From Paludibacter sp. (GTDB lineage Bacteria; Bacteroidota; Bacteroidia; Bacteroidales; Paludibacteraceae), in the NCBI GenBank assembly GCA_028692715.1, contig JAQUWU010000006.1, forward strand, positions 62,001-126,000: DNA of 64,000 bases, in the 5' to 3' direction. A program made the position numbers and the translations under genes. The notes under the pieces are model-generated. The model was not told the DNA's origin. It did not search any database and was given only the letters and a program-made list of their open reading frames with translations. Positions within the stretch are counted from its first letter, which is position 1; every line of letters starts with the position of its first letter. Below, piece by piece: positions 1-64,000 of the stretch.

Positions 1-918
1 TTGAGTACAATGATGGACACCAACGACGAGTGGATTACTTCTCGCGTAGGTATCAAAGAACGCCGCATTTTGAAAGAACCAAATATCGGAACATCATTCA
101 TGGCGGCAAAAGCAATTGAAGATTTATTTTCAAAAACCGGTACTAAACCCGAAGAAATTGATTTGGTAGTTTGCGGTACTACAACACCCGATTTTATCTA
201 TCCTTCTGCTGCTTCAATGGCTGCCGAAAAAGTCGGTATTAAAAACGCATTAGCATTTGACTTACAAGCAGCATGTTCCGGATTTATAGTCGCTTTAACA
301 ACTGCTACAAGTTTTATACAATCAGGAAAATATAAAAAGATATTGGTTATTGGTGCTGATAAAATGTCAGCAATTACTGATTATACCGATCGTACTACTG
401 CTCCTCTCTTTGGAGATGGCGCCGGAGTAGTTCTTCTTGAACCAACCACCGAAGATTACGGTATAATGGATTCGTTGATTTATACTGATGGTGTTGGACT
501 AAAACATCTACATATTAAAGCAGGCGGGTCGGCAATGCCAACTACAAAAGAAACCATTGATAAAGGGTTGCATTACACTTATCAAGAAGGAACAAACGTA
601 TATAAATACGCTGTTACCAATATGGCCGAAGTTTCTGCCGACATAATGGACAAAAATAGTTTAACTCACGATGATGTTTCCTGGTTAATACCCCATCAGG
701 CAAATTTAAGAATTATCGATGCTGTTGTTCGCCGTACAAAAATTGAATACGAAAAAGTTATTATTAATATTGAACGTTTCGGCAACACTTCTGCAGCAAG
801 TATTCCTCTTTGTATGTGGGAGTCAGAAAAAAAGTTCAAAAAAGGTGACAGAATGATTCTTACTGCATTTGGTGCGGGATTTACCTGGGGATCAGTTTAT
901 CTAAAATGGGGTTATTAA
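1..918 (+). CDS. fabH: 3-oxoacyl-ACP synthase III (FabH), 5' end cut by window edge
   Basis: Condenses acetyl-CoA (or another acyl-CoA) with malonyl-ACP to start fatty acid synthesis in the cytoplasm. The visible 305 residues carry the whole thiolase-fold active site: Cys92 in AACSGF, His232 in HQAN and Asn262 in GNTSAAS, plus the family signature DTNDEWITSRVGI near the visible start. FabH is usually about 330 residues, and roughly 25-30 N-terminal residues normally precede DTNDEW, so the TTG at base 1 is an internal codon and the true start lies upstream of the window. A hairpin terminator follows the stop. Identification is secure; the acyl-CoA preference cannot be read. Confidence 0.95.
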   Translation: MSTMMDTNDEWITSRVGIKERRILKEPNIGTSFMAAKAIEDLFSKTGTKPEEIDLVVCGTTTPDFIYPSAASMAAEKVGIKNALAFDLQAACSGFIVALTTATSFIQSGKYKKILVIGADKMSAITDYTDRTTAPLFGDGAGVVLLEPTTEDYGIMDSLIYTDGVGLKHLHIKAGGSAMPTTKETIDKGLHYTYQEGTNVYKYAVTNMAEVSADIMDKNSLTHDDVSWLIPHQANLRIIDAVVRRTKIEYEKVIINIERFGNTSAASIPLCMWESEKKFKKGDRMILTAFGAGFTWGSVYLKWGY

Positions 919-937
919 TCTTATTTTTAACAAACAC

Positions 938-973
938 AAAAAGAGCCAACTTTAAAAAAGTACGGCTCTTTTT
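938..973. terminator. Bidirectional terminator between fabH and the nitroreductase gene
   Basis: A perfect 10-bp inverted repeat (AAAAAGAGCC at 938-947, GGCTCTTTTT at 964-973) with T-runs on both strands lies between two convergent genes, so it can end transcription from either side. Confidence 0.8.
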
Positions 974-990
974 AGTTGATTCTTTTGGTA

Positions 991-1617
991 TTATCTGAAA
1001 TCGAATAATGACTCTTTGCTTTTTCTAACTTTAGTAGCTTTCGACAAATAATCATTTTTTTCGTCGCGATAACCTAACGCTAAAACATTCACAGCACTGA
1101 AACCTTCTTCTGATAAACCGAGTATTTTATCCATAGCTTCGGCACTAAATCCTTCCATTGGTGTGGCATCAACGTCTTCCATGGCAGCAGCTACAATTCC
1201 AATTCCAAATGCAATATAGGCCTGACGTGCTGTCCAAACAAAGTTTTTATCTTCTGACCCTGCAATTACTCCACCAAACATTGCTTTAAAATCACTCAAA
1301 CTTTCAATTTTAATTCCTCTTGTGTCGGCAATTAATTGAATATATTCATCCACCTGCTCTGCATCAATATTTTTCTTAGCCGCAAAAACCAGCAAATGTG
1401 ATCCTTCTTTAATTTGTGGCTGCTGACAAGCTTCGTTGAAGATTTTTTCTAGTAGTTCTTTATTCTCTATCACGATAACTTTAAAAGGCTGTAAACCGTA
1501 TGACGTAGGTGCCAGACGTACTGCTTCAAGGATTTTATCTACTTTTTCCTGCGAAACTTTTGTTCCATTCATCCGTTTTGTGGCATATCGCCAATTTAAT
1601 TTTTCTATTAAATTCAT
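991..1617 (-). CDS. Nitroreductase-family NAD(P)H-dependent flavoprotein
   Basis: About 208 residues, the usual length of NfsB-type nitroreductases, which are FMN-binding dimeric oxidoreductases. Family features are the N-terminal RYATKRMNG segment (phosphate/FMN side), RLAPTSYGLQPFKVIVI, and the C-terminal SAVNVLALGYRDE stretch. I take the ATG at 1617; an in-frame TTG two codons upstream (1623) is less likely. The adjacent tetR gene points the same way, and matching palindromes sit before each gene, so this is the probable regulated target. The natural substrate is unknown: nitroaromatic, quinone or other electrophile detoxification are all possible. Confidence 0.88.
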   Translation of the reverse strand: MNLIEKLNWRYATKRMNGTKVSQEKVDKILEAVRLAPTSYGLQPFKVIVIENKELLEKIFNEACQQPQIKEGSHLLVFAAKKNIDAEQVDEYIQLIADTRGIKIESLSDFKAMFGGVIAGSEDKNFVWTARQAYIAFGIGIVAAAMEDVDATPMEGFSAEAMDKILGLSEEGFSAVNVLALGYRDEKNDYLSKATKVRKSKESLFDFR

Positions 1618-1654
1618 TTTCAATTTTTTTATTGATTTGTAATACTAACACCTA

Positions 1655-1674
1655 AAATGAACGTTTGTTCATTT
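1655..1674. promoter_or_regulatory. Candidate TetR operator in front of the nitroreductase gene
   Basis: Perfect 8-bp arms AAATGAAC (1655-1662) and GTTCATTT (1667-1674) are separated by four bases. The same half-site GAAC/GTTC forms the palindrome before the tetR gene at 2271-2284. It lies about 40 bp upstream of the nitroreductase start. Confidence 0.6.
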
Positions 1675-1685
1675 ATAATTTATAT

Positions 1686-2258
1686 TTATTGTGAAATGGA
1701 TCTCCAAGATGATTCAAAAATCTGAATCAAATCATTCATTGGAATTTCATTTCCTGATATTTTATTCTTTTTTACTAAACTGCTAATTGGTGCAAATAGT
1801 AAACTGTAGATAAAATCATTATCCATTGGAAGAATTAATTTTGTTGCCTTGGCTGTTTCAAACAATTCTTCAAAAGTGGGGCAATAATCCATATTATATT
1901 TCTTTTCAACTTGTTGAATCAACGGACAATTTGAAAAATTTTCCTGAAAGACATATTCATCAATATTTTCTGTAATATACTGATAATGATTTATCCATAT
2001 ATTTCTGAATGTACTTTTTGAAGGTGATAATTCACTCCCTTCCTTAAAATAAGATTTTCCTAATTTTGTTTTGGTACTGATATAAAGTTTATTAATCATA
2101 TCATCCTTATTGTCAAAATACAGATAAATAGTAGCAGCTGAAACATTGGCCTCCTTTGCAATTTTCGACATTGAACTTCCCTGAAAACCCTCTCTGTTTA
2201 TTACTTTGATAGCTGCCCTGTATATTCTGTGTACTTTTTCATCATCTTTTATTCTCAT
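1686..2258 (-). CDS. TetR/AcrR-family transcriptional regulator
   Basis: A 190-residue protein. The N-terminal helix-turn-helix lies at about residues 20-50 (SMSKIAKEANVSAATIYLYF, then KDDMINKLY), the classic TetR DNA-binding segment. The C-terminal ligand domain is divergent and resembles no specific subgroup I know. The gene lies just upstream of, and co-directional with, the nitroreductase gene. Near-identical palindromes precede both genes, suggesting autoregulation and control of the nitroreductase by a small-molecule ligand that cannot be read from sequence. Confidence 0.9.
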   Translation of the reverse strand: MRIKDDEKVHRIYRAAIKVINREGFQGSSMSKIAKEANVSAATIYLYFDNKDDMINKLYISTKTKLGKSYFKEGSELSPSKSTFRNIWINHYQYITENIDEYVFQENFSNCPLIQQVEKKYNMDYCPTFEELFETAKATKLILPMDNDFIYSLLFAPISSLVKKNKISGNEIPMNDLIQIFESSWRSISQ

Positions 2259-2270
2259 GGCGGTATTATA

Positions 2271-2284
2271 AATGAACGTTCATT
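2271..2284. promoter_or_regulatory. Candidate TetR operator in front of tetR
   Basis: Perfect 14-bp palindrome AATGAACGTTCATT, followed by a further CATT at 2285-2288, just 12 bp upstream of the tetR start codon. It shares half-sites with 1655-1674, although the centre spacing differs by 4 bp. Confidence 0.6.
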
Positions 2285-2397
2285 CATTATAACATTATTT
2301 CCTTGAAATTGTTTTTAAAAAACAGAAAATATATTCAAGTAAAAAGCATCTTAATTTTATTTTACTTACTTTTAATAAAAAAAAAAAATGAAACAGA

Positions 2398-2426
2398 GTA
2401 GGAAATCAGATTAAATGATGTCTAAC
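2398..2426 (+). promoter_or_regulatory. Candidate ECF-sigma promoter before the sigma gene
   Basis: GTAGGAAA (2398-2405), 13 bases, then TGTCTAAC (2419-2426), 23 bases before the sigma factor start. The same two blocks with the same 13-base spacing recur at 2996-3024. GGAA and GTCTAA resemble the -35 and -10 elements recognised by ECF sigma factors in general, though the spacer is slightly short. Confidence 0.45.
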
Positions 2427-2449
2427 TAACAGAAACAAATAATTACTGC

Positions 2450-3007
2450 ATGTCCGAACAGGAAATAATTCAGAATATAGTGAACGGTGACAGTTCGAAA
2501 TTCAGGGGATTGGTGGAAAAATACCAACCAATGGTATTTCGCACGGTAATGGGCTTTGTACATTCCAAAGAAGATGCCGAAGATCTAACTCAGGATGTTT
2601 TTATATCTATTTATCAGTCATTAAATAGATTTCAGGGTGATTCTGAATTTTCAACATGGCTGTATCGTATTGCAGTAAATACTTCCATCAATTATGTAAA
2701 CAAACAGAACAGAAGAAATCTCTTTCAACAGGTAGGTGATTTTTTCCAGAACATAAATTCAAATGAGAATTTCGAAAAAAATCCGGAAGAACTAACTATT
2801 GAAAAAGAGAGAGAACACCATATAAAAAAGGCTATTGATTCATTATCAGAAAAGCAACGAACAGCATTTGTGTTGAGTAAATACGATAATCTTTCGCAGA
2901 AGGAAATTGCCAACATCATGAATATCTCAGAAGGTGCAGTTGAGCAACATTTACAACGGGCAAAAAAAAATCTGCAACAAAATTTAGCTTCATTAGTAGG
3001 AAAATAA
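2450..3007 (+). CDS. ECF-subfamily RNA polymerase sigma factor
   Basis: A 185-residue sigma-70 family protein with only regions 2 and 4. Region 2 spans about residues 15-85 (EDAEDLTQDVFISIYQSL, then FSTWLYRIAVNTSINYV). Region 4 spans about 125-175 (LSEKQRTAFVLSKYDNLSQ, then EIANIMNISEGAVEQHL). It should direct RNA polymerase to stress-responsive promoters. It heads a compact operon with a small one-span membrane protein (probable anti-sigma factor) and envelope proteins, so an envelope or metal stress is the likely signal. Repeated promoter-like blocks before this gene and before the next suggest autoregulation. Confidence 0.92.
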   Translation: MSEQEIIQNIVNGDSSKFRGLVEKYQPMVFRTVMGFVHSKEDAEDLTQDVFISIYQSLNRFQGDSEFSTWLYRIAVNTSINYVNKQNRRNLFQQVGDFFQNINSNENFEKNPEELTIEKEREHHIKKAIDSLSEKQRTAFVLSKYDNLSQKEIANIMNISEGAVEQHLQRAKKNLQQNLASLVGK

Positions 3008-3024
3008 AAACAAAATTGTCTAAC
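2996..3024 (+). promoter_or_regulatory. Second copy of the candidate ECF-sigma promoter, before the anti-sigma gene
   Basis: GTAGGAAA (2996-3003), 13 bases, TGTCTAAC (3017-3024), overlapping the last codons of the sigma gene and ending 19 bases before the next start codon. Sixteen defined positions and the spacing are identical to 2398-2426. Confidence 0.42.
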
Positions 3025-3043
3025 ATTATAAAAGCCAGAAATT

Positions 3044-3325
3044 ATGAATACCGAAGACTATATAAATAATTTTATAACCAAAGAAAAAAATGTAGATCCA
3101 AATCCATTTTTGGTAACACGCATTATGTCGGAAGTGGAAACTCCAGCACCAAAGTCTGTAAAATTATGGCAAACATTAGCTGTTGCAGCCAGTATTTCGT
3201 TTATGGTATTTATTGGTATTGGAATTGGAAATACATATAATTATACTGCAAACTATGCAGGATTAAATTTGAACGATAGCAACATTGAAAATTTCATTCT
3301 CTATAATTCAACTGAAAATGAATAA
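3044..3325 (+). CDS. Small single-span membrane protein, probable anti-sigma factor
   Basis: A 93-residue protein with a polar N-terminal 40 residues (DPNPFLVTRIMSEVE), one membrane segment at about 42-62 and a short outer tail. No database-style family signature is recognisable. Position directly after an ECF sigma gene, small size and one transmembrane helix with a cytoplasmic N-terminus fit a minimal anti-sigma factor. Its 3' end overlaps the next gene by 8 bases, indicating translational coupling. The function is inferred from context only. Confidence 0.7.
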   Translation: MNTEDYINNFITKEKNVDPNPFLVTRIMSEVETPAPKSVKLWQTLAVAASISFMVFIGIGIGNTYNYTANYAGLNLNDSNIENFILYNSTENE

Positions 3326-3848
3326 AAATAATATACTCAGCTGGTTAGTAGTGCTACTGTTAATTTTGAATATCACTACAATAACTACAATTGTAATTCA
3401 TAATTACCGTGAAAACAATGACGGTCAAAATTTCTCATTAGGTTCTGATGGACAGAATATGTTAAATGGACGTTATATGAGACAGGTTGTAGGCTTTGAC
3501 AATGAACAAATGGGATTATTCAGGAGTGCAAAACACGAATTTCAGCCAACAGCTAATCAAATAATTAACAGTATTGATTCAATTAAAACCGAGATGTTTC
3601 GTGAATTAAACAATAATCAAACCGATACAAATAAACTCAATAATTTATCAGACAAAATTGGGAGTTTACATGCTGACTTAAAAAAGGAAACAAACGGTTT
3701 TTACCTGACAATAAAATCAATTTGTAGACCTGAACAACAAGAAAAATTAAAAGAGGTTTTCACTCCATTGTTCAGAAATGTTCCGGAAAATTGTACTAGC
3801 GGAAACAGAAATGGAATGGGAAGTGGAAAAGGATTTCGAAATCAATAA
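3318..3848 (+). CDS. Spy/CpxP-like periplasmic protein (heavy-metal sensor type), membrane-anchored
   Basis: 176 residues from the ATG at 3318, which overlaps the previous stop codon. An N-terminal anchor (about residues 8-28) is followed by a helical periplasmic domain. It contains the pattern typical of Spy/CpxP/ZraP-like proteins: FQPTANQIINSIDSIKTEMF, then LSDKIGSLHADLKKETNGFY, then CRPEQQEKLKEVFTPLF. Family members are periplasmic chaperones or metal-binding stress sensors. The C-terminus is glycine- and asparagine-rich. In this operon it may sense or relieve the stress that activates the sigma factor. Two cysteines (in ICRPEQ and ENCTSG) could bind metal. Confidence 0.75.
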   Translation: MNKNNILSWLVVLLLILNITTITTIVIHNYRENNDGQNFSLGSDGQNMLNGRYMRQVVGFDNEQMGLFRSAKHEFQPTANQIINSIDSIKTEMFRELNNNQTDTNKLNNLSDKIGSLHADLKKETNGFYLTIKSICRPEQQEKLKEVFTPLFRNVPENCTSGNRNGMGSGKGFRNQ

Positions 3849-3882
3849 TATAAAGTTTAAAACCATTAAAAAAGAAAAAAAA

Positions 3883-4197
3883 ATGAAAGCAAAAATGTAT
3901 TTAGCAGCATTTGCAATAATGGCTACCGCAGGTTTAGTTTCAGCACAGAGTCAAGAAAAATCAGAAAAATCAGAATCAAAAAAATCATGTTATGTTGATG
4001 CAAACAACAATAACATTTGTGATAAACACGAAAATAAAACCTGTGCAAATGGTAATGGAAAGGGTTTAATGGACGGAAGTGGAAAAGGTAAAGGATTGCA
4101 GAATGCAAAGGGAAATGGACAAAAACAAGGAAAAGGAAACAAGAGAGGTGCAAATTTTGTAGATGCCAACAAAGATGGTGTTTGCGATAACAAATAG
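3883..4197 (+). CDS. Small secreted protein with two acidic Asp/Asn repeats
   Basis: 104 residues starting at the ATG at 3883, giving a clean signal peptide (MKAKMYLAAFAIMATAGLVS, cleaved near AQS). The mature part has two copies of a short motif, YVDANNNNICDKHEN near its start and FVDANKDGVCDNK at its end. They are separated by a low-complexity Gly/Lys/Asn stretch with GKG repeats. The D-x-N-x-D/N pattern resembles the calcium loops of EF-hand or thrombospondin type 3 repeats, here with an added cysteine. It sits in the ECF operon. A metal- or calcium-binding envelope role is a guess; the real function is unknown. Confidence 0.7.
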   Translation: MKAKMYLAAFAIMATAGLVSAQSQEKSEKSESKKSCYVDANNNNICDKHENKTCANGNGKGLMDGSGKGKGLQNAKGNGQKQGKGNKRGANFVDANKDGVCDNK

Positions 4198-4255
4198 ATA
4201 TCATTTAAAAATTAGGCATTTACCAAGTGTTCAAATAACATAAAAAACTAACATC

Positions 4256-4954
4256 ATGAAAAATTTATTTTTATTCTCAACAGCTTTGTTTACAGCGCTT
4301 GTAATTAGCTCTTGTAATTCAGACGACCTTAATTTACAAGCTGCTGAAGTAGCTGAAAGCAATTATATGTACGAAATGAATGAACTTCCTACATTTTCAT
4401 CACCCGTTAATGAAATATCTCAAACCGAAATTGACGGATTAATTCAAATGCGTGAAGAAGAAAAATTAGCTCTTGATGTATACGATTCATTTTATGACAG
4501 TTACAAGTTAGTTGTTTTCGATCGTATTTCGAACAGTGAATCAAGACATACCACTGCTGTTTTATCACTTATAAATTATTTTGGATTATCTGATCCTGCA
4601 AAAACAGAAATAGGTCAATTTTCAAATGCTGACATACAGACGCTTTACGATCAATTGATTGCCGCAGGAAACAGTTCTGTTGAAGCATTGAAAATTGGAG
4701 CTTATATCGAAGAATATGATATTGCTGATTTGAAGGAATTAATCAATGAAACTGAAAATATTGATATCAAAACTGTTTACTCTCATCTTCTTCGTGGTTC
4801 AGAAAATCACCTAAGAGCATTTGTTCGTAATCTAAAGGTAAGAGGGACTGTTTATGAACATCAATTGCTTAATTCAGACGATTACGATACAATTTTGAAA
4901 GGTGAAAGCATAGCTCCAGTTTTAGATTCAGCAGGTAATTGTATCAACAATTAA
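4256..4954 (+). CDS. DUF2202-family lipoprotein (ferritin-like fold)
   Basis: 232 residues. A lipobox (LVISSC, Cys20) marks an envelope lipoprotein. From about residue 60 the sequence matches DUF2202: IDGLIQMREEEKLALDVYDS, then FDRISNSESRHTTAVLSLI, then EEYDIADLKELI, then YSHLLRGSENHLRAFVRNL. The spaced Glu and His residues (EEEK, ESRH, ENHLRAF) are as expected for a di-metal four-helix bundle of the ferritin-like superfamily. The biochemical role of DUF2202 is unestablished. It is the last gene of the ECF operon and is followed by a terminator, supporting an envelope metal or oxidative stress theme. Confidence 0.85.
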   Translation: MKNLFLFSTALFTALVISSCNSDDLNLQAAEVAESNYMYEMNELPTFSSPVNEISQTEIDGLIQMREEEKLALDVYDSFYDSYKLVVFDRISNSESRHTTAVLSLINYFGLSDPAKTEIGQFSNADIQTLYDQLIAAGNSSVEALKIGAYIEEYDIADLKELINETENIDIKTVYSHLLRGSENHLRAFVRNLKVRGTVYEHQLLNSDDYDTILKGESIAPVLDSAGNCINN

Positions 4955-4979
4955 TCAGCTATTTTTTAAAAATTACAGG

Positions 4980-5010
4980 AAAAGGAATGGGATTCGTCCT
5001 GTTCCTTTTT
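4980..5010 (+). terminator. Terminator of the ECF operon
   Basis: AAAAGGAA (4980-4987) pairs with TTCCTTTT (5002-5009), with an inner GGA-TTCG-TCC hairpin and a T-run, starting 25 bases after the DUF2202 stop. Confidence 0.8.
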
Positions 5011-5537
5011 GATTTATTTCGGGTTTTCCGAAAAAAAAATGTCATGTTTTAATTTAACGTGAATTGGACATACAATTAGTAAGTTAGGGACTAAATAGAA
5101 GTAATAGATTTCAAATATTGTCTTATTTTTCTTTATTAAAGATAAAAACGGAATGCGGATTAAAGCAGAATAAACGGACCTGCCTGCAGCAGGCAGGTTC
5201 AAAAATCGGATTTATATATCGCTTTCAGCGATATAATTTTCAGACACTTGCATCTTAATCCTCCCCGATTTATCGGTGAAAAATTTTTTTATCCGTCATT
5301 TTAAGTTAAATAAGCTTCCCGATAGCTATCGTAGACAGTATTCTATTAACTCTTTTAAATGGGACATTATATAGTTCCATTTACTTATCAATAGATAACA
5401 GATATAATATTGAATGATTTCCTGTAGGGTATTAATATATTTATCCCCTATCGGAAAATTTATTACTTAAATTAAATATTCTATTGGTATTAATTCCCTA
5501 CAGGAAATTTGTTTTTCAGCAGCCCCTATTTTGAACT
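5011..5537. other. Intergenic region dominated by an imported-looking palindromic repeat
   Basis: No convincing gene. A short open frame on the minus strand crosses the palindromes and lacks coding character. The stretch holds the left copy of the 200-bp element (listed separately) and a palindromic CGATAGCTATCG core at 5320-5331. Beyond about 5400 it is plain AT-rich DNA before the convergent end of the OmpA-type gene. Confidence 0.6.
5176..5400 (+). repeat. Composite palindromic repeat, left copy
   Basis: Three hairpins in order: a CCTGCCT/AGGCAGG palindrome (5179-5197), ATATCGCT-TTC-AGCGATAT (5216-5234) and CCCCGAT-TT-ATCGGTG (5263-5278). These are followed by stretches such as ATCCGTCATTTTAAGTTAAA and TTTTAAATGGGACATTATAT. 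The same order reappears in reverse complement at about 8290-8500, on the other side of the next gene. No transposase is present; it behaves like a non-autonomous intergenic repeat. Confidence 0.75.
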
Positions 5538-8162
5538 TTAATTCAATATTTTTATTTCTACACGACGGTTTTTAGCTCTTCCTCCGCTGTTTTGATTGGT
5601 AGTCACAGGATTCTTTTCGCCATAACCAACAGTAATTAAACTATCGGCGGAACAGCCATCTTTTACCAAAAAAGTCTTTACAGCCTGAGCTCTTTTCTCA
5701 GATAGGATTTGATTAAACTCATCATTACCAATATTATCGGTATTTCCACCAATCTCTATTTTAAGACTCTTCGCCTGAATTATTTTACTCAGTCTTTTTA
5801 ATTCAGGAATCGAATAGTTTAGTAAAACACTTTTATTAAAATCGAAAAATATATTATTTACTTTTATAGCCATTCCTTTTTCCACCAGCTGTTTAAATGT
5901 GAATAAATCAAAATCTTCGCGTTCTTTCACTACACTCTTCACATTTCTTAAATCTACAAAATTTGAAACAGGAAGATATGAATTATCATCCACATAATAA
6001 CTGTAAATCTTCCCATTGGGTAAAACAAGGAAGTAACTTCCATCGCCAGGATCACTCTTTGACACGCCAAGACTTTTCCCCGTTTCCAGATCCTCCCATT
6101 TCACTTCTGTTGAAATTGCCCTATTTTCGGCATCAAGGACTTTCCCTGAAACCGTTGAAACATAATTCGGTCGGAGATGCCATGGTAAATTCACCCAGTA
6201 AATATCTTTGTCGCCGTTCATATTAAAATTAAAGATATCGTTATTAGCAGCCTCAAATGCGCTACCTAAATCATTAAAATCCAAAGAAGAAAAAAACTTT
6301 CCATTTGTCAAGGAAGAAATTTTCTTTAAATTACTGTAGGAGTAATTATTATCATACGAATCGAATAAAACAGTTTGTGTTTTATAAAGAATATTTTCAC
6401 TCTTCACTTTTACCATAACCGAGTCAATAGAAATACAACCCATTCCATCTGCATCGGTAAATAAAATAATTACTTTATTTGTAGAAGAAGGATTTGAATA
6501 TTTATTAAAATACTTACAAGCGGAATAATAAGCTTCAAATGTTGGCGTATCTCCTCCTACTTTTATACTATCAACAAACTGATTCAAAACAGCATAGCTT
6601 TTGGTGAAATTACACGAATCAATTATTGGAATTTCACACTTCCCTGCAAAAGTAAGAATTGAGACTTCCGAATTATTTTGAATAGCTGTTTCGCATACCG
6701 ACATAGTTGCATCTTTGAGCGCTTCTAATTTTTCACCTCTCATACTTCCGGAGACATCTAACAAAAGTAAAATGCTGGATTCAAAATAGGGTTTACGTTC
6801 GAACGAAAAATAGGCTTTATCACCTAAAGTAGTTATTTTATAACCCATATCCGATTCCTGAGTATTGATTTCCTTTCCTAAATTCACTGGCTCACTCCAG
6901 CAATTCCAACAGGAATCCGACAAACGGGTAGATTTGAAAACATCCAATTTTCCCAAACCACCATGACCATCCGAACTAAAATAGAGTGTTTTCATATCGG
7001 CATGTAAAAATGGACTTCGCTCACAATATTGTGTATTAATTGTCGAGCCCAGATTTATTGGGTCACTCCACTTTCTATCTTCTGTAAGCAGCGAAATATA
7101 GATATCAGATGGGTATAATTTATCACCATGATATTTTTGAATATTGCTGAATAAATTATAACCATTTGGGCGTGTAGAGGAAAATATTAATCCTTTTCCA
7201 TCACTCGTCAACATGCCATCAAGTTGCCAACCAACGGAATTAATAGTGCTGGAAAATTCAATTGCCTTTTCCCAACCGGCAGTTGATTTCTGAGAATAAA
7301 GTAATTTCCCCGATTTGAAAAACATCATTGTTTGTCCATCGGTAGAGATACTTATTGGGGCATCATTCGTATTTTTTGATGACAAATCACTTACAATTTT
7401 TGCTTCGCTCCAAACACCATTCACTTTATCGGAAATAAAAATATCTTCACCACCAACATTATCTTTCCTCCCTACTCCACAAAAATACATTTTTTCATCA
7501 TTCGCCGTAATTACAGGCGAAAACTCACCACCTGACTCAGTGTTAATGCCATTCCCTACCGAATTAATTACAACAGTATTATTCCATTTATCATTTAACA
7601 AACTCAGTAAATTTATATAATGCTTGTTATTTCTTCCAAAAAAAGGAGCATACAATTCAGCTTGTTTAATGGCTTTCCTCCAATTTTTTGAGGCAATATC
7701 CGATGCGATCATTTTTTGTAATGCAACAAATGCTTTTTCGTTAGGAGCTGCTAAACGAATGTATTCATCATATTTTTTGAATTTCCAATCATTATAAGGG
7801 CGATGGAGCATCAATTTATTGCCAATTTTCGCCAATTCATAGTCTTTTGCACGGACATCTTTTGGAAATTCATTCGCATAATTTTTGTAGAAAAAATCAA
7901 GAGATTGTTCTTCGCCATCTGCAGTAATAATATCATGATACCGTTTTAATGTAGACATGCGTTTTACTCCGGTTAAACTATCAATACAAATTTTCAACAA
8001 TTTCGTATCACTGTTTTTAAAAGCAACTCCCAATATACTATCGATTTTAAAAGTTGTTGTTAAAACATTATTTGTACAAAAACATTTTTGACAAAAAAAT
8101 GGATTTACACAGGCAATTATAAAAATTGAAAAAAGAAATAGCAATTTTAATTTAGTAGGCAT
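5538..8162 (-). CDS. OmpA-family lipoprotein with PD40 propeller and an inserted VWA domain
   Basis: 874 residues from the ATG at 8162. A farther ATG at 8204 overlaps the probable -7 box and is rejected. Order: signal with lipobox IIAC (Cys18); helical TPR-like stretch to about 190; PD40/WD40-like beta-propeller repeats at about 210-440 (GGEFSPVITANDEKMYFCG, then SPFLHADMKTLYFSSDG); a von Willebrand A domain with MIDAS motif DVSGSM near 468; a carboxypeptidase-regulatory-like beta-sandwich near 665-730; C-terminal OmpA peptidoglycan-binding domain (about 770-874: FFDFNKSVLL, GNTDNIGNDEFN, KNRRVEIKI). PD40-OmpA proteins are common in Bacteroidota, some linked to gliding/T9SS, but a VWA domain between the two is less usual. 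Probably an outer-membrane lipoprotein anchored to peptidoglycan; the ligand is unknown. Confidence 0.88.
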   Translation of the reverse strand: MPTKLKLLFLFSIFIIACVNPFFCQKCFCTNNVLTTTFKIDSILGVAFKNSDTKLLKICIDSLTGVKRMSTLKRYHDIITADGEEQSLDFFYKNYANEFPKDVRAKDYELAKIGNKLMLHRPYNDWKFKKYDEYIRLAAPNEKAFVALQKMIASDIASKNWRKAIKQAELYAPFFGRNNKHYINLLSLLNDKWNNTVVINSVGNGINTESGGEFSPVITANDEKMYFCGVGRKDNVGGEDIFISDKVNGVWSEAKIVSDLSSKNTNDAPISISTDGQTMMFFKSGKLLYSQKSTAGWEKAIEFSSTINSVGWQLDGMLTSDGKGLIFSSTRPNGYNLFSNIQKYHGDKLYPSDIYISLLTEDRKWSDPINLGSTINTQYCERSPFLHADMKTLYFSSDGHGGLGKLDVFKSTRLSDSCWNCWSEPVNLGKEINTQESDMGYKITTLGDKAYFSFERKPYFESSILLLLDVSGSMRGEKLEALKDATMSVCETAIQNNSEVSILTFAGKCEIPIIDSCNFTKSYAVLNQFVDSIKVGGDTPTFEAYYSACKYFNKYSNPSSTNKVIILFTDADGMGCISIDSVMVKVKSENILYKTQTVLFDSYDNNYSYSNLKKISSLTNGKFFSSLDFNDLGSAFEAANNDIFNFNMNGDKDIYWVNLPWHLRPNYVSTVSGKVLDAENRAISTEVKWEDLETGKSLGVSKSDPGDGSYFLVLPNGKIYSYYVDDNSYLPVSNFVDLRNVKSVVKEREDFDLFTFKQLVEKGMAIKVNNIFFDFNKSVLLNYSIPELKRLSKIIQAKSLKIEIGGNTDNIGNDEFNQILSEKRAQAVKTFLVKDGCSADSLITVGYGEKNPVTTNQNSGGRAKNRRVEIKILN

Positions 8163-8201
8163 TGTTAATTTAAGAAATTGGTATATTTCAAGGAAATTGT
8201 G

Positions 8202-8233
8202 CAAATATACTTTTATTTATCATAAGTAAACAA
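8202..8233 (-). promoter_or_regulatory. Probable promoter of the OmpA/VWA gene
   Basis: On the minus strand, TAtaTTTG (8209-8202) matches the Bacteroidota -7 consensus, and a TTG at 8233-8231 lies 21 bases upstream. It places transcription start near 8195, so translation must start at 8162. Confidence 0.55.
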
Positions 8234-8700
8234 ACTTAAATTTATTTTAGTCTTTAAATACAGCACATTTACTTAAATTATAACATTATAGACGCATATA
8301 AGTAAGTGGAATTATATAATGTACCATTTAAAAGTATTAATAGAACGCTGATTTTGGCTGATTTAACTGAAAATTACGGATAAAAGAAAAAAGATTTTTC
8401 CCCGATAAATCGGGGATGATTAAGATGCAAGTATCTGAAAATCATATCGTTTTAAGCGATATAAAAATCCGTTTTCTAAACCTGCCTACAGCAGGCAGGC
8501 GCAAATAATGCTGAAAACCGCAAATAACCGCAAATATATAAATACTTATAAATCAATATAATGTCCAAATTTAATTTTGTGTGAATTTGCGCTATTTGCA
8601 TTCAAAAAAGACTTTTCGGAGGGCACTCATTCATTTGAAATTCAATAAAAAGTCACAATGATTAAAATAGATTTTGAACTTTGCAGATTTGCGCATTTTT
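8210..8700. other. Intergenic region between OmpA/VWA gene and ffh
   Basis: Contains the right-hand inverted copy of the 200-bp repeat and short CGCAAATA-type repeats (8501-8540). No gene was seen. Confidence 0.6.
8288..8500 (-). repeat. Composite palindromic repeat, right copy (inverted relative to 5176-5400)
   Basis: Read on the minus strand it gives the same blocks in the same order as 5176-5400: CCTGCCT/AGGCAGG palindrome (8481-8498), ATATCG hairpin (8444-8462), perfect palindrome CCCCGATAAATCGGGG (8400-8415), then TTTTATCCGTAATTTTCAG and TTTTAAATGGTACATTATAT. The hairpin stems are kept even where bases differ. Confidence 0.75.
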
Positions 8701-8710
8701 TATACCTTTG
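8681..8710 (+). promoter_or_regulatory. ffh promoter
   Basis: TTG (8681-8683), 19 bases, TAccTTTG (8703-8710): an exact match to the Bacteroides TTG-N19-TAnnTTTG promoter. It predicts a transcript starting near 8717 and so fixes the ffh start at 8750. Confidence 0.75.
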
Positions 8711-8749
8711 TGCTCTTCAAAAAAAACAATAAAATTCATCAGAATCAAT

Positions 8750-10069
8750 ATGTTCGAATCATTAAGTGAAAGACTGGAAAGGTCGTTTAAAATTCTGAAA
8801 GGCGAGGGTAAAATCAGCGAAATTAATGTTGCTGAAACCCTTAAAGATGTTCGCAAAGCCTTATTAGATGCCGATGTAAACTATAAAATAGCCAAAACTT
8901 TTACTGACACGGTAAAAGATAAAGCCATTGGTCAGAACGTTTTAACATCGCTGAAACCCAATCAGTTGATGGTAAAGATCGTTCACGACGAATTGGCCGA
9001 ATTAATGGGTGGACAAAGCGTTGATGTAAATTTAAAAGGCAGTCCTGCTGTAATTTTAATGTCAGGTTTGCAAGGTTCCGGTAAAACGACATTCTCCGGC
9101 AAGCTTGCCAATTTACTGAAAACGAAACGAAACAAGTTTCCTCTTTTGGTAGCTTGCGACGTATATCGTCCTGCAGCTATCGAACAATTGAGAGTGTTGG
9201 GCGAACAATTGGGAATTCCTGTTTATTCCGATTTGGAAAGCAAAAGCCCTGTTGCCATTGCCGAAGCAGCTATAAAATATGCAAAACAACATGGGAATGA
9301 TGTAGTGATTGTGGATACTGCCGGACGTTTGGCGGTAGATGAGATGATGATGAACGAAATTGCAGCCATCAAAAAAGCAATTAATCCACAAGAAATTTTG
9401 TTCGTGGTCGATTCCATGACCGGACAAGATGCCGTAAATACTGCAAAAGAATTTAATGACCGACTCGATTTTGATGGAGTAATACTTACTAAACTCGATG
9501 GTGATACACGTGGTGGAGCAGCATTGTCCATTCGTACGGTGGTAAACAAACCAATCAAGTTTGTAGGTACCGGCGAAAAAATGGATGCAATAGATATTTT
9601 CCATCCTGAACGTATGGCTGACCGTATTTTGGGAATGGGTGATATCGTTTCTCTGGTGGAACGCGCTCAAGAACAATACGACGAGGATGAAGCCCGTCGT
9701 CTGCAAAAGAAAATTGCTAAAAATCAATTTGATTTTAATGACTTCCTTTCGCAAATTGCCCAGATAAAAAAAATGGGTAATATTAAGGATTTGGCTGCAA
9801 TGATTCCCGGAATGGGCAAAGCATTGAAAGATGTAGATATTGACGATAATGCATTTAAAGGCATTGAAGCCATTATACATTCAATGACTCCACTTGAACG
9901 TGAAAATCCTTCATTATTAAACGGAAGTCGGAAAACCCGCATTGCAAAGGGTAGCGGAACTACTATTGTAGAAGTAAACCGATTACTGAAACAGTTCGAC
10001 CAAACCAGCAAAATGATGAAAATGGCTACAGTTCAACAAGGAAAAATAAAAGCAGGTAAAAAAAGATAA
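8750..10069 (+). CDS. ffh: Signal recognition particle protein Ffh (SRP54)
   Basis: 439 residues, normal length. Binds 4.5S RNA and signal sequences and delivers ribosomes to FtsY at the membrane. N domain at about 1-85 (MFESLSERLERSFKILKGEG). The GTPase G domain has its P-loop GLQGSGKTT at 106-114, then DVYRPAAIEQL, DTAGRLAVDEMM and LTKLDGDTRGGAAL. The methionine-rich M domain runs from about 310 to the end (MIPGMGKAL, GSRKTRIAKGSG, the RNA-binding segment). The start follows from the consensus promoter ending at 8710. An in-frame upstream ATG at 8681 lies before the predicted transcript and is rejected. Confidence 0.97.
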   Translation: MFESLSERLERSFKILKGEGKISEINVAETLKDVRKALLDADVNYKIAKTFTDTVKDKAIGQNVLTSLKPNQLMVKIVHDELAELMGGQSVDVNLKGSPAVILMSGLQGSGKTTFSGKLANLLKTKRNKFPLLVACDVYRPAAIEQLRVLGEQLGIPVYSDLESKSPVAIAEAAIKYAKQHGNDVVIVDTAGRLAVDEMMMNEIAAIKKAINPQEILFVVDSMTGQDAVNTAKEFNDRLDFDGVILTKLDGDTRGGAALSIRTVVNKPIKFVGTGEKMDAIDIFHPERMADRILGMGDIVSLVERAQEQYDEDEARRLQKKIAKNQFDFNDFLSQIAQIKKMGNIKDLAAMIPGMGKALKDVDIDDNAFKGIEAIIHSMTPLERENPSLLNGSRKTRIAKGSGTTIVEVNRLLKQFDQTSKMMKMATVQQGKIKAGKKR

Positions 10070-10079
10070 TACATTGATG

Positions 10080-10350
10080 TGGTAATGTGTCAATATACTG
10101 ATATTTTAATGTGCTAATATGCCAATTTATTAATACGTTAATGTTATGGTTTATTAATGCACTAATGTGCAAATTGAATTATTCACCAATTATCTCATTA
10201 ATAAATCAACTCGTTAGCACATTAACACATTAACCTATTAACTCATTATCACATTAACTCATTATCACATTATCTCATTATCACATTATCTCATCATCAC
10301 ATTAACACATCATCACATTAACTCATCATCACATTAACTCATTATTATAA
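10080..10350. repeat. Degenerate short tandem repeat array with opposite halves
   Basis: The right half (about 10200-10345) is a run of CACATTA/CTCATTA units, with ATCACATTAACTC the recurring phrase. The left half (10085-10170) is built of TAATGTG-type units, the reverse complement of CACATTA. The whole region could fold into one long imperfect hairpin between ffh and folD. It is not coding. Confidence 0.8.
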
Positions 10351-10351
10351 T

Positions 10352-11239
10352 ATGTCCTACAAAATAATTGATGGCAAAGCCATTTCGGAACAGGTAAAAG
10401 CTGAAATTGCCGAAGAAGTAAAACAAATAGTAGCAACCGGTAAACGCGCTCCACATTTGGCTGTAATTATAGTTGGTCACGATGGTGGAAGTGAAACGTA
10501 TGTGGCTCACAAGGTGAAATCGTGTGAACAAGTTGGATTTAAATCAACAAAAATTACCTTTGAGGACAATGTAACGGAAGCTGAATTATTGGCTAAAATT
10601 GATGAATTAAACAAGGATAAAGGATTGGATGGATTTATCGTTCAATTACCTTTACCGAAACATATCTCTGAGCAAAAAGTTATCGAAGCCATTGATTTCC
10701 GAAAAGATGTGGATGGTTTTCACCCTGTAAATGTGGGTCGTATGTCCATTGGTTTACCTTGTTATGTTTCGGCAACTCCTTCAGGGATTATTGAATTATT
10801 GAAACGGTACGAAATTCCCACTTCAGGAAAAAACTGTGTGGTTATTGGAAGAAGTAATATCGTAGGAAAACCAATTGCTTCGTTAATGATGCAAAAAGGT
10901 TATCCGGGCGATGCCACCGTAACCGTATGCCATAGTCGGACAAAAAATCTGAAAGAAATTTGTCTTCAGGCTGATATAATTATTGCAGCATTGGGTATGC
11001 CAGAATTCTTGACTGCCGATATGGTAAAAGAAGGTGCTGCCATTATTGATGTAGGAACAACCCGTGTCCCTTCTGATAAAACAAAAAGCGGTTTTCGTTT
11101 GAGTGGTGATGTGAAATTCGACGAAGTTGCTCCAAAATGTTCATTTATTACGCCTGTTCCCGGTGGTGTGGGTCCAATGACTATCGTTTCGTTGTTGAAA
11201 AACACATTGCTGGCGGCAAAAGGGGAAATATACAATTAA
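10352..11239 (+). CDS. folD: Bifunctional methylenetetrahydrofolate dehydrogenase/cyclohydrolase FolD
   Basis: 295 residues. Oxidises 5,10-methylene-THF with NADP and hydrolyses 5,10-methenyl-THF to 10-formyl-THF, supplying one-carbon units. The catalytic YxxxK is Tyr50/Lys54 (TYVAHK). Other signatures are VQLPLPKHI, the dinucleotide site [11 protein letters not shown] and the C-terminal [15 protein letters not shown]. The start codon immediately follows the repeat array, so no ordinary leader is visible; transcription may run through from ffh. Confidence 0.97.
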
Positions 11240-11293
11240 TTCATAATGTATAATTCATAATTGACAATTTTGTGAATTATGAATTATGAATTA
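11238..11293. repeat. AT-rich inverted repeat after folD
   Basis: AATTCATAAT-type arms on both sides of a short centre form a long imperfect hairpin in the 61-bp gap between folD and rsmE. It has no T-run, so it is more likely an intergenic repeat or a weak attenuator than a true terminator. Confidence 0.45.
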
Positions 11294-11300
11294 GACTTCA

Positions 11301-12029
11301 ATGACACTATTCTACGTTCCAAATCTCACTTCCGGCAACGTTCTTCCCGAAGAAGAATCGCAACATGCTGTAAAAGTATTACGATTGCAGACCGGCAATG
11401 AAATTATAGTGGTGGATGGTATCGGTGGTTTTTACAAAGCTAAAATAACGAATACCCATCCAAAACATTGTGGTTTTGAGATCGTTGAAACAATAAAAGA
11501 ATATGGCAAACGAAACTACAAACTTCATATTGCCATTGCTCCCACCAAAAATATCGAACGATTGGAATGGTTTATCGAAAAAGCAACTGAAATAGGAATT
11601 GATGAAATAACACCTTTTATTTGCCGTTTTTCCGAACGAAAAGTTGTAAAAGCAGAACGCTTGGAGAAAATAATTGTTTCCGCTGCCAAACAATCGGTAA
11701 AAGCCTATTTTCCAATATTAAACCCACTTTGCACTTTTGATGAATTGATGAAGCAACATCAGGCTTCACAAAAATTTATTGCTCATTGTTATCCCACTCT
11801 CCCACCCCAGTCAGGAAACAACTTTCCGGAAAAGAAACTTTTTCAAAATGAAATACAGAAATCTTCTGATATCTTGATTCTTATAGGACCTGAAGGTGAC
11901 TTTAGTGTTGAAGAAGTGGAAAAAGCAATTTCATTAGGTTTTAGTCCTGTTTCATTAGGCGAAAGTAGATTGCGCACCGAAACAGCCGGGTTAGTTGCTT
12001 GCCATACAGTAGCAATATTTAATCAATAA
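11301..12029 (+). CDS. rsmE: 16S rRNA m3U1498 methyltransferase RsmE
   Basis: 242 residues, standard length. Methylates N3 of U1498 in helix 44 of 16S rRNA using S-adenosylmethionine. An N-terminal PUA-like domain (EEESQHAVKVLRLQTGNEI) is followed by a trefoil-knot SPOUT domain. The family motifs are EWFIEKATEIGIDEITPFIC, IGPEGDFSVEEVEKAI and SLGESRLRTETAG, the last two forming the cofactor-binding knot. Co-directional with folD, 61 bp downstream. Confidence 0.95.
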   Translation: MTLFYVPNLTSGNVLPEEESQHAVKVLRLQTGNEIIVVDGIGGFYKAKITNTHPKHCGFEIVETIKEYGKRNYKLHIAIAPTKNIERLEWFIEKATEIGIDEITPFICRFSERKVVKAERLEKIIVSAAKQSVKAYFPILNPLCTFDELMKQHQASQKFIAHCYPTLPPQSGNNFPEKKLFQNEIQKSSDILILIGPEGDFSVEEVEKAISLGFSPVSLGESRLRTETAGLVACHTVAIFNQ

Positions 12030-12109
12030 TTATCGTACAAATTCCATTTTCCTCACCTTTCCGATTTATGACTGAGAATCGGTTCAATTTAAAAAATATT
12101 ATTTATTGA

Positions 12110-12200
12110 GTGTACTCTGAAAAATTATTCTTGAATCTACCTGATGTTAGACAGGCGCAGATTACGCAAATAGCGCATATTTGCACAAAAATAAATATTG
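12110..12200. repeat. Partial relic of the 8.5-kb repeat family
   Basis: Contains CAGGCGCAGATTACGCAAAT and a following GCGCATATTTGCAC, resembling 8490-8600 (CAGGCAGGCGCAAATAATGC and later GCGCTATTTGC). It lacks the full palindromes, so it looks like a decayed or partial copy. Confidence 0.4.
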
Positions 12201-12211
12201 ATGGTACAAGG

Positions 12212-12979
12212 CTATCGGGTAAAAACTATTTTATTTTCAGTAGACATTTGGGGACTAAACCAATAGCCTTCAGCATTAAATCCTTTTAAATCCTCAAGGC
12301 TTTCAATTCTATTTTGTATCACATAACGCGCCATCATACCCCGGGCTTTTTTGGTATAAATCACTATTTGTTTGAATTTATCATTTTTATATTCGTAAAA
12401 TTCTACATCAACAATTTTATTTTTAAATATTGAGGACTTAAGTGTTTTAATATATTCGGCTGAAGCTAAATTCAATATTACCTGCGGTATACCCGAAGCT
12501 TTCAAATCTTCTAAAACCTGAGTTGATACTTTGTCACGCCAAAAAGCATATAAATCTTTCCCAGCATGATTTGCAAGTTTTGAACTTACATCAATACGGT
12601 AAAGTTGAATTAAATCCAACGGCCTGAGAATACCATAGAGTCCCGAAAAAAGACGCAAATGAATTTGCATGTATTCAATTTCTTCTGAAGTAAAAGTTTT
12701 TGCATTCAGTCCACGATACACCTCCCCATCGAAAACTAAAACTGCTTGTTTTGAATTTTTCAGATTGAAAGGTCGATGCCAGTTAAGATGCCTGTCGGTA
12801 TTTAAATACGAAAGATTTGAATTGATTTCCAGCAGTTTACTCAGCTCAAATGGCGACAATTCTCTCATCAAATCGATAATAGATTCTGCTTCATCCATAA
12901 ATATGGGAAGCGTATAATCGTTATATTGTGCCTCAGATTTAAAATTTTGAATTTTTGCCGGAGAAATAACTACAAGCAT
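12212..12979 (-). CDS. yaaA: Peroxide stress protein YaaA (DUF328)
   Basis: 255 residues from the ATG at 12979. YaaA protects against hydrogen peroxide by lowering free iron in E. coli; the fold binds DNA in studied members. Family hallmarks: N-terminal MLVVISPAKIQNF, FDGEVYRGLNA, LFSGLYGILRPLDLIQLYR and C-terminal KKARGMMARYVI. A TActTTTG box on the minus strand at 13002-12995 places the transcript start downstream of the alternative ATG at 12997, supporting 12979. Isolated, single-gene transcription unit. Confidence 0.93.
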   Translation of the reverse strand: MLVVISPAKIQNFKSEAQYNDYTLPIFMDEAESIIDLMRELSPFELSKLLEINSNLSYLNTDRHLNWHRPFNLKNSKQAVLVFDGEVYRGLNAKTFTSEEIEYMQIHLRLFSGLYGILRPLDLIQLYRIDVSSKLANHAGKDLYAFWRDKVSTQVLEDLKASGIPQVILNLASAEYIKTLKSSIFKNKIVDVEFYEYKNDKFKQIVIYTKKARGMMARYVIQNRIESLEDLKGFNAEGYWFSPQMSTENKIVFTR

Positions 12980-13020
12980 GATATTTTTTTTATGCAAAAG
13001 TAAAGAATTTATTGCACAAA

Positions 13021-13056
13021 AAAAACGGACTTCTAATTGTAAGAATGTCCGTTTTT
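13021..13056 (-). terminator. Terminator of pfp
   Basis: Perfect arms AAAAACGGAC (13021-13030) and GTCCGTTTTT (13047-13056), with further inner TTCT/AGAA pairing. It ends transcription of the minus-strand pfp gene before yaaA. Confidence 0.8.
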
Positions 13057-13077
13057 AAAAATTAATAAATTAGCGCT

Positions 13078-14724
13078 TTATTTTCCTTGTTCCAACTGTA
13101 ATGTCTTAGTTGGTTGATCGCAAACTTCGGTTGGACCGTAGTATTGAATTGGACCTGGATAAATATAACTGGCTTTCTCGTCAGCCCAGTTTTCGCGGTA
13201 TTTAGCAAAGAATTTGAAAGGCTCACCATCAAGTTCAACCAGAGCTTTTTGAATTACCGGTTTCATTTTACCATGACGACGTTCCATATTCATCATCATC
13301 GTAATTGGCACACCACCTGCAATCCATTCAGCGGCCGGAGCTGTAAGATTTCTAATGGATGACATATAGCCGGTTTTTCCTTCTGAAATAAGTACAGAGG
13401 CTGTGTATCCTAGTGAATAAGTATAGTCTGCATCAAAATTAGAAGGGATTGCACAACGTCCTTCGTAGCCAAAAAAGTGATTGATTGCCGAGAATTTTCC
13501 TTTGAAAGTACCTTCAGCTTTCAACAACGCTAAACGTTTTGCTACCATCTCGATTAATAACTTTTCAGTTTCAATCAATGATACCTGAACATTTCCATGT
13601 GGGTCACGATCCAATGTTAATTGACGAGCAATACCTTTAGGTAAGCTACGATAAACTTCCGAACTATCTTTTGACAATAAACCTTTTACATATTGACGTT
13701 TTTCATCATCTGTATTCAACGCAACAAAGTCATCATTATGCGCCAGTAATTCATTTAATTCTGAGATCAATTTTTTCATGGCAGGAATAAATTCGATTAA
13801 TCCTTCAGGAATAAGAATAGTTCCAAAATTTAAACCATGACTTGCACGATGAACAATTACTTTTACAATTTCATCAACTACATCGTTCAACGTTTGATTT
13901 TTTGCTTCCACTTCTTCCGAAACGATACAGATATTCGGATGACTTTGCAAAGCACATTCCAATGTAATATGCGATGCCGAACGTCCCATTAAACGAATAA
14001 AGTGCCAGTATTTTTTGGCTGAGTTTGCATCACGTTGAATATTACCGATTAATTCGGAATACACTTTACAAGCCGTATCAAAACCAAATGAAGATTCAAT
14101 CATTTCATTTTTCAAATCACCATCAATGGTTTTAGGGCAACCAATTACCTGAATACCATTATTTTTCTTTGAATAATATTCCGCTAAAACACAAGCATTT
14201 GTATTTGAATCGTCACCACCAATAATTACGATGGCGTTAATTCCTAATTTTTTACAAATTTCTTCCCCTTTGTCATACTGAGAATCCTCTTCGAGCTTTG
14301 TACGTCCTGAGCCAATAATATCGAAACCGCCTGTATTGCGATACTCGTTTACAATATCACTTGTCAGCTCAATATATTGGTGATCAACCAATCCGATAGG
14401 GCCACCCAAGAAGCCATATAATTTATTGTTTGGGTTTAAAAATTTCAAACCGTCATAAAGTCCGCAAATAACATTGTGACCACCAGGAGCCTGACCACCG
14501 GACAATATAACACCTACACCTAAGATCGGATTTTCTTTCTTCTCGCCAGCTTCGAATGTTACTAATGGCATACCATAAGTATTTGGAAATAATTCCTTAA
14601 TGTCTGCCTGATCAGCAACCGATTGGGTAGCTACACCTTCTTTTAAAATTACACTTCCTTTAAATGCAGCCGGTAATTTTGGCTGATAAGACGCACGTGC
14701 AATCTGCAAAGGACTTTTAGTCAT
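13078..14724 (-). CDS. pfp: Pyrophosphate-dependent 6-phosphofructokinase (PFP)
   Basis: 548 residues from ATG 14724; an in-frame ATG at 14733 adds three residues, and homologues usually begin MTKSxLQIAR. Catalyses reversible phosphorylation of fructose 6-phosphate with pyrophosphate instead of ATP. The GGDD motif ([11 protein letters not shown], about residue 170) replaces the GGDG of ATP enzymes and marks PPi use. [15 protein letters not shown] and a C-terminal extended domain are typical of the long plant/Bacteroidetes PFP class. A consensus promoter lies at 14883-14854 and a terminator at 13056-13021, so it is transcribed alone. Confidence 0.95.
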
Positions 14725-14853
14725 TGGTATCATGTTTAATAATTTATTTTTGTCAAATGCAATTTATCATCCTTATTGGTAACTAATAACAACATTGACA
14801 TATGTTTATAATAGATTGATATTCAATTGTATATTTTTATTACAAATCGATTG

Positions 14854-14883
14854 CAAAATTAATGAAAAATTTCAATAATACAA
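14854..14883 (-). promoter_or_regulatory. pfp promoter
   Basis: On the minus strand, TTG (14883-14881), 19 bases, TAatTTTG (14861-14854): an exact fit to the Bacteroidota consensus. It implies a leader of roughly 120 nt before the start codon. Confidence 0.7.
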
Positions 14884-15000
14884 GGAAAATAAGATTGATA
14901 AAACAGCTATTTTACACTTTAACTTCATTTATTATTTAACTTATACATACATTACAAAAAACATATTCTCAAATAGATTTTTTTATCAGTTTTATTTCAC

Positions 15001-15008
15001 TACCTTTG
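15001..15008 (+). promoter_or_regulatory. -7 box of the DEAD-box helicase promoter
   Basis: TAccTTTG is identical to the ffh -7 element. The expected -33 position (14979-14981) reads TTT rather than TTG. The transcript would carry a leader of about 145 nt. Confidence 0.55.
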
Positions 15009-15089
15009 CACCCGATTTAAAAACAACTATACGTTGTGAGTAAATATCCGAATTTCACTGCATTACAATAGCAGTTGCTTACCAAAATG

Positions 15090-15146
15090 GTACACGTTTT
15101 CATTAACGAATGAAATTAACGCCGGATGACTACTTAAGACGTGTAC
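15090..15146 (+). promoter_or_regulatory. Candidate structured 5' leader of the DEAD-box gene
   Basis: GTACACGTTTT (15090-15100) can pair with AAGACGTGTAC (15136-15146), matching at 10 of 11 positions, and encloses a 35-nt loop ending 13 nt before the start codon. Long structured leaders are known on cold-induced helicase mRNAs in other bacteria. No named riboswitch is recognised here. Confidence 0.4.
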
Positions 15147-15159
15147 TAAAAACAAACAA

Positions 15160-17043
15160 ATGACATTTAGAGAACTTAATTTGAAGGACGATATCCTATC
15201 GGCCATCGAAGAACTTGGTTACGAGCAACCTATGCCCGTACAGGAAAAAACCATCCCATTCATGTTGGAACAAACGGCAGATTTAGTAGCCTTAGCTCAA
15301 ACAGGAACAGGAAAAACTGCAGCTTTTGGGTTGCCGGTGTTGAATATGATAGATGCTCAGCGCAAACAAGTGCAAGCATTGGTATTATCACCTACACGCG
15401 AATTATGTATTCAAATTGCGAATGACCTGAAAGGGTATTCGAAAAACATGCGTGGAATGCGCATCGTTCCCGTTTATGGTGGTGAGGATATTCGCACACA
15501 ATTGCGTCAGTTGGACACTGCACCACAAATCATTGTAGCAACTCCCGGACGATTAATCGATTTAATCGAGCGTGGGAAAGTTGAATTGGGCGCCATTGAC
15601 TTTTTAGTGCTGGACGAAGCCGACGAAATGTTAAACATGGGTTTCAAAGAAGATATTGAAACAATACTTGAACGCACTCCGGAGACTCGTCGTACAATGC
15701 TTTTCTCAGCTACAATGCCCAAAGAAATTGCAAATATCGCTAAGCGATACATGAAAAATTACGAGGAAATAACCGTCGGGACTAAAAATGCAGGCGCAGA
15801 AAATGTAGAACACGTATATTATGTTTCGCAAGCTCGCCAACGCTATATGGTATTAAAACGTATTGTAGATTTGAATCCTGATATTTACGGAATTGTATTT
15901 TGCCGTACCCGTCAGGAAACAAAAGAAGTGGCCGAAAAGCTAATGCACGATGGTTACAATGCCGATGCATTGCATGGTGATCTTTCTCAGGCACAGCGCG
16001 ATAGCGTAATGCAAAAGTTTCGTATCCGCAACATCCAATTGTTAGTTGCAACCGACGTGGCAGCACGTGGCTTGGACGTAAGTGATTTGACACACGTAAT
16101 AAATTACAACCTGCCCGACGATGTGGAAATTTATACACACCGAAGCGGTCGTACCGGACGTGCAAACAAAAAAGGTATTGCCGTTTCAATTATCCATTCA
16201 AAAGAACGCTTTAAAATTAAGGATATTGAACGCATGCTTCATAAAAATTTCATTCAGGAACAAATTCCGAATGGATTGGAAGTTTGTAAAAAACAATTGT
16301 TCTTTATGATTGACCGCATGCAAAATGTGGAAGTAGGTGAAGAACAAATTGCGCCTTATATACCTCAAATCATGAAACAGTTGGAAGATTTAAGTAAGGA
16401 AGAAATTTTGAAACGCTTTGTTTCCATTGAATTCAATCGTTTCCTTAATTATTATAAAGACGCTGAAGATTTAAATTATCACGAAAACGTAAGAGACCGT
16501 GGTGAAAGAGGTGAAAGACCGGAACGTGCTGAAAGAGGCGAACGGGGAAGCAAATCAGGGAATCGTATTCGCTTGAAAATGAATATTGGCGAACGTGAAG
16601 GCATTGATCCAAAACGTTTTTTGGGAATTATCAATGACGTAACCGGCGATAAATCAATTAGTATTGGAGCAATAGAAGTAACCAATAAATTTACTTTCTT
16701 CGATGTTTTTGCTGATCAGGCAGAGAAAGTAACACTTGCCTTTGCTGGTGAGACTGAATATGAAGTTTCAGAAGCCAAAGGAAGTAAATCTTTCGAAGGA
16801 GGTCGTAAACCGGAATATCGCGGACGTTCCGAAAGAAGTTCAGAGCCTCGTTCAGGCGGAAACTGGCGTGGAAGCGATCGTGGAGAACGCAGCTCACGTC
16901 CAGCCTCAAGTGCAACAGGCGGAGATAAACCATGGCGCAATCGTGACAACAGCGATCGTAGCAGTTCACGTTCTTCAGAAGGTGGCGACAGAAGAAGTAG
17001 TGGTGGTTCAAGAAGCGGATCTGGCTACAAAAAAAGATATTAA
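15160..17043 (+). CDS. deaD: DEAD-box RNA helicase, DeaD/CsdA type with DbpA-like RNA-binding domain
   Basis: 627 residues. ATP-dependent RNA unwinding in ribosome assembly, mRNA turnover or cold adaptation. Conserved motifs in order: Q motif with ELGYEQPMPVQ, AQTGTGKTAAF (I), PTRELCIQ (Ia), TPGRLIDL (Ib), DEAD (II), SAT (III), ATDVAARGLDV (V) and HRSGRTGRA (VI). After the two RecA domains comes a DbpA-like RNA-binding domain near 470-545 (GNRIRLKMNIG, then GIDPKRFLGIINDVTG). The tail is rich in Arg, Gly and Ser (about 550-627), and a shorter Arg/Glu/Gly-rich linker lies near 445-465. The leader may form a long hairpin. Confidence 0.95.
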   Translation: MTFRELNLKDDILSAIEELGYEQPMPVQEKTIPFMLEQTADLVALAQTGTGKTAAFGLPVLNMIDAQRKQVQALVLSPTRELCIQIANDLKGYSKNMRGMRIVPVYGGEDIRTQLRQLDTAPQIIVATPGRLIDLIERGKVELGAIDFLVLDEADEMLNMGFKEDIETILERTPETRRTMLFSATMPKEIANIAKRYMKNYEEITVGTKNAGAENVEHVYYVSQARQRYMVLKRIVDLNPDIYGIVFCRTRQETKEVAEKLMHDGYNADALHGDLSQAQRDSVMQKFRIRNIQLLVATDVAARGLDVSDLTHVINYNLPDDVEIYTHRSGRTGRANKKGIAVSIIHSKERFKIKDIERMLHKNFIQEQIPNGLEVCKKQLFFMIDRMQNVEVGEEQIAPYIPQIMKQLEDLSKEEILKRFVSIEFNRFLNYYKDAEDLNYHENVRDRGERGERPERAERGERGSKSGNRIRLKMNIGEREGIDPKRFLGIINDVTGDKSISIGAIEVTNKFTFFDVFADQAEKVTLAFAGETEYEVSEAKGSKSFEGGRKPEYRGRSERSSEPRSGGNWRGSDRGERSSRPASSATGGDKPWRNRDNSDRSSSRSSEGGDRRSSGGSRSGSGYKKRY

Positions 17044-17062
17044 TCAATTAATTTTATATATT

Positions 17063-17099
17063 AAGCGGAGAATTCATTTTGAGTTCTTCGCTTTTTTTA
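17063..17099 (+). terminator. Terminator of the DEAD-box gene
   Basis: AAGCGGAGAA pairs with TTCTTCGCTT (one mismatch on each arm) followed by a T-run, 20 bases after the stop codon. Confidence 0.75.
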
Positions 17100-17319
17100 T
17101 TTTTAGAAATACAATTATTATCATCTTTTATTTCATCTTCTATTCTCAAAATAAATTAATTAAATTAAAAAAAAACAATTAATTAAAAAAATATATCTAT
17201 ATATTTGTAGGAGAAAAATTTAAATTGGTATTTTCACATTCGTTCAGTTTTAGTAAATAATGATTCAAAAAAAATACACTCATTTTAATATAACTTAAAA
17301 ATCCACCTCCTTTGGGGAT

Positions 17320-17636
17320 GGTTGTTGAATAATCTGATTGATAATGCTTTGAAATACGGGAATAATAAAATCGAGATTGGTTATTCTTTAGTTGATAAAG
17401 AATCCATTCAGTTTTATATAAAAGATAACGGTAATGGAATTCCAAAAGATAAGTACGAAATCATTTTTGAACGCTTTTCACAGCTTGAGTATGTCCACAA
17501 TATTGGTGGTAAAAATGGTGTCGGGTTAGGGTTGTCCATCTGTAAATTAATTGTGGAGAACTTAAATGGAGAAATCTGGCTGGAATCGAAAATTGGTCAG
17601 GGAAGCACTTTTTTCTTTAAAATTCCAATAAATTAA
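17320..17636 (+). pseudogene. C-terminal fragment of a histidine kinase (ATPase domain only)
   Basis: About 104 codons matching the final HATPase_c part of the complete kinase that follows: LLNNLIDNA-KYGN, then DNGNGIPKDKYE, IFERFSQLEY, NGVGLGLSICKLIVENLNG and GSTFFFKIP. Identity begins abruptly at about 17322; the codons just before (GGA TGG) do not match the kinase. It has no H-box, PAS or membrane segments and only a TTG as possible start. It is best read as the remnant of a tandem duplication whose 5' part was deleted. The frame is still intact, so a free ATPase domain cannot be excluded. Confidence 0.75.
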
Positions 17637-17670
17637 AGCCCAAGAAGACAATACATTAAGTAATATAATC

Positions 17671-19425
17671 ATGAAATTGACAATTCCAAAATTCTTCTCC
17701 AATAATATAAAATTATCTCCCGGTCTTTTCAGGCTAGGATCAATCATGGCGATGATTATTTTTAGCGCATTTGGTTATTTAGATATATACGCAATGCCTT
17801 CAAATTATTCATTAGCATGGATAATCCGGTATGCAATAATTTTGCCTTTGTTGATTATTACTTATTTTCTCTCCTATTCAAAATATTTTTTTCGACATAG
17901 TAAGATCATTCTCCTTACACTACTCAGCTTTGGTCAAATAGGAATAATTATAATGATAGGAATAAGCAATCCGAGTGATTTAGCATATAATACCTATTAT
18001 GCAGGACTTATTTTAATTATGTTATGGGCTAGTTTTATTTTCAGGATAAACTTATACGCAACTATTTACATTGCCATATCTACCTTGGTTTTATACAATA
18101 TAAATGCTATTTTCTTTCAAAAAACATATTTATTATCTTTCGATTCAATCAACTGGATCATTCTGTTAAACAATAATTTTTTCCTTCTTTTTTCTATGCT
18201 ACTTATCATTATAGCAGCCTATCAATTTGATAAAAATATACTTGAAAACAGAAAAGTAAATTCAGAACTTATTAAAGAGAAAGAACAGTTAAAATTAATG
18301 AAAGATATTTCAGAAGAAAATCAACGCATTTTATCTACATTAGTACAAAATTTACCCGGTTTTATGTATCGATGTAAGTTTGATAATAACTTCACAATGG
18401 AATTTATTAGCGAACCTTGTTTTGAAATAACCGGATATCATCCCGAAGATTTCATAAACAATAAAATTATTGCTTTTAACGAAATAATTATTCCTGAATA
18501 TCAAGACTCTATCTGGGAAAAGTGGATTGAGCAACTTCACAAAAGAGAGAATTTTCAAGAAGTGTATCAAATAGTTTCAAAAGATGGAACTCAAAAATGG
18601 GTGTGGGAACAAGGTTGTGGAGTCTTTTCAGAAAAGGGTGATGTCATAGCCTTAGAAGGATATATTTTTGATATCACTGATTTTAAAAACACACAAATTG
18701 AATTAATAATTGCCAAAGAAAAAGCAGAAGAGAGCGACCGCTTAAAATCAGCTTTTCTTGCGAATATGAGTCATGAAATAAGAACACCGATGAACTCAAT
18801 TCTTGGATTTTCAAATCAATTAAAAAAACCGAATATAAGCGATGAGAATAAAAATCAATTTATTTCATACATTCAAAATAATGGAGAAATACTTCTAAAA
18901 CTTATCAATGATATTATTGATATTTCCAAGATAGAGTCAAGTCAGTTTAGCATTAAGAAAGAGAATATATCGTTAAACAAAGCCCTTAAAGAACTTGTAG
19001 AAAGCTATAAAGCAACCTCTTTAAAAGACGATAAGTGTGAATTTAATTTACAAATTCCACCTGAAAGTAACAATATAATGATATTTACCGATAAAGTCCG
19101 ACTCAGTCAGTTATTAAACAATCTAATTGATAATGCTGTAAAATATGGAAATGACAGTGTTGAGATTGGCTACACATATAATGATATAAATGATATTCTG
19201 TTTTATGTAAAAGATAATGGCGAGGGAATTTCGACTGATAAATACGAATATATTTTTGAACGATTTTCACAACTTAATTATATCCCTAATATCGGGGGAG
19301 TAAAAGGAGTAGGATTAGGTTTGTCGATTTGCAAATTAATTACTGAAAATTTGGGCGGTAAAATTTGGGTGGAATCCGAAATTGGCATTGGTAGCACTTT
19401 CTTCTTTAAAATTCCAACAACGTAA
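17671..19425 (+). CDS. Membrane sensor histidine kinase with PAS domain
   Basis: 584 residues. Six hydrophobic segments lie in the first ~195 residues, then a short coiled coil, a PAS/PAC domain at about 225-345 (LPGFMYRCKFDNN, ITGYHPEDF, GTQKWVWEQG), HisKA with the phospho-acceptor His368 (NMSHEIRTPMNSILGF) and HATPase_c to the end (DNAVKYGN, DNGEGIS, GVGLGLSICK). It autophosphorylates and should pass phosphate to a receiver. The receiver-only gene 22 bp downstream is the obvious partner. The signal is unknown. It is a close paralogue of the fragment immediately upstream. Confidence 0.93.
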   Translation: MKLTIPKFFSNNIKLSPGLFRLGSIMAMIIFSAFGYLDIYAMPSNYSLAWIIRYAIILPLLIITYFLSYSKYFFRHSKIILLTLLSFGQIGIIIMIGISNPSDLAYNTYYAGLILIMLWASFIFRINLYATIYIAISTLVLYNINAIFFQKTYLLSFDSINWIILLNNNFFLLFSMLLIIIAAYQFDKNILENRKVNSELIKEKEQLKLMKDISEENQRILSTLVQNLPGFMYRCKFDNNFTMEFISEPCFEITGYHPEDFINNKIIAFNEIIIPEYQDSIWEKWIEQLHKRENFQEVYQIVSKDGTQKWVWEQGCGVFSEKGDVIALEGYIFDITDFKNTQIELIIAKEKAEESDRLKSAFLANMSHEIRTPMNSILGFSNQLKKPNISDENKNQFISYIQNNGEILLKLINDIIDISKIESSQFSIKKENISLNKALKELVESYKATSLKDDKCEFNLQIPPESNNIMIFTDKVRLSQLLNNLIDNAVKYGNDSVEIGYTYNDINDILFYVKDNGEGISTDKYEYIFERFSQLNYIPNIGGVKGVGLGLSICKLITENLGGKIWVESEIGIGSTFFFKIPTT

Positions 19426-19447
19426 ACCCTACAAATAAATTTAGATT

Positions 19448-19846
19448 ATGATAGAAATAAGTAATTTTGACTGGCATAATTATACGATATTAATTGCCGA
19501 TGATGATGAAATGAATTATATTTTACTGACATTTATGTTAGAAGAAACAACTGTAAGTATTGTTCGTGCCGAAAATGGTGCTGAGGCAGTAGATCTATGT
19601 AAGTCGGATAAAAAAATTGACCTTATTTTGATGGATGTAAAAATGCCGATAATGGATGGAATTGATGCAACTAGAGCAATTAAATCATTTAGACCAAATC
19701 TTCCTATTATTATTCAATCGGCACATATACTGGAAGAGGTTAAACAAAATTGTTTTGCTGCAGGATGCGATAATTTCTTTGATAAGCCCTTTGATGAAAA
19801 TATTTTTTACAATGTAATTGACTCACATTTAAAAAAAAACTCATGA
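19448..19846 (+). CDS. Single-domain response regulator (receiver only)
   Basis: 132 residues containing only a CheY-like receiver: acidic pocket DDDE near residue 18, phospho-acceptor Asp63 (LILMDVKMP), and Lys113 in FFDKPF. No output domain follows, so it must act by protein-protein contact or in a phosphorelay. It lies 22 bp after the sensor kinase gene and overlaps the next gene by 4 bases (ATGA), indicating translational coupling. Confidence 0.92.
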   Translation: MIEISNFDWHNYTILIADDDEMNYILLTFMLEETTVSIVRAENGAEAVDLCKSDKKIDLILMDVKMPIMDGIDATRAIKSFRPNLPIIIQSAHILEEVKQNCFAAGCDNFFDKPFDENIFYNVIDSHLKKNS

Positions 19847-20412
19847 AAACACCTACAAATAAACTATTATCGCAGGAACAAGTGATGGAACTAATCAACA
19901 TTCTAAAAATGCGTTTTGAAAAAAACATGATTCGCCATAAAGATATTGATTGGGAAAATATACAAACTAAACTCGAAGTTTCTGCTGAAAAGATATGGTC
20001 GCTCAATGAAATGGAAAAAACCGGAGGCGAACCTGATGTCGTTAGTTTTGATAACACTACCGGCGAATTTATTTTTTATGATTGTTCTCCGGAAACTCCG
20101 AAAGGTCGCCGAAGCTTATGTTACGACCGGCAGGCATTGGAGTCAAGAAAACAGTTCAAACCTGAAAATAATGCATTGGATATGGCAGCCGAAATGGGCA
20201 TCGAGGTTTTAACCGAAGAAGAATACAAAGAACTGCAAAAAATGGGTAATTTCGACCTAAAAACATCAAGTTGGGTAAAAACTCCTAACGAAATCAGAAA
20301 ATTGGGTGGTGCTCTTTTTTGTGACCGTCGGTACGATACCGTTTTTTTATATCATAATGGAGCGGATTCATATTATGGTGTAAGGGGATTCCGTGGATCA
20401 TTAAGGGTATAA
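19843..20412 (+). CDS. DUF4256-family protein
   Basis: 189 residues, soluble, no signal peptide. It matches the DUF4256 pattern as I know it: a helical start (MELINILKMRFEKNMIRH), then EKTGGEPDVVSFD, FYDCSPETPKGRRSLCYD, ALDMAAEMGIEVLTEEEYK, and a terminal SYYGVRGFRGSLRV. The function of the family is unknown. The 4-base overlap with the receiver gene puts it in the kinase-receiver operon, so it may be an output or target of the phospho-signal. That is inference. Confidence 0.85.
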   Translation: MKTPTNKLLSQEQVMELINILKMRFEKNMIRHKDIDWENIQTKLEVSAEKIWSLNEMEKTGGEPDVVSFDNTTGEFIFYDCSPETPKGRRSLCYDRQALESRKQFKPENNALDMAAEMGIEVLTEEEYKELQKMGNFDLKTSSWVKTPNEIRKLGGALFCDRRYDTVFLYHNGADSYYGVRGFRGSLRV

Positions 20413-20456
20413 ATTCAACAGTATTGCATTTGATTTCAAACTTATAACAGAATTTA

Positions 20457-20491
20457 GAAATATCAGCTTTTATAGGCTGATATTTCTTTTT
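20457..20491 (+). terminator. Terminator after the kinase-receiver-DUF4256 operon
   Basis: Perfect 11-bp arms GAAATATCAGC (20457-20467) and GCTGATATTTC (20476-20486), followed by a T-run. Confidence 0.85.
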
Positions 20492-20799
20492 GCTGTTTAA
20501 AGTATGAGATGTCTATTAGTTTCATGTGTTCTAATACTGTTTACACAAACAACATAGTCCAATTTCGACTACGTCTCATTGTTTCTATTTGTTTGAAACA
20601 ACGGCATTAACAACAGTAGACATAAAAATGACTTTTGGTCATTTTAGATGTACAGTTGTTCTAATAATTCTTAAAAACATCATTTATGGATTAAGAACGA
20701 AACAAAACAAAAACAATAAGACAAAATAAATAACAATAAATCAATAAATGCATATTATCTTTACCTGCGTTTTTATACCTTTAAAAAAAACAATTAGAT
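20492..20799. promoter_or_regulatory. Upstream region of the glycosidase pair with inverted repeats
   Basis: No gene seen. Two inverted repeats stand out: TTGTTTC/GAAACAA (20579-20585 and 20595-20601), and AAAATGAC-TTTTG-GTCATTTT (20625-20645), whose arms extend imperfectly to ACAT/ATGT. GTTCTAATA occurs twice, near 20528 and 20653. A TAtcTTTA -7-like box lies near 20756. These are candidate operators for the GH43 genes; the binder is unknown. Confidence 0.45.
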
Positions 20800-21747
20800 A
20801 TGAAACAGTTCACTATATTTACTATTCTGTTGTATTTGTTAATTGGAACAAGCAATTGTTTTTCAAATAACCCACTAAATCTAGGAGAAATTCTAACTGC
20901 CGATCCATCAGGACATGTTTGGAAAGATGGTAAAATGTATCTCTACACATCTCATGATGAAGAATGTCAGGAAGATTTTTGGATGAAAGACTGGCATGTA
21001 TTTTCTTCGGTTGACCTCATAAATTGGACCGATCAAGGTGTGTGTTTAACCGTTGATAGCCTTTCGTGGGCCGATAATTATGCATGGGCACCGGATTGTG
21101 CTTATAAAAATGGGAAATATTATTTTTGCTTTCCTACTGGGAAAGGAAAAAAAGACAGGGTAAATCCGGCCAACAGCACTAAATGGATGGGAATTGGCAT
21201 CGCGGTAAGCGATTCTCCAATCGGTCCGTTTAAAGATGCAATAGGTGCTCCACTATGGACTGAACCTTACGCCAACGATCCCTGCCTTTTTATTGATGAT
21301 AATGGAAAAGGTTATATTTATTTTCATGGTGGTGACGATTATATGGTTGCAGAAATGTCCGACGATTTATTGAGCGTTAAAGGAAAATTAAAGAAAATGG
21401 ACATGGGTGGTTATGAACCTAAAATGGAAGGTCCTTGGGTGTTTAAACAAAATGGATTTTACTATTATACCATGCCCGAAAATAACCGAATGCTATCATA
21501 TTATATGTCGACTTCCCCAACTGGGCCTTGGAACTACAAAGGAATGATAATGGAAGAGGAAAACGGAAATAACCATCATTCCATCGTTCAATTTAAAGGT
21601 CAATGGATTTTGTTTTATCATCGATGGTTGAAAACAAATTCGTCATGCGAAAAGATGCAACGAAAAGTATGTGCTGAATATTTGTATTTTAACGAAGACG
21701 GGACAATAAAAGAAGTAAAAAGAACTGATACAGGGGTTGGAAATTAA
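20800..21747 (+). CDS. Glycoside hydrolase family 43-type exo-enzyme, secreted
   Basis: 315 residues with an N-terminal signal peptide (about 1-21). Five-bladed beta-propeller enzyme with the three expected acidic residues: base Asp35 (LTADPSGHVW), pKa-modulating Asp160 (YANDPCLFID) and general acid Glu210 (YEPKMEGPWVF). GH43 enzymes are alpha-L-arabinofuranosidases, beta-xylosidases, arabinanases or galactosidases, and this cannot be narrowed by eye. Pectin side chains (arabinan, arabinogalactan) are the likely substrates given the nearby pectinase locus. Probably co-transcribed with the next gene (69 bp gap). Confidence 0.85.
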   Translation: MKQFTIFTILLYLLIGTSNCFSNNPLNLGEILTADPSGHVWKDGKMYLYTSHDEECQEDFWMKDWHVFSSVDLINWTDQGVCLTVDSLSWADNYAWAPDCAYKNGKYYFCFPTGKGKKDRVNPANSTKWMGIGIAVSDSPIGPFKDAIGAPLWTEPYANDPCLFIDDNGKGYIYFHGGDDYMVAEMSDDLLSVKGKLKKMDMGGYEPKMEGPWVFKQNGFYYYTMPENNRMLSYYMSTSPTGPWNYKGMIMEEENGNNHHSIVQFKGQWILFYHRWLKTNSSCEKMQRKVCAEYLYFNEDGTIKEVKRTDTGVGN

Positions 21748-21816
21748 ACGCCCTAGAACTTAAACAAAAATAAAATAATTGATAGAATAATTTGCTCTAT
21801 TATCACGATTGAATCT

Positions 21817-22917
21817 ATGAACACATTAAAACAACCAAGCTTTTTAAATTTTCGAGTCTTATCGATTGTATTCATTTTTGCAACTTCAATTACGACAGTT
21901 TTTTCTCAAAAAACACAAAAAAATGAGCAGAAAAAGCTGGTTCTTGTATCGGAACACAAAGGGCCGATAGTTGGCAAATTTCACGAAGATGTTTTATCCA
22001 GTAAAAATCGTTCAGGATTTGAAACGGGACAAGTGGTAAAAATAAACGGTGTTTACCATATGTTTATAAATGAAATGTTTGATCGCCCACATAAAGATAT
22101 GCGAATTGCTTACTGGACCAGTTCGGACGCTATCAACTGGAAACGCCAATCAACAATTGTTGAAAGCATTCCGGGTAGGTCACCGTCAAACCCAAAATCG
22201 GAAGTTTGGGTCACCGGAGTGGAATTTAATACCGAAGAAAATGCGTGGGATATTTTCTATGTTTCTTATCGTTCAGGAGATAAAGAAAAAGGAGAATTAG
22301 AACAGAGCGATTATGAAGGGAAAATTTGGCGGGCAAAATCGGTAATAACAGGCGTAAATGGGATTGCAGGGCCTTATGCTGAACTTGGAATTGTATTGCA
22401 GCCGGATGAAAATTCACAATCATGGGAAGGTCAGCAAGCTGTTGCGAGTTTTAATCCCTATAAAGTTGGTGATAAATGGTATGCAATGTACGATGGACAC
22501 AATTATATACCAAAAGGTCCATGGCCAGTTGGATTGGCAACAGCTGATAAACTTAGTGGTCCCTGGAAAAGGTTTCCCGAAGGTACAAATCCATTGCCCA
22601 TAGCTGACGTTTTTGCTGAGAATACTGTAATAACTGAATTGAAAAAAGAAGGATATTTAACTCTCTTTGACTCCCTTGGAGATCAGGAAATAGGATATAG
22701 TATTTCCGACGATGGCTTAAAGTGGAGTAAAGAGACGAGAGTAAAGGTGCAATCGGGTGAAAATTTATGGGCTGAATCCGGTGATCACAGTACAAGAACT
22801 CCACTTTGTGCAATAGAGGAAGCCGATGGAACATTTACGGTAATTTATACTGCAATAATGAAAGAGGATGGCGAAAATTTTTACGCAATTGGAAAATGTA
22901 GTATTGGTTGGGAATAA
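21817..22917 (+). CDS. Secreted beta-propeller glycosidase-like protein of uncertain family
   Basis: 366 residues with a signal peptide ending near residue 31 (TTVFSQK). The body shows the repeating blade pattern of GH43/GH32/GH130-like propellers: VVKINGVYHMFINEMF, MRIAYWTSSDAINW, VGDKWYAMYDGH, EIGYSISDDGLKW and GTFTVIYTAIM. I could not assign a CAZy family with confidence. The position after a GH43 gene suggests a second side-chain-trimming enzyme. Acidic candidates are the Glu/Asp in FETGQVV, MYDGHN and DVFAENTV, by analogy only. Confidence 0.65.
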   Translation: MNTLKQPSFLNFRVLSIVFIFATSITTVFSQKTQKNEQKKLVLVSEHKGPIVGKFHEDVLSSKNRSGFETGQVVKINGVYHMFINEMFDRPHKDMRIAYWTSSDAINWKRQSTIVESIPGRSPSNPKSEVWVTGVEFNTEENAWDIFYVSYRSGDKEKGELEQSDYEGKIWRAKSVITGVNGIAGPYAELGIVLQPDENSQSWEGQQAVASFNPYKVGDKWYAMYDGHNYIPKGPWPVGLATADKLSGPWKRFPEGTNPLPIADVFAENTVITELKKEGYLTLFDSLGDQEIGYSISDDGLKWSKETRVKVQSGENLWAESGDHSTRTPLCAIEEADGTFTVIYTAIMKEDGENFYAIGKCSIGWE

Positions 22918-22955
22918 AATTTAAATAATTAGGTTACAAAAAACAAAGTAAGTAT

Positions 22956-23891
22956 ATGAATTTTGATTTATCAGATATTATAAAATACTTTCCATCGCTG
23001 TTCCATGGGACATATACCTATAGGATAATAGTTGACTCATGGGCACTTTTTATGCAACTATGGGTTTATTTACTCATAGGAATTATATTAACTACTATAT
23101 TTCAGGCCTTTATTGACAAACAAAAGTTGGGTGATTGGGTGAAAAACAACCCGCACATTTCAATAATTGGAGCTGCCTCATTTGGTGTAATTTCACCATT
23201 AGGAACTTATGTATGCATCCCTTTGGCAGGAAGTTTATATTCAAAAGGGACTCCTCTTGGTCCCTTAATGGCTTTTCTGGTGGCCTCTCCAATTCTGAAT
23301 CCAACAATATTTTTATTAACTATTGGTGCGTTTGGTTATGAAATGGCTTTTCTCCGACTATTAGCAGGAATATTACTAGGAGTTATTACAGGTTATGTTT
23401 TTATGTTCCTCGGTAAAAAAGTAGGTAAAATTCCTATTTCTGAAGAGAAACAACAAAACACTTTCAAAAAAAATACAGTTCACAAAACATTTTATCAAAA
23501 ATTCTTCGAAGAATTTAAAGGCTCGACTATTTACATGTCAAAATACTTTTCGATAGCCATTATTATTGCTGCTGCAATAAAAAATTTAATTACAACCGAT
23601 CAGGTAAATTGGTTAATGGGAAGTGGTTCAGCAATGTCGGTAATATTTGCTGCCGGTGCAGGAATTCCATTGTATTCATGCGGAGGTGCGGCAATACCTG
23701 TTTTATATCAATTATCTGAAATGGGCATGACAAAAGGTGCGATTTTGGCATTTTTCATATCAGGTCCATCTACACGAATTTCAAATTTAGTTATCGTCAA
23801 TTCTGTATTTAACATCCGAATTTTAGCCATATATTTAGCCATTGTCCTAGCGGGTGCAATTTTGTTAGGATTTCTATATAATTTAGTATGA
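22956..23891 (+). CDS. YraQ/DUF318-type permease
   Basis: 311 residues with about eight hydrophobic segments and a cytoplasmic loop near 160-185. Typical features are FGVISPLGTYVCIPLAGSLY, MAFLVASPILNPTIFLL and CGGAAIPVLYQLSEMGMTKG, the two pseudo-repeated membrane re-entrant segments of the family. Members (YraQ, ArsP and relatives) are proposed or shown to export metals or organoarsenicals. The conserved Cys in YSCGGA may matter for substrate. It follows the glycosidase gene by 38 bp, but there is no functional link to polysaccharides. Confidence 0.85.
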   Translation: MNFDLSDIIKYFPSLFHGTYTYRIIVDSWALFMQLWVYLLIGIILTTIFQAFIDKQKLGDWVKNNPHISIIGAASFGVISPLGTYVCIPLAGSLYSKGTPLGPLMAFLVASPILNPTIFLLTIGAFGYEMAFLRLLAGILLGVITGYVFMFLGKKVGKIPISEEKQQNTFKKNTVHKTFYQKFFEEFKGSTIYMSKYFSIAIIIAAAIKNLITTDQVNWLMGSGSAMSVIFAAGAGIPLYSCGGAAIPVLYQLSEMGMTKGAILAFFISGPSTRISNLVIVNSVFNIRILAIYLAIVLAGAILLGFLYNLV

Positions 23892-23911
23892 TATTTTTTC
23901 GAATATTTTCG

Positions 23912-23919
23912 TATCTTTG
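23912..23919 (+). promoter_or_regulatory. -7 box before the DUF362 gene
   Basis: TAtcTTTG, 79 bases upstream of the DUF362 start codon and 20 bases after the permease stop, suggesting an independent transcript. No clear -33 TTG. Confidence 0.5.
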
Positions 23920-23998
23920 CTTTTTATTGTTTTTATTGTAACAAAATTAAAAAAAAATGTGAATTAAAAAAAATCCTTCATCAAATACTGAGTATATT

Positions 23999-25954
23999 AT
24001 GAAATTAAAATTTAAACGTTTCAACACATTAAAATGGGTTGCTATAGTATTAGGAGTTGTTGCTTTAGAAGCCTGGGATATGAGTCTTAATAATGTTGAA
24101 ACAGTTATTAGTGGTTCATTCAGAGCTGATTCCCTTTTTAATTTAACTCCTGCACCAGCTACTACCGTTGCCGTAGTTGCGTCCGACAATGTGAATTTAC
24201 CAAGTCCCATTGCCGTAAATTCTAGTGAAATATCCATGAGTCAGGTAGAAGAAATGGTTAAACGCGCTATTAATTTGGTTGGAGGAATAAGTACTTATGT
24301 GCAAACAGGTGATACCGTAATAATAAAACCAAACATAGTGGGTGCAAACAAACCAAATGCTGACGGTGAAAACACAGATGTACGTGTTGTGAAAGCAATT
24401 ATAAAAATAATTTATCAAACCTATGGAAATACTTGTAAAATTTATATAGGCGAAGGGTCAGCACGAAGTATTTCTACATTTGGAGGAAAATTATTTGGAA
24501 ACACTCAATACGCGTATTCACTATTATCTGTCGATTCTTATTTAACAGGCATTGATTTTGAGTTATTGGACTTAAACGACGGAGAAGTCGGTACAAGTTG
24601 TGTTTATGCAAAAACCAAAGCAAGTCTTGCAGAACCTCAAAAAGGGAGCTATTGGATTCACAAATATTTAGTTTCACCTAATGTAAAATTTATAAATGTT
24701 CCTGTATTAAAGATGCATGAACCTGGAATTACATGTTGTATGAAAAACCAGATTGGCATTGCTGCTGGTGCATATTACGGCTACAATAAAATGGCTAACG
24801 GACCTATTGGAGATTTTGTACTTGTTCATCACAATCAGTTTACTGCAGCATATAACTATAAATCTTGGCAGGATGAAGAAATAACTGATTTGTGTAGTTG
24901 TATCGACCATTTCGACCTAAATGTAGTGGATGCATTAATGTGTCTGGAATATCAAAAGACATTAATGAGTAAAAATTCAAATCAAATTCGATTAAACACC
25001 ATCATTGCAGGACCCGATCCTGTAGCTGTGGATCATGTTTGCGCAAAAATTATTGGAGCAAATCCGGATGATATTGCTCACGTAACAATGGGAGATAAAA
25101 TTGGTCTTGGAACAAATAATTCCGATAGTATAACCATTATAGGTGAGGATATTGCTAAGAAATACACTTATCGTTTCAGACGCGGTTCAATACATAGTCA
25201 ATACGGACAAGGAAACAGAGTCTGGTTGATATCTCCAGCTTATACATTCACTTCAATGGCTACAAATTATATTGCAGGAGAAGCATCATTAAATCCTCAA
25301 AAAGGAGATAAACCATGGTCGGCACCTATTTATTTCTTCGACGATAGAATTGACCTAAACAGTTATCAGGGACCAACCGGAAATGTTGTAACCTATTGCT
25401 TTACAAATGTATATTCACCTGAAGCCAAATCAAACGTAGAACTCTGGTTAAATTCAGAAGAAGATATGATAGTTTATTTAAATGGTGTAAGCGTTTATAA
25501 TTATAGCGGTTCTCGTGCCAATTCAAACTTTGTTACAGATAAACCAACTATAAATCTTTTAAAAGGTGAAAACAGTATACTTGTAAAAGTACTTCAGAAA
25601 GTAGGTTGTTTTGATTTCTCTTTGAATATCTGCGAACCAAATACCGATGGCAACAGAGTTGATGGGATTAAATTTTATATTAAAAATTATAATGAACCAT
25701 CAGTTTTGAAAGCCGGGACATCAATTCAATCGCCAACTGTTTCGTCTAAATTAAAATTAATTCAAACAGCAAATCAACTGCTTACCCAAGATGTGAATGT
25801 TGTAAAAATGACAATATTTAATCTAAAAGGACATAAAATCTCAAGTAGCAATACCAACAATATTGAGATTGGCAATCTTAATAAAGGTGTTTATATTGTT
25901 TCGGTTGGGATGAATGATGGTTCTATCGTAAATAGAAAGTTTATTAAAAAATAG
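23999..25954 (+). CDS. DUF362-domain protein exported by the type IX secretion system
   Basis: 651 residues. N-terminal hydrophobic export signal (about 10-28). DUF362 domain at about 60-390: GDTVIIKPNIVGANKP, KIYIGEGSARS, VKFINVPVLKMHEPG, then GPDPVAVDHVCAKIIG. A beta-rich middle (400-560) ends in a C-terminal type A sorting domain of about 70 residues (MTIFNLKGHKISS, LNKGVYIVSV, RKFIKK), the substrate tag of the type IX secretion system. DUF362 has no firmly established activity and is often fused to ferredoxins; here it is placed on or outside the cell. Single gene with its own promoter box and terminator. Confidence 0.85.
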   Translation: MKLKFKRFNTLKWVAIVLGVVALEAWDMSLNNVETVISGSFRADSLFNLTPAPATTVAVVASDNVNLPSPIAVNSSEISMSQVEEMVKRAINLVGGISTYVQTGDTVIIKPNIVGANKPNADGENTDVRVVKAIIKIIYQTYGNTCKIYIGEGSARSISTFGGKLFGNTQYAYSLLSVDSYLTGIDFELLDLNDGEVGTSCVYAKTKASLAEPQKGSYWIHKYLVSPNVKFINVPVLKMHEPGITCCMKNQIGIAAGAYYGYNKMANGPIGDFVLVHHNQFTAAYNYKSWQDEEITDLCSCIDHFDLNVVDALMCLEYQKTLMSKNSNQIRLNTIIAGPDPVAVDHVCAKIIGANPDDIAHVTMGDKIGLGTNNSDSITIIGEDIAKKYTYRFRRGSIHSQYGQGNRVWLISPAYTFTSMATNYIAGEASLNPQKGDKPWSAPIYFFDDRIDLNSYQGPTGNVVTYCFTNVYSPEAKSNVELWLNSEEDMIVYLNGVSVYNYSGSRANSNFVTDKPTINLLKGENSILVKVLQKVGCFDFSLNICEPNTDGNRVDGIKFYIKNYNEPSVLKAGTSIQSPTVSSKLKLIQTANQLLTQDVNVVKMTIFNLKGHKISSSNTNNIEIGNLNKGVYIVSVGMNDGSIVNRKFIKK

Positions 25955-26276
25955 TAAACCGTATTTAGAAATATTTGATTTTTACAATGTCGGTAAAAGT
26001 CATATTTACTTGTTTTTTTATTCGATTTTGAATCAATATCAAACTATTAACAAAGAAGAAACACAAAGTTGAATGACGCCTTGCCATTCAACTTTGTTTC
26101 TTTAAAATCATTACACATTAATGAATTTCATTCAGGAACAAAGATAATACTCACTCTGGAAAGGAGTTTAAAATCGGATTTTCAAATATTTAAGACATCT
26201 AATTCTGGTTTCGGACAAGATTAGGGATTAGCTATCAAAAAAGAAACAACAGGAACAGAATGAAAATAAATTAAAG
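25955..26276. other. Intergenic region before the two-component system
   Basis: Holds the terminator at 26058-26103; the remaining ~170 bp before the response regulator shows no recognisable promoter box or repeat. Confidence 0.5.
26058..26103 (+). terminator. Strong hairpin terminator after the DUF362 gene
   Basis: Twelve perfectly paired bases, CAAAGTTGAATG (26064-26075) with CATTCAACTTTG (26085-26096), extended by AGAAAC/GTTTCT and followed by a short T-run. Confidence 0.8.
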
Positions 26277-26954
26277 ATGAAAATACTTGTAATAGAAGAC
26301 GAACCTGAAATGAGGAGACTGATAAAACAGTTTCTTACTGAGGAGAATTATATAGTTGAAGAAGCTGCTGATTTTCATTCCGGACTGGATAAAATTTCAG
26401 CCTATGATTATGACTGTATACTCTTGGATATAAGCCTTCCAGGAGGTAGTGGACTCGAGATATTACAGGAATTAAAAAACATGAATAAAGCCGACAGCGT
26501 AATTATTATTTCGGCAAAAGACTCGCTGGATGATAAAATTAAAGGGCTGGATTTAGGAGCAGATGATTACCTCACAAAACCGTTTCATATTGCAGAGCTG
26601 AATGCTCGAATAAAATCAGTTATCCGACGTAAAAAATCGGAAGGTCGACGCTTGCTCGAATTGGGTAACGTCAAAATAAATATTGAAGAACGTTTGGTTT
26701 TGATAAACAATGAATCCATAGAATTAAACCGAAAAGAGTTTGATATTCTTGTATTTTTCGGAATGAATAAATCCAGAATTGTCAGCAAATCGGCTATTGC
26801 CGAAAATATTTGGGGAGATTATATTGATCAATCAAACGATTTTGATTTTATCTATTCCCAAATAAAAAACCTGCGTAAAAAACTTCGTGACCAAGAAGCC
26901 GACATTGATATAAATGCCGTTTATGGAATGGGATATAAATTAATTTTCAAATGA
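26277..26954 (+). CDS. OmpR/PhoB-family response regulator
   Basis: 225 residues. Receiver domain at 1-120: acidic pair near residues 8-9 (IEDEPE), phospho-acceptor Asp51 (CILLDISLPGGSG), switch Lys101 (DDYLTKPFH). C-terminal winged helix at 128-225 (LNRKEFDILVFF, then IAENIWGDYI, DFIYSQIKNLRKKL, YGMGYKL). OmpR-type regulators usually bind pairs or rows of about 11-bp direct repeats; such rows occur at 28656-28699 and 32008-32040. The start of the partner kinase gene overlaps this stop by 4 bases. Confidence 0.95.
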   Translation: MKILVIEDEPEMRRLIKQFLTEENYIVEEAADFHSGLDKISAYDYDCILLDISLPGGSGLEILQELKNMNKADSVIIISAKDSLDDKIKGLDLGADDYLTKPFHIAELNARIKSVIRRKKSEGRRLLELGNVKINIEERLVLINNESIELNRKEFDILVFFGMNKSRIVSKSAIAENIWGDYIDQSNDFDFIYSQIKNLRKKLRDQEADIDINAVYGMGYKLIFK

Positions 26955-28225
26955 AACTAACAACCCATACACTACTTTTTCTTTCTGTTGTATTATTTAC
27001 AACAGTTGGTTTGTGGGCGGTACTTTTTTATTATCAATTGCTTAATCAGGTTAAATACACCATTGATGAGGGCCTTGGAAATTCAAAAATTGTCATCATT
27101 GATAAATTAAAAGATGATAGTATTATAATTGAACAAACTCTTTTTTTAGACAACAACTACATTGTAAAAAATGTTGACGAAGATTATGCGCTTACAGTAA
27201 GAGATGAATACAAAGACACTTTAATTTATTCAACCCTAAAAAAAAACAATTATCAGGCTCGTCTGTTATCGACAGCATTTGTAGCAACCGATGGGAGATA
27301 TTACGAAATGAAAGTAATATCACAGGAAATAAATAAGGGTTTATTGATCAGAAAAATCGCATTCTCTTTATTGTGGTTATTCTTATTTATATTTGTTAGT
27401 ATTGTGTTTATCAACAACTTTGTACTTAAGAAAACATGGAAACCCTTTTACGAATCATTAAAATACCTGCACGATTTCAGGCTCGATAGAAGTGCTTTCA
27501 GAGAACTACCGAAAACAAGGATTAAGGAGTTTTCATTACTGAATTCATCTATCCAACAATTGTTGAAGTCAAATATAGATATCTTCAACAGCCAAAAGCA
27601 ATTTATCGAAAATGCTTCACATGAATTACAAACGCCAATTGCCATAGGCATTAACAAACTGGAGTTACTGGTAGGAGACGAGCAAATTTCACCAACACAA
27701 ATCCAAAAAATTGCTGAAATCACTGAATCATTACAACGACTTTCAGGTTTGAATAAATCATTATTACTGCTCTCTAAAATTGAAAACAAACAATTTATAT
27801 CCGAAGAGCCATTAAATTTCGATAAGATATTTAGCAGAATAACCCACGATTTTTCTGATTATGCTGAATTCCAAAATATTGAAATCAGTTACCAAAAAGA
27901 AGATAATTGGGTGTTTAATATGAATAAAGATCTTGCTGAAATACTAGTGGTAAACCTTGTTAAAAATGCAATTGTACATAATTATGAGGGCGGACAACTC
28001 ACAATCAGATTAACATCCTCTTCGTTTATTATAGAAAATACAAGCAATGAGCCAGTTATTCCAGCCGAAAAACTGTTCCAACGTTTCAATAAAAGTTCAA
28101 ACAGCAAAGGTTCTACCGGTTTAGGACTGGCTATTGTGAAAGCTATAGCCAATGTTTCGTACTTAAATGTCATTTATTCATACAACGGCAGGCATATTTT
28201 TACTATTAATAAAAACACACCCTGA
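26951..28225 (+). CDS. Sensor histidine kinase partner of the OmpR-type regulator
   Basis: 424 residues. Two membrane segments (about 7-29 and 137-157) bracket a ~105-residue periplasmic sensor region with no recognised fold. HisKA has the phospho-acceptor His224 (NASHELQTPIAIGIN), followed by HATPase_c (VNLVKNAIVHN, then GSTGLGLAIVKAI). The D-box is poorly conserved, as in many Bacteroidota kinases of this type. It overlaps the regulator gene (ATGA) and so forms a coupled pair. The location suggests it senses an envelope or polymer-derived signal. Confidence 0.93.
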   Translation: MKLTTHTLLFLSVVLFTTVGLWAVLFYYQLLNQVKYTIDEGLGNSKIVIIDKLKDDSIIIEQTLFLDNNYIVKNVDEDYALTVRDEYKDTLIYSTLKKNNYQARLLSTAFVATDGRYYEMKVISQEINKGLLIRKIAFSLLWLFLFIFVSIVFINNFVLKKTWKPFYESLKYLHDFRLDRSAFRELPKTRIKEFSLLNSSIQQLLKSNIDIFNSQKQFIENASHELQTPIAIGINKLELLVGDEQISPTQIQKIAEITESLQRLSGLNKSLLLLSKIENKQFISEEPLNFDKIFSRITHDFSDYAEFQNIEISYQKEDNWVFNMNKDLAEILVVNLVKNAIVHNYEGGQLTIRLTSSSFIIENTSNEPVIPAEKLFQRFNKSSNSKGSTGLGLAIVKAIANVSYLNVIYSYNGRHIFTINKNTP

Positions 28226-28327
28226 TTTTTTTCTACTTTTCTTTTTTATCGATGTAATATTAAATAATAGTGACTAAAAAACGACTGAAACTCCTATTAA
28301 AATTGGTTTATTGAGAAATTTATTGAG

Positions 28328-28364
28328 AAGTTTATTGAAATTCGTTTCAATAAACTTTTTTTTT
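28328..28364 (+). terminator. Terminator after the two-component operon
   Basis: Perfect 13-bp stem AAGTTTATTGAAA/TTTCAATAAACTT with a TTCG tetraloop (28341-28344), followed by seven or more T: a textbook intrinsic terminator. Confidence 0.92.
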
Positions 28365-28655
28365 AATAAAAATAAATGAGGTGTTGGGAATGTCATAGTT
28401 TTGAGATAATTTATCAAAAATCCCCTAAGTCAAGCTGGCATTAAATCCCATTATATCAACCAAATGCTTCATGTTATCGGACAATATGGTTCTTCTCATT
28501 TCCGTATAATCTGAAGTATATTTTTTAAAATTTCTCCTAAGCAAAGTCTATGTACTTTTCAGCTTCGCCATAAATTTAATGATTGTTTTTTAGAAAAACT
28601 CCAACCATTTCAGCATCATTACCTTATTATCTAAACAATAGTTGTTTTGTTTGGA

Positions 28656-28712
28656 TTCCAGATTTATTCCAGAATTGTTCCCAATTGTTTCCAGATTCAT
28701 TGTGTTTATTTG
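28656..28712 (+). promoter_or_regulatory. Promoter of the barrel gene with four 11-bp direct repeats
   Basis: TTCCAGATTTA (28656-28666), TTCCAGAATTG (28667-28677), TTCCCAATTG (28678-28687) and TTTCCAGATTCA (28688-28699) are head-to-tail, about one helical turn each. A -7-like TTtaTTTG lies at 28705-28712, 17 bases from the start of the last repeat. The same arrangement occurs at 32008-32053. There is no -33 TTG at the consensus distance, as expected for an activator-dependent promoter. Confidence 0.7.
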
Positions 28713-28931
28713 CATGTTATAAATGCTTTCAAAGATTTATTTATATGTTCTTAAAAGATTTATATATTGTTGGCTGTTAATATAAAAACGAAATAAAACG
28801 AATAAATGCCATTCATTAAAAAAAAACACTCACAGACAAGCATAAAACAAAGGGAATTATATAATTAAACAGGAGTTAAATCATTTATTTTTAATAGATT
28901 AAACTCCTTCAATACCTTAATAAAAAAAATA

Positions 28932-31748
28932 ATGTTCAGGATTTTTAAATTTCACCTACTTGCGATTAAATTCATGTTTATTGGAATAGCAATTGGATTA
29001 GTCTCATTAAACCCCATACATTCCCAGACAATATTATCTCTAGGGGAATTATCCGGTAAAATAATAGCCGTAGAGAACAATCAAACGGTTCCATTGCATT
29101 ATGCAACTGTACGGCTTCTTGCGGCAAAAGACAGCACGTTGATTTCGGGAACTACAACCGATCAATATGGTAGGTATGAATTTCGGTCATTGCGAGACAA
29201 CGATTATTTGCTTCTGGTTTCAAGCGTTGGATATCTAAATATTTACCAACCAGTTAGCGTTAGCGAGATTCAGAACAATATACTGCTTCCGGACATTCTC
29301 CTTTCTGAAAACTCAATCACGTTAAAAGAAGCAACAATTACAGCTAAACGTGCTGAGATGATTGTTAAGAACGACACCGTTGAATTCAATGCTTCATCCT
29401 ACAGATTGAATGAAAATGCAGTTGTGGAAGATTTGTTGATGCGATTGCCCGGAATTATCATAACTGAGGATGGAAAAATACTTGTGAACGGAAAAGAAGT
29501 AACAAAGGTGATGGTCGACGGAAAAGATTTTTTCCGTAGCAATCCAAACCTGTCTATCAAAAATATTCCTGCTCAAATCATGGATAAGCTTCAAATTATC
29601 GACGATAAATCGGAATTGTCAAAACTAACCGGCGTGGATGATGATGAAGAAAATATAACTATTAACATCACCATTCAGAAAGACAAAAAGAGAGGTTGGC
29701 TGGTAAGTAATAACATTGGTGCAGGTAAAGAGTTGAACAGTAATGAAGGCAACCTAATGCGATACTCGGTGAATACTTTTGCCGCAAGGCTGATGAATGA
29801 ATCCCAGCTGGGAATTGTTGCTAATGGCAATAATATAAACGGAATGAACGTAGGAAGCGGAGGTTCAAATAGCGGAAGCGGAAAATCCGGACTGAATTCA
29901 TCTCTATCAGGTGGTATTAATTTTTCTTCAGGAAAAGATAAAGATACGCCCTGGGTTTTCAACGGAGATTTATCATACGGCTTCAACGAGCGGAAATTAC
30001 GCAGAAGTTCAATCAGACAATATTATTTACAGGACAGCACTTCGTTTCAAACGGATACAATTGAACAAATCAGCCGTGAAGAAGGAATACGTTTTAGCGC
30101 CAAGCTAGAGAGTCACGCATTGGAAAACTGGACATTTTCTTTCTCACCATCTGCGTCCTATACTTCTACGTACGAAAATAACGAAGGATATACCTTATTA
30201 CAGGCCGGAAACCTATATCGTGATTCGGTGAACAGAAACAGATACAATCGAATTTCGACGACTCCTTCATTAAGTTTACGTTCAGTTTTAACCGTTACTC
30301 ATGATTTTGAAAAGAAAAGGCGTAAACTCTCTCTTAGTTTGGATACTCGATACTCGAACAGTGAAGGAACTGGTGAAACCAATGCAAATTACTACTATTT
30401 CCGTAATCAGCCCGATAGTCGTGAAAAAATTATAAATCAACAATGGGAAAATAATTCGACAAATTTCTATAATCGCCTTTATCTTTCGTACATCGAGCCA
30501 CTCGGTGAAAAGAACTCACTACAATTTGCTTATTGGATAAAATCGAACGATCGTGAAAACATAAAAAATAACTATAAACCCGATTTGGTTACCGGTGAAT
30601 ATAAAGTGTTGGACTTGCCATACAGTAAAAGTTTTGATAATAACGAACTGACTCAACAATTGAGAGTTAGTTTTCGCGGAGTTTTTAAAAAAGTAGTCTA
30701 TACCCTCGGTCTTGATTACAATCCAGCTTATATACGAAGTCGGTCTTTTATTCAAAATGGGGCTATTTCGGGTGCAGATTCCACGATTACTTATTTCCCC
30801 GGTTTGCAAAACTACAATTATGCCCCGAAAGCATACTTAATGTATAATATAGGCGATGGAAAAAGTCTTCGTTTCGACTATAGGGGTAGATCGGAATCAC
30901 CTTCTGTAGAGCAACTCGATCCTTCGCCCGACGAAACAAATCCATCTCATATCCGTATTGGAAATCCTGATCTGTTGCCACAATTTACTCACCGTACCCG
31001 ATTGCGATTTAATAATAACAACAAGGAAAAGCAACAGTCAATACAGGTTCATTTGGAAGGAGAATATACTGAAAACGACATTATAAACTTTACGAATTAC
31101 GATGGGACATCAGGAGTAAAGACTGTTACGCCTGTAAACATGTCCGGATCGTGGAATACTACCGGTACGCTCATATTCAATCGTCCACTGTCCAAATTAT
31201 TTCAAATCAATAATTACACACGGTTGGGTGTTCGTAATAATATCGGGTTTTCTACCATTGATGGCAATTCGAGCAGCCAGAAAACTGTAGCTACGACCTT
31301 CTCTTTCAACGAAGATTTGGGATTGACCTTTAAATGGGAATGGTTATACTTGCTGGCAAAAGCAACATATCAGGCGAATAGTACCACTTATTCGATTGAG
31401 AATATGCTTTCGAAGAAGACTTCACAATTAGGTAGTTTCCTGACTACCCAAATCAATCTGTCTGGTTCTCTAAGTGTTTCCAGCGGTTTAAATTACCGCT
31501 ATTTGAAAGGTTTTTCTGCTGAATACGACCGTCAGGAATTTATTTGGAATGCCGAAATAAGCAAGAGTTTTCTAAAAAGCAAAGCTGCTACTGTAACCCT
31601 GATGCTTAATGACATATTACAACAACAACTCAGCGTTACCCAGAAAATTTCGAGTAATTATGTTGAAGATCAGCAGCAAAACACGCTGAAAAGTTTTGTG
31701 ATGCTAGTATTTTCATACAAGTTCAATACAATGGGAAAAGAAAAATAA
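28932..31748 (+). CDS. Outer-membrane beta-barrel protein, TonB-receptor-like with CarboxypepD-like N-domain
   Basis: 938 residues. Signal peptide to about residue 32 (NPIHSQ), a CarboxypepD regulatory-like beta-sandwich near 38-125 (VPLHYATVRLLAAKDST, TTDQYGRYEFRSL), a plug-like domain near 150-225 (LMRLPGIIITEDGKILVNGK, VMVDGKDFFRSNP), then a long barrel region rich in aromatic beta strands. This is the OMP_b-brl_3 class of Bacteroidota proteins, not SusC: no SusD partner follows. Its cargo is unknown. Its promoter shares repeats with the PepSY-pectate lyase operon, so import or sensing of pectin products is plausible. Confidence 0.85.
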   Translation: MFRIFKFHLLAIKFMFIGIAIGLVSLNPIHSQTILSLGELSGKIIAVENNQTVPLHYATVRLLAAKDSTLISGTTTDQYGRYEFRSLRDNDYLLLVSSVGYLNIYQPVSVSEIQNNILLPDILLSENSITLKEATITAKRAEMIVKNDTVEFNASSYRLNENAVVEDLLMRLPGIIITEDGKILVNGKEVTKVMVDGKDFFRSNPNLSIKNIPAQIMDKLQIIDDKSELSKLTGVDDDEENITINITIQKDKKRGWLVSNNIGAGKELNSNEGNLMRYSVNTFAARLMNESQLGIVANGNNINGMNVGSGGSNSGSGKSGLNSSLSGGINFSSGKDKDTPWVFNGDLSYGFNERKLRRSSIRQYYLQDSTSFQTDTIEQISREEGIRFSAKLESHALENWTFSFSPSASYTSTYENNEGYTLLQAGNLYRDSVNRNRYNRISTTPSLSLRSVLTVTHDFEKKRRKLSLSLDTRYSNSEGTGETNANYYYFRNQPDSREKIINQQWENNSTNFYNRLYLSYIEPLGEKNSLQFAYWIKSNDRENIKNNYKPDLVTGEYKVLDLPYSKSFDNNELTQQLRVSFRGVFKKVVYTLGLDYNPAYIRSRSFIQNGAISGADSTITYFPGLQNYNYAPKAYLMYNIGDGKSLRFDYRGRSESPSVEQLDPSPDETNPSHIRIGNPDLLPQFTHRTRLRFNNNNKEKQQSIQVHLEGEYTENDIINFTNYDGTSGVKTVTPVNMSGSWNTTGTLIFNRPLSKLFQINNYTRLGVRNNIGFSTIDGNSSSQKTVATTFSFNEDLGLTFKWEWLYLLAKATYQANSTTYSIENMLSKKTSQLGSFLTTQINLSGSLSVSSGLNYRYLKGFSAEYDRQEFIWNAEISKSFLKSKAATVTLMLNDILQQQLSVTQKISSNYVEDQQQNTLKSFVMLVFSYKFNTMGKEK

Positions 31749-31755
31749 TATTTTT

Positions 31756-31881
31756 ATGGATAAATATGAATTAAAAAGCATAAAAAGAGTTTCTCAAAAG
31801 TATTTTAAAGTTTACGGTGAGTCTCAAATAGAAAGTGAAAATAAATATCAAAGTTTATACGCTTCAAGACGTTGTATATGA
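31756..31881 (+). CDS. Possible 41-residue protein, hypothetical
   Basis: ATG eight bases after the barrel stop, ending in TGA. The predicted peptide begins MDKYELKSIKRVSQKYF and is basic and soluble, with a single cysteine near its end. No family is recognised. It could be a small translated gene in the barrel operon or chance; codon use is unremarkable. Confidence 0.25.
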   Translation: MDKYELKSIKRVSQKYFKVYGESQIESENKYQSLYASRRCI

Positions 31882-32007
31882 GTGGTTAAACATTATTTAA
31901 AAGAGTTGTAATTACGATTAAATTACTATATTTAACAACATTAATTATAAAGTCCTAAAATTATCAAATCACAACCTTTATGGTAATAAAATTTGGACAT
32001 TTTTCTA

Positions 32008-32053
32008 TTCCAGATTTGTTCCCAATTGTTTCCAGATTTGTGTTTTATCTTTG
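32008..32053 (+). promoter_or_regulatory. Promoter of the PepSY-pectate lyase operon with three direct repeats
   Basis: TTCCAGATTTG (32008-32018), TTCCCAATTG (32019-32028) and TTTCCAGATTTG (32029-32040), then -7 box TAtcTTTG (32046-32053). The last repeat begins 17 bases before the -7 box, exactly as at 28688/28705. A candidate binding site for the OmpR-type regulator encoded at 26277. Confidence 0.72.
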
Positions 32054-32142
32054 TCATAAATTAATTATTCAAGAATAGAAGAGCGTCACTTTTTAAGTGA
32101 TAAATAACCTTCTCTAACAACACAAATAAATAACACTTAGGT

Positions 32143-32958
32143 ATGAAACGAAAAATTATAATATATTTATTTGTCCTTTTTACAGGAAGTCTTCTTGCTG
32201 ATAATATCAATCAGAGCGATGTACCCGCTGTGGTATTGAACACATTTCAATTAAAATTTCCAACTTCCGACAATGTTAAATGGAAGTTGGAAAAAGGTAA
32301 TTACCAGGTTGATTTCAAAGTGAACAGCAAGGATAATAAATTGACAATTGATTATAAAGGAAATGTATTAAAACATAACCAGGATTTATTCGTTAGCGAA
32401 ATTCCTAGAGTTGTATTGGAAACCATAAAAAAGAAAGCAAGATTTTTCGATATAAATGATGCTGATAAATATGTTGATGGCAATAAAATTACGTATGTAA
32501 TACAGTTCAAAATTGATAGAAAAGATTATTTCTTCTGGATTGACGAAAAAGGGAAATTATTGAAATACAGGAGGGAATTAAAAGAAAGTGAAATACCATC
32601 TTCAATGATTCAGTTTATTAATAATAAATATGGCACAATAGATTATGACAGGGCAAAATTTATTGAAGAGAATGGAAAAATAAATTACATTATCAGAGTT
32701 AAAATCAATAACATGGATCACATTTTTTGGATGGGTAACAACGGAGTTCTATTAAAACACATTCAGGATCTCAGAGATTCAGAAATTCCATCACCTGTGC
32801 TGAACGCCGCTAAAAATGACTATAGTGACTATAAGCTTCACGATGCTCAGTGGATTGAGGAAAGAGGAAAATCTATTTATAAACTGGGAATGAGAAAATC
32901 AAACAAAAAAGTCAATTTAACCATAAACACTCAAGGTAAAATACTCGACGTAAAATAA
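32143..32958 (+). CDS. Secreted PepSY-like (DUF2874-type) repeat protein
   Basis: 271 residues with a signal peptide (to about residue 19). Four repeats of 60-64 residues, each opening with S-[DE]-[VI]-P (residues 25, 85, 149, 213) and continuing into a beta-rich half (VDFKVNSKDNKLTIDYKG, IQFKIDRKDYFFWIDEKG, IIRVKINNMDHIFW). This is the pattern of PepSY-like DUF2874 proteins of Bacteroidota, often found near two-component systems. It lies 40 bp upstream of the PL10 gene with no terminator between, so it is the first gene of the pectinase operon. It may modulate the sensor kinase; unproven. Confidence 0.8.
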   Translation: MKRKIIIYLFVLFTGSLLADNINQSDVPAVVLNTFQLKFPTSDNVKWKLEKGNYQVDFKVNSKDNKLTIDYKGNVLKHNQDLFVSEIPRVVLETIKKKARFFDINDADKYVDGNKITYVIQFKIDRKDYFFWIDEKGKLLKYRRELKESEIPSSMIQFINNKYGTIDYDRAKFIEENGKINYIIRVKINNMDHIFWMGNNGVLLKHIQDLRDSEIPSPVLNAAKNDYSDYKLHDAQWIEERGKSIYKLGMRKSNKKVNLTINTQGKILDVK

Positions 32959-32998
32959 ATAAATAAAAACACTTTAAATAAAACACACAACTAAAATC

Positions 32999-34123
32999 AT
33001 GAAAAAATTAAAATTTATTACATTGGCATTACTTGTAAGCTTCACTTCAACAATTAGTTTTGCACGAAACAAAACAGACAAGTCGTCAGACTATCTTAAT
33101 CATAACTGGAAATATGTAGCTACAAGAATGCCAGCTGATTGGTATAGCTCAGACGAAGCAAAACAGGTTGCAGAAAATGTATTGATTAGTCAAAAAGAGA
33201 TTGGTGGCTGGGAGAAAAACAAACCTTATCATCATGAATTTACTGAATCAGAAAAAGCCCATTATATAAAAGACAAAAATGAAATCGGCGCTACATTCGA
33301 TAATGGTGCAACCATTACCGAACTCAGATTTCTGGCTAAAATGTATACTCAAACAAAAGATGAACGCTATAAACAAGCATTTGAGAAAGGGTTGAATTAT
33401 ATTTTTATTTCGCAGTATGCAAATGGTGGTTGGCCACAGTTTTTTCCGGTTCGTAAAGGAAGCGTATCCTATTCGGGTCATATTACTTACAACGACAATG
33501 CAATGGTTAATACTATGGAATTACTAAAAATGGTATATTCTGATGATAAAGAATTTAAAACACTTCAACTAACTACAGAAGAAAAAACAAAAGCAAAAAA
33601 AGCCTTTGAGAAAGGAATAGAGTGTTTCCTGAAAACACAAATTATTGTTGATGGAAAACCAACTGTCTGGTGTGCTCAACACGATGAAGTAACCCTTGCT
33701 CCTGCAAAAGCCAGAAGTTATGAACTCGCCTCTTTTAGTGGTGCCGAATCCGTTGGAATTTTGTTGATGTTAATGGAAATTGAAAAACCGTCAAAAGAAA
33801 TTATTGCTTCGGTGAATGGGGCTATCAAATGGTTTGAAATTCATAAAGTTGAGGGAATAAAATTAGACACAGAAATACAAGCTGATGGGATGAGAAACAG
33901 AATTGTAGTTGAAGATAAAAATGCACCTGCAATATGGGCTCGGTTCTACGATTTGGAAACTCAAAAACCTTTCTTTTGCGATCGTGATGGCGTTAAGAAA
34001 AACACATTTGCCGAAATGGGGTACAACCGTAGAAATGGTTACAGCTGGTATACATATTCTCCGAAAAAAGCCTTGCAAAAATACCCTGAATGGCTGACAA
34101 ATAATAAATTAATAAAAAAATAA
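32999..34123 (+). CDS. Pectate lyase, polysaccharide lyase family 10
   Basis: 374 residues with a signal peptide (cleavage near residue 21, SFA-RN). Cleaves polygalacturonate by beta-elimination, giving 4,5-unsaturated ends. Family 10 features of the alpha/alpha toroid: QKEIGGWEKNKPYHHE, NGATITELRFLAKMY, NGGWPQFFPVR, ITYNDNAMVNTM with the conserved Asp, VWCAQHDEVTLAPAKARSYE with the conserved Arg, and the ending FAEMGYNRRNGYSWYTYSP. Exported to the periplasm or surface. First catalytic gene of the cluster; 25 bp before the first PL1 gene. Confidence 0.93.
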   Translation: MKKLKFITLALLVSFTSTISFARNKTDKSSDYLNHNWKYVATRMPADWYSSDEAKQVAENVLISQKEIGGWEKNKPYHHEFTESEKAHYIKDKNEIGATFDNGATITELRFLAKMYTQTKDERYKQAFEKGLNYIFISQYANGGWPQFFPVRKGSVSYSGHITYNDNAMVNTMELLKMVYSDDKEFKTLQLTTEEKTKAKKAFEKGIECFLKTQIIVDGKPTVWCAQHDEVTLAPAKARSYELASFSGAESVGILLMLMEIEKPSKEIIASVNGAIKWFEIHKVEGIKLDTEIQADGMRNRIVVEDKNAPAIWARFYDLETQKPFFCDRDGVKKNTFAEMGYNRRNGYSWYTYSPKKALQKYPEWLTNNKLIKK

Positions 34124-34148
34124 AATCTAACATATAAATTCAATTATC

Positions 34149-35543
34149 ATGAAAAAGTATTTTCTAATATCACTAGTCATTTTAATGACGGTATCAACAT
34201 CCTGGTCACAACAACTAGCGTTCCCTACTGCCGAAGGTTATGGTAAATATACCGTTGGCGGCCGTGGCGGAGAAGTTATTGAAGTAACCAATTTAAACGA
34301 TAGTGGAGAAGGCAGTTTAAGAGCCGCCGTTGAAGCCAAAGGACCACGAACTGTAGTGTTTAGAGTGTCTGGTACTATCAATCTTGAAAAGTCATTATCA
34401 ATTAAAAATCCATTTATAACCATTGCAGGTCAAACTGCACCAGGTGATGGGATTTGTATCAAAAAAAGTCCATTAGTAATTGGCACTGATAATGTGATTG
34501 TCAGGTATTTAAGAGTTCGACTGGGAAATGAATCGGGCGATGATGCCGATGCTGTATCGAGCCGGTTTACTAAACACATAATTTTAGACCATATTTCGGC
34601 AAGTTGGAGTGTGGATGAAACCATGTCAGTTTATCACAATGATAGTATAACTATTCAATGGTGTATCATTTCAGAAAGCATGTTTAACTCAAACCATGTG
34701 AAGGGAGCTCACGGTTTTGGTGGCATCTGGGGATCGAATTATGGTACATATCACCACAATCTTATTGCTGATCACGGTAGCCGTAATCCTCGTATGGCTT
34801 CTGGTTCAGGTTTCATGGATTACAGAAATAATGTAATCTATAATTGGGGGTATAATAGCTGTTATGGAGGCGAGAATCAACAAGTTGGCACTCCAAGGTT
34901 TAATTTTTCGAAATTCAATATTGTAGCCAATTATTACAAACCGGGACCTGCAACACAAACCGGAAATGTATCTTATCGTATTTGCAACCCAGCCATGCGC
35001 AACAACGAAACTTCAGACTTTGGCAAATGGTATGTTGCTGAGAATGTAGTTGTAGGTAATGAAAAAGTTACTGCCGATAATTGGGATGGTGGCGTTCAAC
35101 CTTCAGGAGGCGACAAAAATCTTCCTTTTGTAAAAATGGAAAAACCATGGGAAGCAATGCCTATCAACCAACAAACAGCCGAAAAAGCCTATGAATTAGT
35201 ACTTCAAAATGCCGGAGCTACATTGCCAAAAAGAGATATTGTTGACACCCGTATTGTTAATGATGCTAGAACTGGGGTTGCTACTTTCGAAGGTGCTTCC
35301 TATAAAAAAACGAAAAAGGTTGCTGATGAATCTGTGAAAACAGGCATCATTGATTCTCAAAATGATGTTGGTGGTTGGCCGGAATTAAAAAGTATCCCTG
35401 CTCCCATTGATACCGATCACGATGGAATGCCTGATGCTTGGGAAAAAGCAAATAAACTTGACCCTAAAAATGCTGATGACAGAAATAAAATTGGAGTTGA
35501 TGGGTACACTATGTTGGAAAAATACCTGAATAATATCAACTAA
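34149..35543 (+). CDS. Pectate lyase family 1 (PL1), first of a tandem trio
   Basis: 464 residues. Signal peptide 1-20. Right-handed parallel beta-helix: QQLAFPTAEGYGKYTVGGRG at the mature N-terminus, TIAGQTAPGDGICIK (91-105), DHISASWSVDE (147-157) and the catalytic region GSRNPRMASG (210-219) with candidate Arg212/Arg215. The C-terminal ~50 residues carry an acidic DTDHDGMPDAWEKAN motif resembling calcium-binding thrombospondin type 3/dockerin-like loops. It probably degrades homogalacturonan. Its closest relatives are the next two genes. Confidence 0.92.
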   Translation: MKKYFLISLVILMTVSTSWSQQLAFPTAEGYGKYTVGGRGGEVIEVTNLNDSGEGSLRAAVEAKGPRTVVFRVSGTINLEKSLSIKNPFITIAGQTAPGDGICIKKSPLVIGTDNVIVRYLRVRLGNESGDDADAVSSRFTKHIILDHISASWSVDETMSVYHNDSITIQWCIISESMFNSNHVKGAHGFGGIWGSNYGTYHHNLIADHGSRNPRMASGSGFMDYRNNVIYNWGYNSCYGGENQQVGTPRFNFSKFNIVANYYKPGPATQTGNVSYRICNPAMRNNETSDFGKWYVAENVVVGNEKVTADNWDGGVQPSGGDKNLPFVKMEKPWEAMPINQQTAEKAYELVLQNAGATLPKRDIVDTRIVNDARTGVATFEGASYKKTKKVADESVKTGIIDSQNDVGGWPELKSIPAPIDTDHDGMPDAWEKANKLDPKNADDRNKIGVDGYTMLEKYLNNIN

Positions 35544-35613
35544 TAAAAGCAACAATTTATTTCCTTTTAAAATAAACTACAATCTAAATCTCACTAACTT
35601 TTAATTAAAAGAA

Positions 35614-37038
35614 ATGAAAAAATATATTTTATCACTTGGACTTTTAATGTTTTTTTCTACTTCATGGGCTCAACAATTAGCATTCCCTACTGCCGAAGGT
35701 TATGGTAAATATACTGTTGGAGGACGAAATGGAATCGTATATGAAGTAACAAATCTCAATGATTCTGGCGAAGGTAGTCTTCGTGCCGCTGTTGAAGCCA
35801 AAGGATCAAGAACGGTTGTGTTTCGTGTTTCAGGGAATATTGAGCTCAGTAGCGATTTACGGATCAATAACCCTTATATTACTATTGCAGGTCAAACTGC
35901 ACCGGGAGATGGTATTTGTATTAAAAAATACCCACTCATGATTAATGCCGATGAGGTAATCATTCGTTATATCAGGGTACGATTTGGTGACGAAGCTCTA
36001 AAGGATGCCGATGCCGTTTCAAGTAGGTTTGTAAAAAACCTCATATTAGATCATGTTTCTGCAAGTTGGAGTGTCGATGAGGTACTGTCTGTTTATCATG
36101 GCGAATACACTACAGTGCAATGGTGTTTAATTGCAGAAAGTATGTTCGATTCCAATCATCCTACAAAAGGGAATCATGGATTTGGAGGTATTTGGGGATC
36201 TAATTATAGTACTTACCACCATAACCTGATTGCAAATAATTCCAACCGAAATATTCGCTTCGCCTCAGGATGTGGCAATACCGACTATCGTAATAACGTC
36301 ATATACAATTGGGGTTTTGAGTCTGCTTACGGTGCGGAATCTATACAGAAGGGTAATGATAAATTCAATTTCTCCAATGTTAATATGGTGGCCAATTACT
36401 ACAAACCAGGACCTGCAACTCAACCGGGAAGATTATCTCATCAAATTGCAGCGCCTTGGTCACGTAATGGCAATAGTGATTATGGTAAATGGTATATCGC
36501 AGAGAATGTTATGGTTGGTAGTCAGGAAGTAACCAACGATAATTGGAAGGGAGTTGTTCCAGCTTTAACAGCTATTCAAGGTGTTCAGGAAGCTAATCCA
36601 TGTAACATAGAAGCAATTCCAAGCTTAAAACTTGATAAACCCTGGCCTGCAATGTCATTCAATCAACAAACTGCAGAACAAGCCTATGCTTCCGTACTCA
36701 ACAATGTAGGAGCTAACTTACCTAAAAGAGATGCTGTTGACCTTCGTATTATCAACGAAACCCGAACCGGCATTGCAACTTTTGAAGGCAAATCTTACGA
36801 AAAGTTTTACGAGGTTGCCGATAAATCTAAAAAATGTGGAATCATCGATTCTCAAAATGATGTTGGTGGCTGGCCTGAATTAAAAAGCACCCCCGCTCCC
36901 ATTGATACCGACCATGATGGAATGCCTGATGCTTGGGAAAAAGCAAATAAACTTGACCCTAAAAATGCAGAGGATAGAAATAAAGTGGGGAAAGATGGAT
37001 ACACCATGTTAGAAAAATACCTGAATAGTATAAATTAA
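35614..37038 (+). CDS. Pectate lyase family 1 (PL1), second of the trio
   Basis: 474 residues. Signal peptide ending STSWA, same mature start QQLAFPTAEGYGKYTVGGR as the previous gene, but NGIVYE replaces GGEVIE. DHVSASWSVDE and NRNIRFASG form the catalytic face; the first Arg of RNIR is the likely base, and the NPR of its neighbours is NIR here. A 15-20 residue insertion near 310 (GVVPALTAIQGVQEA) distinguishes it. The 3' 150 bases are almost identical to the first gene. Gap to the next gene is 12 bp. Confidence 0.92.
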   Translation: MKKYILSLGLLMFFSTSWAQQLAFPTAEGYGKYTVGGRNGIVYEVTNLNDSGEGSLRAAVEAKGSRTVVFRVSGNIELSSDLRINNPYITIAGQTAPGDGICIKKYPLMINADEVIIRYIRVRFGDEALKDADAVSSRFVKNLILDHVSASWSVDEVLSVYHGEYTTVQWCLIAESMFDSNHPTKGNHGFGGIWGSNYSTYHHNLIANNSNRNIRFASGCGNTDYRNNVIYNWGFESAYGAESIQKGNDKFNFSNVNMVANYYKPGPATQPGRLSHQIAAPWSRNGNSDYGKWYIAENVMVGSQEVTNDNWKGVVPALTAIQGVQEANPCNIEAIPSLKLDKPWPAMSFNQQTAEQAYASVLNNVGANLPKRDAVDLRIINETRTGIATFEGKSYEKFYEVADKSKKCGIIDSQNDVGGWPELKSTPAPIDTDHDGMPDAWEKANKLDPKNAEDRNKVGKDGYTMLEKYLNSIN

Positions 37039-37050
37039 ATACATTTTATT

Positions 37051-38367
37051 ATGAAAAAATACCTTATTATTTTATTAGTTAGTTCATTGATTATAAGCAC
37101 TTCATGGGCTCAACAACTTGCGTTCCCAACTGCAGAAGGATACGGAAAATACACCGTAGGAGGACGTGGTGGAGTAGTTTTAGAAGTTACCAATTTAAAT
37201 GATAGCGGAGAAGGTAGCCTTCGCGCTGCATTGGAAACTAAAGGCCCACGAACTGTCGTATTTAGAGTCTCAGGAACGATTACAGGCAATTTTTCTATCA
37301 AAAACGACAGTATTACTATTGCCGGACAAACAGCACCCGGGGATGGTATATGTATTAAAGGAAACCTTTCTACTGGGGCCAACAATATAATTATTAGGTA
37401 TATTCGTGTAAGGTTTGACCCTTCCACAGGTGCAAATGACGGAATGGGTGGCAGGTATCATAAAAATATTATCTTCGATCATGTTTCAGTTAGTTGGAGT
37501 ACCGATGAAACCTTGACACTCTACCATAATGAGAACACAACCGTTCAATGGAGCATTATTGCAGAAGCGTGCCCCAAAGGCACCACCAATGAACATCGAT
37601 TTGGTGGTATATGGGGCAATAACTACGGCACATGGCATCATAATTTGATTGCACATAACGCTAGTCGAAACCCACGCTGGGCTTCAGGTTGTGGATATAA
37701 CGATTACAGAAACAATGTAATTTATAACTGGGAATATGCAAGTAGCTATGGTGGGGAAGCACGTCAGAAAGGTGACAGACGTACACCAAAAATTGAACAT
37801 TCTACTATTAACATGATTGCCAATTATTATAAGCCGGGACCTGCTACTCAATCAAAAGTGAGGAGTTGCATTGTTGCTCCTTCAACGCGTAATGAAGATG
37901 CTGACGCCGGTCAATGGTGGGTTTCCGATAATTTTGTAGAGGAAAGCCCTGAGGTTACTGCTAATAACTTGTTGGGTGTAACAAAAACAAGTTCAGCATA
38001 CAGACTCAACGAACCTTGGCAAGCAATGAAAATTAATCAGCAAACAGCTCAAGAAGCCTATCAATATGTTCTCGACCATGCAGGTTGTTCTTTACCTAAT
38101 CGCGATAAAGTGGATATTGATATTATTAACGATGTACGTACAGGTACTGCTCAGTACGGTAAAAATGGCATTATCAATAATCCTAGTGATGTTGGTGGTT
38201 GGCCTGAATTAAAAAGCATCCCCGCTCCTATTGATACGGACCATGATGGAATGCCAGATAGTTGGGAAAAAGCAAATAAACTTGATCCTAAAAATGCGGA
38301 TGACAGAAACAAGATCGGCGCTGATGGATACACCATGCTGGAAAAATACCTGAATAGTATTAAATAA
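37051..38367 (+). CDS. Pectate lyase family 1 (PL1), third of the trio
   Basis: 438 residues, the shortest of the trio. Signal peptide ending ISTSWA. Core motifs TIAGQTAPGDGICIKG, DHVSVSWSTDE and ASRNPRWASGCG, and the C-terminal DTDHDGMPDSWEKAN acidic tail. Loops differ from the two preceding genes (EHRFGGIWGNNYG, KGDRRTPKIEHS), suggesting altered product or methyl-ester preference. It is 12 bp before the GH140-like gene, so clearly in the same transcript. Confidence 0.92.
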   Translation: MKKYLIILLVSSLIISTSWAQQLAFPTAEGYGKYTVGGRGGVVLEVTNLNDSGEGSLRAALETKGPRTVVFRVSGTITGNFSIKNDSITIAGQTAPGDGICIKGNLSTGANNIIIRYIRVRFDPSTGANDGMGGRYHKNIIFDHVSVSWSTDETLTLYHNENTTVQWSIIAEACPKGTTNEHRFGGIWGNNYGTWHHNLIAHNASRNPRWASGCGYNDYRNNVIYNWEYASSYGGEARQKGDRRTPKIEHSTINMIANYYKPGPATQSKVRSCIVAPSTRNEDADAGQWWVSDNFVEESPEVTANNLLGVTKTSSAYRLNEPWQAMKINQQTAQEAYQYVLDHAGCSLPNRDKVDIDIINDVRTGTAQYGKNGIINNPSDVGGWPELKSIPAPIDTDHDGMPDSWEKANKLDPKNADDRNKIGADGYTMLEKYLNSIK

Positions 38368-38379
38368 TAAAAACAACAT

Positions 38380-39846
38380 ATGAAAAAAATTCTTGTATTA
38401 TTTATTTTGGCATTTTTTATAAATACTTCTTTCAATTTGTTTGCTCAGGCACCCTGGGAACATGGCAAATTAGAAGTAGCTAAAAATAGTCATTTCATTC
38501 AACACGCCGATGGTACGCCTTTTCTATGGATAGGAGATACTGGCTGGGGAATGATGCAACAACTCACGCGTGAAGAAGTAGATCTTTACCTTGACAGTCG
38601 TCAAAAATTAGGATTTACTGTTATTCAGGCAGTGGCACATTGGTCTCCTCACGGTGGCGGAATGCAACGCAGTCCTGATAATGCAGCCAATGCCTATGGC
38701 TTTCGACCATTTACAGGTACCGAAGAAAAACCAAATACTGCTGAACCATTAGTAGTAAAAGGTGGAACACCTGACAAACCAAATGATTATTGGGATCATG
38801 TAGATTACTGTATCAATGCCATTAAGAAACGAAATATGTACCTGGCATTATTGCCTTGTTGGGCGAGTCAGTTAATTTCAGGCAAGGGAGAATATACGGT
38901 AGAAGAGGCCAAAATTTATGGCGCATTTTTAGGAAATCGCTATAAAAATGAACCGAATATTATTTGGATGCTGGGCGGCGATACCAAAGCTCAATTTAAA
39001 GGCTTTGACAAAAACCAAAAGTATGCAGAATTTGATTTCAGATCAGTCTACCGTGCAATGGCAGAAGGAATTGTAAAAGGAGTAACGGGTCAAACTCCGG
39101 CCTGGAACCAATCAAGTCCTGCCTGGGATCAGGTTTTTATGACTTATCACCCCGATGGTGATGCCGATTTTAACTCATCCAAATGGTTCCAACAAGATGC
39201 CTGGCTCGATGCCAATGGTATTGAAGTCTGGAAAGAAGTAAATGAAGTGTACCGAACTGTTTTAGACGATTATCAACTAGGAGAACCGGTAAAACCAACA
39301 CTTTTTCTGGAAGGTTCTTATGAATACGGAACCTACCGCCACGAATGTGGTTGGGTAACACCGGTTAGAGTGCGCCGTCAATTTTACCAAACTTTCTTTG
39401 CCGGTGGAGCCGGACATACCTATGGAGCCGGACCAATCTGGGCAATGCGTGGCGATGGTGGTGATTATAGCTGTGGATATACTTGGAAAGAAGCACTTAA
39501 TTTCCCCGGAGCAAAACAGGTTGCTATTATAGGGAAAGATTTTTTATTAAAACACAATTGGTCGCAATGGATTCCAAACGGAAATGTGATTGCTGAAGTT
39601 GGTGAAGGTGATAATTTAAAAGTAGCTGTTACAACAGCTAATGGTGAAATGGCTCTGGTTTATTTTTCAGATAATTCCAATACCAGTGTAAAAAACATCT
39701 TGAAAAAAGAGGCAGAAGCCTATTGGTTTTATCCACGTGATGGTGAAATTAAAAAAGCAGAAACTTTCAACGTAAACGAAAGTCGCAATATGGTTCCACC
39801 TGAAAAATGGGAGGACGCTGTATTAGTCCTTAAAATAAATAATTAA
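38380..39846 (+). CDS. GH140-like glycosidase (DUF4038), putative apiosidase
   Basis: 488 residues with a signal peptide (to about residue 23, LFAQA). A TIM-barrel DUF4038 domain starts at HADGTPFLWIGDTGWGMMQQ, the hallmark of the family that includes the characterised rhamnogalacturonan-II apiosidase of gut Bacteroides (GH140). Candidate catalytic acids are Asp201 (IIWMLGGDTKAQ) and Glu311 (TLFLEGSYEYG). The C-terminal ~90 residues look like the collagen-binding-like beta-sandwich often attached (NTSVKNILKKEAEAYWFYPR). An activity on apiose side chains is inferred, not certain. Confidence 0.85.
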   Translation: MKKILVLFILAFFINTSFNLFAQAPWEHGKLEVAKNSHFIQHADGTPFLWIGDTGWGMMQQLTREEVDLYLDSRQKLGFTVIQAVAHWSPHGGGMQRSPDNAANAYGFRPFTGTEEKPNTAEPLVVKGGTPDKPNDYWDHVDYCINAIKKRNMYLALLPCWASQLISGKGEYTVEEAKIYGAFLGNRYKNEPNIIWMLGGDTKAQFKGFDKNQKYAEFDFRSVYRAMAEGIVKGVTGQTPAWNQSSPAWDQVFMTYHPDGDADFNSSKWFQQDAWLDANGIEVWKEVNEVYRTVLDDYQLGEPVKPTLFLEGSYEYGTYRHECGWVTPVRVRRQFYQTFFAGGAGHTYGAGPIWAMRGDGGDYSCGYTWKEALNFPGAKQVAIIGKDFLLKHNWSQWIPNGNVIAEVGEGDNLKVAVTTANGEMALVYFSDNSNTSVKNILKKEAEAYWFYPRDGEIKKAETFNVNESRNMVPPEKWEDAVLVLKINN

Positions 39847-39849
39847 AGA

Positions 39850-41973
39850 ATGAAAACAAATAATTCAAACAAAATTAAATCGATACCTACCATGGAAAAG
39901 AAGGATATGTTGAAACAAATCTTCACAACCCTGATTTTTATACTATTCATTGGAGTATTCTCAGGGCAAGCGGCTAACTCACCACTTAAGGGAACTGCTG
40001 AAGCAAAAACTTTATTGAAGGATTTCCCTTTTCTGGGAAAACTTTTAACAACAGAAAAACCCTGGGAAATGCAGCCGCAAGTGCTTGCAAGTAGGGTATT
40101 CGACCGAATGCCCAACATTGCACAAGGCAATAAAGAATACCCACTTTTGTTTAGCGATCGTAGCGAAGAAAACGGTTGGTCAGGCGAAAAAGTATTCAAT
40201 TTAGTTGCCTATGAATCTGAATTCTATGCTTTTGATCGGGAATATCCTGTAATGAAGCTCCACATCGGGCGTCCGCTCTTGTTTGATGTACAACATGGAC
40301 GAGTAGAGGCACTTTCCAAGGCTTCGAAATTAACTTCAAGATTTCCATATCTTGACCCGAAAGTGATACCAGCATTTTTGCAAAAACTGGATAGCATCGT
40401 TGACCTATTAGCTCCGTACGGAGCAAGACGATTACCGGGTGATTCTTACCTGGCTTCAAATTATTTATTGCCCAATGGTATTCAAATGACAGTGACCAAT
40501 TTAACCGGCTCAACCAATGGAACTCCGTATGTAGAAATTGAATTGAGACCGTGGGGTCCGGTGGAGAAATTAGCAGGCAGTCAAACGCTTGCTTTCCCGG
40601 AAGCCGAGGGTGCAGGTCGTTATGCTAAGGGTGGTAGAGATGGTAAAGTTTATGTTGTAACTTCGTTGGACGATTACTTATCGGAAGGTCGCCCCGGCAG
40701 ACCCGAAGGCACTTATGGTCAGGCAAGTGAATATGCCACCACATTGGGTAAAGGAAAATGGATTCCTTATGTTGATGGTTTAGGGAATGCACATCCTGAT
40801 GAAGGCCGACCATTATTGCCTGGATTTCCTGCACTGCCTGCTGAAAAGTTAATTCACGGTACTTTGCGTGAAGCTGTGGAAGCTGTAGGCCCACGTTATA
40901 TTGTTTTTGCTGTTTCAGGAACTATCAACCTGAAAGCGCCTCTTGAAATCAACAATCCATACATTACCATTGCCGGACAAACAGCTCCGGGAGAAGGAAT
41001 TCAAATCAGAAATTTTGGAATTAAAGTGGAAACACACGATGTAATTCTGCGGTATTTACGCATTCGTGTAGGAGATATTAAAGGACCGGGGAATCTTAAA
41101 AGAGCTTTTGGAGAACAAACCCACGCTTTGGATTTGAACGCCATGAACATTATTGCCGACCATTGCGATATAGCTTATGCCTGCGATCAGGTTTTCAATA
41201 CTTATGGCCAATTTCAACGGGAAGCAACTACTTTACAGTGGTCGTATATATATGGCGCACCCACAGCTTCAACCCATGATAAAGGTGAACATTCAATGAT
41301 TTCAGTCGGCGTTGGCTGGGGCTGGGTTTCATCGCATCATAACCTGTTGGCGCACGGTCGTGTACGAAATCCGCGTATTGATATGCTCACGTATGATTTC
41401 AGGAACAATGTTGTTTACAATTTTGTAGGTACGGGATATGGTTCAGAAAATGATTATCTGCGTCTGAATTATGTGGGTAATACGCTTAAAAAAGGACCCG
41501 ATTCAAAGGGTAATCCAATGTATGCATGGAGTGAAGAAACTAAATATGCACAATGGTATGAACGAGACAATAAATTGCCCGACGATTTTAAAAGTGTATT
41601 CGGAAAGTCGGATGTAGCAGTTATCAGCGCACCAATTCCTGCAATACCAGTGGTTACCCAGCCAGCTGACGAAGCTTATAAGTTGGTGATTGAAAATGGT
41701 GGTGCAACCAAACCGGTCAGAGATGCAATAACATCTTACGTGTCGCAAACGGTAAAAGATGGTACCGGTTTTATCCCACATACTGCATCCGACTGGCCAC
41801 TTGGCGGTTTTGCAAAGTATCCGAAAGCAAAGGCACAAGTCGACAAAAATGAAAATGGTATTCCTGACGATTGGGAAATAAGTCACGGACTTGACCTGAA
41901 CAAAACAAAAGCAACCGGGCACGATTTGGATTCGAAATACGAGAATATTGAAGTTTATATGAATTCCATATAA
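39850..41973 (+). CDS. Large PL1-type pectate lyase with N-terminal extension
   Basis: Up to 707 residues. Later in-frame ATGs at 39892 and 39907 place the signal peptide (LKQIFTTLIFILFIGVFSGQ) nearer the terminus and are better biological starts. Residues ~45-240 form an extension of unknown fold (LLPNGIQMTVTNLTGSTNG near its end). The PL1 beta-helix then begins at TLAFPEAEGAGRYAKGGRDG, with a ~60-residue insertion between its first strands. TIAGQTAPGEGIQIR and HGRVRNPRIDM mark the catalytic fold. The C-terminus has a variant acidic tail (DKNENGIPDDWEISHG). It starts 3 bp after the GH140-like stop. Substrate may be rhamnogalacturonan or methylated pectin. Confidence 0.85.
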   Translation: MKTNNSNKIKSIPTMEKKDMLKQIFTTLIFILFIGVFSGQAANSPLKGTAEAKTLLKDFPFLGKLLTTEKPWEMQPQVLASRVFDRMPNIAQGNKEYPLLFSDRSEENGWSGEKVFNLVAYESEFYAFDREYPVMKLHIGRPLLFDVQHGRVEALSKASKLTSRFPYLDPKVIPAFLQKLDSIVDLLAPYGARRLPGDSYLASNYLLPNGIQMTVTNLTGSTNGTPYVEIELRPWGPVEKLAGSQTLAFPEAEGAGRYAKGGRDGKVYVVTSLDDYLSEGRPGRPEGTYGQASEYATTLGKGKWIPYVDGLGNAHPDEGRPLLPGFPALPAEKLIHGTLREAVEAVGPRYIVFAVSGTINLKAPLEINNPYITIAGQTAPGEGIQIRNFGIKVETHDVILRYLRIRVGDIKGPGNLKRAFGEQTHALDLNAMNIIADHCDIAYACDQVFNTYGQFQREATTLQWSYIYGAPTASTHDKGEHSMISVGVGWGWVSSHHNLLAHGRVRNPRIDMLTYDFRNNVVYNFVGTGYGSENDYLRLNYVGNTLKKGPDSKGNPMYAWSEETKYAQWYERDNKLPDDFKSVFGKSDVAVISAPIPAIPVVTQPADEAYKLVIENGGATKPVRDAITSYVSQTVKDGTGFIPHTASDWPLGGFAKYPKAKAQVDKNENGIPDDWEISHGLDLNKTKATGHDLDSKYENIEVYMNSI

Positions 41974-42071
41974 TATTAGTTGATAAGATACAGAAGATAA
42001 ATACTTTATCAAATTGGACTTTTTAAAATAAAATACTTAATAACACTTAAATTAAAATTAACACGTATATC

Positions 42072-43685
42072 ATGATTTTTTTAAGACGAAACTTCATTTT
42101 ATTTATACTAATGCTCTCAGCAATAGTATTACATGCACAAGAAAAAACGCCTAAATGGGGAATATTTGAATTAACCCTGCAGGGCAATAGTTCGGGTAAT
42201 CCGTTTATCGACACAAAATTATCGGCCGAATTCAAACACGGAAATAAAGTGTATCGCCCCGAAGGTTTTTACGACGGGAACGGTGTATTTAAAATACGTT
42301 TTATGCCAAATGAAGAAGGCGTCTGGACTTATGTTACGAACAGTAACGACAAAAAACTCAACAATAAAAAAGGCAAATTCATTTGTACTGCAGCTTTACC
42401 TAATGTGCATGGACCGGTAAGGGTAAGTCACAAGTATCATTTTGCATACGAAGATAGTACAAACTATACCCCTTTTGGAACAACCATTTACGAATGGTCG
42501 TTTCGCGGAAAAGAAAACAGGGCACAAACTATCGAAACTTTGAAAACTTCGCCATTTAATAAAGTGCGTATGTTGGCTATTCCTCCGTACAAAAAAAATT
42601 ACGTGGAAGGTCCTGACAAATTAACCTTATTCCCTTTTGTTGGTACTGATAAAACTAATTTTGATTTCACACGCTTTAATCCTGAGTATTTTAAAATTCT
42701 GGAAGAAGACATCAAAAGTCTGTCGGAAATTGGAATTGAAGCCGATTTCATTCTTTTTCGCCCTTACGATAAAGGCAAATGGGGATTTGATATGATGGCA
42801 GACTCCACAAATATTATGTATATAAAATATATGGTAGCCCGTTTTGCAGCTTATCATAACATTTGGTGGAGCATGTGCAACGAGAACAGTTTTATCAAGC
42901 ATTTAACCGACGAAGACTGGGATCGATATTTTCAGGCAGTACAAAAAGCCGATCCGTACAGTCATTTATTATCCATACACAATGCCGACCGTTTATACGA
43001 TTATACCAAACCATGGGTTACACATGTAAGTTATCAATATTATAATGTGGTAAAAAGTCCCTGGGGCACATCATTGTTGAGCGATATTTACAGAAAACCC
43101 ATTGTTAATGATGAAATCAATTACGAAGGAAATAGTGGTAGTCGATGGGGGCAACTTACCGGCGAAGAAATGACTTTCCGCTTTTGGAATGCCTATATCG
43201 GTTGTGGTTTTGCAACTCATGGCGAAACAACTCCCACCGGCTGGATAAGTGGTGGTGGCAAGTTGGAAGGAGAAAGTCCGGCAAGGATAGCCTTTCTGCG
43301 GAAAATATTAGAAGACGGCCCAAAAGGAGGACTGGAGCCAATAGATAAATATTATACTCCAAATTTTGCAGGAAAATACGGCGAATATTATCTGATTTAT
43401 TTTGGTAAAGAAACGCCTACAGAGTGGAAATTTAAATTGCCAAAATCGATGTTAGCTACCGGCATGAAATTTAAAGTTGATGTGATTGACACCTGGAATA
43501 TGACCATAACTCCGGTTGATAAATCTTTTGAAATACAGGCACTGGATAATTATTCATATATTGATAAACAAAAGCAAAGTATTACACTTTCAGGTAAACC
43601 GTATATGGCATTAAGAATAATAAAGATAGGTGATGAAACTGAAACTCAGAAAGCAAATAAAACTAAAATTAATGAATTGGAATAG
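42072..43685 (+). CDS. DUF5060-type secreted glycoside hydrolase (clan A TIM barrel), family uncertain
   Basis: 537 residues with a signal peptide (cleaved near LHAQE). An N-terminal beta-sandwich DUF5060 domain at about 25-105 (FELTLQGNSSGNPFID, FYDGNGVFKIRFMPN) is followed by a TIM barrel. WWSMCNENSFIK gives the Asn270-Glu271 acid/base pair, and NDEINYEG supplies Glu348 as likely nucleophile, both typical of GH clan A retaining enzymes. The C-terminal ~130 residues form another beta-sandwich. No characterised family matches by eye; its place in the pectinase run suggests a side-chain exo- or endo-glycosidase. Confidence 0.78.
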   Translation: MIFLRRNFILFILMLSAIVLHAQEKTPKWGIFELTLQGNSSGNPFIDTKLSAEFKHGNKVYRPEGFYDGNGVFKIRFMPNEEGVWTYVTNSNDKKLNNKKGKFICTAALPNVHGPVRVSHKYHFAYEDSTNYTPFGTTIYEWSFRGKENRAQTIETLKTSPFNKVRMLAIPPYKKNYVEGPDKLTLFPFVGTDKTNFDFTRFNPEYFKILEEDIKSLSEIGIEADFILFRPYDKGKWGFDMMADSTNIMYIKYMVARFAAYHNIWWSMCNENSFIKHLTDEDWDRYFQAVQKADPYSHLLSIHNADRLYDYTKPWVTHVSYQYYNVVKSPWGTSLLSDIYRKPIVNDEINYEGNSGSRWGQLTGEEMTFRFWNAYIGCGFATHGETTPTGWISGGGKLEGESPARIAFLRKILEDGPKGGLEPIDKYYTPNFAGKYGEYYLIYFGKETPTEWKFKLPKSMLATGMKFKVDVIDTWNMTITPVDKSFEIQALDNYSYIDKQKQSITLSGKPYMALRIIKIGDETETQKANKTKINELE

Positions 43686-43773
43686 AAATGTTTAGTAAAA
43701 ACTATAAATAAAAATAGATATTACCCTTTTGAAATACATTAAAATTCAAACAAATAAAATCATAAAATCATTC

Positions 43774-45204
43774 ATGAAAAACTTAATTCATTATTCAGAC
43801 CGAACATCTAATAAAAAGAAATTGGGTGCGTTTCTAAATCAATGCAAAACAGCACTATTTTTACTTTTAGTTTTGCTATTCAGCACTAACTCGAATGCTC
43901 AGGAAAGAAAAGTTGAACGATTCCCTGTATACGAAGTAGCCTACGAATATCCGTCAGTTGATAGTATAAAGATCATATTAAACCGTGTACGTAATTATTA
44001 TTTGTCAACCAGCAAACTAATTATTATGGATAAGGAAACCGGCAAAGAAATTACCGATTTTTCGAAACCGAATAAAAACGCTATTGTTGCACCGGGTTTT
44101 GCCGGAGAATGGGGCTACACCAACGGCGTAGTACTTTCAGCTTTCGAATATATCAATGATGTAACTGGTGATCCAAGCTATTTGGCAAACGATACCAAGT
44201 TCTTTGATTTAATGGTAAATACTGCACCTTATTTTGAAAAAAACAGAGAAAAATTTGGCGAAAAAGCAAGTAATGGTTGGGGTAGATATCCTGATTTTGA
44301 AGCGTTGGATGACTGCGGATCCATCTCCGCTGCTATGATAAAAACCTACCTAAAAAACAAAAACAAAAACTATCTGAAAGTAATTAATACTACTGCCGAT
44401 TTTATATCCAACAAACAGTTTCGGTTGGATGATGGAACACTGGCACGTCATCGTCCCCAATACCAATCTATTTGGGCTGACGACATTTACATGAGCGTCC
44501 CTTTTTTGGTAAACATGGGCGTGCTTACGGGCGATAAAAAATACTTTGATGATGCCATAAAACAAATTTTGCAAATGGCCGACCGTCTTTACATTCCTGA
44601 AAAAGAGATTTTTGACCATGGCTGGAATGTGACTTCAGGCGATTACGACCCACGTTTCTTTTGGGGACGTGCAAATGGCTGGACACTCATGTCGATGGTT
44701 GAAGTGCTCGAAGTTGTTCCGGAAGGTTACCCTGGCCGCGATAAAGTTTTACACCTCTACCGATCAATGATACGCAGTTTAGCTAATCTACAGGATGGCA
44801 GCGGTTTTTGGCATAACCTGTTAGATAAAAATGACACTTATCTTGAAACCTCATGTACTGCCATGTTTACTTTTGCCATTGCTAAAGGTATTAATGAAGG
44901 CTGGATAAATCATGTGTATGGTCCTGTGGCACTAACAGGCTGGAATGCGCTTCAAACAGTTATTTACAAAGACGGTGCTGTGGATGGCACTTGCGAAGGA
45001 ACAACTTTTGCACACGATAATACGTATTATTACCATCGACCAAAAAGTATTATGGCTACACATGGTTACGGACCTGTTTTATACGCCGGTGCTGAAATGA
45101 TACGTCTATTGCAAAACGATAAAATAGCGGTATCCAAAGCCAAACCGAATTCTACAAATAGCACTTTTCATTATACTTTAAAAAGCGAATGGACTAAAAA
45201 ATAA
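43774..45204 (+). CDS. Unsaturated rhamnogalacturonyl hydrolase, GH105
   Basis: 476 residues from the ATG at 43774. Internal-type signal: a hydrophobic stretch begins about 30 residues in (TALFLLLVLLFSTNSNAQE), giving a long n-region. An (alpha/alpha)6 barrel enzyme that hydrates and cleaves the unsaturated uronic acid left by pectin lyases from rhamnose or galacturonate. Family features: WGYTNGVVLSAFEYI, WGRYPDFEALDDCGS, WADDIYMSVPFL with its Asp, FFWGRANGWTLMSMVE and ETSCTAMFTFAIAKGI. It complements the lyases directly. An upstream TTG at 43729 would only lengthen the n-region and is not preferred. Confidence 0.9.
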   Translation: MKNLIHYSDRTSNKKKLGAFLNQCKTALFLLLVLLFSTNSNAQERKVERFPVYEVAYEYPSVDSIKIILNRVRNYYLSTSKLIIMDKETGKEITDFSKPNKNAIVAPGFAGEWGYTNGVVLSAFEYINDVTGDPSYLANDTKFFDLMVNTAPYFEKNREKFGEKASNGWGRYPDFEALDDCGSISAAMIKTYLKNKNKNYLKVINTTADFISNKQFRLDDGTLARHRPQYQSIWADDIYMSVPFLVNMGVLTGDKKYFDDAIKQILQMADRLYIPEKEIFDHGWNVTSGDYDPRFFWGRANGWTLMSMVEVLEVVPEGYPGRDKVLHLYRSMIRSLANLQDGSGFWHNLLDKNDTYLETSCTAMFTFAIAKGINEGWINHVYGPVALTGWNALQTVIYKDGAVDGTCEGTTFAHDNTYYYHRPKSIMATHGYGPVLYAGAEMIRLLQNDKIAVSKAKPNSTNSTFHYTLKSEWTKK

Positions 45205-45348
45205 ACTAAATTTTCAGCTGGTTTTTCGCTTAAACTATTGATGTCTTTGACATTAATAATGAATTTTATGTCCAAATACTAACAAATTATTAATACAACA
45301 ATAAAGATTTTAATCAGCATTTATACTATTATTTCTAATTAAAAAAAT

Positions 45349-46596
45349 GTGAAAAAATCCTTTTTATATACATTACTTTTATTTATTTCTATTACTTCAT
45401 ATTCAAGAAACAAGGCTCCAATTGAAACAAATGTTGATCGAAAAATTCAGATTTACCTGGATTGTGATGATTGTAACTCTTCATTCTTTACAAGAAATCT
45501 TAATTATGTTGATATTGTAAGGGACGCCAAACTTGCCGATGTGCATATTTTTGGAACAAAGCAAAAAACGGCAAGCAATAGTATTGAATATGGCATGAAT
45601 TTTATTGGATTTAATCGGTATGCTGATCTTCATTATAATTTAAAAACTTTTTCGCCTCAGGATGAAACTGAAATGCTGAAATGGGAAAGATTGTTGAAAA
45701 TTATAAATATTGGACTTCTACCCCATTTGTCAAGAACACCTGAAATTAGCGAAATAAATATTAGTCATTCGGTTGATACTATGGTTACACAAAAAAAGTG
45801 AACATAGTTCCCTGGAATTATTGGATTTTTCGGGTTGAATTAGGCTCTGATTTTGAAGGTGAGGAAAGCAAACAAGAATATTCGTTGAAAAGTTCGTTTA
45901 AAACTGATTGGATAACGGAGACATTAAAATTTAAGTCAACACTTTCTTATGATATTAACAATGAAACTTATAAAGATAATAATGAGATAATTACAAGCAA
46001 AAAAAAAGAAGCCGAATTGAACACCAGACTGATTTATTCTTTGAATCCAAGATGGTTTGTGGGATTATTTGGAGAACTTTCAAGATCTTCTTATCCCAAT
46101 TTAAATTCAGCCATGTATCTGGGACCTGCTATTGAGTATAATATTTTCCCTTTGGGATAAATCTGACAAAAAGGTCTTTACAATTGCATATCATTTGAGA
46201 GCATATTATTATAATTATAACCAATTAACCATATACAATAAATTAGATGAATGGAAAACAACCGAATCTTTAAAATTATCTTTATTAATGCGGCAGCCTT
46301 GGGGCGAAATTGAAAATACACTCGAAGGAGCACATTATTTAGACGACTTCTCAAAAAACAAATTATCGTTTGAATCTAATTTTTCAATTAATGTAGCAAA
46401 AGGCTTGTCAGTTTTTATGGAATTAGATGCTCAGTTATTAAACAATCAATTATATCTTCCTGCAGGGGAAGCTTCAAGAGAGGAGATTCTATTGCAACAA
46501 AGAAAATTGGCTACAAATTTTGAAATCTCAGGGAACTTTGGTATCCGATTTACTTTTGGTTCAAAATACAATAACATTGTCAATCAAAGACTTTAA
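45349..46596 (+). pseudogene. DUF481-like outer-membrane protein gene broken by two frameshifts
   Basis: Three consecutive frames encode one protein. Frame 1 (45349-45801): signal peptide, KIQIYLDCDDCNSSFFTRN, VRDAKLADVHIFG. Frame 2 (45798-46160): WNYWIFRVELGSDFEG, TRLIYSLNPRWFVGLF. Frame 3 (46132-46596): KVFTIAYHLRAYYYN, GIRFTFGS. Breaks fall at an A7 run (45790-45796) and at TTTCCCTTTGGG (46145-46156); restoring one base at each would give about 415 residues of a barrel related to DUF481-type proteins. The start is GTG. Either a genuine pseudogene or two homopolymer sequencing errors. Confidence 0.65.
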
Positions 46597-46713
46597 GTTT
46601 TACTGTTGCTAATTACTTTATTTATCTTGAGATTATGATTATTTTATGATTGTAATGGTTATTATTTTATTAGGATCAGGATGTTTCTTATACAAATTTT
46701 TCAACACAATATT

Positions 46714-48186
46714 ATGAATAAATACTTTTTTTCAGCACTTGCACTTTTACTGTCATTAACTACTTCATGATCGCAACAACTAGCATTTCCGGGGGCAGAA
46801 GGATTCGGCGCATACTCCAAAGGGGGGCGTGGCGGACAAATTGTTGAAGTAACAAACTTACAAGACGATGAAATGGGCTTAATTCCCGGAAGCTTACGAT
46901 GGGCATTTAAAAAAAGTGAATCTGAACCAACAACCATTGTATTTCGGATTTCAGGAGTTATCCATTTGGTTACCGATTTGAGAGGGAAGTTTACAAAAGG
47001 CTTGACTTTAGCCGGACAAACTGCTCCCGGCGATGGTATTTGTATACGTGGGAGTAAAGTAAACTTCGGCGGAAGTTCAAATTTAATAATCCGACACCTA
47101 CGCTTCCGTATTGGTTTGAATGACGATGGTAGTTTTGTAAAAGGAGGTTCAATAGGACTTGAAAATGCCAACAATGTCATTATTGACCATTGTACTTTTG
47201 GGTGGTCGGGCGAAGAAAACATGACCATGTATGATAATGATTTCACCACAGTTCAATGGTGCATCATCCATGAGGGACTTTACGCGTCGGGGCATGCAAA
47301 AGGAGCACGCAGCTTTGGGGTTCAGTGGGGAGGTCAAAATGCGACTTATCATCACAATTTATTAGCACATAACAATAATCGAAGCCCACGATTCAACGGC
47401 AGTAAACACCACGATATTAATGTTGTATACGAGTATGTAAACAATGTCAATTATAATTGGGGCAGAGCTACTTCTGCCTATGGAGCCTACATTGAGATTC
47501 CAAACGGAACGTATGATTGTAACTTTATAAATAACTATTACAAGCCTGGTCCGGCCAGACCGGGTGATATGCCTTCATTTTTTGCTAATTCATTGCATCA
47601 CTCCATACAAGGCGACTCAATAATGGCAAAATGGTATATGAATGGGAATATTATGGAGGGTTCTGCAAATAAAGCTCTGAATAAGGATAACTCACTTGGG
47701 CTTAATGCAGAAATGTATAAACCGGCAGGGGTTCAAAAATCGGCTTTAATCTCCTTAAAACCTTTTATTATTCCACATAAACTTAATATTGAAACAGCCG
47801 AGAATGCTTATAAAAGTGTGTTGGCGGGTGCAGGTGCATTTCCAAGAGATGTTGTAGATAAACGCATTGTACTTGAAGTACGTACTGGAACTGCAACAGG
47901 AAAAGGTACAACAGCAAAATATCACGAAAAAAATGAAGCCACATTAGTGGATAATCCATATTATGGAGTTGCCAAAGGAATCATTGATAATCCTGTTATG
48001 GCGTTCGGAGAAAACGCATATCCTGAATATAAAACATTTAATGTACCAACAGATTCTGATCATGACGGTATGCCTGACGAATGGGAAAAGAAAAATGGAC
48101 TCGATCCAAACAATGCAGAGGACAGAAATATAGTTGGAAAGGATGGTTACACTATGTTGGAAAAATATTTAAACAGTATAAAATAA
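46714..48186 (+). pseudogene. PL1 pectate lyase gene interrupted by an in-frame TGA
   Basis: From the ATG at 46714 the frame reads a signal peptide. It then has TGA at 46768-46770 (codon 19) and continues unbroken for 471 codons with all PL1 features: QQLAFPGAEGFGAYSKGGRG, LAGQTAPGDGICIRG, DHCTFGWSGEE, NNRSPRFNGSK and the acidic tail DSDHDGMPDEWEKKNG. The paralogues read TSWSQQLAF or TSWAQQLAF here, so TGA stands where a Trp codon (TGG) is expected: one G-to-A change. A downstream in-frame ATG (46873) would give a form lacking the signal peptide. Other genes here use TGA as stop, so recoding is unlikely. Confidence 0.85.
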
Positions 48187-48242
48187 AAGACGAGTCTAAA
48201 ATTCTATCTTTGCTTTCATTGGAATAACTTAAATTTGAAAAA

Positions 48243-49625
48243 ATGAAAATAGTATTGAAATTTTTTATCGTATTGTTCTTATGTGTTCCCCTTAGCACCC
48301 GGGGGCAAGTAAAAGCGCAAAAAAGCAAAGCAGCCGGAGTAGTATACAATGTGTATGATTTTGGTGCCAAAGGAGATGGGAAAACAAATGATCAAAAAGC
48401 CATCCAGAAAGCAATTGACACTTGTGGAAAAACAGGTGGCACTGTATTGTTGAAAAAAGGAAATTTTCTTACCGGGCAAATTGAATTGGTGAGTAATATC
48501 ACATTGCAAATTGATACAACAGCAGTAATTTTGGGCATTCAATCCGACAAAGAAGAACATTATCCCCATAAACTGATTGAAACCAACTATCCAAACCGAA
48601 TGCTCGAAGACTGTCAACGAAGACTGATTTACGGAAATAATATAGAGAATGTTAGCATTACAGGCGGTGGAACCATTAATGGTCAGGGAAGTTACGATCA
48701 ATGGATGAATGTCAAAAACCTGGGAACGGAAAAAGACCGGCCTTCCATATTTACGATTGTTGGTTCAAAAAATATCTCGGTGTCAAATATAACGTTGCTT
48801 TATCCGGCATGCTGGACACAGGTCTATATTGAATGTGACAACGTCCATATTCAAAACATCAAAGTAAATACCGGTGAACTGACTCCCAACCGTGATGGAA
48901 TTGACATTGTTGACTGCCATAAAGTGTTGATAGAAGATTGTTTTATTCAGTCAGAAGATGATGGTATCTGCTTCAAAAGCGGTAGTGAATATGGTTGTAA
49001 GGATGTAGTAGTGAGACGCTGTACTATGGATAAATTAAATGTAATTCCCGGCAATTGCATTAAACTGGGAACGGATGGTTTGGGAAGTTTTATGAATTTC
49101 GAGTTTCATGATTTGATATTGAAAAATGCAGTTGCTCAAACAGCCATTGTTATTGAATCTATGGACGGTGCAGTGATAGACAATATCAATGTTTCAAATT
49201 GTGACATTACAAATTGCGGACAGGCAATTTTCATTTTGCTGGCCGACCGAAAACGTACCGTTCCTGACCGAAAGCCACGTATTGGAAGTATCTCGAACGT
49301 ATATTTCAAGAATATTAAAGGTCGAAATTTCACACAGCAATTTCCATCCATCATCACAGGCATTGAGGGTCACAATATTCAAAATATCACTTTCGAGAAT
49401 TTTGATCTTGTAGTAAAAGGTGGAATAAATTCAGTCGACCAACAAGTGATGGAATATGATGGTACTTATCCCGAAGGCAATAAATTTGGCGAAACCAACG
49501 CCCATGCATTTTTTGTTAGGCATGCAGATAAAGTATCTTTTATTAACTGTAAGATTAGTTCGGAATTAAAAGATGCCCGTCCATGGCTGATACATAAAGA
49601 TGTGAAAACTGTAGAAATCAAATAA
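48243..49625 (+). CDS. GH28-family polygalacturonase-like enzyme, atypical active site
   Basis: 460 residues with a signal peptide (to about residue 26). Right-handed beta-helix of GH28: YNVYDFGAKGDGKTNDQKAI, the catalytic-Asp segments NRDGIDIVDC and SEDDGICFKSG. In place of the usual GHG motif is PGNCIKLGTDGLG, and the RIK segment reads ESMDGAVIDN. The third Asp pair is present, but the histidine and RIK are not, so specificity may differ from ordinary polygalacturonase (for example rhamnogalacturonan or xylogalacturonan). 57 bp after the PL1 pseudogene. Confidence 0.85.
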   Translation: MKIVLKFFIVLFLCVPLSTRGQVKAQKSKAAGVVYNVYDFGAKGDGKTNDQKAIQKAIDTCGKTGGTVLLKKGNFLTGQIELVSNITLQIDTTAVILGIQSDKEEHYPHKLIETNYPNRMLEDCQRRLIYGNNIENVSITGGGTINGQGSYDQWMNVKNLGTEKDRPSIFTIVGSKNISVSNITLLYPACWTQVYIECDNVHIQNIKVNTGELTPNRDGIDIVDCHKVLIEDCFIQSEDDGICFKSGSEYGCKDVVVRRCTMDKLNVIPGNCIKLGTDGLGSFMNFEFHDLILKNAVAQTAIVIESMDGAVIDNINVSNCDITNCGQAIFILLADRKRTVPDRKPRIGSISNVYFKNIKGRNFTQQFPSIITGIEGHNIQNITFENFDLVVKGGINSVDQQVMEYDGTYPEGNKFGETNAHAFFVRHADKVSFINCKISSELKDARPWLIHKDVKTVEIK

Positions 49626-49865
49626 TAAAGCTATTTACTTAGAAAAGGGACAGAGTCCCGATAATCTTTGTAGAAATAATTAAGCCCCAAAAACCGAGGT
49701 GCAGCGCACCGAATTGAAAATCGGCGTAGCCAACTATAAGTTAGGACATATTGCGGATAATCATTATTTTATAAGGGCTATTTATAAAAAACTCTAATAC
49801 AATGATAGATACCAGCGACGAGCAGTCAGGTTTCGATAGACATATAAAAAACAAATTACAATCAG
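49626..49865. repeat. Intergenic stretch with GGTGCAGCGCACC palindrome
   Basis: GGTGC-AGC-GCACC (49699-49711) sits within ACCGAGGTGCAGCGCACCGA, a short hairpin of the type seen dispersed between Bacteroidota genes. A 26-codon open frame (49802-49882, MIDTSDEQSGF...) overlaps the following gene start; it could be a leader peptide but has no other support. Confidence 0.45.
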
Positions 49866-50858
49866 ATGAAAGAGATAATTAAATTTGTAATCATTGGAAG
49901 CGGCAATATTGCCAATACCTACGCTAAGGCAATTCAAAAAATTGAAAATGCTGAAGTCGTTGGTATAGTATCGACTAAATTAAATAAATTGGCGAATTTT
50001 AGTCATCTTCCATCATTTCATAACTTACTTGAAATTGATCTGGATTTTGATGCCATCATTATTTGTACCCCAAATGGATATCATCACCTCAGTGCTATAG
50101 AAGCTGCCTCGTTAGGCAAACATGTACTCTGCGAAAAGCCCATTGGTATAACCTTAGAGTCTATCGATAAAATGATTGACGCTTGTAAAGAAAACAAGGT
50201 GAAATTGGGTGTTGCCTATCAGCGAAGGTTTAGCTCGGATAATCCGATTGTCAAGAAATTAATTGATGAAAAGAAGCTGGGAAAGATTTTTTCGGTTGAT
50301 TTAGCCGTTAAAAATTATCGGGATGATAATTATTACAATTCAGCTGCTTATCGGGGAACTTATGAAATTGACGGTGGTGGTCCATTTATTCAACAAGCTT
50401 CGCATTATATCGATTTATATTACTGGTTTTTTGGAAAACCAACCCGGCTTGTAAGTCAGTTGGCCACTTTTGTTCATAATATTGAAGTTGAAGATCATGG
50501 CGCGGCTATATGTCTTCACGATTCAGGTATGATTGGTACTATTACTGCATCGACAGCCACAAAACCCGGATTTCCTGCAAAAATGGAAATTTACAGCAGC
50601 AAAGGTTTTCTTATTTTAGAGAATGATGTAATCACACATTGGGACATTGAAGGGGTTGAAAATCCCACCAAACAACAGTCGAAAAAGAACACGCATACAG
50701 GAGCTTCTACAGCATCAGTTGAAGATACATCAAATCATGAACTCATACTTAATGACTTTATTGATTCGATAATTACTGGAAAAGACCCTCTGATTACTGG
50801 TGAGTCCGCAAGAAACGCGACAGAAATTATCCTGGAAATTTATAAAAATCAGTTTTAA
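49866..50858 (+). CDS. Gfo/Idh/MocA-family NAD(P)-dependent oxidoreductase
   Basis: 330 residues, cytoplasmic. N-terminal Rossmann fold (FVIIGSGNIANTYAKAI) and the family signature HVLCEKPIGITLESI with its Lys. The C-terminal sheet domain contains AYRGTYEIDGGGPFIQQASHYIDLYYWFFG, where the His within SHYID is the usual catalytic residue. Family members oxidise or reduce sugars, uronates and inositols. In this locus a sugar released from pectin (galacturonate, apiose, rhamnose or derivative) is a likely substrate; not decidable by sequence. Confidence 0.9.
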   Translation: MKEIIKFVIIGSGNIANTYAKAIQKIENAEVVGIVSTKLNKLANFSHLPSFHNLLEIDLDFDAIIICTPNGYHHLSAIEAASLGKHVLCEKPIGITLESIDKMIDACKENKVKLGVAYQRRFSSDNPIVKKLIDEKKLGKIFSVDLAVKNYRDDNYYNSAAYRGTYEIDGGGPFIQQASHYIDLYYWFFGKPTRLVSQLATFVHNIEVEDHGAAICLHDSGMIGTITASTATKPGFPAKMEIYSSKGFLILENDVITHWDIEGVENPTKQQSKKNTHTGASTASVEDTSNHELILNDFIDSIITGKDPLITGESARNATEIILEIYKNQF

Positions 50859-50887
50859 TAATTTTATTCGTAAAATAAAGGAACAAT

Positions 50888-51382
50888 ATGTCAAATAAAA
50901 AAACAAAAAGTAAAGCCCTATTCTCGCTACTGTTTCTATTGATTATACTTTCAGTAAAAATTGATGCCAGCACAAAAAAGATTGTACCTAATCAAATTGA
51001 AAATGCTGAAGTAAACAAAACTAACAGCAACATAATTGATATTAATCAAGAAAAAAATATTGTCAATGAGAAAAAAAACACTTCAGAATGGATAATTAAG
51101 GGAAGTTCAATCGATTTTATAAACGGACGGCGACCATATAATCTGGATGGACGGGAAATAAATTCAAAACATTTTGTAGTACGAATAACCACACCAGAAA
51201 ACCCCTTTGAACCGCACAAACATAAGCAGTCTGAATTGTGGTTTATTATTGAAGGCAAAGGAAAAGTACTACTTAACGGTAAAGAATATGATGTGGAAAA
51301 AAACGACCTGATTATCCTCGATCCTTGGGTAGAACATAGGCTCACTACTACTAGTCAGTTGACTTGGATTTGCCTTGGCTAG
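50888..51382 (+). CDS. Secreted single-domain cupin protein
   Basis: 164 residues with an N-terminal hydrophobic export segment (about 9-27). A low-complexity linker is followed by a cupin fold at about 85-164: EPHKHKQSELWFIIEGKGKV contains the His-x-His ... Glu metal ligands, and WVEHRLTT supplies the second His. KdgF, a cupin of pectin catabolism, converts unsaturated galacturonate to a linear keto form and has a similar small size, but it is normally cytoplasmic. A KdgF-like role in the periplasm is a hypothesis; another cupin function is equally possible. Confidence 0.72.
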   Translation: MSNKKTKSKALFSLLFLLIILSVKIDASTKKIVPNQIENAEVNKTNSNIIDINQEKNIVNEKKNTSEWIIKGSSIDFINGRRPYNLDGREINSKHFVVRITTPENPFEPHKHKQSELWFIIEGKGKVLLNGKEYDVEKNDLIILDPWVEHRLTTTSQLTWICLG

Positions 51383-51477
51383 ATAAATTTTCGGTATAGT
51401 ACATCGATAGAACTTTTATTATAATAATTTCTTGCATAAAACAATTCAAATAAGGTACAAAACCATATAAAAAACAG

Positions 51478-52818
51478 ATGAAAAAACACTTTTTATTATT
51501 ACTCGTAATCGTATTGTTTACTAATACATCAATATCTCAACAACTTGCATTTCCGGGAGCTGAAGGTTTCGGTGCTTATTCCATTGGCGGACGTGGCGGG
51601 CAGGTAATTTTTGTTACTAATCTGAATGATCAGGGTCCGGGTAGTTTGCGATGGGCAGTTGAACAAGAAGGTCCGCGTACCGTTGTGTTTGCTGTATCTG
51701 GAACCATTGAACTCAAGAAAAGGCTTGATATTGAGCATCCTTATATAACCGTTGCCGGGCAAACAGCACATGGTGATGGAATTTGCCTTAAAGGCGAAAC
51801 AGTAAAGATTTTAACACACGATGTAATTATTCGTTACCTACGCGTTCGAGTTGGTGATGCTAAATTTAATGTGAGAGGCTCCAACCAAGGGAAAGATGCC
51901 ATCGATATATCGGTTGGTGAGGATATTATTGTTGATCATTGTTCTGCTAGCTGGAGTTTAGATGAAGCTCTGTCTGCTTCAACCAAAAATCCAACTCTTA
52001 CCCGAGTAACAGTTCAATGGTGTTTTATTACCGAAGGTTTGAATGTCGATCACCATGGTTTTGGTTCATTAATTCGCGGAACAGGCGGTGCAAAATACAG
52101 TTATCTGCATAATCTCTATGCACATAATTACGGTCGCAATCCACGCCCGGGAAACTACAATGTAAATCCCTACGACAAAGATCCCCTAGGATTGTTGTTG
52201 GATTTCAGGAACAATGTGATTTACAACTGGGGTGGAGAACACGCAGGATACAATAATGACTCAATAAGTGTTACCCGTTTAAATTATGTAGGAAACTACC
52301 TGATTTCCGGAGCAGATTCGAAAGCAACCGGAATTGCTTATTCTACCGGTTCTGCCTTTGATCGCTCGTATTTCGAAGCTAATTACTACGACGAAAAACT
52401 ACCTACCAATCAATGGTCTTTAGTAAAATTCCGTAAAAACTGGACCGAAAAAAATATTCAGAATTTTAAGCTGTCAGTTCCCTTCGAAACTGGACCGGTG
52501 AAAACAGAAGATGCACAAGTAGCCTATCAACAGGTTCTGAATAATGGTGGAGCCACCTTGCCCAAACGCGATGCGGTTGATAGTAGAATAGTGAACGGTG
52601 TAAAAACCCGAACCGGGCGGATTATTAAAAGTCAGGACGATGTGGGTGGCTGGCCGGAATTGAAAAATGCCCCCGCTCCTACTGATTCCGACCAAGATGG
52701 CATGCCTGATACTTGGGAAATTAAAAACAATCTTAATCCAAGAAATGCTGATGACAGAAATAAAATTGGAACAAATGGATACAGCATGTTAGAAAAATAT
52801 TTAAATACTATAAAATAA
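51478..52818 (+). CDS. Pectate lyase family 1 (PL1)
   Basis: 446 residues. Signal peptide ending near TSISQ. Mature start QQLAFPGAEGFGAYSIGGRG. Core: TVAGQTAHGDGICLKG (His for Pro), DHCSASWSLDEALS, NYGRNPRPGNYN with the candidate base Arg, and an acidic tail DSDQDGMPDTWEIKNN. Distinct loops (FNVRGSNQGKDAID, KATGIAYSTGSAFD) separate it from the trio at 34-38 kb; it is closest to the interrupted PL1 at 46.7 kb in its mature N-terminus. Eight bp before the next PL1 gene. Confidence 0.92.
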   Translation: MKKHFLLLLVIVLFTNTSISQQLAFPGAEGFGAYSIGGRGGQVIFVTNLNDQGPGSLRWAVEQEGPRTVVFAVSGTIELKKRLDIEHPYITVAGQTAHGDGICLKGETVKILTHDVIIRYLRVRVGDAKFNVRGSNQGKDAIDISVGEDIIVDHCSASWSLDEALSASTKNPTLTRVTVQWCFITEGLNVDHHGFGSLIRGTGGAKYSYLHNLYAHNYGRNPRPGNYNVNPYDKDPLGLLLDFRNNVIYNWGGEHAGYNNDSISVTRLNYVGNYLISGADSKATGIAYSTGSAFDRSYFEANYYDEKLPTNQWSLVKFRKNWTEKNIQNFKLSVPFETGPVKTEDAQVAYQQVLNNGGATLPKRDAVDSRIVNGVKTRTGRIIKSQDDVGGWPELKNAPAPTDSDQDGMPDTWEIKNNLNPRNADDRNKIGTNGYSMLEKYLNTIK

Positions 52819-52825
52819 AAATAAT

Positions 52826-54514
52826 ATGAAAAAAGAATTAAATTTATTAGCGATTTGCATTTTAGGTTTGGTAATGACGACCAATGCACAATATCCAAAA
52901 ATACCTGAAGATGTAGGTATAGCCTCAAAACAATTATTGAAAAAGGCAGATAGTTTATCAAACCTGGCTTGGGAGAAAGCTTTACCAACAATCGAAAAAG
53001 AAGCTCGTGAAGGAAGACCTTATAATCCATGGGCAGCCCGACCATTCGATTTACCACAAGCTGAAATTCCAGCTTTCCCCGGAGCTGAGGGAGGTGGAAT
53101 GTTTACTTTTGGCGGACGTGGCGGTAAAGTGATTACCGTAACAAGCCTCGAAGACAATGGTCCCGGGACTTTAAGAGAAGCTTGCGAGACAGGTGGTGCA
53201 AGAATCATAGTTTTTAATGTGGCTGGAATAATCAGATTAAAATCTCCACTGTCAGTTCGTGCTCCTTATGTAACTATTGCCGGACAAACTGCGCCCGGAG
53301 ACGGTATTTGCATTGCTGGTGAAAGCTTTTGGATTGACACACACGATGTAATTATCAGACACATGCGTTTTCGCCGTGGAGAGACATGGGTTGGACGACG
53401 TGACGATGCAATTGGAGGTAATGGTATTGGAAATATTATGTTCGATCATATTTCAGCAAGTTGGGGACTTGATGAAAATATGTCGATGTACCGTCATATG
53501 TATTTGAAAGATCCACGCACGGCTCCGGTTAAATTAGGAACTGTAAACATTACTATTCAAAATTCAATATTTTCGGAGGCTTTAGATACTTGGAATCACT
53601 CATTCGGAAGTACCCTTGGAGGAGAAAATTGCTCTTTTATTCGAAACCTGTGGGCCAACAATGCCGGTAGAAACCCATCCATAGGTTGGAATGGCATCTT
53701 TAACTTCACCAACAATGTAGTATTCAACTGGGTTCACCGTAGTATCGATGGCGGAGACCATACTGCATCTTATAATATCATTAATAACTACTTTAAGCCA
53801 GGGCCTTTAACACCACTCAATAAATCTGTAAGCCATAGAATATTAAAACCGGAGTCGAGATACACTTTTAATGGAAAAAAAGTATATGGAATGGTGTATG
53901 TAAATGGTAACGTAATTGAAGGAAATAATAAAGTCACAAAGAACAACTGGGATGGTGGTGTTCAGATTGAAAACATGGATGATGCAGGTGAATTTACTCG
54001 ATCTATCAAATTAGAAAAACCTGCTACAATGCCATACATGACCATAATATCTGCAGAAAAAGCTTATGATTTTGTAGTAGAGAATGCAGGTGCAACACTT
54101 CCAAAGCGCGATGCAGTTGACTTACGCATAAGTCGCACTGTTAAAACAGGTGTACCTGAATACGTTGAAGGGGTTGACAACTCAGATGTACCTAAATTTA
54201 AATACCGCAGCTTACCAGAGGATTCGTATAAAAAAGGAATCATAACCGATATTAGACAAGTGGGTGGTTATCCAGAATACAAAGGTGAGTCGTATGTTGA
54301 TACAGACAAAGACGGAATGCCCGATGCATGGGAGAAAAAGTATGCCAAACTAGGATTGGATCCAAATAATCCTAATGATGCTAATCTGGATTGTAATGGT
54401 GATGGCTATACTAATATTGAAAAGTACATCAACGGCATTAATCCAACAAAAAAAGTAGATTGGAAAGACCTGAAAAAAAACGAGGATACACTCAGTAAAA
54501 AAGGTGGTTTGTAA
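52826..54514 (+). CDS. PL1-type pectate lyase with helical N-terminal extension
   Basis: 562 residues. Signal peptide (to about residue 20), then a ~65-residue, Lys/Glu-rich helical stretch (KQLLKKADSLSNLAWEKALP, RPYNPWAARPFDLP) before the beta-helix at IPAFPGAEGGGMFTFGGRGG. TIAGQTAPGDGICIAG, DHISASWGLDENMS and NNAGRNPSIGWNG mark the fold; the last motif reads NPS rather than NPR, so the usual second Arg is absent. The acidic tail is DTDKDGMPDAWEKKYAKL, followed by an extra ~20 residues (KKVDWKDLKKNEDTLSKKGG). It may act on a substituted pectin. Confidence 0.88.
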   Translation: MKKELNLLAICILGLVMTTNAQYPKIPEDVGIASKQLLKKADSLSNLAWEKALPTIEKEAREGRPYNPWAARPFDLPQAEIPAFPGAEGGGMFTFGGRGGKVITVTSLEDNGPGTLREACETGGARIIVFNVAGIIRLKSPLSVRAPYVTIAGQTAPGDGICIAGESFWIDTHDVIIRHMRFRRGETWVGRRDDAIGGNGIGNIMFDHISASWGLDENMSMYRHMYLKDPRTAPVKLGTVNITIQNSIFSEALDTWNHSFGSTLGGENCSFIRNLWANNAGRNPSIGWNGIFNFTNNVVFNWVHRSIDGGDHTASYNIINNYFKPGPLTPLNKSVSHRILKPESRYTFNGKKVYGMVYVNGNVIEGNNKVTKNNWDGGVQIENMDDAGEFTRSIKLEKPATMPYMTIISAEKAYDFVVENAGATLPKRDAVDLRISRTVKTGVPEYVEGVDNSDVPKFKYRSLPEDSYKKGIITDIRQVGGYPEYKGESYVDTDKDGMPDAWEKKYAKLGLDPNNPNDANLDCNGDGYTNIEKYINGINPTKKVDWKDLKKNEDTLSKKGGL

Positions 54515-54587
54515 TTATACAAAATAGCAATAAACAATTGTTTTTTTTATGTGATACATTTATTTAAATGATAATACATTTTAAATC

Positions 54588-56531
54588 ATGGAAAGGATTT
54601 TGAAATTTACAAAACAAAGGCAAGTCATCGCTTTAATAGTTGTTACGTTGACATTTGCTACAACATTGTTTTCGCAGTCCAAGGCTGGCAAAAATGGCGA
54701 CGGCAAGGTGACCATTTCTGGTGAGCTTCGTCAGTGGCATGATGTCACGCTTGACCTTTCTGGTCCATTTTGCAACGAAATGGACAAAACTCCAAATCCT
54801 TTTACCGATTATCGGTTCGACATAATTTTCGAACATGAATCAGGCACACCCAACTATACCGTTCCCGGCTATTTTGCTGCCGACGGCAATGCTGCCGAAT
54901 CGGGAGCTCAATCGGGTAAAGTCTGGCGTGCTCATTTATCTCCCGATAGAACTGGTAAATGGACGTACCGCATTTTGTTTGTCAGTGGCCCGGGAGTTGC
55001 CGTTTCAGATTTTCCCGGTAAAAGCCTTGCGCCATTCAATGGGCTTACAGGATCATTTGAAGTTAAACCAAGCGACAAAACAGGTCGTGACTTCCGTGGA
55101 AAAGGGCGCTTGCAATATGTAGGGCGTCATTACTTACAATTTGCCGGCAACGGTGAATATTTTCTTAAAGCTGGTCCTGATTCTCCCGAAACTCTATTAG
55201 GGTCGGTTGACTTTGACAATACTATAGCTGGAAAAGAAAAAGTTCCATTAAAAACCTGGGATAAACATGTAAAAGACTGGAAGAATAATGATCCGGTTTG
55301 GCACGGAAATAGAGGCAAAGGTCTGATTGGTGCACTCAATTATTTAGCAGCTAAAGGTGTTAATTCAATTTCTTTTATTCCCTACAATGCCGGTGGTGAT
55401 GGTGATAATGTATGGCCTTTTGTTGAGCGTAATGATAAATTTCATTATGACTGCTCAAAACTCGACCAGTGGGGAATTGTATTTTCCTATGCCCAAAAGC
55501 TTGGACTGCATCTACATTTTAAATTGCAGGAAACTGAAAATGATGACAACAGAAAACGTAGTGGCGCACAAATAATTGATATCCCACTAAAACAAGGTGA
55601 AGTGGTTGCTGTTCCTGAAGCGCTTGATGGTGGAGCAACAGGTCCGGAACGCAAACTTTATCTGCGCGAACTGATAGCCCGCTATGGTCAAAATTTGGCA
55701 TTGAACTGGAATCTGGGTGAAGAAAATACGCAGACTCCGGAAGAGCAACGTGCCATGGCTTTATACATTCACAAAACAGATCCATATCCCCACAATATCG
55801 TCATCCATTCTTACCCAAATATGCAGGATCGAGTTTATCCACCGCTTCTTGGAAACGGTTCAGCATTAACCGGTGCTTCGCTTCAAAATATGTGGAATGA
55901 AACACATGCAAAAACATTGCAATGGGTAAAAGCATCTGATAATGCAGGTAAACCATGGGTAGTTGCCAACGATGAACAAGGGTCGGCAAGCCTAGGTGTA
56001 CCTCCTGATCCTAATTACGATGGATTCAGCGGCACTGCCGGTGAAGGCAATGAAGCTTACGATTTGAATGACATTCGTCGCTGTACCTTGTGGGGCAACC
56101 TCATGGCAGGTGGTGCCGGCGTGGAGTATTATTTCGGATATAAACTTACTCAAAACGACATTATTGCCGAAGATTTTCGCAGTCGCGATAAATCATGGGA
56201 TTATTGCCGCATTGCTCTCGATTTTTTCAAAGAAAAAAATATCCCATTCTGGGGAATGAAAAATGAAGACGAGTTGGTCGGAAACTATGCGTATGACAAT
56301 TCACTTTATTGTTTTGCCAGTCGGAGTGAACTCTACTTGGTTTATCTTCCACATGGCGGTAAAGCAACACTTGATATGACCTTGGCTGCCGGTGAATTTT
56401 CAGTTTCATGGTTTAACCCACGCGAAGGTGGCGCACTTATATCAAAAGAAACGATTGGTGGTGGCATGCCGGTTGTGCTCACCGCACCATCCGAAAAAGA
56501 TGATTGGCTTGCTGTTGTAAAGCGCAGGTAA
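54588..56531 (+). CDS. DUF5060-containing secreted glycosidase-like protein
   Basis: 647 residues with a signal peptide near 12-30. DUF5060 beta-sandwich at about 45-170 (ELRQWHDVTLDLSGPF, FDIIFEHESG, VPGYFAADGNAAESG), then a TIM-barrel-like core (LNYLAAKGVNSISFIPYNAG, HLHFKLQETENDD). LNWNLGEENTQTPEEQ and VVANDEQGSASLG each offer a conserved-position Glu. The C-terminus has a putative collagen-binding-like sandwich (ELYLVYLPHGGKATLDM, FSVSWFNPREGG). No CAZy family assigned; only distantly similar to the DUF5060 protein at 42 kb. Last plus-strand gene of the pectinase run. Confidence 0.78.
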   Translation: MERILKFTKQRQVIALIVVTLTFATTLFSQSKAGKNGDGKVTISGELRQWHDVTLDLSGPFCNEMDKTPNPFTDYRFDIIFEHESGTPNYTVPGYFAADGNAAESGAQSGKVWRAHLSPDRTGKWTYRILFVSGPGVAVSDFPGKSLAPFNGLTGSFEVKPSDKTGRDFRGKGRLQYVGRHYLQFAGNGEYFLKAGPDSPETLLGSVDFDNTIAGKEKVPLKTWDKHVKDWKNNDPVWHGNRGKGLIGALNYLAAKGVNSISFIPYNAGGDGDNVWPFVERNDKFHYDCSKLDQWGIVFSYAQKLGLHLHFKLQETENDDNRKRSGAQIIDIPLKQGEVVAVPEALDGGATGPERKLYLRELIARYGQNLALNWNLGEENTQTPEEQRAMALYIHKTDPYPHNIVIHSYPNMQDRVYPPLLGNGSALTGASLQNMWNETHAKTLQWVKASDNAGKPWVVANDEQGSASLGVPPDPNYDGFSGTAGEGNEAYDLNDIRRCTLWGNLMAGGAGVEYYFGYKLTQNDIIAEDFRSRDKSWDYCRIALDFFKEKNIPFWGMKNEDELVGNYAYDNSLYCFASRSELYLVYLPHGGKATLDMTLAAGEFSVSWFNPREGGALISKETIGGGMPVVLTAPSEKDDWLAVVKRR

Positions 56532-56580
56532 TTTTGAGTTTTAACTCTTAATTTCAATTATATTTGATAGTATTAAAATG

Positions 56581-56614
56581 AAGCCATAAACCCTCACAAT
56601 GGGGTTTATGGCTT
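56581..56614. terminator. Bidirectional terminator at the end of the pectinase cluster
   Basis: Perfect arms AAGCCATAAACCC (56581-56593) and GGGTTTATGGCTT (56602-56614), positioned between convergent genes. Confidence 0.85.
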
Positions 56615-56698
56615 TCCTGTCGATAGATATGGTTATATCAATTTATAATTCAAGAATCTTGAATGTTTATTAGAGATTATACAAACATATAATCATTA

Positions 56699-58078
56699 TC
56701 AATGAGCAAAAGTAGGCATTTCGGTTACAATTCCTCCAATATTTACATTTTCGAGTTGTATATTTTCGACATTATTAAAGCTAACGCCTATGGGTGTTGA
56801 TTCTATCATAACATTCGAAAATTTAATATCATGAATTTTTTTATCCGAAAATCCCTGAATTACTAAACCGGCATGGTTTGCTTTTTTACAGATTAAACCA
56901 TCAACATAAACCCGATGAATATCTGTCACAAATCCTTTACCTTCACCATGATAAAAGGAAGTGGCATAAAAAACATCTTCCACTTCGTCAAATTTCAAAT
57001 TATTTATGTAAATATCGGACATATACCCTCCCCTATCCGGATTTGATTTCAAATAAATACCTCTTTTACAATACGTTGAAGTACAATTTTCCACAAACAC
57101 ATTGCGTACACCTGCCGACATTTCGCTGCCGATAACAACTGCGTGCAATCCTTTGAATCTACAATTTCGAATAATAATATTTTCTGAAGGTATAGCAGTA
57201 CTTCTCCCTTCGTGATCACGTCCAGCTTTTATAGCTACATTGTCATCCCCATTATCAAAATCAACATCTTCAATCAATATATTTTTTGAATATTCGGGAT
57301 CAATACCATCATTGTTTATATTTTTCGCATTAAAACTAATACCTCTTATGGTAGCATTTTCCGCTTTTAGTAAATGAATACACCAAAAGGGTGAATTGGT
57401 GATATGAACTCCTTCAATCAGAATATTTTCACACTCGAAAAGTTGCATTAATTGTGGACGAAGAAAACTACCTTCTCCAAACTTTCTTTCTTCAAGGGCT
57501 ACATTTGCATAATTCATTTCCCTGCTCTTTGTTTGTGCATTTGTTTGAAATTTCTTCCATTTACTAAAAGTTTCAGAAGCATTCCCATCAATAATCCCCT
57601 TTCCTGTAATCGAAATATTTTTCAGTTTATAGCCATAAATTAATGGACTGTAGTTATAAAGGAAAGTTCCTTCCCAACTGGTAAAAACCATTGGTAGATA
57701 ATCAGTTGGCACTTCGCTGAATTTAAGGCGTGCTCCTTTTTGTAAATCAATATTCAAGTTGCTTACCAAATGTAAAGGACCTTTAATAAAATAGATTCCA
57801 GGTGGTACTACTACCTTCAACCCCTTTTTATCTGTACATAGTTGAAAAGCCTTATCAAAAGCCGGTTTACAATTTGTTACTGAATCACCTATTGCACCCA
57901 GATTGGTAATAATAATTGAATCGGTAGGGGAAGTGGGAGCTTTAATATGCTTTAATATTGCATTCCGCTTTTTAATTCGAATATCCGTTTTTGCATTTGC
58001 CAAACAGATTGAAAATGCTATACCCATAAATAGAGTGAGAATTGTTTTGTAATTATTGAATCCAAAGATATTTCTCAT
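56699..58078 (-). CDS. GH28-family polygalacturonase
   Basis: 459 residues, signal peptide cleaved near residue 29 (SICLANAKT). Beta-helix with a fuller set of GH28 motifs than the enzyme at 48 kb: NNDGIDPEYS, NGDDNVAIKAGRD, LHAVVIGSEMSAG with its His, and KRGIYLKSNPDRGG for the RIK-type segment. Likely hydrolyses galacturonan or oligogalacturonides from the non-reducing end. It stands on the opposite strand from the cluster. A TAtcTTTA -7-like box lies on its upstream side (58102-58095), so it is transcribed separately. Confidence 0.9.
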   Translation of the reverse strand: MRNIFGFNNYKTILTLFMGIAFSICLANAKTDIRIKKRNAILKHIKAPTSPTDSIIITNLGAIGDSVTNCKPAFDKAFQLCTDKKGLKVVVPPGIYFIKGPLHLVSNLNIDLQKGARLKFSEVPTDYLPMVFTSWEGTFLYNYSPLIYGYKLKNISITGKGIIDGNASETFSKWKKFQTNAQTKSREMNYANVALEERKFGEGSFLRPQLMQLFECENILIEGVHITNSPFWCIHLLKAENATIRGISFNAKNINNDGIDPEYSKNILIEDVDFDNGDDNVAIKAGRDHEGRSTAIPSENIIIRNCRFKGLHAVVIGSEMSAGVRNVFVENCTSTYCKRGIYLKSNPDRGGYMSDIYINNLKFDEVEDVFYATSFYHGEGKGFVTDIHRVYVDGLICKKANHAGLVIQGFSDKKIHDIKFSNVMIESTPIGVSFNNVENIQLENVNIGGIVTEMPTFAH

Positions 58079-58369
58079 AATTTTGTATTTTTCGTAAAGA
58101 TATAAAAAGAATTTCAGGTTAAAAAGTAAAAATAATTCATTTTAAATAACAAAATACATCCTGACTCAGTAATATCTTGAAACATTTACAGCCCAAGGTT
58201 TTATTTTTCATTATTATCAAGCAAAAAATGAATGTTACTACTATTATAATTATCAACACTAACTTTATAATTTTTTAAAGAAACAATCTGTCAATAAAAA
58301 ACGTTTTGAAAGCAAATTTATATACATTTTTTTGAGTATTTTTGTCTCTTAATTTTAAATTAAATCATT
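58079..58369. other. Divergent intergenic region between GH28 and pepT
   Basis: AT-rich, with -7-like boxes for each divergent gene (58102-58095 minus, 58337-58344 plus). No gene or repeat recognised. Confidence 0.5.
58337..58344 (+). promoter_or_regulatory. -7 box of the pepT promoter
   Basis: TAttTTTG, 25 bases before the pepT start codon; no good -33 element at the usual distance. Confidence 0.5.
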
Positions 58370-59593
58370 ATGAACATTACCGACCGTTTTCTGAAATATG
58401 TAAGCTTCACTACTACTTCAGACGAAAACACAAACATGACACCCAGTACTCCTGGTCAAATGGTATTTGCAAAATACTTAGTTGAAGAACTAAAAAGTAT
58501 CGGATTAATAGAAGTAGAACTGGACAAAAACGGTTATATAATGGCAACATTACCTTCGAATATCGACAAAGAAGTCCCAACAATTGGTTTTATTTCCCAT
58601 ATGGATACCAGTCCGGATATGACTGCCAAAAATGTAAAACCCCGCATAGTTACAAATTATGACGGCAATGACATTTTGTTAAACGAAGAAAAAATAATTC
58701 TTCTTGAAACCGAAAAATATCCTGAAATACTACAATATAAAGGTCAGGACATTATTGTAACTGATGGTACAACCTTGTTAGGCGCAGATGATAAAGCCGG
58801 GATAACCGAAATTGTTTCAGCCATGGAATATCTGCTAGCTCATCCCCAAATTAAACATGGTAAAATACGACTTGGATTTACTCCCGACGAGGAAATTGGT
58901 CAGGGAGCCGATCATTTTGATGTGGAAAAATTTAATGCCGAATGGTCGTATACCATGGATGGCGGTGAAATTGGAGAATTGGAATTTGAGAATTTCAATG
59001 CTGCCGGTGCAAAAGTTCATTTTAATGGGTTGAATGTTCATCCCGGTTACGCCTATCATAAAATGATAAATTCAATGCGCATTGCGCAACAATTTGTAGG
59101 CATGCTACCACGCTGGGAAACGCCCGAACACACACAGGATTACGAAGGATATTATCATTTGACGAACGTAGAGGGTACTGTTGAAAAATCGACTCTCAGC
59201 TATATTATACGCGACCATGACCATGATCGTTTCGAGCGCAGAAAAAAAGAAATGCAACATTTAGTGAATAAAATAAATGCTGAATATGGTGCAAATACAG
59301 CAGAAATTGAAATTCATGATCAATATTACAATATGCGTGAAATGGTAGAACCACAAATGCATATCGTCGATCTGGCTTTTGAAGCTATGGAAGCTGTTGG
59401 CGTAAAACCAAATGTAAAACCAATACGCGGTGGAACTGACGGATCACGACTTTCGTATATGGGACTGCTCTGTCCTAATATCTTTGCCGGCGGACATAAT
59501 TTTCATGGTCGCTTTGAGTTTGTTCCAGTACAATCAATAGAAAAAGCCACAATGGTCATTGTTAAAATAGCAGAACTATTGGCTGCAAAGTGA
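58370..59593 (+). CDS. pepT: Peptidase T (tripeptide aminopeptidase)
   Basis: 407 residues, normal length. Zinc-dependent M20-family enzyme that removes the N-terminal residue of tripeptides in the cytoplasm. All expected ligands are visible: His77 and Asp79 (FISHMDTS), bridging Asp140 (LLGADDKAG), catalytic Glu174 and ligand Glu175 ([13 protein letters not shown]), Asp197 ([10 protein letters not shown]) and the C-terminal His in [12 protein letters not shown]. Single gene with a nearby -7 box. Confidence 0.97.
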
Positions 59594-59697
59594 TATTAGT
59601 GATTGGTTAATCGGCTGATTCGTTAATTAAGTGATTCGTTATAATTAAATTACAAACAACAATACAAATTAAAAGCCCCTTTAGGGGTTGGAGTCTA
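59594..59697. repeat. Short repeats and hairpin before gcvT
   Basis: GTGATTGGTTAATCGGCTGA-type units (59596-59640) resemble the array near 10.1 kb in style. CCCCT-TT-AGGGG (59676-59687) is a short hairpin ending 10 bases before the gcvT start, where it could affect initiation. Confidence 0.4.
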
Positions 59698-60768
59698 ATG
59701 AAAACAACAGCATTTACAAAAAAACATATTGAATTAGGTGCTAAAATGCACGAGTTTGCCGGCTATAACATGCCGATTGAATACAGTGGAATTACCGATG
59801 AACATCTAACTGTTCGTAATGCTGTGGGAGTTTTTGACGTTTCGCACATGGGTGAGTTTTGGGTGAAAGGGCCTAAAGCCTTGTCATTTTTACAAAAAAT
59901 TACATCAAATGATGTTGCTGCTTTGCCGCTAGGTAAAGCTCAATATTCATGTTTCCCGAATGGGAAAGGTGGAATTGTTGATGACATTTTGGTTTATCAT
60001 TACGAAAAGGAAAAGTATTTTGTGGTGGTTAATGCTTCGAACATAGAAAAAGACTGGAACTGGTGTGTAAGCCACAATTCCAATGGAACTGATTTGGAAA
60101 ATGCTTCCGATAAAATGTCACAATTAGCCATTCAGGGACCAAAAGCGTTGGCCACATTACAAAAACTTACTGATATTGACCTTTCTGAAATTCCTTATTA
60201 TGGATTTGTAACGGGTAAAATTGCAGGAATAAAAGAAGTTATTATTTCGAATACAGGCTATACGGGTGCAGGGGGTTTCGAATTGTATTTCTACCCTGAA
60301 TATGCAGATAAATTATGGAATGATATTTTTGAAGCAGGGGCCGAATTTGGAATCAAGCCCATTGGTTTGGGAGCGCGTGATACATTGCGTCTTGAAAAAG
60401 GCTACTGTCTTTATGGAAATGACATTAACGATACCACTTCGCCCATCGAAGCAGGATTGGGTTGGATTACAAAATTTGTTGAGGGTAAAAATTTCATCGA
60501 TCGTCCATTGCTTGAAAAACAAAAAGCCGATGGAGTTGAAAGAAAATTGGTTCGTTTTGAACTTAAAGAAAGAGGTATTCCTCGTCACGAATACGAAATT
60601 GTAAACGAAAAAAATGATCTTATCGGTATTGTGACTTCCGGCACTATGTTACCCGACACAAAAAAAGGGATTGGGATGGGATATGTTCAAACAAAATACT
60701 CAGAAGAAGGCTCATCAATATTTATAAAAATCAGAGCTAATAACCTGGAAGCAATTGTGATAAAATAA
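59698..60768 (+). CDS. gcvT: Aminomethyltransferase (glycine cleavage system T protein)
   Basis: 356 residues. Takes the aminomethyl group from lipoyl-GcvH, releases ammonia and forms 5,10-methylene-THF. Folate-binding features include [16 protein letters not shown], the family-typical [15 protein letters not shown] with the catalytic-site Asp, [17 protein letters not shown] and [12 protein letters not shown]. The C-terminal beta-barrel contains [20 protein letters not shown]. The other gcv genes are not in the window, as is common in Bacteroidota. It supplies the methylene-THF that FolD at 10 kb oxidises. Confidence 0.96.
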
Positions 60769-60819
60769 TCACCTCGTTTGCTTTTATTCGGGATTGATTT
60801 CGTCCTCAAACCCATCCCT

Positions 60820-62952
60820 ATGAGAAAAATCGTACTGTTCTATTTTCTTTTGGCTACAGCTCAAATAGCTGTAGCACAGGAAAAACATGTACTTATTACA
60901 GATACTGCCGACTCAAAATCCATCACTAAAAATGTATTTGACATTGAGGAAGTTCAAGTCACCGCAAAACTCAGCGATGCTAATCTGAAATCGGGATCAA
61001 CAGGCTTGCTCATTGATGTAAAACAATTAAAACAACTCCCAAAACTTATAGGTGAAAGTGACCCTTACAAAGCCTTACAATACATGGGTGGTGTTTCGCA
61101 AGCCGGAGAAGCCAATTCGGGCTTGTATGTGAGAGGCGGAAACAACGACCAAAACCTGATACTCTTTAATGGTTCGATGATTCAAAATCCAACTCATGTA
61201 TTGGGGATGTTCTCTGTTTTTAATCCGGACCTTATTGGCGAAATGCGTTTTATAAAATCGGGGATGCCGGCCGAATACGGTGGTCGACTGTCTTCCATTG
61301 TTGAAATAAATACTGATAACTCAATTCCTGACTCTCTCAAAATAAAAGGATCTGTTGGATTAATTTCGTCCCGTATCTCCACACAAATTCCCATCGAAAG
61401 AAAAATTTCAATTTATGCTTCATGGCGTGGAAGTTATATCAGCTCTATTATTCTGCCATTACTTTCTAAAGTTGGAATCGACAGTTTACTAACACAAAAC
61501 AAGTATGAATTTTGGGATGCGAATGCGGGATTTATCTACAATATTTCTCAAAAGACCCGACTAACAGGAAGTTTTTACATTGGTAAAGATGATTTTAGAG
61601 CTGGTGAACTTAAGCAGGTCAATTTAAGCAGTAATTATACCTTTTGGCAAAATACCACCGCAGGAATCCAATTGAATCATATTTTTAATGAAAAGTGGAG
61701 TATGAATCATCAACTGAATTATTCGGAATTTCAAATTCAAACCACACTTGATTGGTATAATTCTAAACAAAGTATAAAATCTCAATTAAAAAATATAAAT
61801 TACAAGTCAGATTTTTTTAATATCATCAACAATAATCATAAGTTAAAATTCGGGGTGGAAATTTCTTATTATAATGCACTTCCAAATCACTTTACATCTG
61901 ACTCTATAGTTTCTAGTGATGTTAATACAGATTATAATTATATTCATTCTACACAAATAACTTTTTACGGGCGAGATGAATGGACGTGGAGAAATTGGCA
62001 ATTCAACCTCGGATTACGGACAAACCTTTATGCTCATATTGGACCATATACTGATTTCAATGAAATTGCTGACATAATCTATAATAAAAACAAAATTATA
62101 AAAACATATTCGGGAATTGAACCACGCTTCTTCTCTCGCTATTTAATCAATTCAAAATCATCTATAAAAGTTTCAGCAACGAATCATATTCAATATCTGA
62201 ATCAAATTCCTATTTTCTCTATCGGTATACCAATGGATTTACAAATTCCGGCATCATTATTTGTTAAACCGCAAGAATCTTGGCACTTCTCAGGAGGTTA
62301 TTTCCGAAATTTAGATGATAATAATTGGGAAATCAGTATTGAAGTATACTATAAAAATTTTAAGAATCTATTAGAGTTTAATAATGGGGAAAATGGTACA
62401 TTCTCTAATGGAATGTATGAAAATAGTTTACAAAGTGGCACAGGATGGACTTATGGATCTGAGTGGAAATTGAGTAAAAATTATGGAAAACTTACCGGTT
62501 GGATTTCTTATAATTTAGCATGGAATTATCGACAATTTTCAGAGATAAATAATGGATTGCCGTTTTTAGACAGAAATGATAGACGACATGATTTGTCTGT
62601 AGTGGGAATGTATGAAATTGATAAAAAATGGCATTTATCTGCTGTTTTTGTATATGCAACAGGTAGTAGACTCAATCTGCCCTTGAGTTGGTTTATAATT
62701 GACAATAAATATGTTCTGGAATACGGAAAATACAATGCATTTGTAATGCCGGCATATCACAGATTAGATGTTTCGTTGAACTACAAACTTAAACCTTGGC
62801 ATGGAATAAATTCGGAATTAGATTTTTCAATATATAATTTATATAACCGGTATAATCCTTATCAGATATATTTTAACCCGGCAAATCAAAAAATAATGAT
62901 GAGTTACTTATTACCGATAATTCCTTCTATTTCCTGGAACTTTAAATTTTAA
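60820..62952 (+). CDS. TonB-dependent receptor (plug and barrel, no CarboxypepD domain)
   Basis: 710 residues from the ATG at 60820, which gives a signal peptide (IAVAQ cleavage). A farther ATG at 60778 would add 14 residues. Plug domain at about 35-150: FDIEEVQVTAKLSDANL (TonB-box-like region nearby), YKALQYMGGVSQAGEANSG, YVRGGNNDQNLILFNG and FIKSGMPAEYGGRLSS. The 22-strand-type barrel extends to the C-terminal aromatic end ISWNFKF. A DUF4249 lipoprotein gene starts 13 bp downstream, the usual pair in Bacteroidota. Substrate unknown. Confidence 0.92.
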   Translation: MRKIVLFYFLLATAQIAVAQEKHVLITDTADSKSITKNVFDIEEVQVTAKLSDANLKSGSTGLLIDVKQLKQLPKLIGESDPYKALQYMGGVSQAGEANSGLYVRGGNNDQNLILFNGSMIQNPTHVLGMFSVFNPDLIGEMRFIKSGMPAEYGGRLSSIVEINTDNSIPDSLKIKGSVGLISSRISTQIPIERKISIYASWRGSYISSIILPLLSKVGIDSLLTQNKYEFWDANAGFIYNISQKTRLTGSFYIGKDDFRAGELKQVNLSSNYTFWQNTTAGIQLNHIFNEKWSMNHQLNYSEFQIQTTLDWYNSKQSIKSQLKNINYKSDFFNIINNNHKLKFGVEISYYNALPNHFTSDSIVSSDVNTDYNYIHSTQITFYGRDEWTWRNWQFNLGLRTNLYAHIGPYTDFNEIADIIYNKNKIIKTYSGIEPRFFSRYLINSKSSIKVSATNHIQYLNQIPIFSIGIPMDLQIPASLFVKPQESWHFSGGYFRNLDDNNWEISIEVYYKNFKNLLEFNNGENGTFSNGMYENSLQSGTGWTYGSEWKLSKNYGKLTGWISYNLAWNYRQFSEINNGLPFLDRNDRRHDLSVVGMYEIDKKWHLSAVFVYATGSRLNLPLSWFIIDNKYVLEYGKYNAFVMPAYHRLDVSLNYKLKPWHGINSELDFSIYNLYNRYNPYQIYFNPANQKIMMSYLLPIIPSISWNFKF

Positions 62953-62964
62953 TTCAAAATAATT

Positions 62965-63849
62965 ATGAAATGCAATTATTCAATTTTGTTATTATTATTG
63001 TTGGTTGTTTCATGTCAACCGGAGTTGGATTATAAAACGAGTGGTTACGTTCAAAAAATCATAGTTGAGGGATACATTTCCAATAATGAGTATCCAAAAG
63101 TATATTTAACCCTAAATATCCCTTTATCTGAAAAAGTTGACTCAATTTCAATACTTAATAATGTTATAAGATATGCAAAAGTAACGGTTTCAGACTCACT
63201 CAATCCAAATGTCGTTGAAGCAAAAACAGAAATATTGACTTCAGGATGGGAAACAGATAAGAGGTTATTTCCTCCATATAAATATTTTGGAAGAAAATAT
63301 AAAGGGGAAGAGGGGAAAAAATATTACCTGACAGTAGAATATGGCGGATTTACTCTGAAAGCTCAAACAACTATACCACTTAAAACTCCCATTAAGAACT
63401 TTTCCACTAAACCTGTTAATGGGAATGATACTCTTAAAAGCTTATTTATGACAATAGATATTAATCCTACTTTGAAAAATAGTTATCGGGTTTACTCATT
63501 AAAAAAAAAGGATGGATACTACAAAGAAACTCAGTTATTGTATAACTCAAAATTCATCTTATCTGGGACGAATACTTTTGGCATAAATCCAACAGTTAGT
63601 AAAATAGATTCAAGTTATTCTGAGGGGGAAAATTTCGTTAAAGGTGATACTGTATTTATACGATTGTGCACACTTGATAGTGTTAGTACTGATTTTTTTA
63701 GCGATTTAACTTTATTTTCGTCATCACAGGGAATGGGTAATAACCTACTTATTGGCGAAAAAGAATCGCTAAAATCAAATATCAGTTATCCCGGGTTTGG
63801 AATTTGGTATGGAAATGGTGTTTCAACTTATAGGATTATTATTCCATAA
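62965..63849 (+). CDS. DUF4249-family lipoprotein, partner of the TonB receptor
   Basis: 294 residues with a lipobox VVSC (Cys17). DUF4249 pattern: VQKIIVEGYISNNEYPKVYL near the N-terminus, a beta-sandwich with YYLTVEYGGFTLKAQTTIP, and the C-terminal YPGFGIWYGNGVSTYRI. In this family the gene follows a TonB receptor, as here (13 bp). The role is unknown; possibly substrate capture on the outer membrane surface, by analogy with SusD although unrelated in sequence. Confidence 0.88.
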   Translation: MKCNYSILLLLLLVVSCQPELDYKTSGYVQKIIVEGYISNNEYPKVYLTLNIPLSEKVDSISILNNVIRYAKVTVSDSLNPNVVEAKTEILTSGWETDKRLFPPYKYFGRKYKGEEGKKYYLTVEYGGFTLKAQTTIPLKTPIKNFSTKPVNGNDTLKSLFMTIDINPTLKNSYRVYSLKKKDGYYKETQLLYNSKFILSGTNTFGINPTVSKIDSSYSEGENFVKGDTVFIRLCTLDSVSTDFFSDLTLFSSSQGMGNNLLIGEKESLKSNISYPGFGIWYGNGVSTYRIIIP

Positions 63850-63879
63850 AAAAGGAGAAGTTAAAAACTTCTCCTTTTT
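63849..63879. terminator. Terminator after the DUF4249 gene
   Basis: AAAAAGGAGAAGTT (63849-63862) pairs with AACTTCTCCTTTTT (63866-63879), immediately after the stop codon and shared with the convergent gene ending at 63897. Confidence 0.88.
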
Positions 63880-63896
63880 AGAAACTGATTAAAATA

Positions 63897-64000
63897 TTAA
63901 TCAATATTTGGTAACATAGATTCAAATTTAGTAATAACAGTCTTAAAGTTATCGTTCATGTATTTTTCAAAATCAGTTATTTTCGAACCATCACTTAATA
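63897..64000 (-). CDS. 3' end of an unidentified gene, cut by window edge
   Basis: An open frame enters from the right edge on the minus strand and ends at TAA (63899-63897). The 34 visible residues end in FKTVITKFESMLPNID and begin LSDGSKITDFEKYMNDN. The convergent terminator at 63849-63879 supports a real gene end here. The piece is too short to identify. Confidence 0.55.
   Translation of the reverse strand, partial: LSDGSKITDFEKYMNDNFKTVITKFESMLPNID

Follow-up and report, generated by a model that had tools for sequence, protein, structure and literature searches.

The window, i.e., the whole analysed stretch of 64,000 nucleotides from Paludibacter sp., contains a regulator gene and a sensor kinase gene, followed by two arrays of short direct repeats, one in front of an outer-membrane barrel gene and the other in front of a gene for a secreted PepSY-like protein and a run of pectin-degrading genes. 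The features are as follows:

26277..26954, + strand: OmpR/PhoB-type response regulator, 225 aa (Pfam Response_reg and Trans_reg_C)
26951..28225, + strand: PorY-family sensor histidine kinase, 424 aa (NCBIfam NF052314)
28307..28370, + strand: UUCG-loop hairpin with U-run behind the kinase gene, probably a terminator (RNA folding)
28656..28699, + strand: array A, four 11-bp half-sites (read directly from the sequence)
28705..28712, + strand: -7-like box TTTATTTG of the barrel promoter, imperfect TAnnTTTG
28932..31748, + strand: 938-aa beta-barrel protein of the outer membrane (OMP_b-brl_3), whose gene is the first after array A (Pfam PF14905, 100.4 bits)
32008..32040, + strand: array B, three 11-bp half-sites (read directly from the sequence)
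32046..32053, + strand: -7 box TATCTTTG of the PepSY promoter, perfect TAnnTTTG
32143..32958, + strand: PepSY-like (DUF2874/BLIP-like) secreted protein, four alpha-beta4 repeats (Pfam, fold model)
32999..34123, + strand: Pec_lyase (pectic acid lyase), 40 bp after PepSY (Pfam PF09492, 370.8 bits)
34149..45204, + strand: co-directional gene run with gaps of 3-98 bp (Pfam/NCBIfam matches)
45349..46596, + strand: interrupted copy (three ORFs) of a family of about 415 aa (tblastn of relatives' proteins)

The regulator combines a receiver domain (Response_reg, 108.6 bits, cut-off 30.2) with a winged helix of the Trans_reg_C type (57 bits, cut-off 26.2), which together with the fold match of its AlphaFold model (pLDDT 87, helix at residues 185-205) places it in the OmpR/PhoB family. 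The phospho-acceptor aspartate D51 and the conserved lysine K101 are invariant in 13 aligned orthologues. The kinase passes the PorY-family profile NF052314 (455.9 bits, cut-off 350), as do all seven relatives tested, and features a conserved H224. Its gene overlaps that of the regulator by 4 bases; being encoded by two separate genes, the pair does not constitute a hybrid two-component system (HTCS). Behind the kinase gene, positions 28290-28372 fold with -18.2 kcal/mol (z -3.74), a stability reached by none of 200 shuffles.

Array A consists of TTCCAGATTTA, TTCCAGAATTG, TTCCCAATTGT and TTCCAGATTCA, array B of TTCCAGATTTG, TTCCCAATTGT and again TTCCAGATTTG. The initial annotation had described a row of 11-bp direct repeats, which was borne out with four units in A and three in B; the 10- and 12-base units it listed were mis-parsed, as the pitch is exactly 11 bp in every unit of both arrays. 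Its distance of 17 bases from the start of the last unit (28688, 32029) to the -7 box (28705, 32046) holds, and the end of the final half-site lies 11 bases before TTTG at both arrays. Across the final two units, 20 bases are identical between A and B. The pattern TTCCN7TTCCN7TTCC occurs four times in the window (0.01 expected; none of 100 shuffles reached four), with three overlapping matches inside the arrays and one at 21530. Likewise, the 20-base core, searched with up to three mismatches, was found twice and both times perfectly, compared to 0.01 expected matches.

In the 4.85-Mb genome, the exact three-unit pattern is present in the two arrays and in three other places. The operator-plus-TTTG motif with up to three mismatches yielded 39 matches versus 19 for a reversed control; only arrays A and B match perfectly, and two more of the 39 are shifted registers of the arrays themselves. 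A repeat spread over many unrelated promoters, which the initial annotation had named as evidence against its view, was accordingly not seen for perfect sites in this genome. For repeats in genomes lacking the regulator, named there as well, the outcome mostly does not speak against it. Of 48 genomes of the genus, three contain the exact site, precisely those holding the three closest kinase homologues listed; outside the genus, genome G329 features a site preceding a PepSY gene and the kinase was not detected there. Among other genomes within the order, exact sites number 16, and eight of these adjoin neither the kinase nor a PepSY gene. Across a phylum sample of 395 genomes, mostly from outside the class of the window, the strict pattern matched two, this genome and G544, where no ORF of at least 80 aa follows the site within 300 bp and the kinase homologue (E 1.8e-91) lies on a different contig.

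The search for the operator among relatives was based on loci picked by kinase similarity alone. These 136 loci, window included, are best matches, with one contributing search giving the best 80 of at least 563 confirmed, and counts over them are not independent because near-identical species remain among them. For five loci, no regulator sequence could be used; upstream of the regulator gene, 129 regions were scorable. In a motif-free test, run initially on a set of 106 regions, 9-base words recurring at period 11 and located 11 bp before TTTG turned up upstream of the regulator gene in 25 of 129 regions and downstream of the kinase gene in 53 of 136 regions of the listed loci, compared to 0-3 regions for each of the periods 7-10 and 12-16 at the same gap. 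A weight matrix grown from these words detected the operator in 184 of 265 promoter regions (among the listed loci, 80/129 before the regulator gene and 104/136 after the kinase gene) versus 2 of 429 control promoters, the operator being absent or under threshold in the other 81 regions. Two-fold cross-validation recovered 183 of the 265 held-out regions and none of 265 mononucleotide shuffles. The operator thus defined comprises two half-sites, about TTCCMAATTCTTTCCAGAWT, mostly 11 bp before TTTG. With a regulator 55-60% identical to that of the window, it was found at one or both promoters in all 49 listed loci; at 35-45% identity it was present in three of six listed loci, becoming rarer with distance, whereby the window and L159 count as misses in these identity bins because their arrays exceed the scanned stretch of 250 bp.

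Among relatives the half-site sequence drifts, but the pitch and the distance to TTTG stay fixed. An expansion of the arrays by replication slippage without regulatory meaning, as might be suspected from tandem units of equal length, is very improbable against this background and was rejected, since 3-4 units are moreover retained in eight of the nine loci of the branch described below and the arrangement is common to two separate promoters of one genome.

At the level of tree tips, covariation with half-site bases is strongest at regulator residues S194 and Q195, both located in the helix 185-205. On the tree, residue 195 changes once and residue 194 on six branches, four of them alongside a change of half-site base 3; in an all-state scan S194 ranked 38th of 174 columns, with an enrichment of 1.76 in the recognition helix versus 1.22 in the receiver. 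Owing to the few independent changes, this covariation serves as supporting evidence only. Its weakness on the tree would suit a different DNA-binding protein that occupies the repeats and controls the same promoters. Nevertheless, such a protein is improbable, as the operator follows the regulator operon across Bacteroidota, standing before the regulator gene in 80 of the 129 listed regions, and within the genus the site is missing wherever a close kinase homologue is missing. Besides, regulators of the OmpR/PhoB fold suit a geometry of 11-bp head-to-tail half-sites. It is therefore very probable that arrays A and B serve the adjacent OmpR-type regulator as operators, and the corresponding proposal of the initial annotation gains strong support from the conservation of the sites with the orthologous system.

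The PepSY-like protein remains under the cut-off of Pfam PF11396 (24.0 bits, cut-off 28.3), for which its orthologue in L141, 50% identical, scored 43.7 bits. It matches DUF2874 structures by sequence as well as by fold, and its model (pLDDT 90) shows four repeats of the BLIP-like alpha-beta4 fold. Foldseek returned 3u1w with an E value of 7e-15 and a whole-chain TM of only 0.4, and 4hbr, 4k61 and 4ipb with target TM values of 0.64-0.67. Among the structures matched, 3u1w is titled calcium-binding and 3db7 calcium-regulated.

Genes of this kind are also found behind many operators of the relatives. Further sites in the listed loci amounted to 38, two of which are promoters of the system itself that lie too far away for the limits set (in L159 behind the kinase gene, in L209 in front of the regulator gene) and seven of which have no ORF behind them. 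Genes for PepSY-like periplasmic proteins stand behind 22 of the 31 sites that are followed by a gene, as judged with a profile whose 32 seed sequences were taken from these very target proteins on the basis of length and an AQ pattern. Together with the sites before the regulator gene, this suggests an ancient core regulon of the regulator itself and PepSY proteins, not of pectin genes. The pectin regulon initially proposed thus survives in part: pectin enzymes occur in six of nine loci of one branch, whereas the targets across the phylum are regulator and PepSY genes. For the pectin genes located between 46.9 and 58 kb of the window, control by the regulator is unsupported, since only two promoters carry a perfect site and none precedes these genes; a regulon spanning 28-58 kb was accordingly rejected.

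The run at 34149..45204 encodes three PelZ-like lyases, an apiosidase, a partly PelZ-like protein, a DUF5060 protein and a Glyco_hydro_88 protein, with PelZ matches far under the cut-off of the PelZ family itself. Its gaps contain no terminator-like site, and PepSY and the run may form one transcript; scans for sigma-70 promoters and terminators gave chance-level counts. Relatives' proteins of the family of about 415 aa, which follows PepSY in L141, L158 and L160, gave three separate tblastn matches in the window (32-52% identity for L141). In the eight other loci of the branch, no barrel match was found between kinase and PepSY.

This pectin branch comprises nine of the listed loci, and it is this branch that the pectin reading fits. 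Arrays of 3-4 units are present in eight of the nine, compared to one of 178 other operators, and a site before the regulator gene in none of eight scorable branch loci versus 80 of 121 others listed. The loci carry different genus names, among them Cellulophaga (L159) and Draconibacterium (L164), yet keep the array and PepSY, and often the lyases. The search for pectin enzymes used eight window proteins as queries and covered L141 and the 80 named loci, but not the 56 short ones with flanks of about 1.5 kb. Lyases stand behind the array in six branch loci, always on its strand. PepSY is separated from its neighbour by 28-61 bp in five of these, the gap in L157 being 296 bp, with a nucleoside-hydrolase-like neighbour and a PelZ-like gene 3.4 kb further on; in L141, the first gene behind the array is the lyase itself. 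Pectin enzymes were not found in three branch loci (L158, L160, L161), nor, in operon direction within up to 8 kb, in any of the 73 other named loci. Lyase matches in L194 and L213 were rejected as additional evidence for a pectin link, both being situated upstream of the regulator on the opposite strand.

The absence of pectin enzymes from these loci and the phylum-wide restriction to regulator and PepSY genes would also agree with real operators whose regulon covers the barrel and PepSY only, e.g., in an envelope or metal/haem-type response, with the lyases under their own promoters and pectin not being the signal. According to the available sections of its published accounts, the relative closest by gene order answers to haemin (PMC3764172, PMC5706477). 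Still, such a restricted regulon is considered rather unlikely, as it leaves unexplained the same-strand lyases behind the array in six of nine loci with different genus names, the short distances between PepSY and its neighbour in five of them, the leading position of the lyase in L141 and the gaps of the window's run without terminator-like site.

The arrays, their rarity, the spacing and deep conservation of the operator and its neighbourhood with the regulator family can be read from the sequences themselves. It is considered probable that the PorY-family kinase and the OmpR/PhoB-type regulator control the barrel, PepSY and the pectin run through arrays A and B, which would serve as tandem operators. 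In response to a pectin-related signal, the kinase (26951-28225) would phosphorylate the regulator (26277-26954), which would bind a succession of 11-bp half-sites (about TTCCAGATT) in head-to-tail fashion, at one half-site per helical turn. As the final half-site ends 11 bp before TTTG, it would occupy the -33 region, and the regulator most likely acts as a class-II-type activator, contacting RNA polymerase, not as a repressor. Array A would drive the barrel gene, and array B the four-repeat secreted PepSY and the co-directional 13-kb pectin-degrading run, presumably as one transcript, with PepSY possibly feeding back on the kinase. The imperfect -7 box of array A counts against this explanation.

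Regulators of the PhoB, OmpR, PmrA and KdpE type share the receiver and winged-helix fold of the window regulator, the Foldseek matches of which include PmrA-, KdpE- and PhoP-DNA complexes. The head-to-tail half-sites of PhoB overlap the upstream promoter element. In contrast to these systems, the window features its own half-site sequence, a Bacteroidota-type TTTG -7 box at 11 bp and arrays of 3-4 units. PorXY of type IX secretion is related in so far as the window kinase passes the PorY-family cut-off; it differs in that the partner in the window is an OmpR-type DNA-binding regulator of the same operon. The output domain of PorX is of another type. According to a published account, the locus numbers of PorX and PorY in P. 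gingivalis, PGN_1019 and PGN_2001, are distant from each other.

By gene order, HaeSR of P. gingivalis (PG0717-PG0720) is closest among published systems, and its proteins are of similar size. As far as described in the accessible parts of its published accounts, HaeS has 427 aa and the phospho-acceptor H226, compared to 424 aa and the conserved H224 here, and the regulators are similar in size as well. HaeSR has periplasmic proteins as neighbours, including a lipoprotein that contains four DUF2874 domains, and the reported order of regulator, kinase and PepSY/DUF2874 recurs in the window, with the barrel gene inserted, and in its relatives. The same accounts list the haeR gene itself among the ChIP-seq targets of HaeR and describe that deletion of PG0717 lowers gingipain activity and the rgpB transcript, PG0717 and PG0718 being suggested as auxiliary regulators. 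Haem genes are among the HaeSR targets reported, whereas pectin lyases lie behind the operator here; arrays of 3-4 units and the lack of an operator before the regulator gene (0 of 8 listed) are likewise features of the pectin branch, unlike HaeSR. The available portions of the accounts give no operator sequence or motif for HaeR; a footprint of about 52 bp has been published for PG0720 (PMC8757827). A search with a published primer for the HaeR locus of P. gingivalis returned no match in two candidate groups of 7 and 8 genomes.

A broader reading, more speculative still, is that a phylum-wide family of the PorY/HaeS type controls periplasmic PepSY proteins via an ancient 11-bp operator, with PepSY as kinase co-sensor, and that one laterally spread branch was rewired to sense pectate. 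In this branch, where PepSY has four repeats, the operator would have grown to 3-4 units, lyases would have been taken in behind it and the operator before the regulator gene would have been lost. In view of the titles of the matched structures 3u1w and 3db7, pectate-bound calcium could be the signal. The operator, its phylum-wide spread and the pectin branch are apparently new against the open-licence literature. A concrete operator is now given for a regulator family that is widespread but poorly understood and of which HaeR, judged by gene order, is the member studied; according to the available text, HaeR governs virulence genes and haem uptake in P. gingivalis. Regulon prediction across Bacteroidota thereby becomes testable. 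Moreover, many DUF2874/PepSY proteins with solved structures and obscure function are tied to one signalling system.

Regulators of SusCD-linked polysaccharide utilization loci likewise control polysaccharide-degrading genes beside the regulator. Compared to SusCD-linked HTCS and ECF/anti-sigma pairs, the window holds a separate kinase and an OmpR-type regulator, and a classical pair of this kind has apparently been recruited to head a pectin operon. Of the 68 window ORFs listed, 40 were searched with Pfam, and none of these proved to be a SusD-type gene. In L157 and L164, SusC/D-like genes adjoin the system.

The direct repeats that the initial annotation had claimed at 28656-28699 and 32008-32040 are real and lie there as four and three 11-bp units of uniform pitch; judged by their conservation they are functional, and they are very probably operators of the OmpR-type regulator encoded upstream. 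The features concerned are as follows.

26277..26954 (+), OmpR/PhoB-type regulator gene, upstream of the arrays
26951..28225 (+), kinase gene, also upstream; member of the NCBI PorY family (456 bits, cut-off 350)
28307-28370, stable UUCG-loop hairpin with U-run right 3' of the kinase gene; escaped a G+C-based terminator scan
28656-28699, array A, four 11-bp units of uniform pitch, read directly
28709-28712, TTTG of the array A promoter; last half-site ends 11 bases before
32008-32040, array B, three 11-bp units of uniform pitch, read directly
32050-32053, TTTG of the array B promoter; last half-site ends 11 bases before
32143..32958 (+), PepSY gene

Promoters of Bacteroidota follow -33/-7 element rules, and PhoB sites consist of head-to-tail half-sites overlapping the upstream promoter element. 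Array A probably starts a new transcription unit, because the kinase gene is followed by the hairpin and its U-run. The gene behind it, encoding an outer-membrane barrel protein, lies with its array between the kinase and PepSY genes. Array B precedes the gene of the PepSY-like secreted protein, and 40 bp further a Pec_lyase gene opens a co-directional run extending to 45204 (three PelZ-like lyases, an apiosidase, a partly PelZ-like protein, a DUF5060 protein and a Glyco_hydro_88 protein), in whose gaps of at most 98 bp no terminator-like sites were found. The arrays have 20 identical bases in their last two units, and this core occurs twice in the window (0.01 expected), while the three-unit pattern matches four times (0.01 expected), three of these being overlapping matches inside the arrays. 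Genome-wide, the operator-plus-TTTG pattern with up to 3 mismatches gave 39 matches versus 19 for the reversed control. Only arrays A and B matched perfectly, so that this genome appears to have two operator promoters.

Kinase homologues were detected in 30 of 100 relatives (E ≤1e-30) and in 87 of 295 genomes of the order (E ≤1e-45). Loci were chosen by kinase similarity only, giving 136 best-match loci, namely 30 from relatives, 26 more from the order and 80 named loci (the best 80 of 563 in a collection scan). In the first set, the five loci whose regulators are 57-63% identical (L040, L041, L042, L044, L045) all carry TTCC-N7-TTCC directly 3' of the kinase gene, with TTTG following after 11 bp; in more distant loci the half-sites drift (TTTCAGAAT, CTACAGAAT, CTTTAGAAT) with unchanged pitch. 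Upstream of the regulator gene, 25 of the 129 regions from the best-match loci were positive at period 11 and gap 11 in a motif-free test that scored the identity of 9-base words at a set period and gap before TTTG; downstream of the kinase gene, 53 of 136 were. Nine other periods with the same gap gave 0-3 positive regions each. The T and A of the TAnnTTTG box appear in the aligned seeds, TTTG alone having been imposed. With a weight matrix, 80/129 and 104/136 of the respective regions of these loci matched, as did 2/429 control promoters drawn from the named loci. Cross-validation passed 183 of 265 held-out regions versus none of 265 mononucleotide shuffles; the full matrix passed 7 of 265 reverse strands. 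Among the best-match loci, at least one operator was found in 34/36 at 60-66% regulator identity, 49/49 at 55-60%, 16/21 at 50-55%, 6/11 at 45-50% and 3/6 at 35-45%; the closest bin reached 6/8, both misses being arrays outside the scanned stretch. By analogy with the OmpR fold, the helix at 185-205 of the regulator model (pLDDT 87) would be the recognition helix. Residues S194 and Q195 covary most with half-site bases at the tree tips, but tree-aware counts are weak.

A both-strand scan of the named loci (best 80 of 563) gave 164 matches, of which 59 lie upstream of the regulator gene, 67 downstream of the kinase gene and 38 in other places. An open reading frame follows 48 of the 67 and, within 300 bp, 31 of the 38, encoding PepSY proteins in 34/48 and 22/31 cases, respectively. 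Four alpha-beta4 repeats are visible in the PepSY model (pLDDT 90), which has matches among solved proteins of the DUF2874 type, including 3u1w and 3db7, whose titles call them calcium-binding and calcium-regulated, respectively. Other genes behind operators include those for SdiA-regulated/phytase-like, Porin_O_P, VTT and PAP2 proteins, each tested in a single member. A family of ~290 aa with WELP..EISG recurs behind operators as a second kind of target (L196, L206, L209, L215, L217, L231); Pfam identifies its L215 member as SdiA-regulated/phytase-like, and the other five were assigned by eye. In two Salegentibacter genomes operators precede porin-like genes (L193:5895, L212:5950; Pfam Porin_O_P tested in L193 only), which hints that the system has a role in the envelope or in phosphate. 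L050 has a barrel gene like that of the window next after its kinase gene, with an intervening matrix match; in L126 such a gene lies ~1.1 kb behind the kinase gene.

The gene order matches that of P. gingivalis HaeSR/PG0717-PG0720 in the parts of the literature consulted (PMC3764172, PMC5706477, PMC3772042, PMC8757827). There, PG0717 and PG0718, whose gene context is conserved in Bacteroidales, were already proposed as auxiliary regulators (PMC3772042), and PG0720 protects ~52 bp in a footprint (PMC8757827). The PepSY-like genes BT0922-BT0923 of B. thetaiotaomicron are listed among its iron-dependent genes (PMC10434189). A term search of a paper on a DUF2874 structure found no two-component terms (PMC2954215), and the open-licence PMC papers searched yielded no description of this operator or of a pectin-linked member.

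Among the matches listed, eight loci have kinases 56-69% identical to that of the window and form with it a branch of nine.

L156, Flammeovirgaceae MAG
L157, Botryobacter ruber
L158, Bacteroidia MAG
L159, Cellulophaga
L160, Tangfeifania MAG
L161, Bacteroides MAG; regulator sequence cut by the contig end
L164, Draconibacterium MAG
L115/L141, genome G235, another family of the window's order

The eight branch loci with complete regulator sequence (all but L161) form one clade (support 0.996). Lateral spread of the system is suggested, since the window regulator shares 82% identity with that of the Flammeovirgaceae MAG versus 58-59% with the closest same-genus counterparts among the matches listed. 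Regulator, kinase, operator and a PepSY protein of ~270 aa are present in all nine loci. Eight carry an array of 3-4 units, whereas L161 has two units; outside these eight, one (L052) of the 178 operators scored in best-match loci, L161's included, has three units. An operator precedes the regulator gene in 0/8 scorable branch loci versus 80/121 other best-match loci, so this site seems to have been lost in the branch. The initial annotation had proposed a pectin regulon of the two-component system. Pectin lyases do lie behind the array on the same strand in six of the nine loci (window, L141, L156, L157, L159, L164), none being found within the locus DNA searched of L158, L160 and L161, but the link is limited to this branch: the 73 remaining loci among the named ones (best 80 of 563) gave two lyase matches only, both upstream on the opposite strand. 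As regulation, the branch-specific pectin link is plausible, though unproven.

The exact pattern occurs at 18 places in 17 of the order's 295 genomes (reversed control, 2): two in the window, eight beside a kinase or before a PepSY gene and eight at neither. On re-testing, the kinase was present in G349, G337 and G544 and not found at E 1e-25 in G329, G116, G161, G323 and G203; among these five genomes, a PepSY gene lies behind the site in G329 only. This perfect operator (L108, G329:C106:513-547) precedes an orphan PepSY gene in an assembly of 330 contigs, 93% complete, with no kinase detected. Within the genus, the site occurs in 3 of 48 genomes, exactly those with kinase matches below 1e-60.

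Further observations concern the window itself. At 45349-46596, three overlapping open reading frames match, one after another, parts of a ~415-aa family encoded directly 3' of PepSY in L141, L158 and L160, which would point to an interrupted copy of a module gene or to sequencing errors. For the pectate-lyase-like gene annotated from 46873 there appears to be an in-frame start further upstream, at 46714, whose signal-peptide part is cut by an in-frame TGA. Finally, the DUF362 protein at 23999-25954 weakly matches Por_Secre_tail (25.3 bits against a cut-off of 27), which hints that this genome encodes type IX secretion.
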